NCBI GenBank assembly: GCA_964019135.1
Contig: OZ025257.1
Coordinates: 13,419,971 to 13,483,970, forward strand
Direction of reading: 5' to 3'
DNA from: Arenicola marina
Taxonomy: Eukaryota; Annelida; Polychaeta; Arenicolidae
DNA length: 64,000 nucleotides
A model generated the notes under the pieces. That model had not been told where the DNA came from. It ran no database searches and saw only the letters and a list, made by a program, of their open reading frames with translations. Positions within the stretch are counted from its first letter, which is position 1. Every line of letters begins with the position of its first letter. Of the stretch, positions 1 through 64,000 are shown one piece after another. The position numbers were made by a program, and so were the translations under genes.

Positions 1-330
1 ACCCGTATTTCTTAACCTGCTGACACGACCCCTCGCTGTGGATATTACACTGGCCTGACTGCCGCCGCTCTCACTGACCGATTTCTGGTGGAATCAAAGT
101 CGTTTAATCACGTGGTTCGTCTTAGTCTCCCCAGCTCGTTGTGGTGGGGCACATGATTAAGAAATCCTATTCAATACCATTTTAGCACTTTCTTAATTCG
201 GAAACTCCACTTCTTGTGTGACTACTGATCTATTTTCAACCCTATAATCGCGCGACAAATCTTCCATTTAGCGCTAACGCTAGTGGCATAGCCTAAGTGG
301 ATACGGCCCCTGATGACGAAATAGTCTAAA
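1..330 (+). repeat. Dispersed repeat family W, copy 1
   Basis: This segment matches 43694-44018 in the same orientation almost base for base, with scattered substitutions and small indels. Near its end it holds a short hairpin: CCACTTAGCG pairs with CGCTAGTGG (single bulge), and CCACTTAG also pairs with the later CTAAGTGG, so two alternative stems exist. No long ORF is shared by the copies. The left boundary is cut by the window start. It could be a non-autonomous transposon end or part of a longer segmental duplication; the sequence does not decide. Confidence 0.75.
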
Positions 331-483
331 CTCCTTGGTGAAGGGGCCGAAAAAAATGTCTCAACAGCTTGAAGATATGATATATCCATTGACGGCTGTT
401 ACCCGTTCGCCCGCCTCTTGTCGACGACCCCAAGTGAACCTTGCGATGGCTTGCTGGATTTCGGTTATAGCCCTAGGCTAATA

Positions 484-3400
484 CCTGGTGTCATATAGCA
501 AGTCTATACATGGTGTCCTATAGCTTGTCTATACATGGTGTCCTATAGCATGTCTATACATGGTGTCATATAGCTTGTCTATACATGGTGTCCTATAGCA
601 TGTCTATCCATGGTGTCATATAGCTTGTCTATACATGGTGTCCTATAGCATGTCTATCCATGGTGTCATATAGCTTGTCTATACATGGTGTCCTATAGCA
701 TGTCTATACATGGTGTCATATAGCTTGTCTATACATGGTGTCCTATAGCATGTCTATCCATGGTGTCATATAGTTTGTCTATCCATGGTGTCCTAGAGCA
801 TGTCTATACATGGTGTCATATAGCTTGTCTATACATGGTGTCATATAGCATGTCTATACATGGTGTCATATAGCTTGTCTATACATGGTGTCCTATAGCA
901 TGTCTATCCATGGTGTCATATAGTTTGTCTATACATGGTGTCCTATAGCATGTCTATACATGGTGTCATATAGCTTGTCTATACATGGTGTCCTATAGCA
1001 TGTCTATCCATGGTGTCATATAGCTTGTCTATACATGGTGTCCTATAGCATGTCTATCCATGGTGTCATATAGCTTGTCTATACATGGTGTCCTATAGCA
1101 TGTCTATCCATGGTGTCAGATAGCTTGTCTATACATGGTGTCCTATAGCATGTCTATCCATGGTGTCATATAGCTTGTCTATACATGGTGTCCTATAGCA
1201 TGTCTATCCATGGTGTCATATAGCTTGTCTATACATGGTGTCATATAGCATGTCTATACATGGTGTCATATAGCTTGTCTATACATGGTGTCCTATAGCA
1301 TGTCTATCCATGGTGTCATATAGTTTGTCTATCCATGGTGTCCTAGAGCATGTCTATACATGGTGTCATATAGCTTGTCTATACATGGTGTCATATAGCA
1401 TGTCTATACATGGTGTCATATAGCTTGTCTATACATGGTGTCCTATAGCATGTCTATCCATGGTGTCATATAGTTTGTCTATACATGGTGTCCTATAGCT
1501 TGTCTATCCATGGTGTCATATAGCTTGTCTATACATGGTGTCCTATAGCATACCTATACATGGTGTCCTATAGCTTGTCTATACATGGTGTCCTATAGCA
1601 TGTCTATACCTGGTGTCCTATAGCATGTCTACACCTGGTGTCCTATAGATTTTCTATACATGGTGTCATATAGCATGTGTATACATGGTGTCCTATAGCA
1701 TGTCTAAGCATAGTGTCTCGTAGCTTGTCTATGCATGGTGTCCTATAGCATGTCTATACCTGGTGTCCTATAGCATGTCTATACCTGGTGTCCTATAGCA
1801 TGTCTATACCTGGTGTCCTATAGCATGTTTATGAATGGTGTCCTATAGCATGTCTATACCTGGTGTCCTATAGCATGTTCATACCTGGTGTCATGTATAG
1901 CCTGTCTATATATGGTGTCCTATAGCATGTCTATACATGGTGTCAATATAGCCTGTCTATAGATGGTGTCCTATAGCATGTCTATACATGGTGTCATATA
2001 GCCTGTCTATAGATGGTGTCCTATAGCAGGTCTATGCATGGTGTCCTATAGCATGTCTAAACATGGTGTCATATAGCTTGTCTATACATGGTGTCCTATA
2101 GCATGTCTATACATGGTGTCCTATAGCATGTCTAAGCATAGTGTCTCGTGGCTTGTCTATACATCGTGTCCTCTAGCATGTCTATACATGGTGTCCTATA
2201 GCATGTCTAAGCATAGTGTCTCGTGGCTTGTCTATACATGGTGTCCTATAGATTTTCTATACATGGTGTCATATAGCATTTGTATACATGGTGTCCTATA
2301 GCATGTCTATACTTGGTGTCCTATAGCATATCTATATATGGTGTCCTATAGCACGTCCAAGCATAGTGTCTCGTAGCTTGTCTATACATGGTGTCCTATA
2401 GCATGTCTATACCTGGTGTCCCATAGCATGTCTATACCTGGTGTCCTATAACATGTTTATACCTGGTGTCATATAGCCTGTCTATAGATGGTGTCCTATA
2501 GCATTTCTATACCTGGTGTCATAAAGCCTGTCTATAGATGATGTCCTATAGCATGTCTATACCTGGTGTCATATAGCCTGTCTATAGATGGTGTCCTATA
2601 GCATGTCTATGCATGGTGTCCTATAGCATGTCTAAACATGGTATCCTATAGCATGTCTACACATTGTGTCTATAGCATGTCTAGTCATGGTGTCCTATAG
2701 CGGTCCAAAGATGGTGTCCTATAGCGTGTCTATAGATGGTGTCCTATAGCATATCTATAGATGGTGTCCTATAGCATGTCTATACATGGTGTCCTATAGC
2801 ATGTCTATTTATGGTGTCCTATAGCATATCTATACATGGTGTCCTATAACATGTCTATACATGGTGTCCTATAGCATGTCGATACATGGTGTCCTATGAC
2901 ATGTCTATACATGGTGTCTTATAACATGTCTATACATAGTATCCCATAGCTTGTCTATATATGGTGTCTTATAGCATGTCTATACCTGGTGTCCTATAGC
3001 ATGTTTATACCTGGTGTCATATAGCCTGTCTATAGATGGTGTCCTATAGCCTGTCTATAGATGGTGTCCTATAGCATGTCTATAGATGGTGTCCTATAGC
3101 ATGTCTATATGTGGTTTCCTATAGCATGTCTATACATAGTGTCCTATAGCCGTCTAAAGATGGTGTCCTATAGCATGTCCATAGATAGGGTCCTGTAGCA
3201 TGTCTATATATGGTCCTATAGTATGTCTATATATGGTGTCGTGTAGCATGTCTATAGATGGAGTTCTATAGCATGTCTATACATGATATCCTCTGGCATG
3301 TCTATAAATGGTGTCCTGTAGCATGTCTATGCATGGTGTCCTATAGCATGTCAATAGATAGTGTCTGATAGCATGTCTATAAATTGTGTCCTATAGCATG

Positions 3401-6022
3401 TCTATAGATGGTGTCCTATGGCATGTCTATAGATGGTGTCCTATAGCATCTCTGTAGATGGTGTCCTATAGCATGTCGATAGATGGTGTCCTATAGCATC
3501 TCTGTAGATGGTGTCCTATAGCATGTCTATAGATGGTGTCCTATAGCATCTCTGTAGATGGTGTCCTATAGCATGTCTATACCTGGTGTCCTATAGCATG
3601 TCTATACCTGGTGTCCTATAGATTTTCTATACATGGTGTCATATAGCATCTGTATACATGGTGTCCTATAGCATGTCTAAGCATAGTGTCTCGTAGCTTG
3701 TCTATACATGGTGTCCTATAGCATGTCTATACCTGGTGTCTTATAGCATGTCTATACCTGGTGTCCTATAGCATGTCTATACCTGGTGTCCTATAGCATG
3801 TTTATAAATGGTGTTCTATAGCATGTCTATACCTGGTGTCCTATAGCATGTTCATACCTGGTGTCATGTATAGCCTGTCTATATATGGTGTCCTATAGCA
3901 TGTCTATACATGGTGTCAATATAGCCTGTCTATAGATGGTGTCCTATAGCATGTCTATACATGGTGTCATATAGCCTGTCTATAGATGGTGTCCTATAGC
4001 AGGTCTATGCATGGTGTCTCGTGGCTTGTCTATACATCGTGTTCTATAGCATGTCTATACATGGTGTCCTATAGCATGTCTAAGCATAGTGTCTCGTGGC
4101 TTGTCTATCCATGGTGTCCTATAGATTTTCTATACATGGTGTCATATAGCATTTGTATCCATGGTGTCCTATAGCATGTCTATACTTGGTGTCCTATAGC
4201 AAATCTATATATGGTGTCCTATAGCACGTCCAAGCATAGTGTCTCGTAGCTTGTCTATACATGGTGTCCTATAGCATGTCTATACCTGGTGTCCCATAGC
4301 ATGTCTATACCTGGTGTCCTATAACATGTTTATACCTGGTGTCACATAGCCTGTCTATAGATGGTGTCCTATAGCATGTCTATACCTGGTGTCATAAAGC
4401 CTGTCTATAGATGATGTCCTATAGCATGTCTATACCTGGTGTCATATAGCCTGTCTATAGATGGTGTCCTATAGCATGTCTATGCATGGTGTCCTATAGC
4501 ATGTCTAAACATGGTATCCTATAGCATGTCTACACATTGTGTCTATAGCATGTCTAGTCATGGTGTCCTATAGCGGTCCAAAGATGGTGTCCTATAGCGT
4601 GTCTATAGATGGTGTCCTATAGCATATCTGTAGATGGTGTCCTATAGCATGTCTATACATGGTGTCCTATAACATGTCTATACATGGTGTCCTATAGCAT
4701 GTCGATACATGGTGTCCTATGACATGTCTATACATGGTGTCTTATAACATGTCTATACATAGTATCCCATAGCTTGTCTATATATGGTGTCTTATAGCAT
4801 GTCTATACCTGGTGTCCTATAGCATGTTTATACCTGGTGTCATATAGCCTGTCTATAGATGGTGTCCTATAGCCTGTCTATAGATGGTGTCTTATAGCAT
4901 GTCTATAGATGGTGTCCTATAGCATGTCTATATGTGGTTTCCTATAGCATGTCTATACATAGTGTCCTATAGCCGTCTAAAGATGGTGTCCTATAGCATG
5001 TCCATAGATAGGGTCCTGTAGCATGTCTATATATGGTCCTATAGTATGTCTATATATGGTGTCGTGAAGCATGTCTATAGATGGAGTTCTATAGCATGTC
5101 TATACATGATATCCTCTGGCATGTCTATAAATGGTGTCCTGTAGCATGTCTATGCATGGTGTCCTATAGCATGTCTATAGATGGTGTCCTATGGCATGTC
5201 TATAGATGGTGTCCTATAGCATCTCTGTAGATGGTGTCCTATAGCATGTCGATAGATGGTGTCCTATAGCATCTCTGTAGATGGTGTCCTATAGCATGTC
5301 TATAGATGGTGTCCTATAGCATCTCTGTAGATGGTGTCCTATAGCATGTCGATAGATGGTGTCCTATAGCATCTCTGTAGATGGTGTCCTATAGCATGTC
5401 TATAGATGGTGTCCTATAGCATCTCTGTAGATGGTGTCCTATAGCATGTCTATAGATGGTGTCCTGTAGCATCTCTGTAGATGGTGTCCTATAGCATGTC
5501 AATAGATAGTGTCTGATAGCATGTCTATAGATGGTGTCCTATAGCATGTCTATAGATGGTGTCCTATGGCATGTCTATAGATGGTGTCCTATAGCATGTC
5601 CATAGATAGGGTCCTGTAGCATGTCTATATATGGTCCTATAGTATGTCTATATATGGTGTCGTATAGCATGTCTATAGATGGAGTTCTATAGCATGTCTA
5701 TACATGATATCCTCTGGCATGTCTATAAATGGTGTCCTGTAGCATGTCTATGCATGGTGTCCTATAGCATGTCAATAGATAGTGTCTGATAGCATGTCTA
5801 TAGATGGTGTCCTATAGCATGTCTATAGATGGTGTCCTATAGCATGTCTATAGATGGTGTCCTATAGCATGTCTATAGATGGTGTCCTAAAGCATGTCTA
5901 TAGATGGTGTCCTATAGCATGTCGATGGATGATGTCCTATGGCATTTCTATAGATGGCGGCTTATAGCATGTCGATAAATGGTGTCCTATAGCATGTATA
6001 TACATGGCGTCCTATAGCATGT
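484..6022 (+). repeat. 5.5 kb minisatellite, 25 bp unit with 50 bp dimers and nested duplications
   Basis: About 220 copies of a 25 bp unit of the form TGGTGTCCTATAGC followed by ATGTCTATACA. The first 1.1 kb is a highly regular 50 bp dimer (CATATAGCTTG unit alternating with CCTATAGCATG unit). From about 1600 on, units vary by point changes (ATACC, ATAGA, AAGCATAG). Rare variants recur in the same order, which shows large internal duplications: the GCACGTCCAAGC variant lies at about 2351 and 4224 (offset 1873), and the ATAGATAGGGTCC variant at 3181, 5004 and 5602 (offsets 1823 and 598). Each unit contains TATAG and CTATA arms five bases apart. The open frames of about 60 codons inside are products of the repeat period, not genes. 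Confidence 0.97.
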
Positions 6023-7820
6023 TAACTCGCCCCGAAAAAGTGGAAAAAAGGACAAAATTCAATTCAACTTTTTTTGAATATTCTCCCCACATAGATTGTT
6101 TCTATTGTATTAGAACATGGTTAGATACTAGCCCCACAAAAATAAATTATCTTGCAATTAGTTCCCGGTCCATCCCATGTGGTGCTAGAATGACCGGACT
6201 ATACGTCCACTAAAACTTACAGTATACATAAGAAATCCTCACGAAATCGGTGGTTAGCATTGTGAAGATATGCCAAATTTTCAAACAAAATCAAGAAATC
6301 TTCCCCCACCTAGATTTCTTCAGATTTTTTTTTTTTACTAGGCCATGGATAGATACTATCTCCACAAAAATAAATGTTGTTGCAACTTGTTCTTGGTCCA
6401 TACATAGAATGAAAAGACTATAAAAGCAGAGAAAACAGTTGATATAAATGTCAACCGGCGAACGTAATGACTGCGCGTGGCTTCTCGGTTTGCTGTTGTT
6501 TTTCAGTGCGGAAATAGAAAAATTTTCCCCTGACAGAAGAAAAGTTGAAGCCGGGAACCTGAACTAATTCCATAGGCATGCATGGTAAACGCATACAAGA
6601 AGCTGTCTAACCGTAACACGCAGTGTGAATTTTTGACGATAGATGTCGCCTGGGGTATCTGGAACGGTCTATAGCCCATTAGAATATTTTGAGAATTCTA
6701 TGTCAGCTATTGATGTAGTGGACTGAAAATTAACAGCCATAAATGTAATGAATAGAGACAACGGTATGAGTAATTAATTAACGGATTGTTTAGGTGGGCA
6801 AGCCCTTGAAACAGGTTTTCCATCGGTTTCAGGTAAACCGAACACGCCCAATGATGCACACTTACCGAAGGAACGTATCCTCAGAATGAACCTTTTGCCG
6901 TGGCCGCTTCGTATTGTGACAGCTTCGAGCTTTGGCGCATGCACGCGCTATGAGTCTAATCAGCTTCCTTATCAGTACATCAGTACATCGATCTTACCCA
7001 AAAAAAACTCTCCTGGCCTTTGCCCCCTCACCCGTCAAAGCATCTACCAGATTTATGCTCTCCTAGCCCCTGCCCCCTTTTCTAGACTGCAGGACACCGA
7101 CAGTGTTATTATTAAGAATATATGCTATAGGCATGATATAGTTGTTATGTATGAGACCTGGGGCGCTAGCCCCGGCCGCTTTCCTATAAACATTTGATAT
7201 CAATGGTACATATGACTTTCCAGCGTAGGGATACCATATACCATCAAGGAATACCTATTACCTACTACCTATGCGGTAGCTCTTATGTAAGGCCGAGCGC
7301 AGTATTTTGTGCAGAAAATGACTGAGAGACTAGGCCAAAGGATTTGGATACTTCTGAAAAGATTTAGGCTTTGGATGGAAAGGTTGCGCGTTTAATTCCC
7401 GCTGGGTACAAACTAGCCCTGTAAACTTTACCCTTCTGACAACAAGTTGATTTTGCATCACCCAGTTTAATTTGATGAATGATTGTCGATTATGACAACG
7501 AACCTACCTCTTGAAATCGACTGGATTTAATTGGACATTAATTGGACCATACGATTTTTTTATTTATTTACTATTTTTATTATATTGATACATACATCTA
7601 AGTCTTACAATACAACAACTGATAATACACGTAACTTATAAGTCGTTACTATATCAAAATACAACTACAGATTTGCATCATCGAAAACATTGATATACAT
7701 ATATATACTTAACAACAAAGCGAGAAAGGTGTTAAGTGTCAGCTGATAGGGCATTGTCTCTACATGCCCGCTAACAACACCTCGGTTTGACCTCGAATGT
7801 TGCAACTATCCAAAGCTCCC
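6023..7820. other. Unassigned intergenic DNA with a diverged local duplication
   Basis: No gene is recognised. 6040-6195 and 6270-6418 look like two diverged copies of one segment: both carry an A/T-rich start, then CCCCAC..TAGAT, then TAGATACTA..CCACAAAAATAAAT, then TTGCAA..GTTC and GGTCCAT. The open frame at 6886-7197 shows no recognisable domain and has C-rich, low-complexity content. Nothing else is supported. Confidence 0.5.
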
Positions 7821-7844
7821 GCCAATATTTAGGTAACTTTGTGT

Positions 7845-7995
7845 TGTGATTAAGCGGAATTTGCGATTAACCGAAGTTGCGATTAACCGAAGTTGTCAAC
7901 ATGGGAATGTATAGGAAATGGCGTTTGCATTTGAAATTTGTTGAGATTAAGCGGAAGTTGCGATTAACCGAAGTGCGATTAAGTGGCGCGCACTG
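7845..7995 (+). repeat. Short direct repeats of GATTAAGCGGAA / GATTAACCGAAGT type
   Basis: The phrase GCGATTAACCGAAGT and its variant GATTAAGCGGAAGT occur five to six times in about 150 bp in the same direction. The phrase resembles in style the AATAAGCGCCC repeats at 20818 and 62399, but the units are not identical. No coding potential is seen. Confidence 0.6.
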
Positions 7996-7999
7996 TACC

Positions 8000-9800
8000 T
8001 ACAGATATTATCTAACTGATGGCGCTTAATTCTTCTACTTGTTGCCGGGTAGTCTGAGCGGTTATCGGCATTTAGTTTATTTATGTTAATTTTGTGCGGG
8101 ATTTCGCGGGCTACCGGTACGCCAAACTCCGGTGGTCCTCAGTGCGTTATTTGCTGCTGAGGATCCACAGAGAGAACACGCACATCAAGATTTAGTCATC
8201 AGGAAACTTCTTTTACCCGTTCAGACGACTCGGCCACAACTCCCCGGTTTTTTCTCTGACCATAAATGAAGTCAATTCATTGCACACTTTTCCGGGTTGT
8301 GTGAGTGTATCCGGAAAACAGCCGAACAACACCTCCTCCACCCCGTAACGTACTCAATGCAATGAATGTCAATGAACTAATTAACTAAGAAAAATATTAC
8401 AATATATATATACATGTACCATATAATATTACATTAATACAAAAAATAACAGTAAATACATTCATTAGAATTGCACAAACATTCAATATCTTGCATAGGA
8501 AGTCAATACCAGAAACTTGTTCGAGTGAATAAAATGTTTATCACTAGTCCCCAAATGCAAGTCAAAAGGTGGCTGCAAGTCTATCATGATTCTGCAATTT
8601 ACTTTATAATTATATCACTCACAGTCTTCGCAACTTACAGCTTAGACAAATATTAATTACTGTCATAAAAGTATGATTACACATTCCCATGCTAGCGACT
8701 GAAAAGTGTTAATGGGAGTCTCCTCAACCAATGCCAATGCGTTTTTTTTGTCAGTTCATTCCACACAATACAGCATCAGTTTCCTTCTGTTGGCTCATCC
8801 CCTAATATGCACAGCAGCTTCTGATGGTCTCCTTATTGTACCTCCTTGCGTCTCCTTGGCCAGCTGGGAGTCGTGACGCTTGCTTTGATGCACCTCTCAT
8901 GATCTGAAATGAGAAAGTATTCACACAACCTGAACACTATCACTGGCTTGTTGCTTTGCAGTAAATACTGCATCAGCGGGGGCTGGTTTGGTTCCCAAGT
9001 GGAGTTCAACAAGCAATCTTCAGATCTCTAGTCAGCCACTCTACTTATAGATTAGACAAAAGGGATGATCCCTTTAAACATTCTTTCATATAATTGAATG
9101 TTTCTATCAAGTATCAAGTTTACATAGAAGGTGGATATCCACTTCCAAGATTTGAGCAATCTATATTATATCTGTCTGCGGATCAGAGCGCCTGTAATTT
9201 TTATCTCTTCGTCAGCATTCAATCACTGGTCTGAATGATTGCTAAATACTTTCTAAAGAATTGTTTGAGTGTAAGAAAAGAACAAACACAAACAACAAGT
9301 AATATGATGACAACTGTTCGACTGCAGATGTCAACAAAAATTGTTACATATGCTTCATACTAATTACTATTATAGAGTAGTCAACAAAACACTGCACAAT
9401 CACACAGGTTAATACAAGAACGGAACTAGCTACTCCTTCATATTTGTTATGGCTAAAAGCTATCATACGAAACCTTTACACCACATGTATTATTAGCTTA
9501 AAACTGCGCGGTTTATTTATATCGCGTGCGGATGACCTAGCGCGCCGCGGTCGACATCGCACAGAATACCGAACAGCAAACAGGCGCGCAGGGTTATTAA
9601 GCTGGCCATCAACTTCTGCTCCGGTGAACAAATTTGCTACTATCTGGATGGCCCTCAGGCTTTCAGGATTTAAATCAAGACATAATATATTTATTTGACT
9701 TGGAGAAGAGGTTGGTAATACAAACAAATTACAGACTATATGGCTTTAGGCAGGAAGTAAAATCAATCCCAAAGAGAATTAAATGGTAAAATAGTTATAA
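8000..9800. other. Unassigned intergenic DNA
   Basis: AT-rich around 8390-8660. Two overlapping open frames on opposite strands at about 9444-9727 (84 and 83 codons) match no family I recognise. The minus one has no signal, repeat or catalytic motif, so neither is called a gene. Confidence 0.4.
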
Positions 9801-9804
9801 ATGG

Positions 9805-9923
9805 TATAGCCTGAAAACAAGACCTACTGTTGTAGGACAGTTGGGAGAGGGATGGTATGTTACATGTCATGTTGTCCCTTTCCCAACTGTCTTATGCCAA
9901 TAACACCTTGTTTTTAGACTATA
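9805..9923. repeat. 119 bp interrupted palindrome (MITE-like hairpin)
   Basis: GACAGTTGGGAGAGGGA at 9836-9852 is the inverse complement of 9875-9891 with one mismatch in 17. Outer arms also pair: TATAGCCTGAAAACAAG at 9805-9821 with the complement of 9906-9923. The intervening arm parts pair poorly. A 22 bp loop separates the inner arms. The size and shape fit a small terminal-inverted-repeat element or a hairpin-forming non-coding RNA. No target-site duplication is clear. Confidence 0.7.
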
Positions 9924-9929
9924 TTTAAC

Positions 9930-10555
9930 CTCAAAACATTTAATTGGAGCAAAGAAGGGCCCTTCAAATTTGTTGGGCAAAAATCTAGTTTTGTTTTTTT
10001 GCCATATCCTGTATTTCATTTTTGATTTTCCCAGGAATATGAGAAGGGAGGGGGGTCCATCGAAACTTGTGATCGGCGGTGGGGTCCACGCCTCAGATTG
10101 AAAAATGGCATTCTTTCTAAAAAAAGTTTTAGCATGTCATTTATGCAGTTTCAAACCATTCATGATGTTCATACACGTACATTGGCGCAGACAAGGCTAC
10201 TTCTTTAGGGGGCTTGCCTGGGGGCACTTCCGCCAAACTAGTCCAGAGACACTAGACTCCGACATATCCAAGTTGGGAGCGGACCGCGTTACATTTGATT
10301 AACTAGCGCCAAACATGCACAAAGTCAGGGAGAGACCTTGGCGCAACTGCGCCCAGGCAAGTCCGCTTCTCTGGGCCAAGGAGAGACATAACCGACGGCC
10401 CGGGACAGTTGAATAGCGACAGCGACATCACGCTATTCAGCATGATTCGGCAGTTACGCTGAGCCAACCATCTGCAGGCACTGATCAGTGCGAACAATAA
10501 GTGAACAAGACAGCCGTAGACTGACGGAACTGACAGAAGTAAGTCGCGATTCCAT
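9930..10555. other. Unassigned intergenic DNA
   Basis: GC content rises around 10200-10540, with imperfect local symmetry between 10185-10300 and 10305-10400. Two open frames of 65 and 96 codons have no recognisable domain. No gene is called. Confidence 0.35.
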
Positions 10556-10559
10556 TGCC

Positions 10560-12060
10560 ATGGAAGCGTCAACGTGACGTCACATGACGTCACTGATGCT
10601 TACCAAAATAAACAATTTGGCTTCTAATTTTCTCATTTTTCCTGTTTATGCACTGATAGTGATGGTATCTAGTCCTAATTAGTAGGTGAACATGAAACGA
10701 TTTCCCAATTAGTACCACCGAAAAAGTTACGCACGGCAGCAGTTGTTTCTTAGTATAAGGTATAACGTCAAACAAACCGGAAGTCGCTATGATTTGTAAC
10801 AGGCGAGTAATGGCCTTTGTAAAACTATGACGTCATCACGTCGTAGTCACGTCACGGCATGACGCATGACAACGTCCAAATAATAAGACGCAAACGGTAT
10901 GCCCAACAACCCAAAACGTTGACGGCCACGACGGTAGGAGCGTCACCCCGTCAGATATGGTTTGACGAAATGACAAAAAAATGCTATACTTCATTACGGC
11001 TACATGGAAAAGGAGCAGACTTACAAAGAACACTACGGTCAGAAGTAAGACGGCAAGAACGTTTTTCTTTCCTTAGTTATCTGGTGGGGTTGACGAATTT
11101 TCGAATTTAGCCAGAATCCGTATACTTTATCATTGGAAAAAAACCTGTTTCGTTGCATATTGAATGAAATTTGATTATCTCCACAGGGTACTATGTTAAA
11201 CTTTTCAACTATATGCCGAAAAGTAACGGGGTTATGTCACGATGCTTACAGTTGATGGCTCAGCTCATTATTATTCACCCACAAACTGCAAGCATAGGGC
11301 GATGGCTTGAATATGGCGCCCGTGGCAGCCCGTGATAACACGAAAAATCTGCATCTCTCATCATCGGTCAAATTTCGAAAAATTCATGTGACGTCATTTC
11401 TTACTCGAATTGGACAAGCTAAACACTGTGGCTACCAGGTACGAGGTTTAAGCGAAGAACAAAATCTGGTGCAGTGTAACGAAAGCACTTGTGAAATACG
11501 CGACAAAACGTTTTTCCTAGCTTGCGAGATCCAGGGATTTAACATGTGAAGTCACAAAGAAAAACCCTGGAACCGGAAGTAAGATAGGAACGTATAGTTT
11601 TTAGCATGCAGGTATACCAAGGATCACTTTTCCTACAACATGACGCCGCTTACGCATTTTTGTAATTTTTTTCGATTATACGATTTTTTGTGTATCAAAA
11701 GTGACGTCATCGTGACGTCACGTGACGCATTAGAAAGACCTAATATTTTACAGGGGTCGTTCCTATTCATATTTCTATGACATATCAAAACCATAGAGCC
11801 ATAACTTGGATCCAACTTTGTCAAAAAGCAAAGAAACTGACAACGGTCATTCAGTGTGTTTTCCCAAAAACTTATTACCTCATGTTACTCGAAAATGAGC
11901 GTTACTAATCAAAAAGTGAATAACAACCGAAATATGCGCCTTGCACGGTAGCGCATTCTGAATCTAATCTAAGATCTCTAGCTCTAATATTAATGGAGGT
12001 ATATGCGTTAACTGTTTTTTAAAAAAATCGCTGTTACCTTGACATTTGACCTACATATGC
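10560..12060 (+). repeat. Dispersed repeat family Z, diverged copy 1
   Basis: It shares an ordered series of landmarks with 38340-39935, 46920-48850 and 58195-60110: a TGACGTCA pair at the start (10575, 10585), GTTACGCACGGCAGCAGT, an ACCGGAAGTCGC block, GACGCATGACAACGTCCAA, ACTATATGCCGAAAAGTAA, an AACCGGAAGTAAGATAGGAA block, the double palindrome at 11702-11709 and 11713-11720, and a terminal ATCGCTGT..CCTTGAC block. Identity to the younger copies is visibly lower. It has no conserved ORF. A downstream module (about 12162-12205) resembles the sequence that follows other copies. Confidence 0.85.
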
Positions 12061-12089
12061 CATTAACGAACTTGACCTCGCAATTTTGC

Positions 12090-12515
12090 CAAGCTACCTT
12101 TTGGTGAAGTTAGATGACCGTAGCGGTCGAATCGCGACCTGTATCGTTCGCATATACAAACAAGAAGTTAGTGGGACACTGAAATGAGAAAAATCTGAGT
12201 GTCTCAATATCCTTTACTTCAGTTTGGAAAGTTCTACTAAAGTCGACATTTTGGCGACTTCAAAGAGCGCATTATAAGCGATATTGTATTGTAGGCGCTA
12301 TATGTAGATCAACTTGTGTATTATTGGCCCTATGTAGGCCAAAGTGTTCTTTGTGGGCGCTATGTAGGGCAAGGCACGCATTGTAGGCGTTACGCAGGGG
12401 GAAAATGCGCGCTGCATGCGCTATTTTAAGTAATTTGGCCCAGCTACCTTTTGGTGAAGTTGGATGACCGTAGCTGTCGAATTGCGACCTGTATCATTCG
12501 CATATACAAAAAAAC
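12090..12515 (+). repeat. Local direct duplication and degenerate about 30 bp repeats
   Basis: AGCTACCTTTTGGTGAAGTT followed by GATGACCGTAGC and CGACCTGTATC occurs at about 12095-12165 and again at 12440-12510. Between them (12285-12420) a loose series of units like GCGCTATGTAGGGCAA repeats every 25-40 bp. It may be a decayed form of the about 30 bp array at 46.0 kb, but this is inference. Confidence 0.6.
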
Positions 12516-12519
12516 CCAC

Positions 12520-13180
12520 AAACAAACATCTTAACGAAACCAAGTGACTAGATTTGTCTCATTAACAAACAAACATCCTAACGAGACCAAGTGACATAAT
12601 GAGAAACATCGTAGATTTTTCTCATTAACAAACAAATTTACAAACCGAACATAGGAGTATACTGGCAAACGTTCTCAACTTTTGTCAGTAATAACTGCAC
12701 GGTAGCTTTCATTTTTTGGCCCAGACAATATAACAGCACTCAGTCATAGGCGCTCACTTTTCTAAACATGACATTGCAGAATCGTCAAAATCCTTATTTT
12801 GGTGTTTCTGAATTTAATAGGACAGGTACATTGTCAGGAAGGCACATCAATCTCAACACCACATGCCCCGACAGGACAGGTGACATCCAAAGTTAATGTC
12901 TGTCCCTGAAAGTTTCATGAAACGGGACCCAGACTAGTGACAGTACAATAGGGGGGGGGGCTTACAATGCTAACAGGACCACAGCATAGGAACCTAAAGG
13001 CCGAAGGGAGGGTTGACCCCCAACTCCCTCCGGCGTTTGCCGTTTGGGGTTGCGAGTGTGCGTCACTGACACTGAGTGAGTGTGGTGTGACGACTGCCCA
13101 GTGACAGTCAAAAAATCTCAATTTATAAAGACTTTTTTGGGCCTTATGCTATGGTGCCCCGCTCCAACTTGGGCTTCTCC
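12520..13180. other. Unassigned intergenic DNA
   Basis: Contains short runs of AACAAACAAACATC type (12510-12650) and a run of ten G at 12951-12960. No gene is seen. Confidence 0.4.
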
Positions 13181-13199
13181 GGGTGCTATACAGTACAGT

Positions 13200-13660
13200 A
13201 TATATAAATACATCTTTCATTGGTATCCATAAGCAAATATTCGTGAATATAAGCCCATCTTCTATACATGCCGTAAAATTCCGCTCGCCTTTCCGCAATA
13301 GATTTCAAAATTTGAGCAATCTTCCTCCTGATTGGGGGGCGGGGGTCCTCAATGGAGTATCGGACTTGGAGGGGGGGCTTAACCGCCAGAATACTCTTAC
13401 AAATCATATTTCCCCCATAAATAAACTTTTTTTAAGACAACATCGTATCGTATCGAACGGATCAAAAACTATTTACGATTTAAAAAATGTTGGTATATTT
13501 TTTACTTCCCAAGGTCAAATCTTGTCCCATTCCAGTCGATATTGTTCTAATCAGTATTGATTCATGTACGGTAATCAATTTGACATAGTTTTTAATCTAA
13601 CCCAGTGACAAATGGACCGTTAAAAGTGGCCAACGGACACAATTAACAAGCTAGGGGGGG
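13200..13660 (+). repeat. Dispersed repeat family X, internally deleted copy
   Basis: The first half (ATAAGCCCATCTTCTA, CGCCTTTCCGCAATA, CAATCTTCCTCCTG, G-rich tract) is the inverse complement of about 61985-62215. The second half (ATCGAACGGATC, AAGGTCAAATCTTGTCCC, CCCAGTGACAAATGGACC) is the inverse complement of about 61265-61475. The 500 bp in between in the 61 kb copy are missing here. The open frames over this segment are not conserved between copies. Confidence 0.8.
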
Positions 13661-13973
13661 GGGTTATCCTAAATTGCAGAAAATTCCACCATTCTCACAA
13701 AAACGTTCCCACGAGGGTATGATCTTCACCTTCGAATATGTTAATAGCCTTGACCTATTACATGACATACTCGAAGGCAGCCTCCAAGGTCCATGGCCAG
13801 GGTACGAAAAGATGGCAAATGTCGTTTTTGTATGCATATTGTTACCCCATTTTGTAAGGTTGATTGTGACCTCTATTTTTATATGATTCCAAAGTCCAAA
13901 TGCGCACATTGGTCCGTCAGAAACCATTATTAACATACTGTTGCATGACTAACTGTCTTACTTTAGCTACAAT

Positions 13974-16288
13974 CACAGGCACAGTAAATCGACTGACACA
14001 GAGGGGGAGGGGGAGGGGGGGTCCGCACGGCCTACTAATAAACAAGAAGGTGTCCAACTCAGCCCGTTGAGTGCCTACCCACCCTCGCTTCAAGACCCCA
14101 AAGCCCCCTCTTGCCGGCTTTGCCTCGTCCGCTCAATGCCGTAATCTGCTTCCCGGGTAATTTATCTTGCTTTTCAGCCAAAAGACTACATCTGTAACTC
14201 ATCTAGACACCACGAAACCAGCATTTATTCCGCTTACGAGGTAAACCAGCAAGATCCCTCGTTCCCTGGTCGGCCATTACGAGACTGATATAACTTCCGG
14301 TTTACTTTTGGCTGCTTCCAATCACAAGCGATGGCAAGCCAAAGTGAAATTTAATGGAGTATTTGCACATTAATGTTCAAATATTTGCCCATGTCCAATT
14401 CATTTGCACATATGTTCAAATCATTTTCACAAATGTTAAAATCATTTTCACAAATGTTCAAATCATTTTCACAAATGTTCAAATCATTTTCACAAATGTT
14501 CAAATCATTTTCCCAAATGTTCAAATCATTTTCACAAAAATCATTTGCACAAATGTTCAAATCATTTGCACGAATGTTTAAATCATTTGCACAAACGTTC
14601 AAATCATTTTCGCATATCTAAATGTGCCCATATCAGGGATCCTACAGATCAGGAAAACGGAAAATGAACAAAAAAATCCTTGCAGAGAAAAACCTGGGAA
14701 TTTCATTTTAGAAAAAAATAAGGCAAAAATCAGGGAATATCAGAAGCCTAGGTCATATTTTGGTTAAGGTTCCATCGCAGTTATTACTAATATCTTCCCT
14801 GTCTTATGTGGTTAATAATATCCTAATATGATTAATTCATGACGATTCAGATTAAATAATCTTATGCCAGAAGTTCTGGGCCTGGTTTTACGAGTTACGA
14901 GCTCATAACCGTAACTTTTATATGCTAATTTAATGACATATCATAATTTTACGAGCAAAGAAATTAATACATGGGGTCCGACAGAAACCTATAGGACCTG
15001 ACAGAAATATGGAGTCCGAGAGGTACCTATGGGTCCCACAAATACATGGGGTCCGACAGACACCGACATTGGAAGATATAGCCAGGGGTGTGATACTCTA
15101 GAAGGGTCTGAAAGTCACTCAATAGTCTGAAAACACTCATTGCAAGGATCTGAAAGACACTCAAGGGTCTAAGTCACCGCAGAGTCTAAATAGTCTGAAA
15201 AAGGTTAATTTGTATGCTTGGAAAATGGAGTCATGAGTCTAGTTCTTAAGGTTAATTAAACCACGCGGTAAGGCACCTGGGTCTCAGCATCGATTTACAT
15301 TCAACCTGGAATTTGATCATGCTAATATTACTCCCTCCAAAGACATTGTGTCACGATTTGTTACATGTACAATGTACATGCTCCGATTATGCTTGCAGAG
15401 CTTGTATACGTAATAAGTTTATCCTTTTATGTATGCATTATTCACCTGTTTGAGCCTGCTGGGCTTCATACCGGGAAGCAGCTGCCTCCATTTGGACGAG
15501 AAATGCTTCACATTCGGGTACCACTCACGGTTGATTTAATGGTCTCAATAATTTTGAAATTGTGCCTACTGGACACATGTAGAAGTCAATTGTAATTTAT
15601 GGACAAATTATTTGCACATAAGTTATTTGGACATAGGTACAATTCAATGTTACATATGTTAAATGAATTGGACTTATGTGTAATTAAATTATACATGTAT
15701 CCAAATGAATGGCAGGTATGTTCAAATAGGTAAAATTATATTTGAACAAATGTAAAATTAATTTAAACAAATGTAAAATGTATTTGAACATATGTAAAAT
15801 TAATTTGAACATATGTATTTTATTGGGACATGTGCAAATATTTGAACATGTGTGCGACTGCTCTATTAAATTCCACATCGGCTTGCCATAACAAACACGC
15901 GCTGTCACCGTAATTTCAAACTTTCGCGGTCTGGCCAATCACAGTCGTCCCTTTCAAAATCACGGCTGAAATCTCACGTTGTCGCGCGAAATGGCCGACC
16001 AGGGAACGAGGGATCTTGCTGGTTTACCTCGTAAGCGGAATAAATGCTTGTGTCGTGGTGTCTAGATGAGTTAGATATGTAGTTTTTTGGCTGAAAAGCA
16101 AGATAAATTACCCGGGAAGCAGATTACGGCATTGAGTGGACGAGGCAAAGCCGGTAAGAGGGGGCTTTGGGGTCTTGAAGCGAGGGTGGGTAGGCGCTCA
16201 GCGGGCTGAGTTGGACACCTTCTTGTTTATTAGTAGGCCGTGCGGACCCCCCCTCCCCCTCTGTGTCAGTCGATTTACTGTGCCTGTG
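13974..16288. mobile_element. Foldback-type element with about 650 bp inverted arms
   Basis: The outer 375-430 bp arms (13974-14350 and 15855-16288) are inverse complements: the left reads CACAGGCACAGTAAATCGAC, then a G-rich tract, AAGAAGGTGTCCAACTCAGC, TAATTTATCTTGCTTTTCAG and AGGTAAACCAGCAAGATCCC; the right reads the complement in reverse order. Towards the centre each arm carries 21 bp tandem repeats (TCATTTTCACAAATGTTCAAA type at about 14375-14620; diverged ATATGTAAAATTAATTTGAAC type at 15600-15850). Long inverted repeats built partly of tandem repeats are characteristic of Foldback/Galileo-type DNA transposons. The middle (14620-15600) shows no transposase; it holds loose GGGTCCGACAGA and GGTCTGAAAGACACTC repeats at 14960-15210. 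It is therefore likely non-autonomous. The ORFs in the 21 bp array are period artefacts. Confidence 0.7.
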
Positions 16289-16299
16289 GCTACAATAAA

Positions 16300-16600
16300 T
16301 ATCCTTTTCCCCAAAATAGACTTTTTTAAAGACTATATTGAAAAAAAATCTATATTAACAAAATTTAACGCTATATCTTTCATCTAACCTCATATTTTCT
16401 GAAAGCGCACATGCAAAGACTGTCTGTCCAGAAAATGAAAATATAACTTCATTACCCTCAAAATTACGACCCTTTCACTCCCTAATATCAACAACACCCA
16501 TTTTGAGCAAAGACTTTTTCAATCGGACCCAGTGCCAAACGGACCATTTAAAGTGGTAAACAGATAAAATTAACAGGCTAGACACATTATCATAATCATC
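16300..16600 (+). repeat. Dispersed repeat family X, second partial copy
   Basis: 16305-16510 is the inverse complement of about 61785-61990 (shared blocks: TCATCTAACCTCATAT, GCGCACATGCAA, AATATAACT..ATTACCCT, AACAACACCCATTTT). 16528-16581 repeats 13599-13652 in the same orientation (CCCAGTG..AAACGGACC, AATTAACAGGCTAG). The two copies flanking the foldback element keep different internal parts of family X. Confidence 0.75.
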
Positions 16601-16619
16601 TGCATGCAACAAATTCCAC

Positions 16620-17690
16620 CGTCCTGTGTTCCTACTTATTTTCGCAGTCGTGGAACATAAATATTCCAGTATTGATTGATTCCCCTAGTTTTGAAGAATC
16701 TTCAACGTAAACCTGGTGATTATAAATAACCGTGTTAGTAATTTTCTTGGGGCTCCTGTTCAATATGTTGATGTCATCATGTAAACCAAAGTGTCAACAA
16801 CGTTGAACTGGTTGAAGAAGTTGAAGTAAACTTGTTGAGGTTTCCCATTTGTGGAGAATAAAAAAATATGGCAGGTTTATGTTCAAGGTTTGTATAAAGT
16901 TAAATCTGACAATAAACTAACCCGCTCGTCTTTTTCGAAGTGGCGGGGGCAACTAGGGGCAACTGCTTATAGTTAGCCTAAAATATCACTTTAACACAAA
17001 TGGTCACGTTACTAGCCACACAGCTTGATAAAAATAAAGAAATGTTCATTGGTCTTTTTTCTATGGAGCAAAGTGTCAATCGTTTATTGGTAGTTCGTAT
17101 CTAATTACCAATTACTGCTCACCGGATTACCATTTACTGTTCATCAGATTACTCATTACCGTGTTAAACATAGAGACATGCAATATGCACCTATATGGTA
17201 AATAGATACTATAAGTCAGATCAATGCGGAACAGTCTTTGAATTTATAAAAAAAGTTGGGTGCGATAGTCGGTTAAGTGTTGGGTGGTAAGGCAACTATC
17301 GTTATGCAACCTTTAGACACTCTTATGTTCAACACTCAATGTTTACATTACACATCTATTATTGATGAAGCGATATCACAATATATTGCCAGTCTATAGT
17401 AATGTTGCTGCCTTCTGGTGGAAAGGCTCGATGGTCAATGTAAACAAGTGTTTCTGAATTTAACGGTCGCAAAGTTCATCATGGTCCTCTTCGAAAATCA
17501 TCAAGTTCATCATCGCTTGTTCTCTTTTTGCGCAGTAGAACACCTTAGATCATTAAGCTTCACAACTGACTGTCAGCAAATCGCAAGCCTTTCCACATAT
17601 AGTTGGCCAGTCGTCTTTTTGATACCATATATCGTTGCCAAGTAACGTGGAACATGCAACTAGGCAACTAGCCAGGTAAGCGGGCCATTT
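16620..17690. other. Unassigned intergenic DNA
   Basis: No gene or clear repeat. 17095-17160 has three loose copies of an ATTACCAATTACTG phrase. The 75-codon open frame at 17418-17645 has no recognisable domain. Confidence 0.35.
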
Positions 17691-17699
17691 CAAGCTATA

Positions 17700-18240
17700 C
17701 CTGCTGTATTAGGGCTGTACAGTCACTACGGGAGTTTATCGAGACCCCACGAGACAGGGAAATTTATGCTCTATATGTCAATGCCTAGCATCAACGGCCT
17801 GTACGTGCTGCCTACCTTCTGGTGTTTTGCCTTCACTTGCTTCACACGCGAATTCGGCTAAAGCTGTCCTTGGATGCGCAACTAAACACTGAAGTTCTTT
17901 GCATATCAGAATTGTAACCATCCAAGTAGATTTATGTAATATATGAGCGGTTAGACAGTTGATAAACCAGAATGCGGCTGCCTCATGAGTGACTCTCAGT
18001 GTCAGGCGATCTAATGTGCTGCGCGGGGTTTTCCATGTCGTATGACGTAATAATCATCATGACTCGCATGTCTGCACGCGGTATCTATGGTTACCTAACA
18101 ACGTTCCTTATATGGAATGACCAGGCGAAGACAATGGTGCTCCGTTTGTCGCAGAAATGTAAACATCGATGATTTGCCTCAAAATACAACGCTTTCAATA
18201 GTCTCATCGAACGGATCACATGCATTATGGGGAGTTAAAA
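17700..18240 (+). repeat. Dispersed repeat family Y, composite copy 1
   Basis: 17783-17895 matches 22240-22350 (AGCATCAACGGCCTGTAC, TTTGCCTTCACT, CTAAAG, TGCACAACTAA). 17942-18235 matches 31257-31530 (TATGAGCGGTTAGACAGTTG, GGGGTTTTCCATGTCGTATG, AGGCGAAGACAATG, ACATGCATTATG). The presence of both blocks in one place suggests a longer parental element. No protein homology is seen. Confidence 0.7.
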
Positions 18241-18794
18241 AATTGTGTGACGTCACGCCTTTGTCTTAAGTGTTCATTATCTTGAAGAATGGATCGAAAA
18301 ACAGACCTAGCCGTGTTGTATTAACGTAAGTGTGCGTTGTTCAAATAAAGAACGGTAAAACAGTGCTTTATTTTAATAATGAACGGAAAAACTGTGCATT
18401 ATCTAGATAAAGAACAGTTGTTAATATTGACTTGTCAAGTGTCACGATATAATCAGTCGAGCTGAGCTGAGCGGAGCCGAGTTGGCTGGTGTTGACAGAA
18501 CTTGCCAATTTCAAGACAAACAATGGAATGCATAAGTCAATGTTAAGCACCAAAGGGGATTAGATCAGAAATCTCAACATATATGGAAATTTCACAGTTA
18601 TCGATTGCATACATTTCTCATTATATCCGTCATATCGCTTTTCAGGGGGCGATGTTTTCATGAAAAAAACTAAAAAGCAATGACTTCCAAAATGTCTACT
18701 TCATCCACGCCTTCCCACCCCTACCCTCATCCCTGGGGCTTCATAATGACGAACCGTTGTTTCCACAATGTGCCTCATGTATTCGTCTGGCAGT

Positions 18795-18875
18795 GCAATA
18801 GGGCTATAAAGTCTCGTTCGCTTAGACTTCCGGTTTACTAATTTTGGGGACAAACAAACGAAGCACGTGTTCGGA
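18795..18875 (-). repeat. CACGTG module, inverted partner of 19688-19765
   Basis: Read on the minus strand it gives AACACGTGCTTCGTTTGTTT, then GTCCCCAAAA, then a block ending in TATAGCCCTATTG. The plus-strand segment 19688-19765 gives the same order (CACGTG, GTTTGTTTGTCCCCAAAA, GCGAGAACTGTATAGCCCTA). The two could be terminal inverted repeats of an about 970 bp element or two independent solo copies. Confidence 0.55.
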
Positions 18876-18879
18876 ACGA

Positions 18880-19685
18880 GTTTAGAAGCTCTGCGCACAC
18901 TGGTATGCTGACTACCTGTGACGTAGGCGTGACGTGTATGTTACGCAAATAGGGAGAACGGGAACCAGACTACCTGCGCAAAAGCCAGGACCCGAGGGGT
19001 GGGTCCATTGCGGAAAGCCTAGCGATATGATTCAGAATATTTAAGAAATATAGCTTCACAAAACGGATAGACGACATATTTTTTATTCGTTTGCGCCATC
19101 ACAATGACGAATATTTGTTACGGCGGGACAATACGACTGAGAAACTAACGTTTTTTTGTATTTCCTACGAAAACGAGGCATTATGACGTCACACGGATTC
19201 TCCCCGAGTGACAACGTTAGCGCAACGCTTCAAACAGAAAACTTACAGAAATGAAGAAACTTGGTCTTTTCGTGATCCAAAAGTGATACGAAAACATCCA
19301 ACTGGTCTTGTTTTATCCTTACCATGTGGTTTAATGACGCATTCGTGTGCTGTTACTCCATGCACTGCACATTTTGACAGCGGAATGGTTAACACGATCA
19401 CTTGCTCTCGCCATTTTTGTTACCGCGGAGGCACGCGAAACTGTGTGACGTCACTCGCTGTGTGGTGAACTTGCGAAAGCCCGGGTGCAGGGCTAAATTT
19501 AGAACGTTATTTTTAGCTTTCAAGTATTTTGAAGACGGATTTTTCCTTGTATATTCCCAAAGTTCTGCGCTTCATCGCCTCCAAATATTTTAAAGTATAT
19601 CTCTCATAGCCATGTTTACTGAAATGGTACTCATAGTCTTTAGAATAAACCTGGAAAGAAATTGACTTATAGCTGCCTATACTTC
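18880..19685. other. Unassigned DNA between the inverted CACGTG modules
   Basis: Open frames of 86 and 63 codons overlap at 19208-19593 but have no recognisable domain. TGACGTCA palindromes occur at about 19184 and 19447, but the family Z landmarks are absent. This might be the interior of a non-autonomous element bounded by 18795 and 19765. Confidence 0.35.
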
Positions 19686-19687
19686 AA

Positions 19688-19765
19688 CATGGAGCACGTG
19701 TGTTTGTTTGTCCCCAAAACTGAAGTCTCGCGGCCTAATCGCGAGAACTGTATAGCCCTATTGAC
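19688..19765 (+). repeat. CACGTG module, plus-strand copy
   Basis: Holds CACGTG, GTTTGTTTGTCCCC, GCGAGAACTGTATAGCCCTA. Similar modules occur at 20130-20205 and 31602-31682, and a fragment at about 34140-34165. Confidence 0.6.
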
Positions 19766-19929
19766 ACATTAGTCACTTCCTCTGTCCAAACGTGAGCACA
19801 TGCCATGCCTTGTTATAACAATTTTATAAGTACGTTAACGAACTCGCCGTCGTGCATTCTCCAAATAAACCACTCGACGCTATGGCGTCTCGTGCTTTAG
19901 TTTGGCGAATGCACTCCAGCTCGTTCTTT

Positions 19930-20205
19930 AACTAGTACATAAATGTCTTATCTTTAACTATATTATGATTTTATAGTTAGGAATTCCTGGACCAAAGCAA
20001 ACAAAAAGTAGTATCACCCACTCGATTTTTCACGCACAAACCGCGCAGCCAGCCGGTTCCCAACACTCAAACGTTGTGTACGCGTCACACAGCTGTGGCA
20101 AGGCACCATCGTGATGCGCACTCGTTCTAAGAGCACGTGTTTTTTTGTTGATCTCCAAAAGACCTAAACAGGAAATAGAACCCGCGAGAACTGTACAGCC
20201 CTATT
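19930..20205 (+). repeat. Dispersed repeat family Y, 3' part
   Basis: TATCTTTAACTATATTATGA, then CGTGATGCGCACTCGTTCTA, AGAGCACGTG, CCAAAAGACCTAAA and CCCGCGAGAACTGTACAGCC appear in the same order at 31540-31682. At 31.5 kb the blocks are continuous with the 5' part that sits at 17.94 kb here, so copy 1 appears split by about 1.7 kb of inserted DNA. Confidence 0.65.
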
Positions 20206-20209
20206 CTTT

Positions 20210-20800
20210 TGTGCGTGATGTCATGTTTCACTGTTCTATGAGTGTCGCTATGGCAACGATTGTCAATGCATGGGCAGAAGGGCGGTTCGGGTCAGAATAC
20301 AGCAATTTAGCGACCTTCAGATTTAATGCTATTGTACCAGTTATAACATGACCACCAACTCGTAATAATATGTAAATGACAAGTGTGAAGTTTGATCAAC
20401 GTTTTTAGTTTTGTACCAAATAAAACGTGTGTAAAAGTTTTCATAATATTATATTTTATATTAATAATATTATACGTGGCCGAAACGTAGCCCTCCCAAA
20501 AATCCTGGCCGAAACGTCCTAGGCCGAAACGTCCAAGACCGAAACGTGCACATGTGAGAGGCATAAATATTACTTGAAGGTGAACACCCTCGAAACTACA
20601 AATATTCTTATCATATGCGCACTCCTCCTTAACTATTTGAGCCTCATATGGCGAGGCGCATAAAAACACCGACGCGGTCGCTTATGAACACAAACCATGT
20701 GCTCCACCATATTTAGTCAAATATGTGATCAATGCCAGGGCTCTTTCATGCATGTGTGGAGGGTTGTATGATCTCACGTATATCGGCCTTGTATCATAAA
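20210..20800. other. Unassigned intergenic DNA
   Basis: Contains a short array of CCGAAACGTCC type units (20479-20550, four to five copies) that generates a repetitive stretch in a 120-codon minus-strand frame. No gene is called. Confidence 0.4.
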
Positions 20801-20811
20801 CAACACACCGT

Positions 20812-21000
20812 AGTTGCTCGAATAAGCGTCCCTGTTCAAATAAGCGCCCGTTTGAATAAGCACCTGGTCAGGGATGCACAAAAAATAAGAGCCCGGGTGT
20901 GAAAAAGTGTCCGGGCTTGCATAAACGCCCAGGGCAAATAACCTAGGTATTCTACAGTTACAGCTATATTATATCTGATGTAAGATTATATAAACATTAA
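20812..21000 (+). repeat. AATAAGCGCCC repeat, copy 1
   Basis: GTAGTTGCTCGAATAAGCG, then further AATAAGCGCCC-like phrases, then ACAGTTACAGCTATA and GATGTAAGATTATA. The same order occurs at 62393-62595. This copy is more degraded. The 10-16 bp phrase repeated inside a fixed frame suggests a non-autonomous transposon end. Confidence 0.7.
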
Positions 21001-21009
21001 AACCACCGA

Positions 21010-21770
21010 TAGCCCCTTTTGTTTAGCTATCTACTGATTTGCATAGGTTGGGGCAGGCAGGAAGTTAACTTTGGAAGACCGATTGTGTTTGTCAACGAAG
21101 GTGTCAGTTGAGATGTTTGTTCAATGAAATGGTTCTTAACAGGGCAGCGACACGCTCAGATAAAGGAAACAATCTGTTTCCGTAACATAAAAGATGCATT
21201 TGTACATTGAATTATCTGGTAAATTGCACTTAGCAATCAGAGGACGGAAGAGCCCTGTCTCATGTATGTGCGGAGCACCTCATGTATGCGGGCGAGGCAA
21301 CAGTCTGGCATGATATGGCTGCTTACACCACCATCGACTTCGTAGGAAAGTCAGTGCCGTTGAAATCAACTGAGCATGACCAGACTAGATTGATGGTGAT
21401 GTTGGCTGCTAAGGCCAGTGGAGCCAAACTCCCCCCCCCCCCCCCCCCACCTCATCGTCTTCGAATAAAAGCGCGTAGACAAACGTCGGAAGACTGTGTC
21501 TGGTGTCGTGTGCGAGTGTCAAAATCGTGACAAAAAATATATACCGTGTTGTACTTCTGGCTAGAGTGGCTACTTGAGGCGATTGTGCCAGATTGGTAAC
21601 TTCAAATGTTAATAATATATTCAATACCCAATGCAAAACTATAATAAACTTGGTATAAAGCATTGCTAAGGCAGCCACCACCCTCGTTTTCGAAACTCAA
21701 AGATAGCCATCTGCACGAAATTGCTAATGTCTAGGGCACGAGTCTCTGGCACACTGTTGGGTGCACGGCC
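21010..21770. other. Unassigned intergenic DNA with an 18 bp C run
   Basis: A run of about 18 C lies at 21431-21448. Open frames crossing it (82 and 90 codons) translate as homopolymers there and are not called. Confidence 0.4.
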
Positions 21771-21775
21771 ACAGC

Positions 21776-22210
21776 TCAGGTTTTACGAAACTTGCGTGAA
21801 CGCAATTTTAAAACTAAACTGATAAACCAAAAATAACGTTGTGGCGAAGTTGTCATGACGTTAAATATATTGGTTGGTGAATGCCTAGATTGGTGTTCCA
21901 AGTTCAGTTTTTCAAACCAGATCCCGTCGTAGTGGGCCACTCCCTCTGGCACAAGACGTGCCCATTCCCTTTTTTGGCATGCTAGATCCTCCCACGAATT
22001 GATGCCGAAAGCCTTCACGTCAAGTTTCTCTAATGTCTGGTTAACACGATGCAATACGTCGTAATGCTTATTGCAATAAATTAGTTTTCGACCAACTGCG
22101 CCACTAGAGGGCCGGTTTTCCACGCCTTGTAAGCTTGGCGCGTGTTTTAAACTTTCGATAAACTTAGCGATTTTGTAATAAGGCTGTACAGTAGGCACCG
22201 CGGGATCGGA
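21776..22210 (-). pseudogene. Possible C-terminal tail of a non-LTR retrotransposon
   Basis: The 151-codon minus frame contains, around residues 75-110, the pattern NSWEDLACQKREWARLV, which resembles the conserved W-E-x-L-A-x-x-R-x-x-W-R motif near the C terminus of many LINE polyproteins. No RT core, endonuclease or zinc knuckle remains. The upstream half is unrecognised and its DNA overlaps repeat Y related to 17.7 kb. It could instead be an unknown host exon. Confidence 0.35.
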
Positions 22211-22239
22211 TCGAGAAAATGACAGTGACACTTAATATC

Positions 22240-22400
22240 TACGTCAATGCTATAGCATCAACGGCCTGTACATGCTTCTTGCCTTCCTGTTGTTTGCCTT
22301 CACTCGCTTCGTGCAACAGATCAGCTAAAGTCGTCCTTGAATGCACAACTAACCACTTAATTTATTGTGTGTATAATAATTATAAACATCAGAGTTGGTC
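22240..22400 (+). repeat. Dispersed repeat family Y fragment
   Basis: Matches 17783-17960 in order and orientation (ATCAACGGCCTGTAC, TTGTTTGCCTTCACTCGCTT, TGCACAACTAA). It is interrupted by small indels. Confidence 0.6.
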
Positions 22401-22899
22401 TATGTAATTGTAACGGCCAGGCCCCTCTTCGCGCCGACTTTTACGTTTAGTGGCGCCATCTAGCGAATAGCGGCAGCGTTAGTCAGGAATAGCCTGGTTC
22501 CGCGGTCCCAACTTCGCTCGCTGACTCACTGGATCAGGCGTATATTCACTGATTGTCGCTAGGAAAAGCAAACATGTATCATGATATAACACTTCTGTTG
22601 ATCATCACCATCATTTATTTCGACCAGGAATCAATACAATACAACATAGCATACAACAGGAAAAAAAAAAAAAAAAAAAATCCCTGGTCAAGGAGACCAC
22701 CATTATGACAGAGTCGCTGGCATGGTGGCCACCTCAACGCAAAAAAAAACACACATAAAAAATAAAAAATAAAACACACAAAAAAAAACCCAGCGGAGGA
22801 CAAGACTCTATAAAGACAAATTAACAAGTTAACAATTACCTAAATACACCGTTATAGTTCGATAGTACAAATATGAAATAAGAATAATTTTTTGGGGGA

Positions 22900-23646
22900 C
22901 TAGATAAAACGTAATTCTTTTTGGCAGACATAACAATGGACTTTAAAACAGTCAAAACAGTACCTATCAAGAAGTCGTTTTTTAATATAGGTTGAGTATC
23001 CCGCTATTGAATGCGTAACTATCTTCGTTAAAGTCTCTTTTGGAGTTTGGTTTATTAAATGGGTTAAGTAATAGCGGATGCAGTTTTCGGCAAATTTGTG
23101 CTTGGTTCTGGGTATAATTATATTTTGCTTACGTCTGGTGTTATGCTCATGTCGGTCCAATATACGGGGAAAATGGAAAGAGGTAATAAAATATACAGGG
23201 AGATCATCATGCAGCAGCCTGTAATAAAACTTCAAAGCCTGTAACTCATGAATGTCGTCTATTTTAAGGAGATTCAATCGCTTAAATAAGGGTTCAGTGT
23301 GCGCAATATAATGACTCTTTGTTATGATACGGATGGCTCTTTTCTGAATATTTTTCAATCGATCACTTTGGTGGCCCCAGGCTAATATACAGTAATGCAA
23401 GTGAGGTAAAATGAGCGAGTTATAAATGGTTAGCAGAATATGTTGAGGAAGGGTATATTTTAGATGCTGCATAACTCCAACTACCTTAGATATTTTGAAA
23501 GCAATTTTATCACCGTGACTGGACCATTTCAGATGTTTATGTAGGGTCAGTCCGAGAAAATCAAAGTCGTCAACGCATTCTAGCTTGATATTTTCAATAT
23601 AAAGTTCTGGTATCGTTACCCGCTTTTGTGGCATATAAAATAACAT
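22900..23646 (-). pseudogene. LINE ORF2 thumb and C-terminal region, frame-shifted from the RT core
   Basis: This 248-codon frame continues the LINE polyprotein after the frame break. It carries the conserved post-RT pattern of a DFDFLGLTLHKHLKWSSH block followed by ILLTIYNSLILPHLHYCILA and KRAIRIITK, typical of CR1/L2-like LINEs. It ends with a Cys-rich tail (CFDCFKVHCYVC). Beside the frameshift, about 8-10 codons normally found between the YADD-containing palm and the KKSKF stretch are missing, so a small out-of-phase deletion near 23670-23690 is the simplest cause. The frame has no start of its own and would not be translated separately. Confidence 0.85.
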
Positions 23647-26054
23647 AAATTTGCTTTTTTTAACGTTAAGAGATTAAGAGAGAAAAGTTCCTGGTTTAAT
23701 ACTTCACTACTCACATTACCTTTTGGCGCTAATGTACTAATTGTGCTAGAAAGGGTTGTATCGTCAGCGTAAATAATTGCACTAAATATTGCACTCGCTC
23801 TAGATATATCGTTTATATATATTATAAACAAAAGAGGGCCAAGTATTGATCCCTGTGGTACTCCTCGGGAGATCATAACTTCTTTTGATTGAACGTTATC
23901 TATGCTTACATACTGTTTGCGATTCTGAAGATAATTTTGTAGCAGTTTGAGCGCAAGCCCAGAAACCCCATAGTGCTTCAGTTTAGCTAATAGTATATCG
24001 TGATTAATGGTGTCAAAGGCTTTTGATAAATCAAGATAGATGTTTATCGGTATCTCCCCTTCGTCCAGTTTATGTATGGTTTTATCGATTAATTCCAGAG
24101 CAGCCAATTGGGTTGAATGTTTTTTCCGGAAACCATACTGACCACTGTTAAACAGGGTTTCGCGGTCAAAGTGGTCATACATCTGGTTATAAATTACTTT
24201 TTCAAAAACCTTTGATATGGCTGGTAAAATTGAAATTGGCCTATAATTGTCAATATTAGATTTTTCCCCCTTTTTAAAAACTGGTACTACTTTTGCAAGT
24301 TTCAATTTATCTGGAAACATACCAGTACAAATTGATTGATTAATGATGTGAGTAATTGCCTTACTTAAATCTACTTTTAATAGTTTCAGCATTTTCATTG
24401 ACATGTCATCATGTCCAGAACTAGCCTTAGGTTTCAGCTCATCAATTATTTTATTAGTGACGTTATGATCGATTAAATTAAACACCATTTTGTTTTCACA
24501 TGGATCACCTAGATAGTTAGTATAACTTTGGTTTGGGTCCGGTTTGATTTTACTGGCAAGTTTAGTACCAATGGTGCTAAAAAACTCATTAAATCCATTT
24601 ACTACAGCCGAACGGTCAGATGTTGGCTTGCCATTAATATTAAAGAGCCCGGGGAATTTGTCCTTTCGGTTTGATCTGCTAATGACGGATCTTATTGCTT
24701 TCCATGTTGCCTTGATGTCTCCCTTACATTTTTCGAAAGCATGGTAATAATACGATCTTTTGGCCAACCGAATGTTATTTTTTAATATGGTATCATACGT
24801 TCTAAGATTGGTTTTCAGAGTATCGTATTGACAGGACGTTGGCGCTGTCATTTTAAGTCTCTTGTAAAGTTTATCTTTAAACGCTATGGACTTTATGATA
24901 CCATTAGTGATCCAGTTTGCCTTTTTATGTTTCCTCTTGTTAAATTTAACTGTTTTGTCCGGTAAAAAAGTAGCCCTGGCCTTTGCTAGTACATCGTCCA
25001 TTATCTCATAATTGATATTAGGGTCGGCGCTAAGGTCACTGTTGAGTCTACCGAGAATATTTGCGTTTGCAATGTACTGTTTAAATTGTAGCATTGACTG
25101 TGGATCATTGGTTTTTATATTAATATAAGTGGGCGTTTTATTTGAGCGTCGTATATCTATGTCTAAACATAAGAAATAAGGGAGGTGGTCTGAAATGGCC
25201 TTCAATAAAATTCCCGTCGTTGTATTCAACGAACTGGGTGTTAATTTACATAAAAAATTATCGATCAATGTACCCCTATTACGTGACAATCGGGTCGGTA
25301 GTGTGATTTTGGGAAGAAAACTGCAAGACATGATGCAATCAAAATAATCGCTAATGGCCGGTTTTTCATTAATCATTAGGAGGTCAATGTTGAAGTCACC
25401 TGCTAAAATACATTCCCTATTAGGTTTGCTTCTCTCAAATGAAAAGAGAACCTCAGACAATTCTTCTGAAAAGGTTGCATAGTTTTCATTGATGTCGCAT
25501 GGAGGTCGATATATATTTCCTAGAAGCATTTTCTTGTCAGTATTACGTCCATATACTTCAATGAATTGCCCTTCCCATATATTCGTCTTAATCGGGTTAT
25601 CTATAAAATTAAATGCATATGACTTATTGAGATATATAAGCAGACCTCCACGCGTGCTACAGGATTTACCCTGCGATATCAATACATAGTCATCGAGTTC
25701 GAAAATGCCAGTATCAGCATCATCTGATAACCAGGTTTCTTGTAAACAGACTGCACATAACACAACATTACAATCACGTAGAACCTCTAAAAACACTTTC
25801 AATTGATCAATTTTAGAACGAATGGAGGCAATATTTAAACTAAGCATGGTGAACTCATGTCGCTTACTCTCCATGACCTTAATAAACCCATCCAAATCAC
25901 AGTAAGGTGAGTGTTCAATAATAATTTCTTCCGAACAATCAATGTCAGATTTGCCATTACAATTAACTTTTAATGTATCAATAAGTGAATTAATATTTAC
26001 ACCCCCAACATTTGTTAAGATGTCACCAACATTCTCGTTACCCACAATCGACAT
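23616..26054 (-). CDS. LINE ORF2: AP endonuclease and reverse transcriptase (interrupted)
   Basis: The 812-residue open frame encodes the enzyme that nicks target DNA and reverse transcribes the element RNA at the nick. Residues about 66-300 form an exonuclease-endonuclease-phosphatase domain: SLN at 72-74, catalytic Glu in QETWL (residue 106), GDFNID at 219-224, and SDH at 288-290. Residues about 585-775 form the RT core: VVPVFKKGEKSN, NYRPISIL, GFRKKHST, LDLSKAFDTINHDIL, GVPQGSILGPLLF and the catalytic IYADD (761-765). The frame goes wrong at about residue 793: the KK codon run is read in the wrong phase and a stop follows at 23616. The family reading continues in another frame (22900-23646). 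The motifs are those of the CR1/L2/Daphne part of the jockey superfamily. All catalytic residues inspected are intact, which suggests a fairly young insertion. Confidence 0.9.
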   Translation of the reverse strand: MSIVGNENVGDILTNVGGVNINSLIDTLKVNCNGKSDIDCSEEIIIEHSPYCDLDGFIKVMESKRHEFTMLSLNIASIRSKIDQLKVFLEVLRDCNVVLCAVCLQETWLSDDADTGIFELDDYVLISQGKSCSTRGGLLIYLNKSYAFNFIDNPIKTNIWEGQFIEVYGRNTDKKMLLGNIYRPPCDINENYATFSEELSEVLFSFERSKPNRECILAGDFNIDLLMINEKPAISDYFDCIMSCSFLPKITLPTRLSRNRGTLIDNFLCKLTPSSLNTTTGILLKAISDHLPYFLCLDIDIRRSNKTPTYINIKTNDPQSMLQFKQYIANANILGRLNSDLSADPNINYEIMDDVLAKARATFLPDKTVKFNKRKHKKANWITNGIIKSIAFKDKLYKRLKMTAPTSCQYDTLKTNLRTYDTILKNNIRLAKRSYYYHAFEKCKGDIKATWKAIRSVISRSNRKDKFPGLFNINGKPTSDRSAVVNGFNEFFSTIGTKLASKIKPDPNQSYTNYLGDPCENKMVFNLIDHNVTNKIIDELKPKASSGHDDMSMKMLKLLKVDLSKAITHIINQSICTGMFPDKLKLAKVVPVFKKGEKSNIDNYRPISILPAISKVFEKVIYNQMYDHFDRETLFNSGQYGFRKKHSTQLAALELIDKTIHKLDEGEIPINIYLDLSKAFDTINHDILLAKLKHYGVSGLALKLLQNYLQNRKQYVSIDNVQSKEVMISRGVPQGSILGPLLFIIYINDISRASAIFSAIIYADDTTLSSTISTLAPKGNVSSEVLNQELFSLNLLTLKKANLCYFICHKSG

Positions 26055-26129
26055 AGAAAATCAGTGCAATAATATTGTGAATCTCCGCAAACAGGCAAAT
26101 AAACAAGTGTACAGAAACATATAAATGAA

Positions 26130-27165
26130 CCTTTAAACAACAAACAGTTTTGTCATGGGTGTCCATTTCACTCAGCTTTTCACCAGAAACACACCCGGGT
26201 AGCGCAATTAACCTGTATTTGAAGAGTGACGGCTTCCTAATTAGTTACAACATTATATCTGCATACAAAATAACAAAACATTGTGACTGATATGAACACA
26301 GCCGGTTAAAGCAGCAGCGCAGAAACTGCAATTAACCTAATTCTGTATAACTCACAGAACACCGTGGCCATTACAAGGCGCAATCATCAGCGGTAACACC
26401 TGGCATATCACCCTTGTGGGGAAGGCCCCTGGACACTGAACATACATACCGTGCCACGCGGGCAGTTTACTGACTGGATCGAACTAGTCTTTCGCGGGGG
26501 GAGAGAACGTATGGGACGTAGACAGAAGGCACAAATGTAAAACCACTTACGATCTTTTACTGTTTAACATCAGTCATTAGAGCTCGTTTTTTCTATGCCG
26601 AGATATACCGAGTAGATTTGCTTCACACCCCTATATTGAGCCATTTATTTGAAACAGGAGTGGGCTACGCTAATTTATGCCACTACGACACTACCATACA
26701 GCTCGAGGGGGCAAACCGTGAACCCTTTGGGGCAGGGCTTGTGTAAACACATGGCAGAGCATTCATGCATATCAAGCTATTGGGTCCTATGGCCCGTTAT
26801 AGAGGAAACAAACAAGAACAATTAACAATTAACGTTTGAGCTCGGTGTCATTAATGAGTGAGCTCTCCGTCTTCAGGCTTGGCTGATGACGGGTGGGAGC
26901 CGAAGGGGCGTGCGTCGTACAATCGACAACCAAGGCAAATATAAACAATAAACATTGACGCTGGCCTTAGTGTTTGTTTTACAACCAGAATGCCAGAAAG
27001 TTTCTAAACCTTTCAAATTGTATAGGCATATAGGAACATGGCTACACACCTGGATGAATATGTAGTATGAAACTACTCTTTTGACGAGTGTTGACGAGGC
27101 CGTTGTTCATATTGGAGGAGGATGGGAACTCATGATTGCCGATGCTTCTGTAACGCGGATGTCAC
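26130..27165. other. Possible LINE 5' flank and unassigned DNA
   Basis: 26130-26560 could include 5' untranslated sequence of the minus-strand LINE but has no diagnostic motif. 26560-27165 holds no recognised feature. Confidence 0.35.
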
Positions 27166-27169
27166 GGCT

Positions 27170-27880
27170 GATTCCAGTAGTTGAAAGGGCTAAGACCATA
27201 TATTGCAATAATAGGAGATCATGTATCTACGAACAGTAAGACATTTTTCCAAAACCCAGATATCATAACTGATTTGACAAAGCTCAAATGTAAAGGGTTT
27301 TATAATATACTATTACGTAGAAAGGCAGAAAAACATATAGCGCAAGGGAAATTAGGTACATTGTTTTCGGATCAAGAAATCACGTACTCTGATGTATATG
27401 TGAACGAAGTATAGTAAAGATTCAAGATCTTAGACTTGCAGAATTCAGATACAAAATACTAAACCTAATACTCCCATGTAATAAAAATTTGTATAAATCG
27501 GGGAAAACTAACAGCGATGGTTGTCAAATATGCGGAACCGAGGAAGATATCTGGCACCTTCTATCCCAATGTAAGCATGCAAAGAAAATATGGTCTTGTA
27601 CTGCCGATGTATTAAAAATTGATATTTGTTTACATAATGTTGTATTAGGGGACAAGAATACAACAACCAATTTTATTATCTCACTTATGACCTATTTTAT
27701 TTATGAGGAATGGCTGGTATGCAACGCCCAACAGAAATCAAAAACTTGGAGCGAAACTGTCCCCTTCCTTAGAAGAGAACTGCACTATCGATCATTAATA
27801 TATAAGAATATACTTAGTACAGAATCGAGAGATATATTATATAGAATGCAACAGCACTTAGCGACAATTTAGTAAATTAG
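27170..27880 (+). pseudogene. LINE C-terminal remnant with zinc-knuckle motif (L1/Tx1-like)
   Basis: Two frames, 27181-27414 and 27425-27872, join after a one-base frame change near 27405. The second reads LAEFRYKILNLILPC (before the first Met), then a Cys-rich knuckle CQICGTEEDIWHLLSQC with following KKIW, the zf-RVT arrangement C-x2-C-x7-H-x4-C found downstream of the RT in L1/Tx1-type LINEs. No RT or endonuclease is left, consistent with 5' truncation. It is not related closely to the 22.6-26 kb element. Confidence 0.75.
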
Positions 27881-28224
27881 TATCTGGACAACATTGTCAG
27901 ATTATACCTAACTGTATACTTGCTGTGAACAAATGTTTTATATGTCAGATGTATGGCTGCTATGTACCCACAACTATTTGGATTCCAAATAAACCATTTT
28001 ACAACAACAAAAAATATATATATTATTTTGGTATTCCGTTCTTGTCAGACTCTTGTAAATATTGCTTACCCCAGTTTCAAATCAATGTGAAAGAGGCTGG
28101 CAAATTCAATCTTCACTTCTTATGATGTTGTGCAGGTACAATCAAATGTAGTGTTATTCTTTGTTATACTTTTGTATTTGACTTTAACGTAAGATTTAGT
28201 TTCCGCACATTTTAGTTGAATGTT

Positions 28225-28400
28225 GCTTTTGTTGGAAGCCCTTTGCATTTGGTTGGTTGACCATTGTGTTGAGTGTGGGTTCAACTCCCACCTGGGTTTT
28301 ACATAGCAGCTTCATAAAAGTGTGCATATGTATATGAAAACCTATGTATATGTTGCATCTGACAATAAAACATATGACACTTTATAAATGTAGTCATTTC
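28225..28400 (+). repeat. Degenerate tRNA-like (SINE) fragment
   Basis: 28275-28291 forms a perfect T-arm: GTGGG, loop TTCAACT, CCCAC, containing the pol III B-box GGTTCAACTCC. An A-box upstream is not convincing and no cloverleaf closes, so this is more likely an old SINE head than a tRNA gene. The following 100 bp (ATATGTATATG repeats, CAATAAAACATATGACAC) may be its tail. Confidence 0.5.
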
Positions 28401-29660
28401 TGGCTGAATAATCTAGTCCTGCATCTTAAGTGTATTTTATGAAATGTGTATGAAATAAAAAGGTACTTGAAAGTGACATTTATATTATTACAAGAAAGAA
28501 ACCAATGCACATATTTTCAGCTAAGTTTTCCACAATAGGTCTTCATCGATATTTAGGTTTATATGTATAATATAGCAGGTACATTTTTTTTCCAAATCCA
28601 TAAGGGAGCTTGTCTGATTGGTTGACATACCTTGTGTGAACAGTGTCATATTTATCAAGACAAATTAGCTATGGCCTACATTTCCTGAGAATGATACATG
28701 AGCAAAGCAAGGGCAACACTCGAAAGCATGCTTTGTTTATCTCAACATCTAGGTCAGGTACATCAATATGCTGTTTGGTATGTGAACAGAGGCACAGAGT
28801 GGTGGCATAACAGAGGCAGCAGACATTTTATATATATCCCTATATACAATCTGCCAAAGGAAACAGACAAAGAGTTAAAAAAATTAACACAAATGAATTA
28901 TGAGTTACAAAATGAAAGATAAAAAAGAGGAAGGACAATGTGGGGACAATCTAATTGAAATACTGGGTATACCAAATGAACAAATTAAAACATCTGGGAA
29001 AAAAATTCTACCAGTGTTTCCAGCCGCATTTTACTCTGTCAGAAATCACATAATGAGATCTTCTTTGCATTTATAAAAGACTATTGGTGATGAAAAAAAT
29101 AATATGCAGATCACTCGTAATCTAAAATTGGATATCAAGATAGATGTCACATATCAATTTTTATGTCAACATAATAAATATATATTGATCCATATGCATG
29201 CATACTGGAAAATCAAACTTACCTCTAAAAAATTAAGGATAGACACTAACACAAACTTATTATGCACCCCTTCAAACAATGAACTATTCTTCGCTGCTAT
29301 AATCGTAAAGCAGTCACTCAGCCAAACGCCCATCGTAAATTTCACTTAGCCATATAGAAACATTGCATCAGTGTGGTGGTAGGGAGGGGGGGGTGTTAGG
29401 GTGGTAAGGGGCATTTCCATTTCCACGAAAATACAAAATGAAGGAAATAATTCTTCATTAATTGAGAATGGGCTATTAGTTGACCATGATGCTTAAATAT
29501 TTTCAGTTTTCGTGAACTGGAAATTTTAATATTAAATAGTCTTGAATCATAAACTGGCCACTTTATCTAGCCAGCATCGACCATTTAATTTTATTGTGAC
29601 CTGGGATTAAAGATATTTATTTTTTGTGATCAGGGAACATGACCCCCACCCACCCTCTGT
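28400..29660. other. AT-rich unassigned DNA
   Basis: Three short open frames (28698-28922, 29104-29349, 28930-29070 region) are lysine/asparagine rich, as expected from AT-rich DNA. A weak resemblance to LINE-encoded sequence around 28840-28990 could not be supported. No gene is called. Confidence 0.35.
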
Positions 29661-29672
29661 GGTCAAAGGCAG

Positions 29673-29740
29673 GGTAACAGCTAGTGCTAAATCACTCCGT
29701 ATACCCCTTGTATGGAGTGATTTAGCACTAGGTAACAGCT
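29673..29740. repeat. Perfect 18 bp-stem hairpin flanked by direct repeats
   Basis: CTAGTGCTAAATCACTCC at 29681-29698 is the exact inverse complement of 29714-29731; the 15 bp between contains a further ATAC/GTAT pairing. The hairpin is bordered by GGTAACAGCT at 29673-29682 and again at 29731-29740. This is the geometry of a tiny insertion with target duplication or of a snap-back replication error. Confidence 0.85.
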
Positions 29741-29744
29741 TGAG

Positions 29745-30270
29745 AGGCACTATTTTCGGCCCAAACAGTCATCCACTTCCATCGGCAATCACTCCATTAA
29801 TCGTGGGGCGCTTACGAGCGCTTTTACATTTTAAGAAAGAAGACATGACAGGCTATAAATGGAGTGAGTTTCATTGCTAGAGCTTTTTTCGTTAAGATGT
29901 GCGAGGCCTTGACATTTCACTCAAAAACAGACTTTATGAACCAACCGAACGGAGGGATCTGTCAAATGTTTGAATTTTTTTTTTTTATTGAAACAGACGA
30001 TGTCAGTACCAATTGTATATATATCCATAAACATTGAAGCATAAGAAGACTTAATCGCCAGTTTTATATCATAAATGCTTCACGGTGGCTGGTTACTAAG
30101 ATTTTACTAGTACGGGCCGCTTCGAAAATGTACCTCACGGTTCTCCTTTGTTTACAGCACCCTATTATCGCCCGGTATAGGTGACGCTGCTGCGGTTGTA
30201 ACCTCCTCTGTTCAATCGCATGGACATACGAAATTTAAAAAAAAATAAAAATATAAAAACATACCTGTGT
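29745..30270. other. Unassigned intergenic DNA
   Basis: No recognised gene. A short hairpin follows at 30273-30304 (TGCTATAG and its complement CTATAGCA, spacer 16). Confidence 0.35.
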
Positions 30271-30356
30271 GTTGCTATAGAAGCTCGCTTCGCTCGCTAT
30301 AGCATACAACATGAAAGAAAACAGAGCGTACATACAAAGTCCAATGAAAACTTACA

Positions 30357-30424
30357 TTTAATTTACCCTTTATCCATCAGTTCTTCCACTTTTAATTTAC
30401 CCTTTATCCATCAGCTCTTCCACT
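30357..30424 (+). repeat. Two tandem copies of a 34 bp unit
   Basis: TTAATTTACCCTTTATCCAT followed by CAGTTCTTCCACTT is directly repeated once with a single T/C change. Confidence 0.85.
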
Positions 30425-30426
30425 TG

Positions 30427-30890
30427 TTATAATATTTTTTTTTCGGTCTCCTTAGAAAGAATTGAAGTTTCTAATTTATATATCGTTTTGATTTGTCTTA
30501 TCACAGCTGGAAGAACTAAACTTTTATCTTTACATCGTGCGACAAATATATACTTTTTCACCATTATACACATGTGGTCTACCAATAAATGTTCCTGTTC
30601 TGTTATGCCCAGAAAAACGTTCATCTTATTAATAAGCTTTGATATGCCAATATATGGTCGAAGGTAAGTAATAAAAGTTTCCCACAAGTGCTGTACAACT
30701 GGACAATCCCAAAATAAATGCTCCATCGTTTCTGTTTCTATTTGACAAAATGCACAAACTTCGCTTTCCTTGATGCCACACATTTTCAAATACTTATTTG
30801 TTGCAGTGATTCTTTGCAATATCTTGTATTGGAAGCTCCGGCACTTATTCTCAGTAGTAGACTTAAACGGTTGAGAAAAGATATCTATTC
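30427..30890 (-). pseudogene. LINE C-terminal remnant with zinc-knuckle motif
   Basis: The 130-codon minus frame reads ILQRITATNKYL, then CAFCQIETETMEHLFWDC with following LWETF: the C-x2-C-x8-H-x4-C zf-RVT signature of L1/Tx1-like LINEs. The reading stays open upstream of the first Met to about 30880. Only the C-terminal end survives. It differs in sequence from the 27.2 kb and 54.3 kb remnants, so it is a third lineage or a strongly diverged copy. Confidence 0.75.
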
Positions 30891-30894
30891 ATTT

Positions 30895-31250
30895 GTTGTT
30901 TGTTGGCTACAACAAGTGTACATTTATTAGTGTTGAGAGGTCGCATGGGGAGGATGTAACCGGAATAGTGTATAGTTTTGGTTGGGATCAGGCGTGCAGT
31001 GTGGATTGTTTTATATCCTGTATCAAAGGCTTTAAAGTGTCTTTATAAATAAATACTGGAACAGTATACTTGCATTTCCTTCATCTTTTATGTTTGCTGG
31101 TTACAATATTGAACTTTTCTGAATGCGAAAAGCTGTTAAACCGATAACCAAGTAGTAAAAATGCTGAACCGAAGACTTGAAGCCACAACCCCTACCAAGA
31201 CAAGTATATCTGTGCAGTCGCCACAACATGACACCCCGCCGGCACGTTAC
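30895..31250. other. Unassigned intergenic DNA
   Basis: No gene or repeat recognised. Confidence 0.35.
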
Positions 31251-31256
31251 ATAATA

Positions 31257-31685
31257 TATGAGCGGTTAGACAGTTGAGAAAACCAGCATGCGGCTCGTTC
31301 ATGAGTGACTGTCGAATGGCGAGCTAATGTGCTGCATGGGGTTTTCCATGTCGTATGACGTAATAATCATCATGATTCGCATGTGTGTGCGATGTGTCTA
31401 TGCTTACGTAACAACAATCCTTATATCGACTGACAAGGCGAAGACAATGATGTTCCGTTTGTTCCGCAGAGATGTGAACAAAATACCACACTTCCGACAG
31501 TTTCGTCTAACAGACCACATGCATTATGCAGAGATAAATTTCTTATTTTTAACTATATTATGATCTTATCTTATATTAAAGCACCAGCGTGATGCGCACT
31601 CGTTCTAAGAGCACGTGTTTTTTTGTTGATCCCCAAAAGACCTAAAAAGGAAAAAGAACCCGCGAGAACTGTACAGCCTTATAGG
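31257..31685 (+). repeat. Dispersed repeat family Y, continuous copy
   Basis: Continuous version of the blocks found separately at 17942-18235 and 19930-20205: GAGCGGTTAGACAGTTGAG, GGGGTTTTCCATGTCGTATG, GGCGAAGACAATGATG, ACATGCATTATG, then TTTTAACTATATTATGATC, GTGATGCGCACTCG, AGCACGTG, CGCGAGAACTGTACAGCC. The length is about 430 bp. No ORF is conserved. Confidence 0.75.
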
Positions 31686-31689
31686 GCAT

Positions 31690-33300
31690 GCAAGTGAATA
31701 TCGTTTTAAGTGTGCGATACCTTGCAAGATCAGGTTTTAGTGACAACGACGTTATATGCGATCTTAATTTTCCACTGCGCAGTTCACTCGCTCCTTGCTT
31801 GACGAAAAAAAAAGATTGTCATCCTAGTCACGATTTGGGACATGGAACCGAGCGCGAGCGGTGGGTACGGCGAGAAACGGTCCCATGGGTCCCTTCTGGA
31901 CCTGCATGCAACTTAAATAAGCACATGTTAACTATCTAGTGACAATATATTGGTAGATGACACTTTAAACTTGTATTTTTCCAATAACTGCGTTCAGTAA
32001 ACTTGGCGCACTGCAGCCGGCTAAACACCCAATCTTTACGCTGGCCTGACAGTGTTGCCGACGGCCGAATTAAAGATGACAAGCAAAAAAGACATAGTTA
32101 TCGGGAATGGTTTTTGAAGTATTTAATTGTATTAACTTATATATTGTGCCATTATATAAATCCTTAATCATGTCCGTTGTATTTAGCAAATATTTGATGT
32201 CAAACAATTTCTTTTCTACATTTTTGTCTGAGATATAGTACACATAGATGTTGATCTAAGCTCACGACAATATGTACTATACATATGTTTCTATCTACGA
32301 TTCTTTTTCAATTTGTCCAATTTTGTTTGATTATATTGGAATGGAGTTTCTTGCAAATAGACAGTCAAGTGAACATACTACTAACACATTGCAAAGTATG
32401 TAAATATAAATTAGACAAGAGTACAAGTACGTAGTCGCAAAAGTCAACTAAATCTATGAAGAAATGAAGACGACATAAAAGGAGCACTTTTTAAATTAAA
32501 TTTAAGAATTTGCAAATGTCATGAATAATCTTTGTCATCACGGAAAGTAGAAAGTTAATGATTATGGCCTATTGAACTGTAATTTTTAAATAATGGAACA
32601 CATTATAATATATACTATAGCAACCGAGCGGAAGTCTGAAAAAATTATTATGCCACAATCCATTTATTACGATATACAGGATTCATTAAAAAAAGGAGCA
32701 TGTCTTGGTGCTCTTGTTATAACTGTGGTTAAATGAAGGTGAAGGGACGACATTGACAACATGTACCATATATATTGATGATTAGTTATTTTAGTGCTAT
32801 TTGCGATGCTCATGCTGGTTAATTGAAAATCTATCTATATAAACCTGCCAAAAAAAGTCTTATGTATTGTCCTTATGTGCTAATTGTTATTATGGATATT
32901 TTTCTTAGTTTGTATTTCTCTTGTTTTGTTATTATATGTCATATGTGTAGAAAACAGTTAAGTACCAACACAGGCGTAATTTAATCAAGAATTTGGGCGT
33001 ACAACATTACAGAGTTATGCAGCATTATTTTCAATTAACACACCAGTGCAGTGCAGATGAAAAAGTCAATTAAAATATGTATGAAGAAATAGAAAAGTCT
33101 ACAGACTGCATTAAAACCGTAAACAGAATCCCTATTTAAATAAAACTGTCTCAGTGTACAAATGTCTTGAACAGTGTCTGTCAACAAAGGTGGATTTATT
33201 GTAGAACAAATTCGATTATTAGTATATCATGTTCAACCGTATTGTCGTATTTTAGTTTGAAATCATAATTAACTGATGTTACTTCATTTAAATTAATGGA
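31690..33300. other. AT-rich unassigned DNA
   Basis: No ORF of note beyond 31939. Sequence at 32370-32530 and 33000-33190 has loosely similar phrases (AAAGTCAA..TAAA..TATGAAGAAAT), which may be an old duplication. Nothing else is seen. Confidence 0.35.
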
Positions 33301-33309
33301 ATATACTCG

Positions 33310-33705
33310 GACTTGAAGCCGTACATCCAAAATGAAATAAATAAAAAGTGGCAATCGTCCTGGGACGAACAATCCTCCAATAAATTACAACGACTTCAGC
33401 CTACTGTGGGTACTAAACGGCCAAGAATCCGCGGTAGGCGGAGGGACGTTGTCATTCGGAGACTCCGAATTGGACATACGTACCTCACCCATTGCTACCT
33501 CCTCAATGGAGAACCACCTCCCGAATGTGTTCCCTGTCAGGAACCCCCGACAGTGTAGCTCATTCTATTGAGATGCGTTGACTTCCAAGAAACAGGGGAT
33601 AATTATTACCAAACAACTAGTTTAAGACAACTTTTTAATACTGTAAGAAATCAAAAGATTTTGGACTATTTATCAGCAATAAATCTAGTCAAATATATGT
33701 GAAAT
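33310..33705 (+). pseudogene. LINE 3' remnant, I/jockey-type C terminus
   Basis: The frame 33313-33558 reads KWQSSWDEQ, then a Lys/Arg-rich RP..RGRRRDVVIRRLRIGHTYLTHCYLL, then CVPC. After a stop and frame change at about 33560 the reading continues with a VDFQET motif and RNQKILDYLSAINLVKYM up to about 33700. This order (RxGHTxLTHxYLL, CxxC, H/C, then Phe-Leu-x-x-Ile) is the post-RT region of I-like/jockey-like polyproteins. At least one frameshift and a stop make it dead. Confidence 0.7.
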
Positions 33706-33709
33706 CTAG

Positions 33710-34920
33710 TCAACATATACTGTCAAACAGTATATTTATCTATTTATTAATCTCGAAAGTGTGGTTTCAAAAACCAACATTAACATTCATGGTTTTATAT
33801 TCTGACAAATTATTGACTATCTTTTCACAATTCTTCCCTTTTATGGTTTTAAGACATTTTTCTCTATCATAATACTTGATATCCTCAGGGTTTTATATCT
33901 CTTGATCGTTTCCACATTGACTGCATTCATGGTTTTATTCATATCTACTTGACCCGTTATCATTTTTGCAATTGTTTTATCCTCAATATCACATGTATTA
34001 ATTTTCAGGGTTTTAGTATTGACTGCTGAGTTATTAAATTGAATCAAATCTACGTCCTATAACGCAACTAGTATGACAACCCTCTGCGCGAGGTATCTAT
34101 TGTTACACAGGGGGTGAGTCAAACTGCGCACTGAACAAAAAGCACGTGTTCGTTTGTTTATGCCGTAATGTCAACCAATCAACGTCGAAAATTTTAGCCA
34201 ATCAGCGTTGAGATGCTGACGTTGATATTGTTTTGCATCGTTTATTGTTTATGACCGTTATGTGGGGCTAGTATGCATGACGTTACGAATGATATTCTAT
34301 TGTTATGTTCGCCAGGTGGCTGTAAGGATAATTGTTGAGTCGGTTGATACGCGTTTTGTACCATGTGAACTGTTGACGGAACAATTCTTCGACCGTCTTT
34401 TCCCGGCGGCATGCTCGCCATAGGGCATGTCCTTTGGAATGCGTTCATCTTGAATGTATTATCTTGACAAAGACTGATACAGATGATATTTTTACTTCTA
34501 AGCAATCAATCGACTCGCTGTCGCACATTCGCCCAAAATAACATTCCACGAATCCTACCCCATAACCCACGGTTTTGGCAGCAACTCTTAAAATCTCCGT
34601 GTTATTCTCTAGCTAAACGGGCAACTTAAAATCTGTAGAAACCGTGTTTTCCAATTGAGAAAATTATGTTCGGAAAAATTAAGCGTATTAGATCACAACA
34701 TTGAACGATAAATGTAATTCGTAAATGATGTACTTATAGATAACCAAAAAACAAACAAATTATCAGAATTGTATAAACAAAGAACAAAATAATACGAGGT
34801 TGTATAATAATTTTATCACATTTTTTTTTAGACCCGTTATTACACACTCAGGCGAAATAGCGTTTTAAGCACTAGCTTACATCGCATATATCACCTACCT
34901 CGCATCTGCATTAACTGATT
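33710..34920. other. Unassigned DNA downstream of the GT61 gene
   Basis: Includes the 3' flank of the minus-strand glycosyltransferase. 34130-34165 contains another CACGTG/GTTCGTTTGTTT phrase like that at 19.69 kb. No clear AATAAA was found close to the stop codon; a GATAAA-type variant sits at about 34811-34817 on the minus strand. The short open frames (68 and 87 codons) are not recognised. Confidence 0.35.
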
Positions 34921-34923
34921 TCC

Positions 34924-36495
34924 TTAAAGCAGCTGATGACGTTCATACAAACCTATGTAAGCCTTCAGTGGTACCTCAATATCCGTTGCCTTAATTTCCA
35001 TGCAGTTTTGCTTGAACAACAAGCCGTAGTAGCGAAATCCCAGAACCTGCGCCATATTGCGATAGCACAAGTTGGCGAGTTTTAGTTCATCATAGCACAA
35101 CCCCTCGATGAGGACGGTGCCGGGCCGGGAGAAGACGAGGTTGGACTCCCCCGCCCCGTGGGGGGCCACCACTATCAGGGCCCGGCCGAACATCTCGGCG
35201 GTGTCCTCCACGCCGGGCACAGGATTGTCCCCGTAGACGGCCACGCGCAGACCTCTCGGCTCGGCGTGGCGCTTCAGCGTCTCCAAGATGGCGTCGTGGT
35301 TGCTGAAGAAGCGCTTGTGGCTACGTCGTATGAGGACCACGGTGTCTGGCGGCGCGTTCATCACGCTTGGCGGTAGAGTGGCTCGCAGCCGCATGGAAAG
35401 CAGCTGAGTGGGAAATAAAGGCGGACGCCCACAAGGCCCGCCGGTCGGCATGTACAGTACTCGGGCTCGGATGTTGCCCCGCACCAACCTCTTCTCCACA
35501 TCCTTCACGCCCAACATGGGCAGAAAGCGGTACTCGGCGGAAACGTGGATTTTCACTTCTGGGTGGGCGTTTAAAAATTCTGCATAGGCAGCCAGACGAG
35601 GCAGGTTTTCCAGGAGGCCGTGGAAGAAGCCAGAGCCCCAAAACTGGGCCACAGTCAAGACTTCCTGGTGTAGAGGAGTCGTCGCCGCGGCCTTCAAACT
35701 CGGCACTTTCCTCGACAAATCTTGGCTGCAGCGCTGCGGCACGAGTTTGAAGCTACCGAAAATGACGTCACCATGACTGGTCACAAGGGCGTCTTTGATG
35801 ACATGCGCAAATGTCCAGATTGGAGTCTCCAAGTCGGGAAATTTGCTGCTGAGGCCATTTGGCAGCGATACCCCTAGGGCCGTGTACTGCAGTGGGTAGG
35901 ACCGGTTACTCCAGTGCTCATTTGGGTCCTTCGTGCAGTTAGAGTTAAACAAAACCTTGGCTCTTCCTTTACCATAATTGGAGTGGTTTTCAAGCCATTG
36001 ACAGTCGACAGCCGCATAATTATAATATCGCTGCGCCAAGTTGACAGACATTATTTCACCCGGGACTCGCAGGAATGCGGTCTTTGCGGACGTTAACGCG
36101 GTAACATTTTTTAAGTAGTTCGCGTCATAGCCGTTTAACACGTGAGAGATGTTTCCCCTATAAGCTTCCGTCAAGTTGGACGCCGTACTGTTCATCATTT
36201 CGTCTCGCAGACTTTCGAGCTCAGATGTGAATGTCCGCAGTATAGTTATGATCGTTCGAAGGTTAGCTTTCAGACTCTCTCCTCCCCGACTCTCTCCTCC
36301 CAGACTCTCTCCTCCCCGACTCTCTCCTCTCAGACTCTCTGACTGGTATTTTCCAGCTTGCATGAGAATCCCGACATGCTCCTGAAGCGGCGTATATAGT
36401 CTTCCCATGAATACCATGCATATCACAACCGCCATGAGTCCAAAGCATAACCATCGACACCGGTGGTCTTTCTGGAAGCGCCTCAAACAAACCAT
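34924..36495 (-). CDS. Type II membrane glycosyltransferase, GT61 (DUF563) family
   Basis: Predicted 523-residue protein that would transfer a sugar in the Golgi or ER lumen; donor and acceptor cannot be told. The start is placed at 36495 rather than at an in-frame Met 23 codons upstream (36564), because a pyrimidine-rich tract ending in TTCCTAG (acceptor AG at 36507-36508) lies just before it. Residues 1-14 are basic and cytosolic, 15-31 form a hydrophobic signal anchor, and a stem follows with a Glu-Ser-Arg/Leu-Gly-Gly repeat (57-75) and seven N-x-S/T sites (102-197). The catalytic region, about 280-470, shows FWGSGFFHGLLENLPRL (285-301), VLIRRSHKRFFSNHD and APHGAGESNLVFSRPG, matching the GT61 pattern of H..LE.LPRL, R..N and HGAG..N..F..PG. 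Relatives include plant xylan xylosyl/arabinosyltransferases and animal EOGT and POMGNT2. The whole coding region appears to be one exon. It is GC-rich compared with the AT-rich flanks. The family assignment is firm, the substrate unknown. Confidence 0.88.
   Translation of the reverse strand: MVCLRRFQKDHRCRWLCFGLMAVVICMVFMGRLYTPLQEHVGILMQAGKYQSESLRGESRGGESLGGESRGGESLKANLRTIITILRTFTSELESLRDEMMNSTASNLTEAYRGNISHVLNGYDANYLKNVTALTSAKTAFLRVPGEIMSVNLAQRYYNYAAVDCQWLENHSNYGKGRAKVLFNSNCTKDPNEHWSNRSYPLQYTALGVSLPNGLSSKFPDLETPIWTFAHVIKDALVTSHGDVIFGSFKLVPQRCSQDLSRKVPSLKAAATTPLHQEVLTVAQFWGSGFFHGLLENLPRLAAYAEFLNAHPEVKIHVSAEYRFLPMLGVKDVEKRLVRGNIRARVLYMPTGGPCGRPPLFPTQLLSMRLRATLPPSVMNAPPDTVVLIRRSHKRFFSNHDAILETLKRHAEPRGLRVAVYGDNPVPGVEDTAEMFGRALIVVAPHGAGESNLVFSRPGTVLIEGLCYDELKLANLCYRNMAQVLGFRYYGLLFKQNCMEIKATDIEVPLKAYIGLYERHQLL
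36273..36341 (-). repeat. 15 bp coding minisatellite in the GT61 stem region
   Basis: About 4.5 tandem copies of GACTCTCTCCTCCCC (plus strand) with A/C variants at the end of the unit. In the gene frame each unit encodes Glu-Ser-(Arg/Leu)-Gly-Gly. The unit length is a multiple of three, so copy-number change would lengthen or shorten the stem without breaking the frame. Confidence 0.9.
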
Positions 36496-36506
36496 GTTTG
36501 CGATAT
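36496..36506 (-). promoter_or_regulatory. Probable splice acceptor of a 5' UTR intron before the GT61 start
   Basis: On the minus strand a pyrimidine-rich ATTTCTTCCTAG ends at 36507, directly upstream of the 11-base leader that precedes the ATG at 36495. This implies that the leader exon starts upstream (above 36520). The donor was not located. Confidence 0.5.
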
Positions 36507-36559
36507 CTAGGAAGAAATAGTACAAATTATGATCAGCACGCGATATACGGAGACAGATG

Positions 36560-37440
36560 CCCACCTTCCAACTATAAGTGAGGGATGTTACATTTCTCTG
36601 ACGTGCTTGAAATTAAACATTAATTAAACATAAATTAAATATATTATTTTGTAGACAACAGTAACTGTTCGTGAAATTACTTCGTTGGTACTAAACTTAG
36701 GGGGGATCGGAGCACAATTTAAGCATTGATTCTTATGGCCATGACGATCCAGTTGCTGTTTGCACCGGTCTGGTCCATGTTATGCCCGTTGTTGTCGTTA
36801 TAAAATACTCCAGATCAATACGGCATTGCATATTGCCTGTGATACACCTTTGTATGACGTCACTGGACGGATGTCACAATATTAATATTATTTGTGTAAG
36901 AACGGCTACCCATAATTTGAGCAATGCCAGATCAGGTGAGCCTGTGTAGCCTAGAGAGATGTTGTTGTTATGAGGGAAAACCGGTAGAGAAAAAGAGACA
37001 CACACACAGAGAGATGTACCAATTTCGACATTTGTAATCCATTGTATTATATGAATAGAAGCACATCGGGGAGAGTACTGACAGAACTGATGGGTGTCGT
37101 GTGACAAAAGAGGGCTGGTAGTTTAGCAATTATCTTTTGCGAAGTGTTCAGTTAAAGCAATTTAAAGCAAAATAATTGAGTGGTTGATTGAAGGCCACTA
37201 TTGCTCTAAGGTGGTTAACTTGTATATATTGTAACTATAAATTACTACTTAATATTCACCTCGCGCATGTTGTTAGAGACTGGAGAGAAATTAGGTTACA
37301 AAGGGGAAACGTTACAAAACTTTGTGGAAAACAAGAGCCGAAATCAGCCGGAGGCTGAGGCTTACTGCCAAACGTACCTTTTACATATTCTATACAACTA
37401 ATTTCGACTTGTTCCCTTAGATTCCAATCACTCCCCAATC
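36560..37440. other. Upstream region of the GT61 gene, unassigned
   Basis: Would contain the first non-coding exon and promoter of the minus-strand gene if the acceptor is real. No TATA box or CpG-rich patch stands out. A short CA/GA repeat is at 36998-37013. Confidence 0.35.
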
Positions 37441-37449
37441 GATAGCGTC

Positions 37450-37880
37450 GATATGGAGCCAGTGGCTACCGTTCAATTTGGGCTACATGAGACCGTCAGT
37501 GAGCAAATTGGGCTCAACAACGTATTATTAAGCGTATCGAGGCTACATAGCGATCTGTGGGCTGTTTTATAAGCAAAAATCTTGTGACCATAACCTAGGA
37601 CCTACATCGTCCATCTACAAACTTTACCTGACGATGGTTGTTCCGCAACTCTTGAAGAATATGGAAGTCAATACCTGAAGGCGTGCGAGCCCAAATTGCC
37701 CACTGAAAGCTGTAGTGGGCCCAAATTGCTCGCTGAAAGCGCAATTTAGCCCACATTGGACCCCTATGGTCCAGATACTAGATGAGCACAATCTAACGGC
37801 TGCTGTTCAATACGGGCTGTTTTCCCAGAGAGAGGGTGCCATGTTGAGAGAATACGTCCAAATTCCGACTTCCTACGTGT
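37450..37880. repeat. Loose repeats containing CAAATTG(G/C)(G/C)C phrases
   Basis: Phrases such as TTCAATTTGGGCT, GAGCAAATTGGGCTCAA, CCCAAATTGCCCACTGAAAG and CCCAAATTGCTCGCTGAAAG recur. They resemble the CAATTTGGGCTAAATAGCG array at 46.0-46.7 kb and may be its decayed form ahead of the family Z copy that follows. Confidence 0.4.
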
Positions 37881-37889
37881 GCTTGGTCA

Positions 37890-39935
37890 CGCCCTATTCC
37901 CTGTTCTCGGACTCATCATTGCTAAATTCCGGAGCCCTCTAGCGCCAAAACTAAGCGTGCTAGACTGAAAGTAAATGCGGACCCAAGTCGACATTTTCCC
38001 GTCTTTTGCAACCAATCCTGACTCGCTGGCTTCATTATTAGGCGCACGGCGGCCATCGCAACCCGAAGGAGTGCCGGTCGATATCACCGTTGACTCACAA
38101 TGGGAGCGTCAGCAGACAGGGGTGCACCTATTGCGAGCGCTCTAGCCGCCAAAGTAGGCGTCCTTAAGCAATTCTGTAGCGATTTATCATAGACAACGTA
38201 AAGTTGTCTCTCGCTTCATGCCAAATCTGGGATCCCTGGCTCAAATATTAACCGATTTATGGCTCTTTGAAATTCAAAACGCCACTTAACGCGAGATGGA
38301 CGTCAACTATTCCTGTCACATTGATGCCATTAAGCACACATGACGCCACTGACGCTTGCCAAATGAAACAAATCGGCGTGTAGCTTTCCGTGTTATCTAC
38401 TTATGAACTTATAGTGATATTACCTAGGGGTTAAATAAGTGAAAATAAAAAGATTTCACCATTTCGTCGGGTATGGTAAAATTAGACATCATTTTTGACG
38501 CACACGTTTCAGTAAAGCACAAATAGTTACGCACGGCAGCAGTTGTCCCTTGACATAAGGCATAACGTGAAATAAACCGGAAGTCGATATGGCATATAAT
38601 AGCCGAGTAATGGGTTTTATGAAACTGTAACGTCATCACGTCATTGTGACGTCATGGCATGACGCATGACAACGTACAAATAATAAGACGCAAACTTAAT
38701 GCCCTGCAATCCAAAATTTTGACCACCACGGCGGTAGAAGCATCAGCCCTTCAGATATGGCTTGACGTAATTATCAAAAATGCTATACTTCATCATTAGA
38801 AATAAATGAAATGTGAGCAGACGTACAAATATATATGTTCCCTGTCATTACCTACAAAGCTCTCAGCTCTAGTTTGTTTTTCCGGTTTGTGAAGAATTTT
38901 CAAATTTAGCCCGAGTCTGTATACTTTATCATTGGGCGAATGTTCCGTTGCCATTGAAAAAAAAATTGTGACTTGCTTTTCGCCATCTGCTTGCCTAATT
39001 TCTCTTGTACATGTCAACATCTTCCACCATGCTGAAGGAAAGTGAAATCACCAAAACGGAAGTACGTCAATTATCTCCAAAGGGTCCCATGTTAAACGTT
39101 TTCGACTATATACCGAAAGGTAATAGGGCTATGTCAATTGTCCGCAGTGGATGGCTCAACTTCATATTATCCACCTAGAACTGCACGCCTAGTCTGATGG
39201 CTTGAATAGAACGCCCCATGGGAGCCCCTGCTAGGACCAAAAATCGGTATCTTTTACCATTGGGCAAATTAAAAGAAAATCCTGTGACGTCATTTTTGGC
39301 TCGAATTCTATATGGTACGCACTATGACTACTTGGTACTATGCTTAACCAAGCAAAACATCCTACTACTGTTTTACGAAGGCAGTTGTAAATAACGGGTC
39401 AAAACATTTTTCCCAGCTTGAGAGACTGAGGACTTTAACATGGGACGTCCCATAGAGAAGTGTCGTCACCCCTGGAAACGGAAGTAAGATTGGAACGTGT
39501 TGTTTTTATTATCCATGTCTACAGAAGATCACTTTACCTACAATATGACGCCGATCTATTTTTTTTTGCATTTTTTGCCGATTTTCTGACGATTTTTTGT
39601 ATGTACCGAAAGTGACGTCATAGTGACGTCACGTGACTCATTGCAAAAACCTAACATTTCACAGAGGTTATTTTTATTCATATTTTTATGACGTGTCAGA
39701 ACCTTATAGCGATAGCTTGTTTCTAAATGCGTCAAAAAGCGAAACATCTTACAGAGGTCATTTAGTGCGTTTTCCGAAAAAAACTATTACCTCATTTTGC
39801 TCGAAACTGAGTCCGACGCGTCAAAAGGTGAGCATATACGAAAGATGCAACTCGACGGGTAGCACATTTTGAAACTTACTCGAGATCTCTATCTCTAATA
39901 TTAACGGAGAGTGTTGTGTTCAATCTTTTATTCTA
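37890..39935 (+). repeat. Dispersed repeat family Z, diverged copy 2
   Basis: 37980-38310 (GACTC, GGCCATCG, GTGCCGGTCGATATC, GAGCGCTCTAG, CTCGCTTCATGCCAAATCTG) corresponds to 60357-60640 and partly to 55008-55150. From 38340 the landmark order equals that of 10560-12060, with the double palindrome at 39613-39620 and 39624-39631 and the AACGGAAGTAAGAT block near 39480. It ends at about 39935, directly next to a LINE remnant. Confidence 0.85.
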
Positions 39936-39989
39936 GTTGTTATAATATTATTTACAGATTTTGTTCAGGTCGAAATACTACTTTATAGA

Positions 39990-41515
39990 TATATTACGTA
40001 TTGTTGGGCCTGGACGCCATGTTGCAAATCCTCGTGATCCTCTTCTGGGTGGGGAGTAAGGTCCGGGAGTAAAATGTACCACGTGACCGCGCTATCGGAA
40101 CCCAATCTCCGCGTTTGGTTATGCACTCCGCGGAGTCCAACCACTCCGCTCGCATACCCGAACTCACCCTAAATCTCCCCGTTTCCATTTCTAACGGTGA
40201 AATACCACACCTGAATTGTGTGAGGAGGGCTCGCTGACTCCTGCTCAGGTATTGCCGGAGATATGGCTCTGGTTCGATGTGACTTTTAAACCTAATGTAA
40301 GTTCTTATCTTAGGTTTTGATTGCAAGGTTTCTTTCCATTCAATATTCTGCAGGTCTGTTAGACGGGTAGCACATACATCAAGATTACATATCTCCTAAG
40401 ATTCAATTAGATTAATCATCCCCAGTGTGTCCAGGATAGACTCTATGAACCACACCAGGTTCCTTCTTTTCGTCCGCATTCCCAATTAAACATTATTTTC
40501 GGTAAGCGATAATCTGGGAATTTCACTAAAACATTCCATAGCCGTAGCATACATAGATATCGTCTGTACTTTAGTATCATCCACCCTATGTCGCCAGTAA
40601 TAGCCTCTATAGGTGCGAACTTATGAACACCCATAAAATACCTCATGGCCCTGTAATGAATAGAGTTACATTAAGCGTGTCTACTCATTCCCCAGACTCC
40701 AGCCCCATAGTCCGAGATGGGTACAACTCCTGCCTGGTAAAGATGAGTAAACGTTTCGTAACCTACATTTTTTAAGAGATTTAAAGCGACCGATAGTAAC
40801 TCCAAGGGCTCTCCCGCTAGATTCAGCTAGCACCGTAGAACACTCAAGGAACAACAAGTGCTCGTCGAATATGACTCCTATATCTTTATAGTTACTGACA
40901 AGCAATATTCCCTGATTCCCGAAATCAAATTCAAACATGCTTCGTCTGCGCCTACGAGACCGGAAGTGACCGATACTTGACTTATTTATATTAAGGCTTA
41001 GTTTCCACTGTTTGCACCAGTCACATGTAAAACTTCTGCTGTAGCTTATCGTCACTTTTCGCCAGGAGTACAATGTCATCAGCATATAGTAGGATGGATA
41101 CTGTTTCATTGCCAACCTTAATTCCACCATCTAGTGCTTTCAGTTGAACAGCTAAATCATTGATATATAGGTTAAAAAGAGTGGGTGAAAGGGTGTCACC
41201 TTGGCGGACGCCGTAATTGACATTAAACCACTGTGTACAGAATTAATTTACCCTTATCGATGCTTGTGTATCACGATACAAAGCCAAACAAATACAAAGC
41301 GGACAGCCAAATAAGCCTTGCCATCTATATTATATTGTAATAGTCTTAACGATAATAGATTCCGGTCTATGCGGTCGAAGGCTTTCTCCATGTCAATAAA
41401 AGCCGCCAATGTTGAGAGCCCGCTGGTTTTTCGACGATTAACGATGCTATTCAGGCTGTAGATGTGATCAAGATAGTTCCTATGACTCCTGAATCCGTTT
41501 TGCTCTTAAAAGAAT
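39990..41515 (-). pseudogene. Decayed LINE: RT second half to C terminus
   Basis: Reading downward on the minus strand gives RT motifs in three frames: QNGFRSHRNYLDHIYSLNSI and AFIDMEKAFDRID (about 41510-41360), QGDTLSPTLFNLYIND (about 41210-41150), then a damaged catalytic YADD region near 41090. A post-RT stretch follows with LLVSNYKDIGVIFDEHLLF (40681-41130), then ALRYFMGVHKFAPIEAITGDIGW (40443-40646) and a C-terminal KPEPYL..QFRCGISPLEMETGRFR (39994-40326). The motif order is that of RTE/CRE-like animal LINE families with a GILPLEIETGR tail. Several frameshifts and stops separate the parts, so the copy is dead and 5' truncated. Confidence 0.8.
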
Positions 41516-41519
41516 ATCA

Positions 41520-42945
41520 GCTTCATCACAGTAATGCAGGAAACAAAAAAGTAAGGACCTGTAGCAAAGTAACAGTAGTAAGAAAGCAAAAGATAATTTT
41601 CTGTTTTTCAGCCCCTGCATTACGAATACCGTAATCTAGGATATTTCACATACAAATTAGTAGTGATACATTTCAAAAGTTACAACTTATTTAATATTAG
41701 AAATGTTTCAATTCTTAAATTAACTCAATAAATGTAAGTCCATTAATTGAACATGAACTTTACTGCTCAACAATGGCAATCACTTACAATATTTAATGAC
41801 AATATTTAATGGCTGGCATATATATATCTTCTATACAACCTTTTGCAGACTATGTTAGATTTGTTCTAAGCAGTATAATTGTTTCCTTGAAGCTTGAAAA
41901 TTGTTGTATATTTCTTATCTGAAAAGCAATTTTTTCTTTTTTGTAGAATGAATTTACTAAAAATAATTTTAACTTTAATCATATCTGGACTGAAATAAAT
42001 TGGCTAAATTTATTCGATATTAAATCTAGTGCCCTCCCAAATGGGCACATCTTGACTACCCACCAGGGAAATCCCTCTAACAACCCAAAACCGCCACATG
42101 CGACCCCCCCCCCCCCCCCCCGTCATCACACCTCCCTTGCTCTACTCTGATAGCCGAAACCGCCTACCGCTGCCTGTGACCAATTCTGCAGTTATGGCTA
42201 AATTTCAACAGTGACAAGGTTAAAACTCGACATAATAACTTTGCGTAAGATACATGTGTGCACGTTGCCATACATTTCTGACTCGAGTGGCTGGTTAAGG
42301 AACATCCATCTTCCGACATTTTTTACCGCCCTGCTGGAAAGGGGGCTATGACGCGTATGACGTAGTTGTACGGAATTCCTTACAGAAATTGGTGGACAGT
42401 TATAGACTCTATACGCGGAGCCGCGGTAGCGCCGCACAGCGGCAGTCTGCAGAAATGACTAGAGACCACGTGATGCCAAAATGGTTGGTTTCACGCAAAC
42501 AAAGCAGACGCTCTGGCCGCCGCTCTGTTTACCACTGTACGCAAGCGGCGGCCCCTTCACTGCAGATACGGGCAATCAAAGATGGTCAGGGTAAAGCACA
42601 TTCGGTCTGCGTGTTTCAGCATGACGTTTACAGTTCAATTGTGTAAGCAGCGATGAATTGTACAGCATGCATGACACGCGTAGATTCGGAAGGGTATTCA
42701 TGATTTTCCTTAAAATGCCTACAGTTTGGGACATTTTTCGACCTAGTTGATCTGTATGCTTGTGCCAAGTTGTTTATGGACGGTTATACCTAATTAATTT
42801 CATTATCGCACAATAATGGTTTGTTTCCTACGAGAGAAATGCGGAATTTCTACCTTTCTCTGTGGAGTATGGAACATTATAAATTTAGAACTATCAGCAC
42901 TTTAGTCGAGGCTATTTAATGACAGCCACTCATTTATTTTACTCA
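41520..42945. other. Unassigned intergenic DNA
   Basis: AT-rich to 42030, then a run of about 18 C at 42105-42121. The 85-codon frame at 42389-42646 and the 79-codon frame at 42198-42437 on the other strand overlap and show no domain. Confidence 0.35.
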
Positions 42946-42949
42946 GTTC

Positions 42950-43095
42950 TCTATTCATCGCATGTATGCTATCTGTTTCAAACTTAGTTTGTTCAGTAGT
43001 GTCGTGTCATCGGCATAAATGATCAAGCGAAACAATTTCCTGAAGAAGAGAGGGCCCAGGATATAACCCTGCGGGACCCCAGTAAGCCTATTAAA
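42950..43095 (-). pseudogene. Reverse transcriptase fragment (CR1/jockey type)
   Basis: The minus strand reads RLTGVPQGYILGPLFF, then, after loss of about 8 residues, LIIYADDTTLLNKLSLKQ. This is the GVPQGSxLGPLLF and YADD region of a LINE RT. The codons for the intervening YINDL segment are shortened. It is a small orphan fragment unrelated to the neighbouring LINE at 40-41.5 kb by motif (KQGD vs PQGY). Confidence 0.75.
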
Positions 43096-43099
43096 CTTT

Positions 43100-43690
43100 T
43101 TTGTTCCCATTTTATATTTTCAAGGGCATACGAATTGCTTACGATTAAATAATGTATATGAGATCCAAAGACATTTCACTTACACCATAGCATTTAATTT
43201 TGTAATAAGGATTTCGTGGGGAATGGTAAGTTTTAGAAATTTCGAGGAAAATATTTATGGGTAACAATACATATGTAAAAGGTATGCGACATGGAGACGA
43301 GATACATATTGACAGTTGCTTATTTCGTTCAACACACGGGAAAGAAAGTGACAATTTCCTCTCTACGCACAGATTTAGTTTGATGCAGAACCGAAAGATT
43401 TACCACGTACATGTGCCCACTATCCTACTACAGCCTACTATAGAGCCGCCACGCCAAATAGAACCTGGAAGCACGAGATTCCTCTAACCAAGACAACCCT
43501 ATAATTCTTATTAACTGGCACTGACACCGGTCCCTGCAGTGTCTGCACGGAAGGAGGGGGTTGCCTGCACGCAAATCGAAACAAGATGACTTCAAACCTG
43601 ACAAAATATTTTCTAAAACCACCCGACACTGCAACTTCATATACAGCAAAGTTTGGTCTTTCATGATTTGGCATTGACCATATCTGGCCA
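43100..43690. other. Unassigned DNA with an uncharacterised minus-strand frame
   Basis: The minus frame at 43438-43767 (109 codons) contains LPTGSEIRVIGQIWSM and FAVYEVAVSG, vaguely recalling the beta-strand start of galectin-type lectins. It lacks the carbohydrate-binding residues and overlaps repeat W at its 5' end. It is not called as a gene. Confidence 0.25.
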
Positions 43691-43693
43691 ATT

Positions 43694-44018
43694 ACCCGTA
43701 TTTCTGAACCTGTTGGCAGGACCCCTCGCTGTGGATATTGCACTGGCCTGCCTGCCGCCGCTGTCACTGACCGGTTTCTGGTGGAATCAAAGTGGTTTAA
43801 TCACGTGGTTCGTCTTAGTCTCACCAGCTCGTTGTGGTGGGGCACAGCATTATGAAATCCTATTCAATACCATTTTAGCACTTTCTTATTTCAGAAACTC
43901 CACTTCTTGTGTGACTACTGATCTATTTTGAACCCGATAATCGCGCGACATCCACTTAGCGCTAACGCTAGTGGCATAGCCTAAGTGGATACGGCCCCTG
44001 ATGACGAAAGAGTCTAAA
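43694..44018 (+). repeat. Dispersed repeat family W, copy 2
   Basis: Same-orientation copy of 1-330 (ACCCGTATTTCT, CCCCTCGCTGTGGATATT, TTTCTGGTGGAATCAAAGT, AATCACGTGGTTCGTC, GCGCTAACGCTAGTGGC). Outer boundaries agree at the TACGGCCCCTGATGACGAA end and then diverge, which sets the right end of the repeat near 44018. Confidence 0.8.
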
Positions 44019-45099
44019 TTTTAGCTCATATTAAGCTTCTCTGTTTGCACGCTTATATTATCGAGCATTAACGCTCCAAATAGTGCAAGGGCATACTTTT
44101 TTCATTTGTTTTCGCACCTACTAATTTAACTTCTGCGAGTGAGGAAAGTGACGTCAAAAGGGAATACAAACGCATGTGTTTTTATATTGAGACTCATGTT
44201 CTCTCTGCTCATTGGCTTGAACTCAACGAAACGCACTCAACCATAAAAACAAGAAGTCAGTGAGCACACTGATGATGACGAAAATCGACTTTGGGTCAAA
44301 GAGCGTGTCTTTCTGAACATGGTGATCCAAACCGCGACCCTCCACGATGATTATTAAGGGAATGAGGGCCATTTCTAGATTCCGGTACATTGAGTACATA
44401 TGCTCGGTCCCCTGGCTTGAACTTTACATTGAATATAATAGCGTGGTTTTGAGGTCAAGACAGGGCCTCGGATTTAGGTCAGCGGCTTGAGTGAATGGTA
44501 TTACAAATGCTCGTGCCGACCTAGTGTGGACTTAAAAAAAAAAAAGTAAAAAGTTAGTGGCGTAAATGGTGTGTATTGTTGCCCAAGGTCGTCTCCTACA
44601 TTGCCGCTGCATGACATTTTTGTGAAATTTTCCCCAAATTTTGTTTCCGGATTTCCTGGGGGGGGGGGGAGGGGGTGTGTTGGGATGACAGCACCGTGGC
44701 CACTGGTCATTCATTAGAGGACTAAACAAAATCACCCTGAAGTGATCAGGCGTGTATCGATGATGCCTTGGGTTGTCCTTCGCAAGTGGCGGTCCGCAGG
44801 GTCTTCGAATAGGGATGCTAATCAGGATTCGGGGGACCAATAAGGATCTGATGGGTCGATTAGGGTTGTGTGGGACAAATCGAGATGTGCAGGGTCGAAG
44901 TCGACGGTTCGAAACGGGATCCGTGGGACACATTGGTATACGACGGGTCAAAGCTGGTTTCGTTGGGTTCAATCTGGATTAGGAATGTTCAATCAGGATC
45001 ACCAAGGTCGAATCGGGATCTGAAGGTCAAATAGGGATGCGACGGGTCAATCTGCATCCTAGTTGTCAAATCTCTATCTGGCGGCTTCCATCAGGTTCT

Positions 45100-46010
45100 G
45101 AGGGAGTCAATAAAAATCATATGAGTCCAATCTGGATCCGACAGATTAAATCTGGGTCTGACGGGTCTAGTGGGGATGCCAGATGACTACTCGGGATTTG
45201 AGAGGGCAAATGTGGATGTCCAGGTCGAATGGGGAGCTGAAAAGGTCAATATGGATCTGAGAGGCAAAATAGGCGTCTGTGAATGATATCTGGATCTGAG
45301 GGATCAATATGGATCTAAGAGGTCAAGTCTGGATCTGATACGTCAAATCTGGATCTGAAGGATCACTCTTGATCTGAATGGTCAATCAGGATCTGAGAGG
45401 TCAAATCTAGATCTGAGAGGTCAATTCTGGGTCTGAGAGGTCCAATCTGGATCTGAAGGATCAAATCTGGATCTGAGGGATCAAATCTGGATCTGAGGGT
45501 CAAATCTGGATCTGAGGGATCAAATCTGGATCTGAAGGGTCAAATCTTGATCTGAGGGTCAACTCTCGATCTGAAGGGTCAATCTGGATCTGAGGGATCA
45601 AATCTGGATCTGAGGGATCAAATCTGGATCTGAAGGGTCAAATCTTGATCTGAGGGTCAACTCTCGATCTGAGGGGTCAATATGGATCTGAGGGATCAAA
45701 TCTGGATCTAAGGGATCAAATCTGGATCTAAAGGGTCAAATCTGGATCTGAGGATCAAATCTGGATCTGAGGGGTCAATCTGGATCTGAGAGGTCAAATC
45801 TGGATCTGAGAGGTCAAATCTTGATCTGAGAGGTCAAATCTGGATCTGAGGGATCAAATCTGGATCTGAGGGATCAAATCTGGATCTAAGGGATCAAATC
45901 TAGATCTGAGAGGTCAAATCTGGATCTGAGGGGTCAATCTGGATCTGAGAGGTCAAATCTGGATCTGAGGGGTCAAATCGGGATCTGAGGGGTCAATTAG
46001 TGCCTTCACT
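45100..46010 (+). repeat. Minisatellite, about 20 bp unit with GGATCTGAGG core
   Basis: Units of the form GGATCAAATCTGGATCTGAG, 18-21 bp, about 40 copies, degenerate at the 5' side (from about 44780) and homogeneous at 45290-46000. The equivalent array in copy B is 56560-57300 and is shorter. Confidence 0.93.
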
Positions 46011-46690
46011 TGACAATTTGGATCAAATAGAGGTTTCAGCGGGCAAAATAGAGTTTTAGTGAGTAAATTTGACCCAGTAGGCCATTACACATACAATTTG
46101 GCCCAAATAGAGCTTTTAAGGTACAATCTGGGGTAAATAGTGCTTTTGCTGGGCCAAATATGACGTTCAGAGAGCAATTGAGCATAGATATTGGCGTGGG
46201 ATAGCAACTTATTCCAAATATAGCTTTCTGTTTACTAAATAGCGCTTTCTGTTTACAAAATCGAGCTTTTCGTTGACAACATGGAGCTTTTGGTTCGCAA
46301 AATAGAGCTTTCTGTTGGCAAAATGGAGCTTTTGGTTCGCAAACTAGAGCTTTCAGCATGCAATTTGAGCTAAATATCGCACATACCTGGCAATTTGGGC
46401 TAAATAGCAAGTATAACAGGACATTCTAGGTACACTGGGCATCTAAGGGGCAATTTAGGGTAAACAGCGCGTATAACGAGAAATTTGGGCTCAATTGCGC
46501 ATGTGGCGGGTAATTGTCAGTTAAAAAGCGCATGTAACGCTCAATTTATGCTAAATAGCGAATATAACGGGCTTTTTGAGCTGAACAGCGCATATAGCGG
46601 GCAATTTTGGATAAACAGCGCGTATACGGGGACAATTCGGGCTAAACAGCGCGCATAACGGGAAATTTGAGCCAAATAGCGCATTCATCC
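46010..46690 (+). repeat. Arrays with 22 bp and about 30 bp units
   Basis: 46190-46350 repeats CAAAATAGAGCTTTTGGTTCG-like 20-22 bp units; 46350-46690 repeats CAATTTGGGCTAAATAGCGC plus ATATAACGG, about 30 bp. Similar arrays lie in copy B (57300-57960) and a short piece in copy D (62830-62940). Confidence 0.88.
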
Positions 46691-48489
46691 GACAACGTGC
46701 GCACCGCAGGCTCTATTTTGAGCAATGTGCAATGAGCAATTAACCGATATTAACAAAATTACAGGTAACACCGTCGTTTGTGCCGATGACGTGAGGATCG
46801 CGTCGTGTAACGCATCTTCCGCCCGCCAATTTAATGCCATATTAGAGTTTAAGTGAACATGACTTTTTTTTCTCAAGAGCGATTGCTTGACTCATTATGA
46901 ATGGCGCTACGAATTTTACTTTTTATCTAATAATACGTCATCGTGACGCGACATGACGTCATTTGACGTTTGCAAAAATGCTTAAGATGGCTTCTATTTC
47001 TTTAATATACCTACGTATCAACTCGTTCTATGACAGCTATTGCCAAAGTGGCTGAAAATAAAGCAAACCCAACATGTCGTAGGAGCACGTTAGCTATGAC
47101 GTCATTTTTGACGCATACTTATCCCCTGCGCCAAACAAGTTACACACGGCATAAACTGTCCCTGAACACGACCTGCAACGTCAAGTAACCCGAAAGTCGC
47201 CATACCTTGTAATAGCTGAGTAATAGCCTACGTAAGATATGTGACGTCATGACGTCATGGTGACGTTATGACGTGACGCACGACAACGTCCAAGCGGCAA
47301 TATGCCAAGCCTTACTGCCACAACTTATTCGATTAAAGAGCTAGCCGATAGTAAGATTAGTCCTTCAGCTATGGCTTGGCGAAATGGTCAAAAATTGCCT
47401 TAGCTTATCATTGCGGAAACACGGAGACCGACGACAAGAACAAAGAACACTGTAAGCGAAGTGATATAGCAACTAATTTGTTTCTTTCACTATTTTTCTG
47501 ACAATCAATGTTCCCTACCATTTGACGCAAACGTCACAGCTCTAGCTTGTTTTTCTGATTTTTGACGATTTTTTCAAGATGGACACAATCTCCATTCACT
47601 CATCATTGGCGGCCCCGCAAAGGTGTCGTCCCACTTCGGAGCGCTCTAGCACCATAACTAGACAACCTCCGCCTAATTAAAGCACTAAGTGATCTGAAGA
47701 TGCTTATTGGCAACTAGTTGGCGAAAAGAATGCAATTTTAGCATTTGTATTTGATTTCTGACGATTTTTCTTTAAATGGCAGGAATCTGTATGTTTATCA
47801 TTAGGCCAGTGGCTTCGTTGCCATGGAAACAAAAAGTAATACAGAGATCGCCGTGTTTTTCTTATAAATTGCTTTAAGGTGATATTACCTCACTGTGTGG
47901 CGAAGGAGATTGAAATAGCTTGAGCGGAAGTAGGTCATATTCGATCAAGTTCATTTTTCCCCATAGGATCCAATGTTAAACGATTTCGACTATATACCGA
48001 AAAGTAATAATGCTATGTCACCATGTTCACAGATTATGACTCAGCTTAGCATTATCCATCCACAGCTGCAAGTATTGAGCGATGGCTTGAATAGGACGCC
48101 CGTGGGAGCCGCTGCCAATGCCAAAAAGCCGCATCTTTCACCATTGGCCAAATTTCGAAAAAATCCTGTGACATCACTTTCTTCTCCAATTGCATATGAT
48201 AAGCACTGTTGCTACTAGGTATCATGTTTAACTAAGACAAAAATCCCCGTGTTGTTTGCTGGAGGCACTTGCGACATACGCGACAAAACATTTTTTCCCA
48301 GCCTAAAGATACAGCCCTTTTAACATGGGAAGTCCCATAGAGAAATTCCCCCGGCCCTGGAACCGGAAGTAAGATAGGAAGGTATTGTTTTTAGTTTGTA
48401 GCAATACGAGGAACTACTTTTCCTACAATATAATGCTACTCTCGCATTTTTGTGATTTTTTTCTGATTTTTGATGATTTTTTGTAAGTA

Positions 48490-48520
48490 CCGAAAGTGAC
48501 GTCATCGTGACGTCACGTGA
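48490..48520. promoter_or_regulatory. Double TGACGTCA palindrome (CRE-like), family Z conserved block
   Basis: TGACGTCA at 48497-48504 and 48508-48515, starts 11 bp apart, then ACGTGACG. The identical arrangement occurs at 11702/11713, 39613/39624, 55326/55337 and 59756/59767. TGACGTCA is the consensus binding site of CREB/ATF proteins. Whether it is bound here is inference. Confidence 0.7.
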
Positions 48521-49065
48521 CGTATGAGAAAACTCTAAGATTCAACACAAGTCATCACAATTCATGTTTCTATGACATATTTAAACATAATAGCGATAGC
48601 TTGATGGCAAATGTGCCAAAAAGCGAAAAAACTGACAGAGGTCATTTAGTGCGTTTTCCGCAAAACCTATGATCTCGTTTTCCTCGAAAATGAGTATTAC
48701 GCATCAAAAAGTGAACAATATCCAAAAACTGCACCTAAAAGAGGGGCACATTCTGAAACTAATTCGAGATCTCTAGCTTTAATATTAACGGAGATATAAG
48801 CGTTTATAGTTATTTTTTCAAAAAATCGCTGTGACCTTGACCTTTGACCTTTCGACCTGCGTGACGAGAATGTTGTAGCCCTATTAGCTGCCTATAAGAT
48901 GTTAAAGATTGCGAAACGATACATGTAGCAGTTAGGCCACAAAGAGACTTCCCGTTTTCGAGTGGGACAGACATACATTCATACATACACACAAACACGA
49001 CCAACCGACATATTCCGAAAATTTCAATTTTCGTCATAACAAACATACAAACACGACCGACCGAC

Positions 49066-49096
49066 ATATGACGAAAATTGAAAATTTTCGTCATAA
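49066..49096. repeat. Terminal hairpin of family Z copy A
   Basis: TATGACGAAAATT and its exact complement around a 2-3 base centre form a 13 bp stem, preceded by CGACCGACCGACA. A diverged neighbour with the opposite halves lies at about 49012-49042. The same hairpin with the same lead-in lies at about 60266-60296 and 62670-62700. Confidence 0.85.
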
Positions 49097-49129
49097 TAAA
49101 TCAGTTAATACATGATATTCAGTACGGTT

Positions 49130-49570
49130 TGAGGGCAAAACGCTCATTAGAATTAGCCACCCTTGAGGAACTTGCTGATCGTACTTATTGATCCCACTGG
49201 TTGATCGCAGAAGATTAGACCTGAGTGCCAATCAAGATATTTCTAGAACTTTCCAAAGCATTTCACACGATTATTCACAGTATTCTATTGAAACCATTAT
49301 ACGGCCATGAGGTTGCCAGTCAAGCATGTTCGCTTTTAGACAGTTATTTAAAAGATTGTAAATAGTATGTCAATGTTGATAATAGTGACGCACAGCTTTC
49401 ATTTGTAACACCAGGGGTTACACAGGGTTCCATAAAGTGTCCCTTTCTGTTTATGACATAAAGTAATGATATAACCAACAACCCCCTTAAATTAATCATT
49501 GATTCAGACGACTCCAGTACATTAAGTACGTTGACACACGGTACGATACATCATACATTTCTGGTGGAAA
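49130..49570 (+). pseudogene. Reverse transcriptase remnant in left arm of large inverted repeat
   Basis: Plus-strand reading in shifting frames gives QYGLRAKRSLELATLE, FIDLSKAF-like (damaged), HSILLKPLYGHEV..SLLDSYLKD, then VTPGVTQGSIKCPFLF and DDSSTLSTL, the RT order QYGFR, DLSKAFDTI, YLxxRxQ, GVPQGSxLGPLLF, DD. It is a LINE RT with many stops. A less complete copy in reverse orientation lies at 53790-54085. Confidence 0.7.
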
Positions 49571-50300
49571 TTGGAAGTACGAAACGGATCAGTGACTTAA
49601 ACAAATTTAAATCGGTCTGGTTAGAATGTCAAAGTACATTAAACTTCATCTCAGTCATCGTGCAATAATTATTTTCTATTTTATCTTATAATACATCATA
49701 AGTTTGAGGTTGTTCTTGCATGTAGGTGCCAACGCATATTTTGGCAGAGCTCAGGTATTACCCACACCTTCCATGTAATACGATTTTGTGGGCACTAACT
49801 GTAATCTCAGATGGATTAAGAGTTGAATCGGAAACTAAAAGTTTGCTTGAATGACAAATAGAAACGAGGATATTTTAACAACTCCTCTGTAATAAATATC
49901 AACTAGTATAATGCGCGAGAAATGTGACATTTTATGGAGATATTGAACCGATTGTTACGTAACGACGGAGCATGTGATAATTATTGAAGCACGAGGCGCT
50001 ATATCCGCTCTTACCCAGTGGCCATTCCAACACGCGATAACTCCGCACACCGTGATAATAACTCCCAACAATACGGCCTTCTTGACGGCCGGAGGAAAGC
50101 GACAGCGCGTGAGATACATCGTCGGACCAGACAACACTACCTGTAGTGGTACGTGTCCTGTAAGTATTCAGGTAGAAATGGGGATCATGGTGAACCTTGT
50201 CTTGTCTGGCCACTTACCCACACCCGTCTCTGTCATCCCATACCAACCCCCTGAAGTGAACCTCTTGAGAACTGATTGGCTTATCGCAGCGTTGACGTAG
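49220..50300 (+). repeat. Left arm of a 4.9 kb inverted repeat
   Basis: Matches the complement of about 52990-54085. Shared blocks from outside in: ACGATTATTCACAGTATTCT, TGTTCGCTTTTAGNCAGTT, AAAAGATTGTAAA, TTGATAATAGTGAC, GACGACTCCAGTA, GAAATTGGAAGTACG, TCGGAAACTNAAAG, GATATAGCGCC, TATCACGGTGTGCGGAGTT, TGAATACTTACAGGACACGT (complement), and TGAACCTCTTGAGA. Divergence is visible but modest, with several indels. Confidence 0.88.
50015..50157 (-). CDS. Candidate first coding exon encoding a signal anchor
   Basis: On the minus strand the segment is preceded by CTGAATACTTACAG (acceptor) and followed by GTAAGAGCGG (donor). Between them an ATG at 50119, with A at -3, opens 35 codons that end exactly at the donor (phase 0). 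The peptide has a short basic N terminus (Arg, Arg, then Lys-Lys), followed by a hydrophobic stretch AVLLGVIITVCGVIACW: the layout of a type II membrane anchor as in Golgi glycosyltransferases or sulfotransferases. Further exons on the minus strand below 50015 were not found; the next 900 bp hold an RT remnant. It may be the orphan exon of a duplicated gene or part of a long-intron gene. An open frame of 108 codons on the opposite strand also crosses the segment and cannot be formally excluded. Confidence 0.45.
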
Positions 50301-50330
50301 AACGCTGCATGGCACGGTGTCGACAAGTTA

Positions 50331-51340
50331 CAACCAGGGACAGTCAGTAATATACAGGGACAGCCAGGGACGGCCAGGGAAGGCTAGGGACAGCCTGGGA
50401 GAGCAATGGACAGTCAGAGACGACCAGGAATGGCTAGGGGCAGTCAGGGACAGCCACTGACAGTCAGGGACGGCCAGGGATGGCCAGAGACAGCCATGGG
50501 CAGGCACAGACAGTCATGGACGGTCACAGGGCGGCCAAGAATGACCAGTTACAGCAACGGACAGCTAGGGATGGCCAGGGACAGCCAGAGACAGCCAGAG
50601 ACAGTCAGGGCCTGCCAGGGACGGCCATGGACAGTCAGGGATGGCTAGGGACAGCCAGGGACGGCCATGGACAGTCAGGGACAACCAGGGCTGGCCAGAG
50701 ATGGCCAGGGACAGCCATGAGCAGTCAGGGATGGCTAGGGACAGCCATGGACAGTGAAGGATTGCTAGGGACAGCCAGAGACAGTCAGGGATGGTTAGGG
50801 CCAGCCAAGGACGGCCATTGACAGTCAGGAACAGCCAGGGACAGTCAGGGATGGCTAGGGATGGCCAACGATGGCCCATGACAGCCATGGGCGGTCAGGG
50901 ACAGCCCAGGCGGTCAGAGACGGCCAAGGGTGACCAATATTTCCTTGGTGCTGCTCGCTAGACATGTCCCGCTCACCCTCGTGTAGCCATTGTTCCTTGG
51001 GGACGGCCATGGACAGTCAGGGACAACCAGGGCTGGCCAGAGATGGCCAGGGACAGCCATGAGCAGTCAGGGATGGCTAGGGACAGCCATGGACAGTGAA
51101 GGATTGCTAGGGACACCCAGAGACAGTCAGGGATGGTTAGGGCCAGCCAAGGACGGCCATTGACAGTCAGGAACAGCCAGGAACAGCCAGGGACAGCTAG
51201 GGATGGCCAACGATGGCCCATGACAGCCATGGGCGATCAGGGACAGCCCAGGCGGTCAGAGACGGCCAAGGGTGACCAATATTTCCTTGGTGCTGCTCGC
51301 TAGACATGTCCCGCTCACCCTCGTGTAGCCATTGTTCCTT
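50331..51340 (+). repeat. Minisatellite of 10 bp GACAGCCAGG units with a 342 bp higher-order duplication
   Basis: Alternating GACAGCCAGG, GACGGCCAGG, GATGGCTAGG and GACAGTCAGG units. A block beginning ACGGCCATGGACAGTCAGGG lies at 50661 and again at 51003, and the unique tail TTCCTTGGTGCTGCTCGC at 50941 and 51283, giving an offset of 342 bp for both. Frames of 80-113 codons inside are period artefacts. Confidence 0.95.
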
Positions 51341-51344
51341 GCAT

Positions 51345-51556
51345 CCAGATATCAGAGGAAGGAATGTTGGTGTTTTAGGCCACTTTTGTGCACATACAGG
51401 CTAAATTGGGCCAAGGAACCTCCCGAGACGATGAAGGATGAAGGAATGAAACATGCCCCAGATTAGGTGCCCGAGCCCGGATTCGAACCCAGGACCTATT
51501 GATCTGCGGTCTAGTGCGCTAACCACTACACCAGGGAGGCCCCCCCAGATATCAGA
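51345..51556 (-). mobile_element. Complete tRNA-derived SINE, 188 bp, with 12 bp target-site duplication
   Basis: CCAGATATCAGA at 51345-51356 is repeated exactly at 51545-51556. The insert between them, read on the minus strand, starts with a run of G and CCTCCC, then a pol III A-box TGGTGTAGTGG (51523-51533) and B-box GGTTCGAATCC (51479-51489), so the first about 75 bases are a tRNA-like head. The T-stem has a mismatch, and no functional tRNA is expected. A tRNA-unrelated body and a CATTCCTTCATCCTTCATC-type stretch follow. The element sits exactly at the edge of the minisatellite. The perfect duplication indicates a recent insertion. Confidence 0.88.
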
Positions 51557-51649
51557 TATATGGTTTGTGGAAGATATGTTCGATGAGAAAGGAAATGTAT
51601 ATAAGTTTGAGAATAGAAGGTTATTATCTCATATCGTCGAATAACCAAA

Positions 51650-51780
51650 ATCTTTCGTACACTACGTTCGGCTATTGTCGTGCTGCCTACTACTGAGGCC
51701 AGCCCAATCAGCCGGTGAAGGATTCGAATCCCACCTATGCAATTGTCACTGCTGGGGCAGTGTAAAGATCGGTATATCCT
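51650..51780 (+). repeat. Possible second SINE fragment
   Basis: GGATTCGAATCCC at 51720-51732 is a B-box-like palindrome, followed by CACCTATGC. No A-box or target duplication is convincing. Confidence 0.35.
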
Positions 51781-51814
51781 TGCGGTAACCCGAATACGCA
51801 CATTTCCATTGCCA

Positions 51815-52625
51815 CGCACATTGGCAACCCTTCCACATTGGTAAGCCTTCCACAATGGTAAGCCTTCCACACTGGCAAGCCTTCCACATTGGTAAGCCTT
51901 CCACACTGGTGAGCCTGCCACACTGGTAAGCCACCCACACTGGTAAGCCACCCACACGGGCAAGCCTAACACACTGGTAAGCCACACACACTGGTAAGCC
52001 ACCCACACTGGCAAGCCTTCTACACTGGCAAGCCTTCCACACTGGCAAGCCTTCCACACTGGTAAGCCATCCACACTGGTAAGCCACCCACACTGGCAAG
52101 CCTTCCACACTGGTAAGCCACCCACACTGGTAAGCCACCCACACTGGCAAGCCTTCTACATTGGCAAGCCTTCCACACTGGTAAGCCACCCACACTGGCA
52201 AGCCCTCCACACTGGCAAGCCTTCCACACTGGTAAGCCTTCCACACTGGTAAGCCACCCACACTGGCAAGCCCTCCACACTGGCAAGCCTTCTACACTCA
52301 TAAGCCTTCAACACTGGTAGGCCTTTCACACTGGTAAGCCACCCACACTGGCACGCCCTCCACACTGGCAAGCCTTCCACACTGGTAAGCCTTCTAAACT
52401 GGTAAGCCTTCCACATTGCTAAGCCTTCCACACTGATAAGCCTTCCACATTGGTAAGCCTTTCACACTGGTTAGCCTTCCACATGGGTAAGCCTTTCACA
52501 CTGGTAAGCCTTCTACACTGGTAAGCCTTCTACACTGGTAAGCCTTCCACAGTGGTAAGCCTTCCACATAGGTAAGCCTCCCACACTAGTAGGCCTTCCA
52601 CATTGGCAAGCCTTCCACATCGCAA
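51815..52625 (+). repeat. Minisatellite of 17 bp CCTTCCACACTGGTAAG units
   Basis: About 48 copies; the common variant is CCACCCACACTGGTAAG. Variation is in CCTTCC vs CCACCC and GGTAAG vs GGCAAG. The period (17) is not a multiple of three, so it creates open frames of up to 199 codons with a 17-residue period on the minus strand; these look like Cys/Trp-rich proteins but are artefacts. Confidence 0.96.
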
Positions 52626-52985
52626 TACTTGACAGCCTGTCCCTCAAGCGTTCTCAGCTAAACCTTTGGCTCCTGAAAAACGTGCTCGAAGTCACACCTG
52701 TGTCTCAAGTGTTGCAAATACACCAGTGCCTAGTCCGTTCTTTTAGATTTACATACTTGTGGGTTACTTGAATAATGAGGGAAAAACAGTGCGTTTACTT
52801 GACAACGAACAGTTGGTCGCATGTCAATTTATTGCTCCTTATTGCAGGCCCGTAAAACTTGTTTGGCTTTCGAAAAAACGGAATGACGTAACCGGAGGCA
52901 AGTAAGAGTAAATATATGACCTCTTGTTGGTCTGAAATGTCCCGCAGGTAAAAAGTTAGATATTAAAACTTAGATCATCCTGAGT
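52625..52985. other. Unassigned single-copy DNA in the inverted-repeat centre
   Basis: No ORF or repeat recognised. Confidence 0.4.
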
Positions 52986-53180
52986 GTCCCTCGTTGTGAC
53001 TGCATGGCCGTCCTGGCCACGCTGTGGGGAGCGAATAGGTCCCTCTCAAGAGGTCCACTTCAAAGGGCGGGTGGGTGGGAGGGAGGGAGACGGGTGTGGG
53101 GGGTGGGGGAAGAAAATGAGCGTGGGGGCGAGGCAAGGCAATGTTCATCATGATCCCCATGTCTACCTGAATACTTACAG

Positions 53181-53323
53181 GACACGTACCACTACAGGTA
53201 GTGTTGTCTGGACTGGTGATGTATTCCATAAGCTGTCGCTTTCCTCATGCCGCCAAGTGAGCCAAATTGTTGGGAGTTTTTATCACGGTGTGCGGAGTTC
53301 TCGTGTGCTTCTATGGCCACTGA
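53181..53323 (+). pseudogene. Inverted copy of the signal-anchor exon with a premature stop
   Basis: Preceded by CTGAATACTTACAG and followed by GTAAGAGCGG exactly as in the left-arm exon. The ATG at 53219 opens the same 105-base segment, but codon 14 is TGA (53258-53260). Beyond it the frame keeps the hydrophobic run (LLGVFITVCGVLVCFYG) and the last codon before the donor is TGA where the other copy has TGG. Splice borders and length are conserved while the frame is broken, so this is the degraded member of the pair. Confidence 0.6.
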
Positions 53324-53789
53324 GTAAGAGCGGATATAGCGCCCCTAGCTGCCTCGTCTTCACTCGTGCTTTAATAATTTGTGCATGCGCAGTCCTTACG
53401 TAACGATGGCGTGCAATGGTTTCAATATATCGACCCACCACATGCCGCGTTGCACTATTTGATATTTGCTACAGTGGAAAATACTATTCGCCACCAAATA
53501 AAACTTTCAGTTTCCGATTCAAACTTTTTGTCCACCTTAGATGAGAGTTAGTGCCCACAAAATGCAGTAATATATTACATGGAAGGCGTGAGTAATACTT
53601 GAGCTATGCCAAAACATGCGTTTGCCCTTACATGCAAGAACGCATGATGTATTATAGGTAATATAGATAACAATTACACGATGACGGAGATGAATTTCAT
53701 GCACGTTGACATTCCAACCAGACTGATGTAAGTTTGTTTAAATTATTGATCCGTTCCGTACTTCCAATTTCCATCAACAATTTGTCAAC

Positions 53790-54085
53790 GCATTTAATAT
53801 ACTGGAGTCGTCTGCATAAAAAAATATTCATTTTAGGAGGTTGCTGGCTATATCATTACATATATTATAAAGAGAATGGGACATATTATGAAACCATGTG
53901 GAACGCCTGATGTTAACGAAAAGTTTGAGTCACTATTATCAACAAGGACAGATTGTTTACAATCTTTTAAATGACTGGCTAAAAGCGAACATGGTTCACT
54001 AGCAGCCCCATAGCAGTCTAATGTTTACAATAGAATACTGTGAATAATCGTATCAAATGTTTTTGGAGAGATCAAGAAATATATT
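53790..54085 (-). pseudogene. Reverse transcriptase remnant in right arm
   Basis: Complement of the RT remnant at 49260-49560: the minus strand reads HVRF/LSHLKDCKQSVLVDNSDSNF, a GVPHGFI variant of the PQG motif, and DDSSILNAL. It carries several stops. Confidence 0.6.
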
Positions 54086-54179
54086 GAACTTAAATAAATT
54101 TAACTTACAGACAGGTGTATCGAGAAGTTGCCGTCGGCTTCAACCCATCAATGACGCTTTCTATAATGTGCCAAGGCCA

Positions 54180-54830
54180 CCTATATAATGTTATGTAGCC
54201 ATGATAGTGAAGGCAGGGCAGAAAATAATTGGGCATCACAAGTGAAGAATTGGCTTTTTAAATAGGGATTTGGTTTTGTCTGGTTGGGGACCATCTGTAC
54301 TTCACGAGGGAATTTACGCAGATATTAATGTTTTATGGCAAAATTGGTATGTAAATGCTTGTGAAAATATTAAACTACCATGTGAATATTGTCTGTATAA
54401 GACCCTTTTAAACCCAGAGAGATATCTGTCGGTGGTAACGAGTGCAAGGTTAAGAAAGGAGCAAAACTGGTAGTAGCGGGAAACTTATGATTGAGAGAGG
54501 CAGACAAATTAATATACCCCGAAAGATTGTGCCCATTTTGCATGGACGAAATTGAAACCCAATTTCACTTCTTGTTCAAGTGTCAGCTTTATACAGATAT
54601 CTGGGAGAAATATGTCAATAGTAGCATTTACAAATACCCATCAAAAGAAAATGTTATCCGACTTATGTGCACAACTGACGAGAACAGTCTATACCGAATC
54701 TGAAAGTTTATAGTTGCCGCATTTAGCAAGAGGGAACAGCAGGGGTTTGAATGATGTGGCAGAGTTAATTACTGTATTGGATCGTTGTGTTTGTGTCTAT
54801 ATGATTTGAACGGAATAATTCAACTTTTTA
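54180..54830 (+). pseudogene. LINE C-terminal remnant with zinc-knuckle motif
   Basis: Frames 54270-54473 and 54491-54703 adjoin with a shift. The first has LNPERYLSVVTSARLRKEQNW; the second has KLIYPERLCPFCMDEIETQFHFLFKCQLYTDIW, i.e. ERLCPFC-x4-E-x4-HFLFKC-x2-Y, the post-RT zinc knuckle of a widespread animal LINE group. The 5' parts are missing and the region abuts the large inverted repeat. Confidence 0.75.
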
Positions 54831-54989
54831 TAATTTTATAATAAGTAAGGAATAAACATGCATACTCATCACAGATTTGTGAGAATTCACCGGGATATCT
54901 CATCGGTTTATGTATACTGCGCAGGCTAGATAAAATGAATTTTATTGACATTTAACTTTTAAAAGTACATATTCATGTACTAATCAGAC

Positions 54990-55835
54990 CATAACATATA
55001 TGCGAGCGCTCTAGCGGCCAAACTAAGCGTCCTAGGGCAAATCTGGTGAGATTTACCATAGATAAGCCGCCATCTCTCTCTCGCTTCATGCCAAATCTGG
55101 GTTCCCTAGCTCAATTAGTAACCGAGTCATGGCCCTTTGAACGTCGAAACGCCACAAAAGTCCCATAGAGAAATGCCGTCGGCCCTGGAACCGGAAGTAA
55201 GATAGGAACGTGTCGTTTTTAATTTGTCGCTATAAGGGAAACCTCGTTTCCTACAAAATGACGCTAGTCCCGCATTTTTAGGATTTTTTTCAGATTTTTG
55301 ACGATTTTTGGTAAGTACCAAAAGTGACGTCATCGTGACGTCACGTGACGCATCAAAACACTCTAAGATTCGACACAAATCATCTCAGTTCATATTTCTA
55401 TGACATATTAGAACGTTACAGCGATAACTTGAAGGTAAATGGGTCATCAGGCGAAAACACTGACAGAGGTCATTTAGTGCGTTTTCCTCAAAACTTCTGA
55501 GCTCATATTATTCGAAAATGAATATACGCATCAAAAAGTGAACAATACATGAAAACTGCGCCCTAATTAGTAGCACATTCTGAAACTTACCAGAGATCTC
55601 TAACTTTAATATTAACGGAGATATAAGCGTGTTCAATGATTTTTGTCAAAACATCGCTGTGACCTTGACCTTTGACCTTTCAATCTGCGTGATGAGTATA
55701 TCGTAGCCCTATCGCCAAGCTATCAGGCACAAACTAATGCGAATTAATGTATACGGTTGTTAGGACGCAATGAGACTTGCAATTCTCGAGTGAGACAGAC
55801 ATACACGCCTTTTGGACGGGAAGACCGACAAAGAA
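54990..55835 (+). repeat. Dispersed repeat family Z, short copy preceding copy B
   Basis: 55008-55150 matches 60485-60640; 55150-55700 matches the last part of the Z body (AGTCCCATAGAGAAATGCCG, GGAACCGGAAGTAAGATAGG, double palindrome at 55326/55337, CTTTAATATTAACGGAGATA, GACCTTGACCTTTGACC). The central Z body is deleted. It is followed by the start module of copy B at 55836, so the copies are arranged head to tail. Confidence 0.85.
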
Positions 55836-58800
55836 CCAAGAACTCAGTGGGACACTGATGATGACGAAAATCGACTTTGTGTCACAGAACGTGTCTTTCT
55901 GAACATGGTGATCCAAACCGCGACCCTCCACGATGATTATTAAGGGAATGAGGGCCATTTCTAGATTCCGGTACATTGAGTACATATGCTCGGTCCCCTG
56001 GCTTGAACTTTACATTGAATATGATAGCGTGGTTTTGAGGTCAAGACGGGGCCTCGGAATTAGGTCAGCGGCTTGAGTGAATGGTATTACAAATGCTCGT
56101 GCCGACCTAGTGTGGACTTTTTTTTCCGGATTTCCTGGGGGGGGGGGGGTGTGTTGGGATGACAGCACCGTGGCCACTGGTCATTCATTAGAGGACTAAA
56201 CAAAATCACCCTGAAGTGATCAGGCGTGTATCGATGATGCCTTGGGTTGTCCTTCGCAAGTGGCGGTCCGCAGGGTCTTCGAATAGGGATGCTAATCAGG
56301 ATTCGGGGGACCAATAGGGATCTGATGGGTCGATTAGGGTTGTGTGGGACAAATCGAGATGTGCAGGGTCGAAGTCGACGGTTCGAAACGGGATCCGTGG
56401 GACACATTGGTATACGACGGGTCAAAGCTGGTTTCGTTGGGTTCAATCTGGATTAGCAATGTTCAATCAGGATCACCAAGGTCGAATCGGGATCTGAAGG
56501 TCAAATAGGGATGCGACGGGTCAATCTGCATCCTAGTTGTCAAATCTCTATCTGGCGGCTTCCATCAGGTTCTGAGGGAGTCAATAAAAATCATATGAGT
56601 CCAATCTGGATCCGACAGATTAAATCTGGGTCTGACGGGTCTAGTGGGGATGCCAGATGACTACTCGGGATCTGAGAGGGCAAATGTGGATGTCCAGGTC
56701 GAATGGGGAGCTGAAAAGTTCAATATGGATCTGAGAGGCAAAATAGGCGTCTGTGAATGATATCTGGATCTGAGGGATCAATATGGATCTGAGAGGTCAA
56801 GTCTGGATCTGATACGTCAAATCTGGATCTGAAGGATCACTCTGGATCTGAATGGTCAATCAGGATCTGAGAGGTCAAATCTAGATCTGAGAGGTCAAAT
56901 CTAGATCTGAGAGGTCAATTCTGGGTCTGAGAGGTCCAATCTGGATCTGAAGGATCAAATCTGGATCTGAAGGATCAAATCTGGATCTGAGGGTCAAATC
57001 TGGATCTGAGGGATCAAATCTGGATCTGAAGGGTCCAATCTTGATCTGAGGGTCAACTCTCGATTTGAGGGGTCAATCTGGATCTGAGGGATCAAATCTG
57101 GATCTGAGGTATCAAATCTGGATCTGAAGGGTCAAATCTTGATCTGAGGGTCAACTCTCGATCTGAATGGTCAATCTGGATCTGAGGGATCAAATCTGGA
57201 TCTGAGGGATCAAATCTGGATCTGAAGGGTCAAATCTGGATCTGAGGATCAAATCTGGATCTGAGGGGTCAAATCTTGATCTGAGGGGTCAATTAGTGAC
57301 TCCAGTTGACAATTTGGGTCAAATAGAGGTTTCAGCTAGCAAAATAGTTTTAGTGAGTAAATTTGACTAAGTAGGCCATTACACATACAATTTGGCCAAA
57401 ATAGAGCTTTTAATGTACAATTTTGGGGTAAATAGAGCTTTCGTTGGGCCAAATATAGCCTTCAAAGGGCAATTCAGCATAGCTGGCTTGGAAAAGCAAC
57501 TTATGCACAATAGAGCTTTTCGTTGACAAAATAGAGTTTCTGTTGACCAAATAGAGCTTTATGTTGGCAAAATAGAGCTTTCTGTTGGCAAAATAGAGCT
57601 TTTGGTTCGCAAACTAGAGCTTTCAGCATGCAATTTGAGCTAAATATCGCACATACCTGGCAATTTGGGCTAAATAGCAAGTATAACAGGACATTCTAGG
57701 TACACTGGGCATCTAAGGGGCAATTTAGGGTAAACAGCACGTATAACGAGCAATTTGGGCTCAATTGCGCATGTAGCGGGTAATTGTAAGTTAAAAAGCG
57801 CATCTAACGCTCAATTTATGCTAAATAACGAATATAACGAGCGATTTCAGCTGAACAGCGCATATTGGGGGCAATTTTGGATAAACAGCGCGTATACCGG
57901 ACAATTCGGGCTAAACAGCGCGTATAACGGGAAATTTGAGCCAAATAGCGCATTCATCCGACAACGTGCGCACCGCAGGCTCTATTTTGAGCAGTGTGCA
58001 ATGAGCAATTAACCGATATTAACGGAATTACAGGTAACGCCGTCGTTTGTGCCGGTGACGTGAGGATCGCGTCATGTGACGCATCTTCCGCCCGCGAATT
58101 TAATGCCATATTAGAGTGTAAGTGAACATGAAATAATGAAAGAGCGATTGCTTGACTCATTATGAATGGCGCTACGAATTTTACTTTTTATCTAATAATA
58201 CGTCATCGTGACGCAACATGACGTCATTTGACGTTTGCGAAAATGCTTAAGATGGCTTCTATTTCTTTAATATACCTACGTATCAACTCAGGCTATGACA
58301 GCTATTGCCAAAATCCTATTGCAAATCCAACATGTCGTAAGAGCACGTTAGCTATGACGTCATTTTTGACGCATACTTATCCCCTGCACCAAAAAAGTTA
58401 CACACGGCACAAACTGTCCCTGAACACGACCTGCAACGTCAAGCAACCCGAAAGTCGCCATACCTTGTAATAGCTGAGTAATAGCCCCACGTAAGATATG
58501 TGACGTCATGACGTCATGGTAACGTTATGACGTGACGCACGACAACGTCCAAGCGGAAATATGCCAAGGTTTACTGCCCCAACTTATTCGATTGAAGAGT
58601 TAGGCGATAGAAAGAATAGTCATTCAGCTATGACTTGACGAAATGGCCAAAAGTTGCATCAGTTCATCATTGCGGAGATACGGAGATCTAGGACAAGAAC
58701 AAAGAACACTGCAGGCGAAGTGATATAGCAACTCATTTATTTCGTTTACTAGTTCTCTGAAGATCAATGGTCCCTACCATTTGGCGTAAAGATCACAGCT

Positions 58801-60296
58801 CTGGCATGTATTTCTTAATTTTGACGTTGTTTTCAAGATGGACACAATCTCCTTTCACTCATCATTGGTGGCCCCGCAAAGGTGTCGTCCCACTTTGAAG
58901 CGCTCTAAGGCCATAACTGAGCAACATTCGCCTGATTGAAGCATTAAGTGATCTGTAGATGCCTATTGGCAACTAGTTGGCGAAAAGATTGCAATTATAC
59001 CATTTTTATCTGATTTTTGACGATTTTTCGTTCAATGGCAGGAATCTGTATGTTTATCATTAGGCCAGTGGCTTCGTTGCCATGGAAACAAAAAGTAATA
59101 CAGAGATCGCCGTGTGTTTCTTATAACTTGCTTTAAGATGATATTACCTCACTGTGTGGCGAAGGAGACTGAAATAGCTTGAACGGAAGTAGGTCATATT
59201 CGATCAAGTTCATTTTTCCCCATAGGATCCCATGTTAAACGATTTCGACTATATACCGAAAAGTAATGTGGCTATGGAACCATGTTGACAGATTATGACT
59301 CAGCTTAGTATTATCCATCCACAGCTGCAAGCATTGAGTGATGGCTTGAATAGAACACCCGTGGGAGCCTCTGCTAACACCGAAAAGCCGTATCTTTCAC
59401 CATTGGTTAAATTTCCAAAAAATCCTGTGACGTCACTATTTGCTCTAATTGCATATGGTAAGCACTGTGGCTACTAGACGTCATGTTCAACTAAGAAAAA
59501 AATCCCGGTGTTGTTTGCTGGAGGCACTTGCGACATACATGACAAAACATTTTTTCCCAGCCTAAAGATACAGCCCTTTTAACATGGGAAGTCCCATAGA
59601 GAAATTCCCCCGGCCCTGGAACCGGAAGTAAGATAGGAACGTATTGTTTTTAGTTTGTAGCTATACGAGGAACTACTTTTCCTACAATATAATGTTACTC
59701 TCGCATTTTTGTGATTTTTTTCAGATTTTTGATAATTTTTTGCAAGTACCGAAAGTGACGTCATCGTGACGTCACGTGACGTATCAGAAAACTCTAAGAT
59801 TCAACACAAGTCATCACAATTCATATTTCTATGACATATTTGAACATCATAGCGATAGCTTGATGGCAAATGTGCCAAAAAGCAAAAAAACTGACAGAGG
59901 TCACTTAGTGCGTTTTCCGCAAAACCTATGACCTCGTTTTCCTCGAAAATGAGTATTACGCATCAAAAAGTTAACAATACCGAAAAACTGCACCTGAAAG
60001 AGGGGCATATTATGAAACTAATCCGAGATCTCTAGCTTTAATATTAACGGAGATATAAGCGTTTTTAGTTATTTTTTCAAAAAATCGCTGTGACCTTGAC
60101 CTTTGAGCTTTCAACCTGCATGACGAGAATGTTGTAGCCCTATAGCCTAGCTATTAGGTACTAAAGACTGGGAACTAATACATACAGCCGTTAGGCCACA
60201 AGGAGACTTCCCGTTTTCGAGTGAGACAGACATACAAACAAACATACAAACACGACCGACCGACATATGACGAAAATTGAAAATTTTCGTCATAAC
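55836..60296 (+). repeat. Dispersed repeat family Z, long copy B (about 4.46 kb)
   Basis: Near-identical to copy A (44254-49100). Differences include a 50-60 bp deletion after the G run at 56138-56149, a shorter 20 bp array (about 56560-57300), and scattered substitutions in the body. It ends in the same GACCGACCGACATATGACG hairpin, which is directly followed by the start of copy C. No transposase, RT or other domain is encoded. Confidence 0.92.
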
Positions 60297-61258
60297 AAGA
60301 AGTCAGTGAGGACACTGATGATGACGAAAATCGACTTTGGGTCAAAGGGCGTGTCTTTTGCGACCAGTCCCGACTCTCTAGCGTCGCTATTAAGCGAACG
60401 TCGGCCATCGACGAGTAAGGAGTGCCCGTCGATATCGCCGTTCACTCATAATGGGAGCCTCAGCGAAGGGGGTGCAACTCTTGCGAGCGCTCTAGCGGCC
60501 AAACTAAGCGTCCTAGAGCAATTTTATCGCGATTTTCGCTGGTCAACCCGCCATCTGTCTCTCGCTTCATGCCAAATCTGGGCTCCCCAGCTCAATTATT
60601 AACCGAATTATGGCCCTTTGAACGTCGAAACGCCACAAAAGTCCCATAGAGAAATGCCGTCGGCCCTGGAACCGGGAGTAAGATAGGAACGTATCGTTTT
60701 TACTTTGCAGCTATACGAGGAACCACTTTCCCCGCACAATGACGCTACTCGTGTATTTTTATGATTTTTTGCCGATTTTTGACGATTTTTTCAAGATGGA
60801 CACGATCTCCATTCACTCATCATTGGCGACCCCGCGAAGGTGTCGTCCCACTTCGGAGCGCTCTAGCGCCATAACTAGACAACCTCCGCCTAATTAAAAG
60901 ACTAAGTGATCTGAAGATGCTTATTGGGAACTAGTTGCAATTTTGCAATTTTGCAAGATTGCAATTTTAGCATTGTTATCTGATTTTTGACCATTTGTTC
61001 TTTAAATGACAAGAATCTGTATGTTTATCATTAGGCCAGTGGGCCATGGAAACGAAAACTAGTTTTGTGATCACCGTGTTTATCTTGCAACTTGCTTTTC
61101 GATGATAGTACCTCACTGTGTGGCGAACGAGACTGAAATAGTTTAAGCGGAAGCAGGTCATATTTACTCAAGTTCATTTTTCCCCATAGGATCCCATGTT
61201 AAACGATTTCGACTATATACCGAAAAGTAATATAGATATTGCACCATGTTCACAGATT
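60296..61258 (+). repeat. Dispersed repeat family Z, internally deleted copy C
   Basis: Starts with AACAAGAAGTCAGTGAGGA, then jumps after GCGTGTCTTTT to the module also seen at 37980-38310, then to AACCGGGAGTAAGATAGG and to the CAAGATGGACAC / CACTTCGGAGCGCTCTAG / TCATTAGGCCAGTGG / CCATGTTAAACGATTTCG blocks known from 47570-48000. The order of blocks is scrambled relative to A, suggesting recombination between copies. Repeat X begins at about 61260. Confidence 0.8.
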
Positions 61259-61259
61259 T

Positions 61260-62240
61260 GAACACCCCTAGCCTGTTAGTTGTGTCCGTTGGCCACTATT
61301 AACGGTCTATTTGTCACAGGGTTAGATTGAAAACTATGTCGAATTGATTACCGTACATTAATCAATACCGATTAGAACATGATCGATTGGAAAGGGACAA
61401 GATTTGACCTTGGGAAGTGAAAAATATACATTTTTTAAATCGTAAAATGTTTTTCGATCCGTTCGATACGAGATAAGCATCGCCGAGTAAGTACATACAT
61501 CAACGAAAACCTCAGAAGACGTACTATGTAACTGTCTATGGTTTGTAACCCAACAATGTAGAGAAAAGACCTAAAATCAAGAAATTGATTTTCCCGCCCA
61601 AATTTGATGTGAGGTGGGGAGATAGCGTCTTTGCTCTTTAATTATGGCTATATTAAATATATTTTGTGCCAATGTTGTTGACAATTATTGTAGTAGAGAG
61701 AGTGGCTATTTGCAGCGGACCCCTATATGTTATGTAGGTTTTCGTTTTTTCGTATGTTCAAGCTGTAAGAATCCCCCAAATGACTGAAAATGGGTGTTGT
61801 TAATATTAGAGTGTGAAAACACTTTTAGGGTAATGCAGTTATATTTTAATTTTCTGGGTAGAAATCTGTCGTTGCATGTGCGCATTCAGATAATATATGA
61901 GGTTAGATGAAGATGGAAAACCATATATATAGTTTAATTTTGTCAAGATAGAAATAGTCTTTGAAAAAAGTATATTTTTGGGGGGCAGGGGGGGGGGGGA
62001 TGATTTGTTGTTGCTAAGCGTATTTTGGCGGTGAAAAGGGAGGGGGGAGGCTTTACCGCGGACCCCCCCCCCCCCACCAGGAGGAAGATTGCACTGCCGC
62101 ATAGCGGATATATCGGTTCCAAATTGTAGTGCGCATGCGCGAAGTTTGAAATTTATTGCGGAAAGGCGAGTGGACTCCTGCGGCATGTGTAGAAGATGGG
62201 CTTATGTCTGAGACTGTTGTAAAAACAACTGTTTGAGACT
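61260..62240 (-). repeat. Dispersed repeat family X, longest copy
   Basis: About 980 bp; its two ends and its middle correspond to 13200-13660 and 16305-16600 in the opposite orientation. Runs of G/C (61983-61999, 62065-62077) mark the place where the other copies have their own G tracts. Minus frames of 115 and 170 codons cross these homopolymers and are not conserved. Confidence 0.78.
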
Positions 62241-62392
62241 GTCTGTGATGTGTCTGGTTCTTGGGCTGCATAGGTCTATACTGAGCTAGAGTAAATGTGT
62301 AAATGTATCTATTGTCACTGCCGCTGTTAAATTTTACCTGCATCCGCTGAAGTAGTTTATACTTCAAAAGCTGCTCATATACAGCTAATACC

Positions 62393-62600
62393 GTAGTTGC
62401 TCGATTAAGCGCCCCTGTTTGAATAAGCGCCCGTTTGAATAAGCGCCCGGTCAATGAGACACACAAAATAAATAAGCGCCCGGGCTTGAATAAGCGCCCG
62501 GGCTTGAATAAGCGCCCGGACTTGAATAATGCATTACGTTCTTTGCAATGCGAGGTATTATACAATTACAGCTATAGTATTTGATATAAGATTATATTAA
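62393..62600 (+). repeat. AATAAGCGCCC repeat, copy 2
   Basis: Starts GTAGTTGCTCGATTAAGCGC, then six GAATAAGCGCCCG-type phrases, then AATTACAGCTATAGTAT. Copy 1 is at 20812-21000. Less degraded than copy 1. Confidence 0.75.
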
Positions 62601-62639
62601 AACTGAGACAGGGCTGAGTGAAACAGACATACATACATA

Positions 62640-64000
62640 CAAACAAACATACAAACACGACCGACCGACATATGACGAAAATTGAAAATTTTCGTCATAA
62701 CAAGAAGTCAGTGAGGACACTGATGATGACGAAAATCGACTCTAGGTCGAAGAGCGTGTCTATCTGAACATGTTGATCGGAACCGCGACCGCCCACGATG
62801 ATTATTAAGGGAATGAGGGCCATTTCTATATTACGATTTGAGCTGAACAGCGCATATAGGGGGCAATTTTGGATAAACAGCGCGTATACGGGACAATTCG
62901 GGCTAAACAGCGCGTACAACGGGAAACTTAAGCCAAACGCAACGTGCGCACCGCAGGCTCTATTTGGAGCAGTGTGCAATGAGCAATTAACCGATATTAA
63001 CGGAATTACAGGTGAAACCGTCGCTTGTGCCGATGACGTGACAATCGCGTCATGTGACGAATCTTCCGCCCAAGAATTTAATGCCATATTAGAGTTTAAG
63101 TGAACATGAAATTTTCTCAAGAGCGATTGCTTAACTCATTATGAATGGCGCTACGAATTTTACTTGTTATCTAATAATACGTCATCGTGACGCGACATGA
63201 CGTCGTTTGACGTTTGCAAAAATGCTTAAGATGGCTTCTATTTCTTTAATATACCTACGTATCAACTCGTTCTATGACAGCTATTGCCAAAGTGGCTGAA
63301 AATAAAGCAAACCCAACATGTCGTAGGAGCACGTTAGCTATGACGTCATTTTTTACGCATACTTATCCCCTGCGCCAAACAAGTTACACACGGCACAAAA
63401 TGTCCCTGAACACGACCTGCAGCGTCAAGCAACCCGAAAGTCGCCATACCTTGTAATAGCTGAGTAATAGCCTACTTAAGATATGTGACGTCATGACGTC
63501 ATGGTGACGTTATGACGTGACGCACGACAACGTCCAAGCGGCAATATGCCAAGCTTTACTGCCACAACTTATTTGATTAAAGAGCTAGCCAATAGTAAGA
63601 TTAGTCCTTCAGCTATGGCTTGGCGAAATGGTCAAAAATTGCATTAGCTTATCATTGCGGAAACACGGAGACCGACGACAAGAACAAAGAACACTGTAAG
63701 CGAAGTGATATAGCAACTAATTTGTTTCTTTCACTATTTTTCTGACAATCAATGTTCCCTACCATTTGACGCAAACGTCACAGCTCTAGCTTGTTTTTCT
63801 GATTTTTGACGATTTTTTCAAGATGGACACAATCTCCATTCACTCATCATTGGCGGCCCCGCAAAGGTGTCGTCCCACTTCGGAGCGCTCTAGCACCATA
63901 ACTAGACAACCTCCGCCTAATTAAAGCACTAAGTGATCTGAAGATGCTTATTGGCAACTAGTTGGCGAAAAGAATGCAATTTTAGCATTTGTATTTGATT
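62640..64000 (+). repeat. Dispersed repeat family Z, copy D (cut by window end)
   Basis: Terminal hairpin of a preceding unit at 62670-62700, then the start module, then a jump from GAGGGCCATTTCTATATT straight into the last units of the 30 bp array (62835), deleting the 20 bp array. From 63000 it follows copy A at 46740-47740 nearly base for base to the window end. Confidence 0.9.

Follow-up and report, generated by a model that had tools for sequence, protein, structure and literature searches.

A long inverted repeat in Arenicola marina as a probable passenger of Helentron-like units

Long inverted repeats are usually attributed to local duplication or breakage, or to foldback elements. The repeat described here lies among units that resemble HINE or DINE-1, the non-autonomous Helentrons, which include Cg_HINE of Crassostrea gigas. 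As described in the available excerpts of PMC4067079 and PMC7492417, such elements share with these units the subterminal inverted repeats, the palindromic 5′ side, the 3′ stem-loop, the central tandem repeats and, on the 3′ side, the T-rich insertion sites. The same excerpts mention whole Helitrons in tandem, and that of PMC4067079 gives identical subterminal inverted repeats of at least 11 bp as the criterion of the HINE family. In the Helitron Helraiser, bypass of the 3′ end with transduction of flanking DNA has been shown experimentally (PMC4778049, in part): transposition runs past the 3′ terminator to a later one and takes the flank along. The capture proposed below is similar, but the next terminator would here belong to a second related unit, and we infer the mechanism. 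Foldback elements (Tetris, FB, Galileo and those of the sea urchin) have in common with the locus the long inverted arms, the tandem repeats and the modular middle (PMC4079207, in part).

The window is the whole stretch of 64,000 nucleotides that was analysed. As the initial annotation had reported, it contains two inverse-complement arms of about 1.1 kb. Blastn and alignment place the left arm, with a reverse transcriptase (RT) remnant outside and a non-coding tail inside, at 49232–50349 (plus strand) and the right arm at 52979–54087 (minus strand), about 80% identical without gaps. The inverted blastn match joins 49232–50211 to 54087–53127 (703 bits, 764 of 1015 columns identical), and a second one joins 50217–50270 to 53100–53044; over the full arms, 837 of 1047 ungapped columns are identical, with 133 gap columns and a K2P distance of 0.235. 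The longest perfect run between the two arms is 50 bp, which was equalled in 2 of 2000 column permutations. Constraint on this run was considered and set aside, and no function is assigned to it, because the entire tail is fairly conserved across a 12-row alignment of tail copies. Inward, the arm homology extends up to the start of a 10-bp array, a point reached by all 12 rows of that alignment, which are trimmed near it. The match at the inner arm end scores 29, a value equalled in none of 2000 shuffles and none of 1871 real control segments; it is partly the array motif, since stretches along the array score between 14 and 30 when compared with the right-arm piece concerned. Past the array, with the SINE removed, no homology was found between the inner sides (score 15 versus a shuffled mean of 17). 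For practical purposes, an assembly artefact can be discounted: the arms differ by 20% and are found on several chromosomes, and therefore no folded read is possible.

The inverted repeat is flanked by Helentron-associated-type units on the minus strand, which occur as tandem copies in the window. Unit A (44247–49099), defined by its end structure, has its 5′ end at 49099 and its 3′ stem-loop end at 44247. Sequence comparison places a truncated unit X at 55001–55833, directly adjoining the core (about 49100–55000), a full related element, unit B, at 55834–60298, and the start of a further unit at 62699–64000, which continues past the window end. Both ends of unit A carry the 11-bp subterminal inverted repeat ATGACGAAAAT, a length reached in 1 of 5000 shuffles. 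The 5′ end of the units bears a 13-bp palindrome (z −6.2), and this palindromic end is absent from unit X. Folding of three unit ends gave in each a stem-loop, TCAGTG-NNNN-CACTGA, whose 6-bp stem lies about 8 nt short of the 3′ terminus; for the three ends, folds as good or better came from 3, 11 and 9 of 200 shuffles. The 3′ flank is T-rich at the three unit boundaries examined; the 5′ flank is T-rich in the window, at a junction shared with the copy on chromosome C8, and not clearly so at the end unit on C20. Among the listed stop-to-stop frames of unit A the longest has 148 aa, and a Pfam scan of one unit A frame (46039–46425) gave no match.

Three features set the locus apart from HINE and DINE-1: units A and B carry three successive minisatellites (20, 21 and 30 bp) as central tandem repeats, the units enclose a 6-kb foreign inverted duplication, and no autonomous partner with matching ends was found in the stretches examined. 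In the 867-Mb assembly searched, where genome counts are lower bounds, there are at least 750 occurrences of the unit 3′ signature and at least 375 of the 31-bp 5′ palindrome (none for either reversed control), and at least 53 Helitron_like_N matches. The exact 10-base core of the subterminal repeat was absent from all seven stretches (about 3.5 kb each) at or near Helitron-type Rep genes, and the single stretch compared near the Rep gene at C3:14.31 Mb is another unit; the search for an autonomous Helentron with unit ends, negative throughout, covered these stretches.

Genome searches recovered at least ten copies of the core on seven chromosomes: C10 (the window), C18 (C18a, C18b and C18c), C8, C20, C14 (two), C11 and C3 at 19.8 Mb. 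Parts of both arms are kept in eight of the ten; the left arm is lost entirely from the C11 and C3:19.8 copies, and 225 bp of it remain in the two C14 copies. Between copies, K2P is 0.000–0.024 among right arms and at most 0.022 among left arms, whereas left and right arms differ by 0.20–0.23. Because left arms agree across chromosomes and differ from their own right arms, the duplication did not form here. The initial annotation had suggested an inverted segmental duplication at the window locus, not a transposon, in keeping with arms that are 80% identical and lack a terminal duplication. The second half of that proposal stands, in that the repeat is not a transposon ended by its arms, and the structure does trace to an inverted duplication, but one formed in the C3 family described below. 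As an event at the window locus, the duplication is contradicted by these distances and by junctions shared between copies, and it was rejected as almost without probability.

A foldback transposon, with the arms as its long terminal inverted repeats, would explain why a pair of long inverted arms around central repeats recurs genome-wide, a look known from the elements cited above. The dispersed copies, however, run past the arms into the units, and the left arm is mostly or wholly missing from four of the ten (C14 twice, C11 and C3:19.8), in which the right arms are equally similar. The absence of a terminal duplication, already reported in the initial annotation, was confirmed: the best direct repeat in the outer flanks is 6 bp, matched by 1403 of 2000 random pairs. 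Unlike those of foldback elements, the arms here are not the termini of a mobile unit and have no target-site duplication, and the inverted pairing on C3 extends outward on both sides; this explanation, too, was rejected, as very improbable.

The arms did not turn up in the genome search as single dispersed copies, a distribution that the initial annotation had raised. The inner arm segment was found in at least 28 places, 12 of them in a cluster on C3 (30.37–36.58 Mb) and the other 16 all within the ten core copies, so that among the places found the C3 cluster is its only location outside the cores. Other genome matches of the arm query (70%) cover its positions 1–275 only, which are LINE RT. 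The cluster was covered whole at C3:30.400–30.418 and otherwise in pieces. Its copy at C3:30.40–30.42 Mb is a more extended form of the inverted duplication that lacks both the SINE and the two junctions of the core, the left of which was compared base by base. C3:30400001–30418000 pairs with itself inverted in blocks (offsets 335 to 6231 with 11504 to 15997; 70–84% identity, distributed across as much as 6 kb per side), continuing outward beyond both capture points. Two inverted copies of a larger block are thus present at C3:30.400–30.416 Mb: the C3 locus is a long inverted-repeat segmental duplication, and the window carries a dispersed excerpt of it. The sequence outside the right arm (54096–54702, plus strand) is also present there at 90%, including a zf-RVT-like LINE fragment (E 3e-4, below the Pfam cut-off), and the segment at 54703–54990 has no match at the locus. 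Given its unequal distances to the window (K2P 0.033 for the left arm, 0.066 for the right) and an extra 0.8 kb between the pieces matching window 52902, the C3 copy is perhaps a sibling of the donor. A unit of the same orientation starts at C3:30416332, and the 3′ signature is found again at 30418810, 30423269 and 30440115.

The cargo proposed in the initial annotation fared unevenly. An RT remnant is indeed present in each arm (E 6e-22 left, 4e-12 right). The left LINE remnant (49105–49536, plus strand; 44% identity to residues 636–778 of the LINE ORF at 23619–26060) begins 127 bp outside the inverted-repeat boundary, directly after the end of unit A, and the right one lies at 53857–54087 (minus strand). 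The splice-bounded exon did not hold as coding sequence. The putative splice-site GT is kept in all 12 aligned tails, and GTAAGT in nine, but the right arm has stop codons within the putative frame, arm substitutions by codon position (14/10/8) show no third-position bias, and a Pfam scan of the putative exon returned nothing at E 0.1. The two minisatellites of the centre were recovered by tandem-repeat analysis. The 10-bp array (50330–51341, plus strand), whose motif is the last piece of the arm alignment, includes a 342-bp tandem duplication at 98% and also follows the arm in the C3 copies L030, L031 and L032; the 17-bp array occupies 51817–52619 (plus strand). A cruciform or breakage origin of these arrays, as had been suggested, finds no support: both pre-exist at the C3 locus, and the rest of the window also contains many minisatellites. 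Scans of the window against Rfam (gathering threshold) and for tRNAs, of viral contigs with a 31-base arm pattern, and of solved structures with the 34927–36612 frame found nothing.

Between the arrays lies a tRNA-derived SINE (51357–51543, minus strand), recognised by A- and B-box-like motifs and by the 12-bp direct repeat CCAGATATCAGA at 51345–51356 and 51545–51556. The labels SINE, A/B box, DINE-1-like and, beyond the tool matches, LINE follow common usage. The SINE of the initial annotation is confirmed as an insertion, but it is not fresh relative to the inverted-repeat structure: the site is filled in six of the eight copies that hold it (window, C8, C20, C18c and both C14 copies). C18b shows an empty site, and the C3 source has no SINE match, its matched pieces there being 32 bases apart.

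Each core copy has Helentron-type units on at least one side, in numbers that vary between copies on either side. A unit lies on the left in eight of the ten and unit X on the right in eight of the ten, always oriented alike with respect to the core; in C18a and C18b the homology ends at 54305, with no X unit directly to the right. The junction of the unit A 5′ end with the captured sequence (49097–49100) is common to five copies at 49099|49100 (window, C8, C20, C18a and C18c), and C3 runs through it uninterrupted. The junction at 55000|55001, where the core meets unit X, is common to eight (window, C8, C20, C18c, both C14 copies, C11 and C3:19.8). With these junctions shared, enclosure is most simply a single event, and the window repeat would most simply be a passenger, captured once and dispersed with Helentron-like units.

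On this sequence evidence, we think it probable that an inverted duplication born on C3 was enclosed by Helentron-type units and spread by rolling-circle transposition; the rolling-circle origin of both the enclosure and the spread is what we infer. First, a decayed LINE fragment and a non-coding tail would have been duplicated on C3 long ago, inverted and tail to tail. Second, a part of this duplication of about 6 kb, comprising both inner arm parts, both minisatellites and the centre, would have been enclosed between two HINE-like elements of the same orientation. Third, transposition would start leftward from unit X, upstream at window 55.8 kb, pass the missing 3′ end of X, run through the core and halt at the 3′ stem-loop of unit A at 44247. 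The inverted repeat itself would have no part in the movement. Several observations were counted against this explanation, namely the lack of an autonomous partner among the finds, composite ends inside units, the missing palindromic 5′ end of X, the C14 pair pattern, C18a and C18b without X on the right, the C20 5′ flank and the unequal C3 arm distances.

The outer ends of the composites bear on two further explanations. They are unit ends at window 44247, on the left of C8 and on the right of C20, and the DNA past the units at the latter two has no window match in the stretches compared, that of C8 consisting of N on its right side. Other composites end within a unit, where unit homology stops at 46946 (C18a left) or 47446 (C14 right); the unit arrays of several copies continue past the stretches compared. 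If repeat-rich DNA had simply been copied between chromosomes as an ordinary segmental duplication, the units being bystanders, such ends would fit, and the company of units is expected since they are abundant (at least 750 end signatures). Yet this explanation is improbable in view of the constant arrangement and orientation of units on the two sides, the shared junctions and the non-matching DNA beyond the units at C8 and C20. Alternatively, unit arrays could have spread the core by recombining with one another, through circles or sister arrays, or by gene conversion, a rather unlikely course whose probability overlaps with that of rolling-circle spread, the capture step being shared. The core copies adjoin unit arrays, and the unit number on either side differs between copies. 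The C14 cores, 18,329 bp apart, show no mismatch across 7,794 bp. Differences resume within the flanking units, about 340 bp into the left one and about 40 bp into the right one, a pattern closer to exchange between units than to precise transposition. Against array recombination speak the spread over seven chromosomes and the window, C8 and C20 composites, which end exactly at unit termini beside non-matching sequence.

Arm-versus-arm comparison alone (80%) would suggest an old local event, whereas the window copy is actually recent (its left arm has K2P 0.001 to that of C8). The genome-wide view gives another origin, an old inverted duplication carried, as we read it, as a passenger of rolling-circle-type repeats. 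The set of copies marked by the SINE offers material for testing Helentron-type capture and array exchange. Tentatively, Helentron-type units of the same orientation could form a cassette system, in which DNA caught between two units turns mobile and is exchanged between arrays across chromosomes. If so, passengers, not local breakage, would seed inverted repeats and minisatellites genome-wide, and the cargo may be several kilobases long and structurally awkward, as is the present long inverted repeat with its two minisatellites.

The arms are inverse complements, as the initial annotation had proposed: 49232-50211 and 53127-54087 match at 703 bits and 75% identity with gaps, and an alignment lengthened to 50349 and 52979 has 837 of 1047 ungapped columns identical (K2P 0.235). 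The longest perfect stem between them is 50 bp, with its halves about 3 kb apart. At an E value of 0.01, a search within the window with the left arm and 52620-54990 matches arm sequence nowhere else; a looser one adds a match, at 60%, between the reverse transcriptase (RT) part and the LINE at 24 kb. At the inner end, the homology extends as far as the 10-bp array's first motif, with a score matched in none of 2000 shuffles and none of 1871 control segments. Pieces of the array reach 14 to 30 against the same right-arm piece, so part of this match is array motif. The same end recurs in 12 aligned tails (the inner, non-coding arm part), with the rows cut near that point, which together with the reach of the homology indicates that the arm sequence and the 10-bp array are joined. 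In the right arm the motif occurs once, in the left as an expanded array. The window also holds a second inverted repeat (13974-14484 and 15740-16288; 80%, 506 bits), whose arms both contain 21-bp arrays, and a 5.5-kb satellite array at 481-6022 (25-bp unit, about 222 copies).

The proposed RT remnant in the outer part of each arm holds: a decayed LINE RT is found at 49105-49533 (E 6e-22) and at 54087-53857 (E 4e-12). The reference is the minus-strand LINE at 22900-26060, with two long frames of 814 and 257 aa, the longer containing endonuclease and RT domains. The left-arm RT starts outside the inverted-repeat boundary, right after the repeat-unit end at 49099. Since the C-terminal part of the LINE gives chance-level matches to the arm region (best E 2.3), both arms appear to share one RT-to-tail switch. 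The inner part, previously read as a splice-bounded exon, gains no support as such, because it has no Pfam match, the frame open in the left-arm tail is interrupted by stops in the right arm, and third codon positions show no concentration of arm substitutions; GT is nonetheless kept in 12 of 12 aligned tails. Elsewhere in the window, a 562-aa minus-strand frame with a glycosyltransferase 61 domain (34924-36612) is probably a host gene.

The arms belong to a dispersed core (about 49100-55000). The left arm (49255-50300), searched against the 867-Mb genome, gives at least 50 matches, among them near-complete left arms at 96-100% on chromosomes C8 and, twice, C18, left arms cut short on C20 and C18, and matches of 85-91% on C3. 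Right arms, of the 75% type, lie inverted near left-arm matches, and about a dozen 70% matches are confined to query positions 1-275, the RT. Core copies lie at C18:34.23, C18:34.03, C18:9.89, C8:39.76, C20:30.43, C14:8.76 and C14:8.78 Mb, with partial ones at C11:17.94 and C3:19.84 Mb; with the window, which is C10:13419971-13483970, this makes at least 10. Both arms are present (left arm at least 754 bp) in 6 of the 10, the two C14 copies have a left arm reduced to 225 bp, and two have the right arm only. Across copies, K2P is 0.000-0.024 for right arms and at most 0.022 for left arms, versus 0.20-0.23 between arms; the arms had thus diverged long before the copies spread. This 20% divergence and the recurrence of copies make an assembly artefact very unlikely on sequence grounds. 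Single dispersed arms, which would make the pairing a chance one, did not emerge: the inner segment 50120-50220 matches at least 28 places, of which the 10 core copies account for 16 and C3 (30.37 to 36.58 Mb) for 12, with none elsewhere among the matches listed. The SINE site (51357-51543, minus strand) is empty in the copy C18b and filled in the window, C8, C20, C18c and both C14 copies; the SINE thus entered the core before these six separated.

An old inverted duplication lies on C3. C3:30400001-30418000 matches core pieces 49095-51271, 51546-51770, 51817-52902, 52902-53206, 53268-54084 and 54096-54702 at 82-91% identity, with about 0.8 kb extra between the two pieces meeting at 52902 and no match to the SINE. 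The sequence is unbroken at C3:30405051, the counterpart of the point at which unit A, a flanking repeat, ends in the window, and the inverted pairing continues outward past this point. Divergence in this larger duplication (C3:30.400-30.418 Mb) is uneven: the outermost blocks (offsets 335-1361 and 15997-15004) pair at 82% but the next (1810-2817 and 14575-13651) at 70%, followed by 4770-5428 and 12817-12174 at 82% and further pairs inward. RT homology is longer in both C3 arms (residues 533-753 and 534-680), with a weak endonuclease-part match farther out (E 0.004). More left-arm-type copies, each with a 10-bp array, lie nearby in both orientations. Judging from the longer pairing and these copies, the C3 region is where the arm family and the inverted duplication live. 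K2P between window and C3 is 0.033 for the left arm and 0.066 for the right; the copy now at C3 may be a sibling of the donor. The suggestion that cruciform extrusion gave rise to the minisatellites is unsupported, as the C3 locus already holds both arrays.

In the window the core is flanked by Helentron-associated-type (HINE-like) units: A (44247-49099, 4.85 kb, minus strand) and, in the same orientation, the truncated X (55001-55833), B (55834-60298) and, from 62699, the beginning of a further unit. Set in T-rich DNA on its 5' side, unit A begins with a 13-bp palindrome, TATGACGAAAATT-TTC-AATTTTCGTCATA, contains 20-, 21- and 30-bp arrays, and ends 3' with ATTTTCGTCAT, a 6-bp stem-loop (TCAGTG-TGCT-CACTGA) and about 8 more bases, beyond which the DNA is again T-rich. 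This layout is that given for HINE elements (PMC4067079) and for Cg_HINE of oyster (PMC7492417); the latter paper also mentions whole Helitrons in tandem with inner copies 3'-truncated. The 25-base 3' signature occurs at least 750 times in the genome and the 31-base 5' palindrome at least 375 times, with no occurrence of either reversed control. Helitron_like_N has at least 53 genome matches; none of seven stretches examined at or near such matches contains the unit ends, and another stretch close to a Rep gene is itself a unit. Older relatives (about 75%) of the units' 5' part lie at 10716-12052 and 38001-39910, and a direct pair, 93% identical, at 1-330, the window's left edge, and 43694-44018, just left of unit A. 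At C3:19.84 Mb, X-type units of about 1 kb stand in tandem next to the truncated core.

The junctions with the units are common to core copies: 49099|49100 is spanned in 5 and 55000|55001 in 8, the window counted, and the C3 source locus (30.40 Mb) has neither, so that the simplest reading is a single enclosure between units in an ancestor shared by these copies. Homology to this locus on the right side stops at 54702, and a short sequence common with C3, CCATAACATATA, is seen by eye to return at about 54991 beside X. The composite ends at a unit end at the window left, C8 left and C20 right; the unit match breaks off inside the unit at the left of one C18 copy (C18a) and at the C14 right. In C18a and C18b the core breaks off at 54305, and no X unit follows.

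Spread led by transposition is most likely: rolling-circle transposition would start at unit X and terminate at the 3' end of unit A, for which the 3' bypass known for Helraiser (PMC4778049) serves as the model. Recombination between units, ranked second, is suggested also to move or convert the core: the C14 cores (8.76-8.80 Mb), 18,329 bp apart, are mismatch-free over 7,794 bp (offset 4517-12310) and on either side start to differ again within the units. The enclosed core is present in copies on seven chromosomes, and intact arms are unnecessary for its spread.
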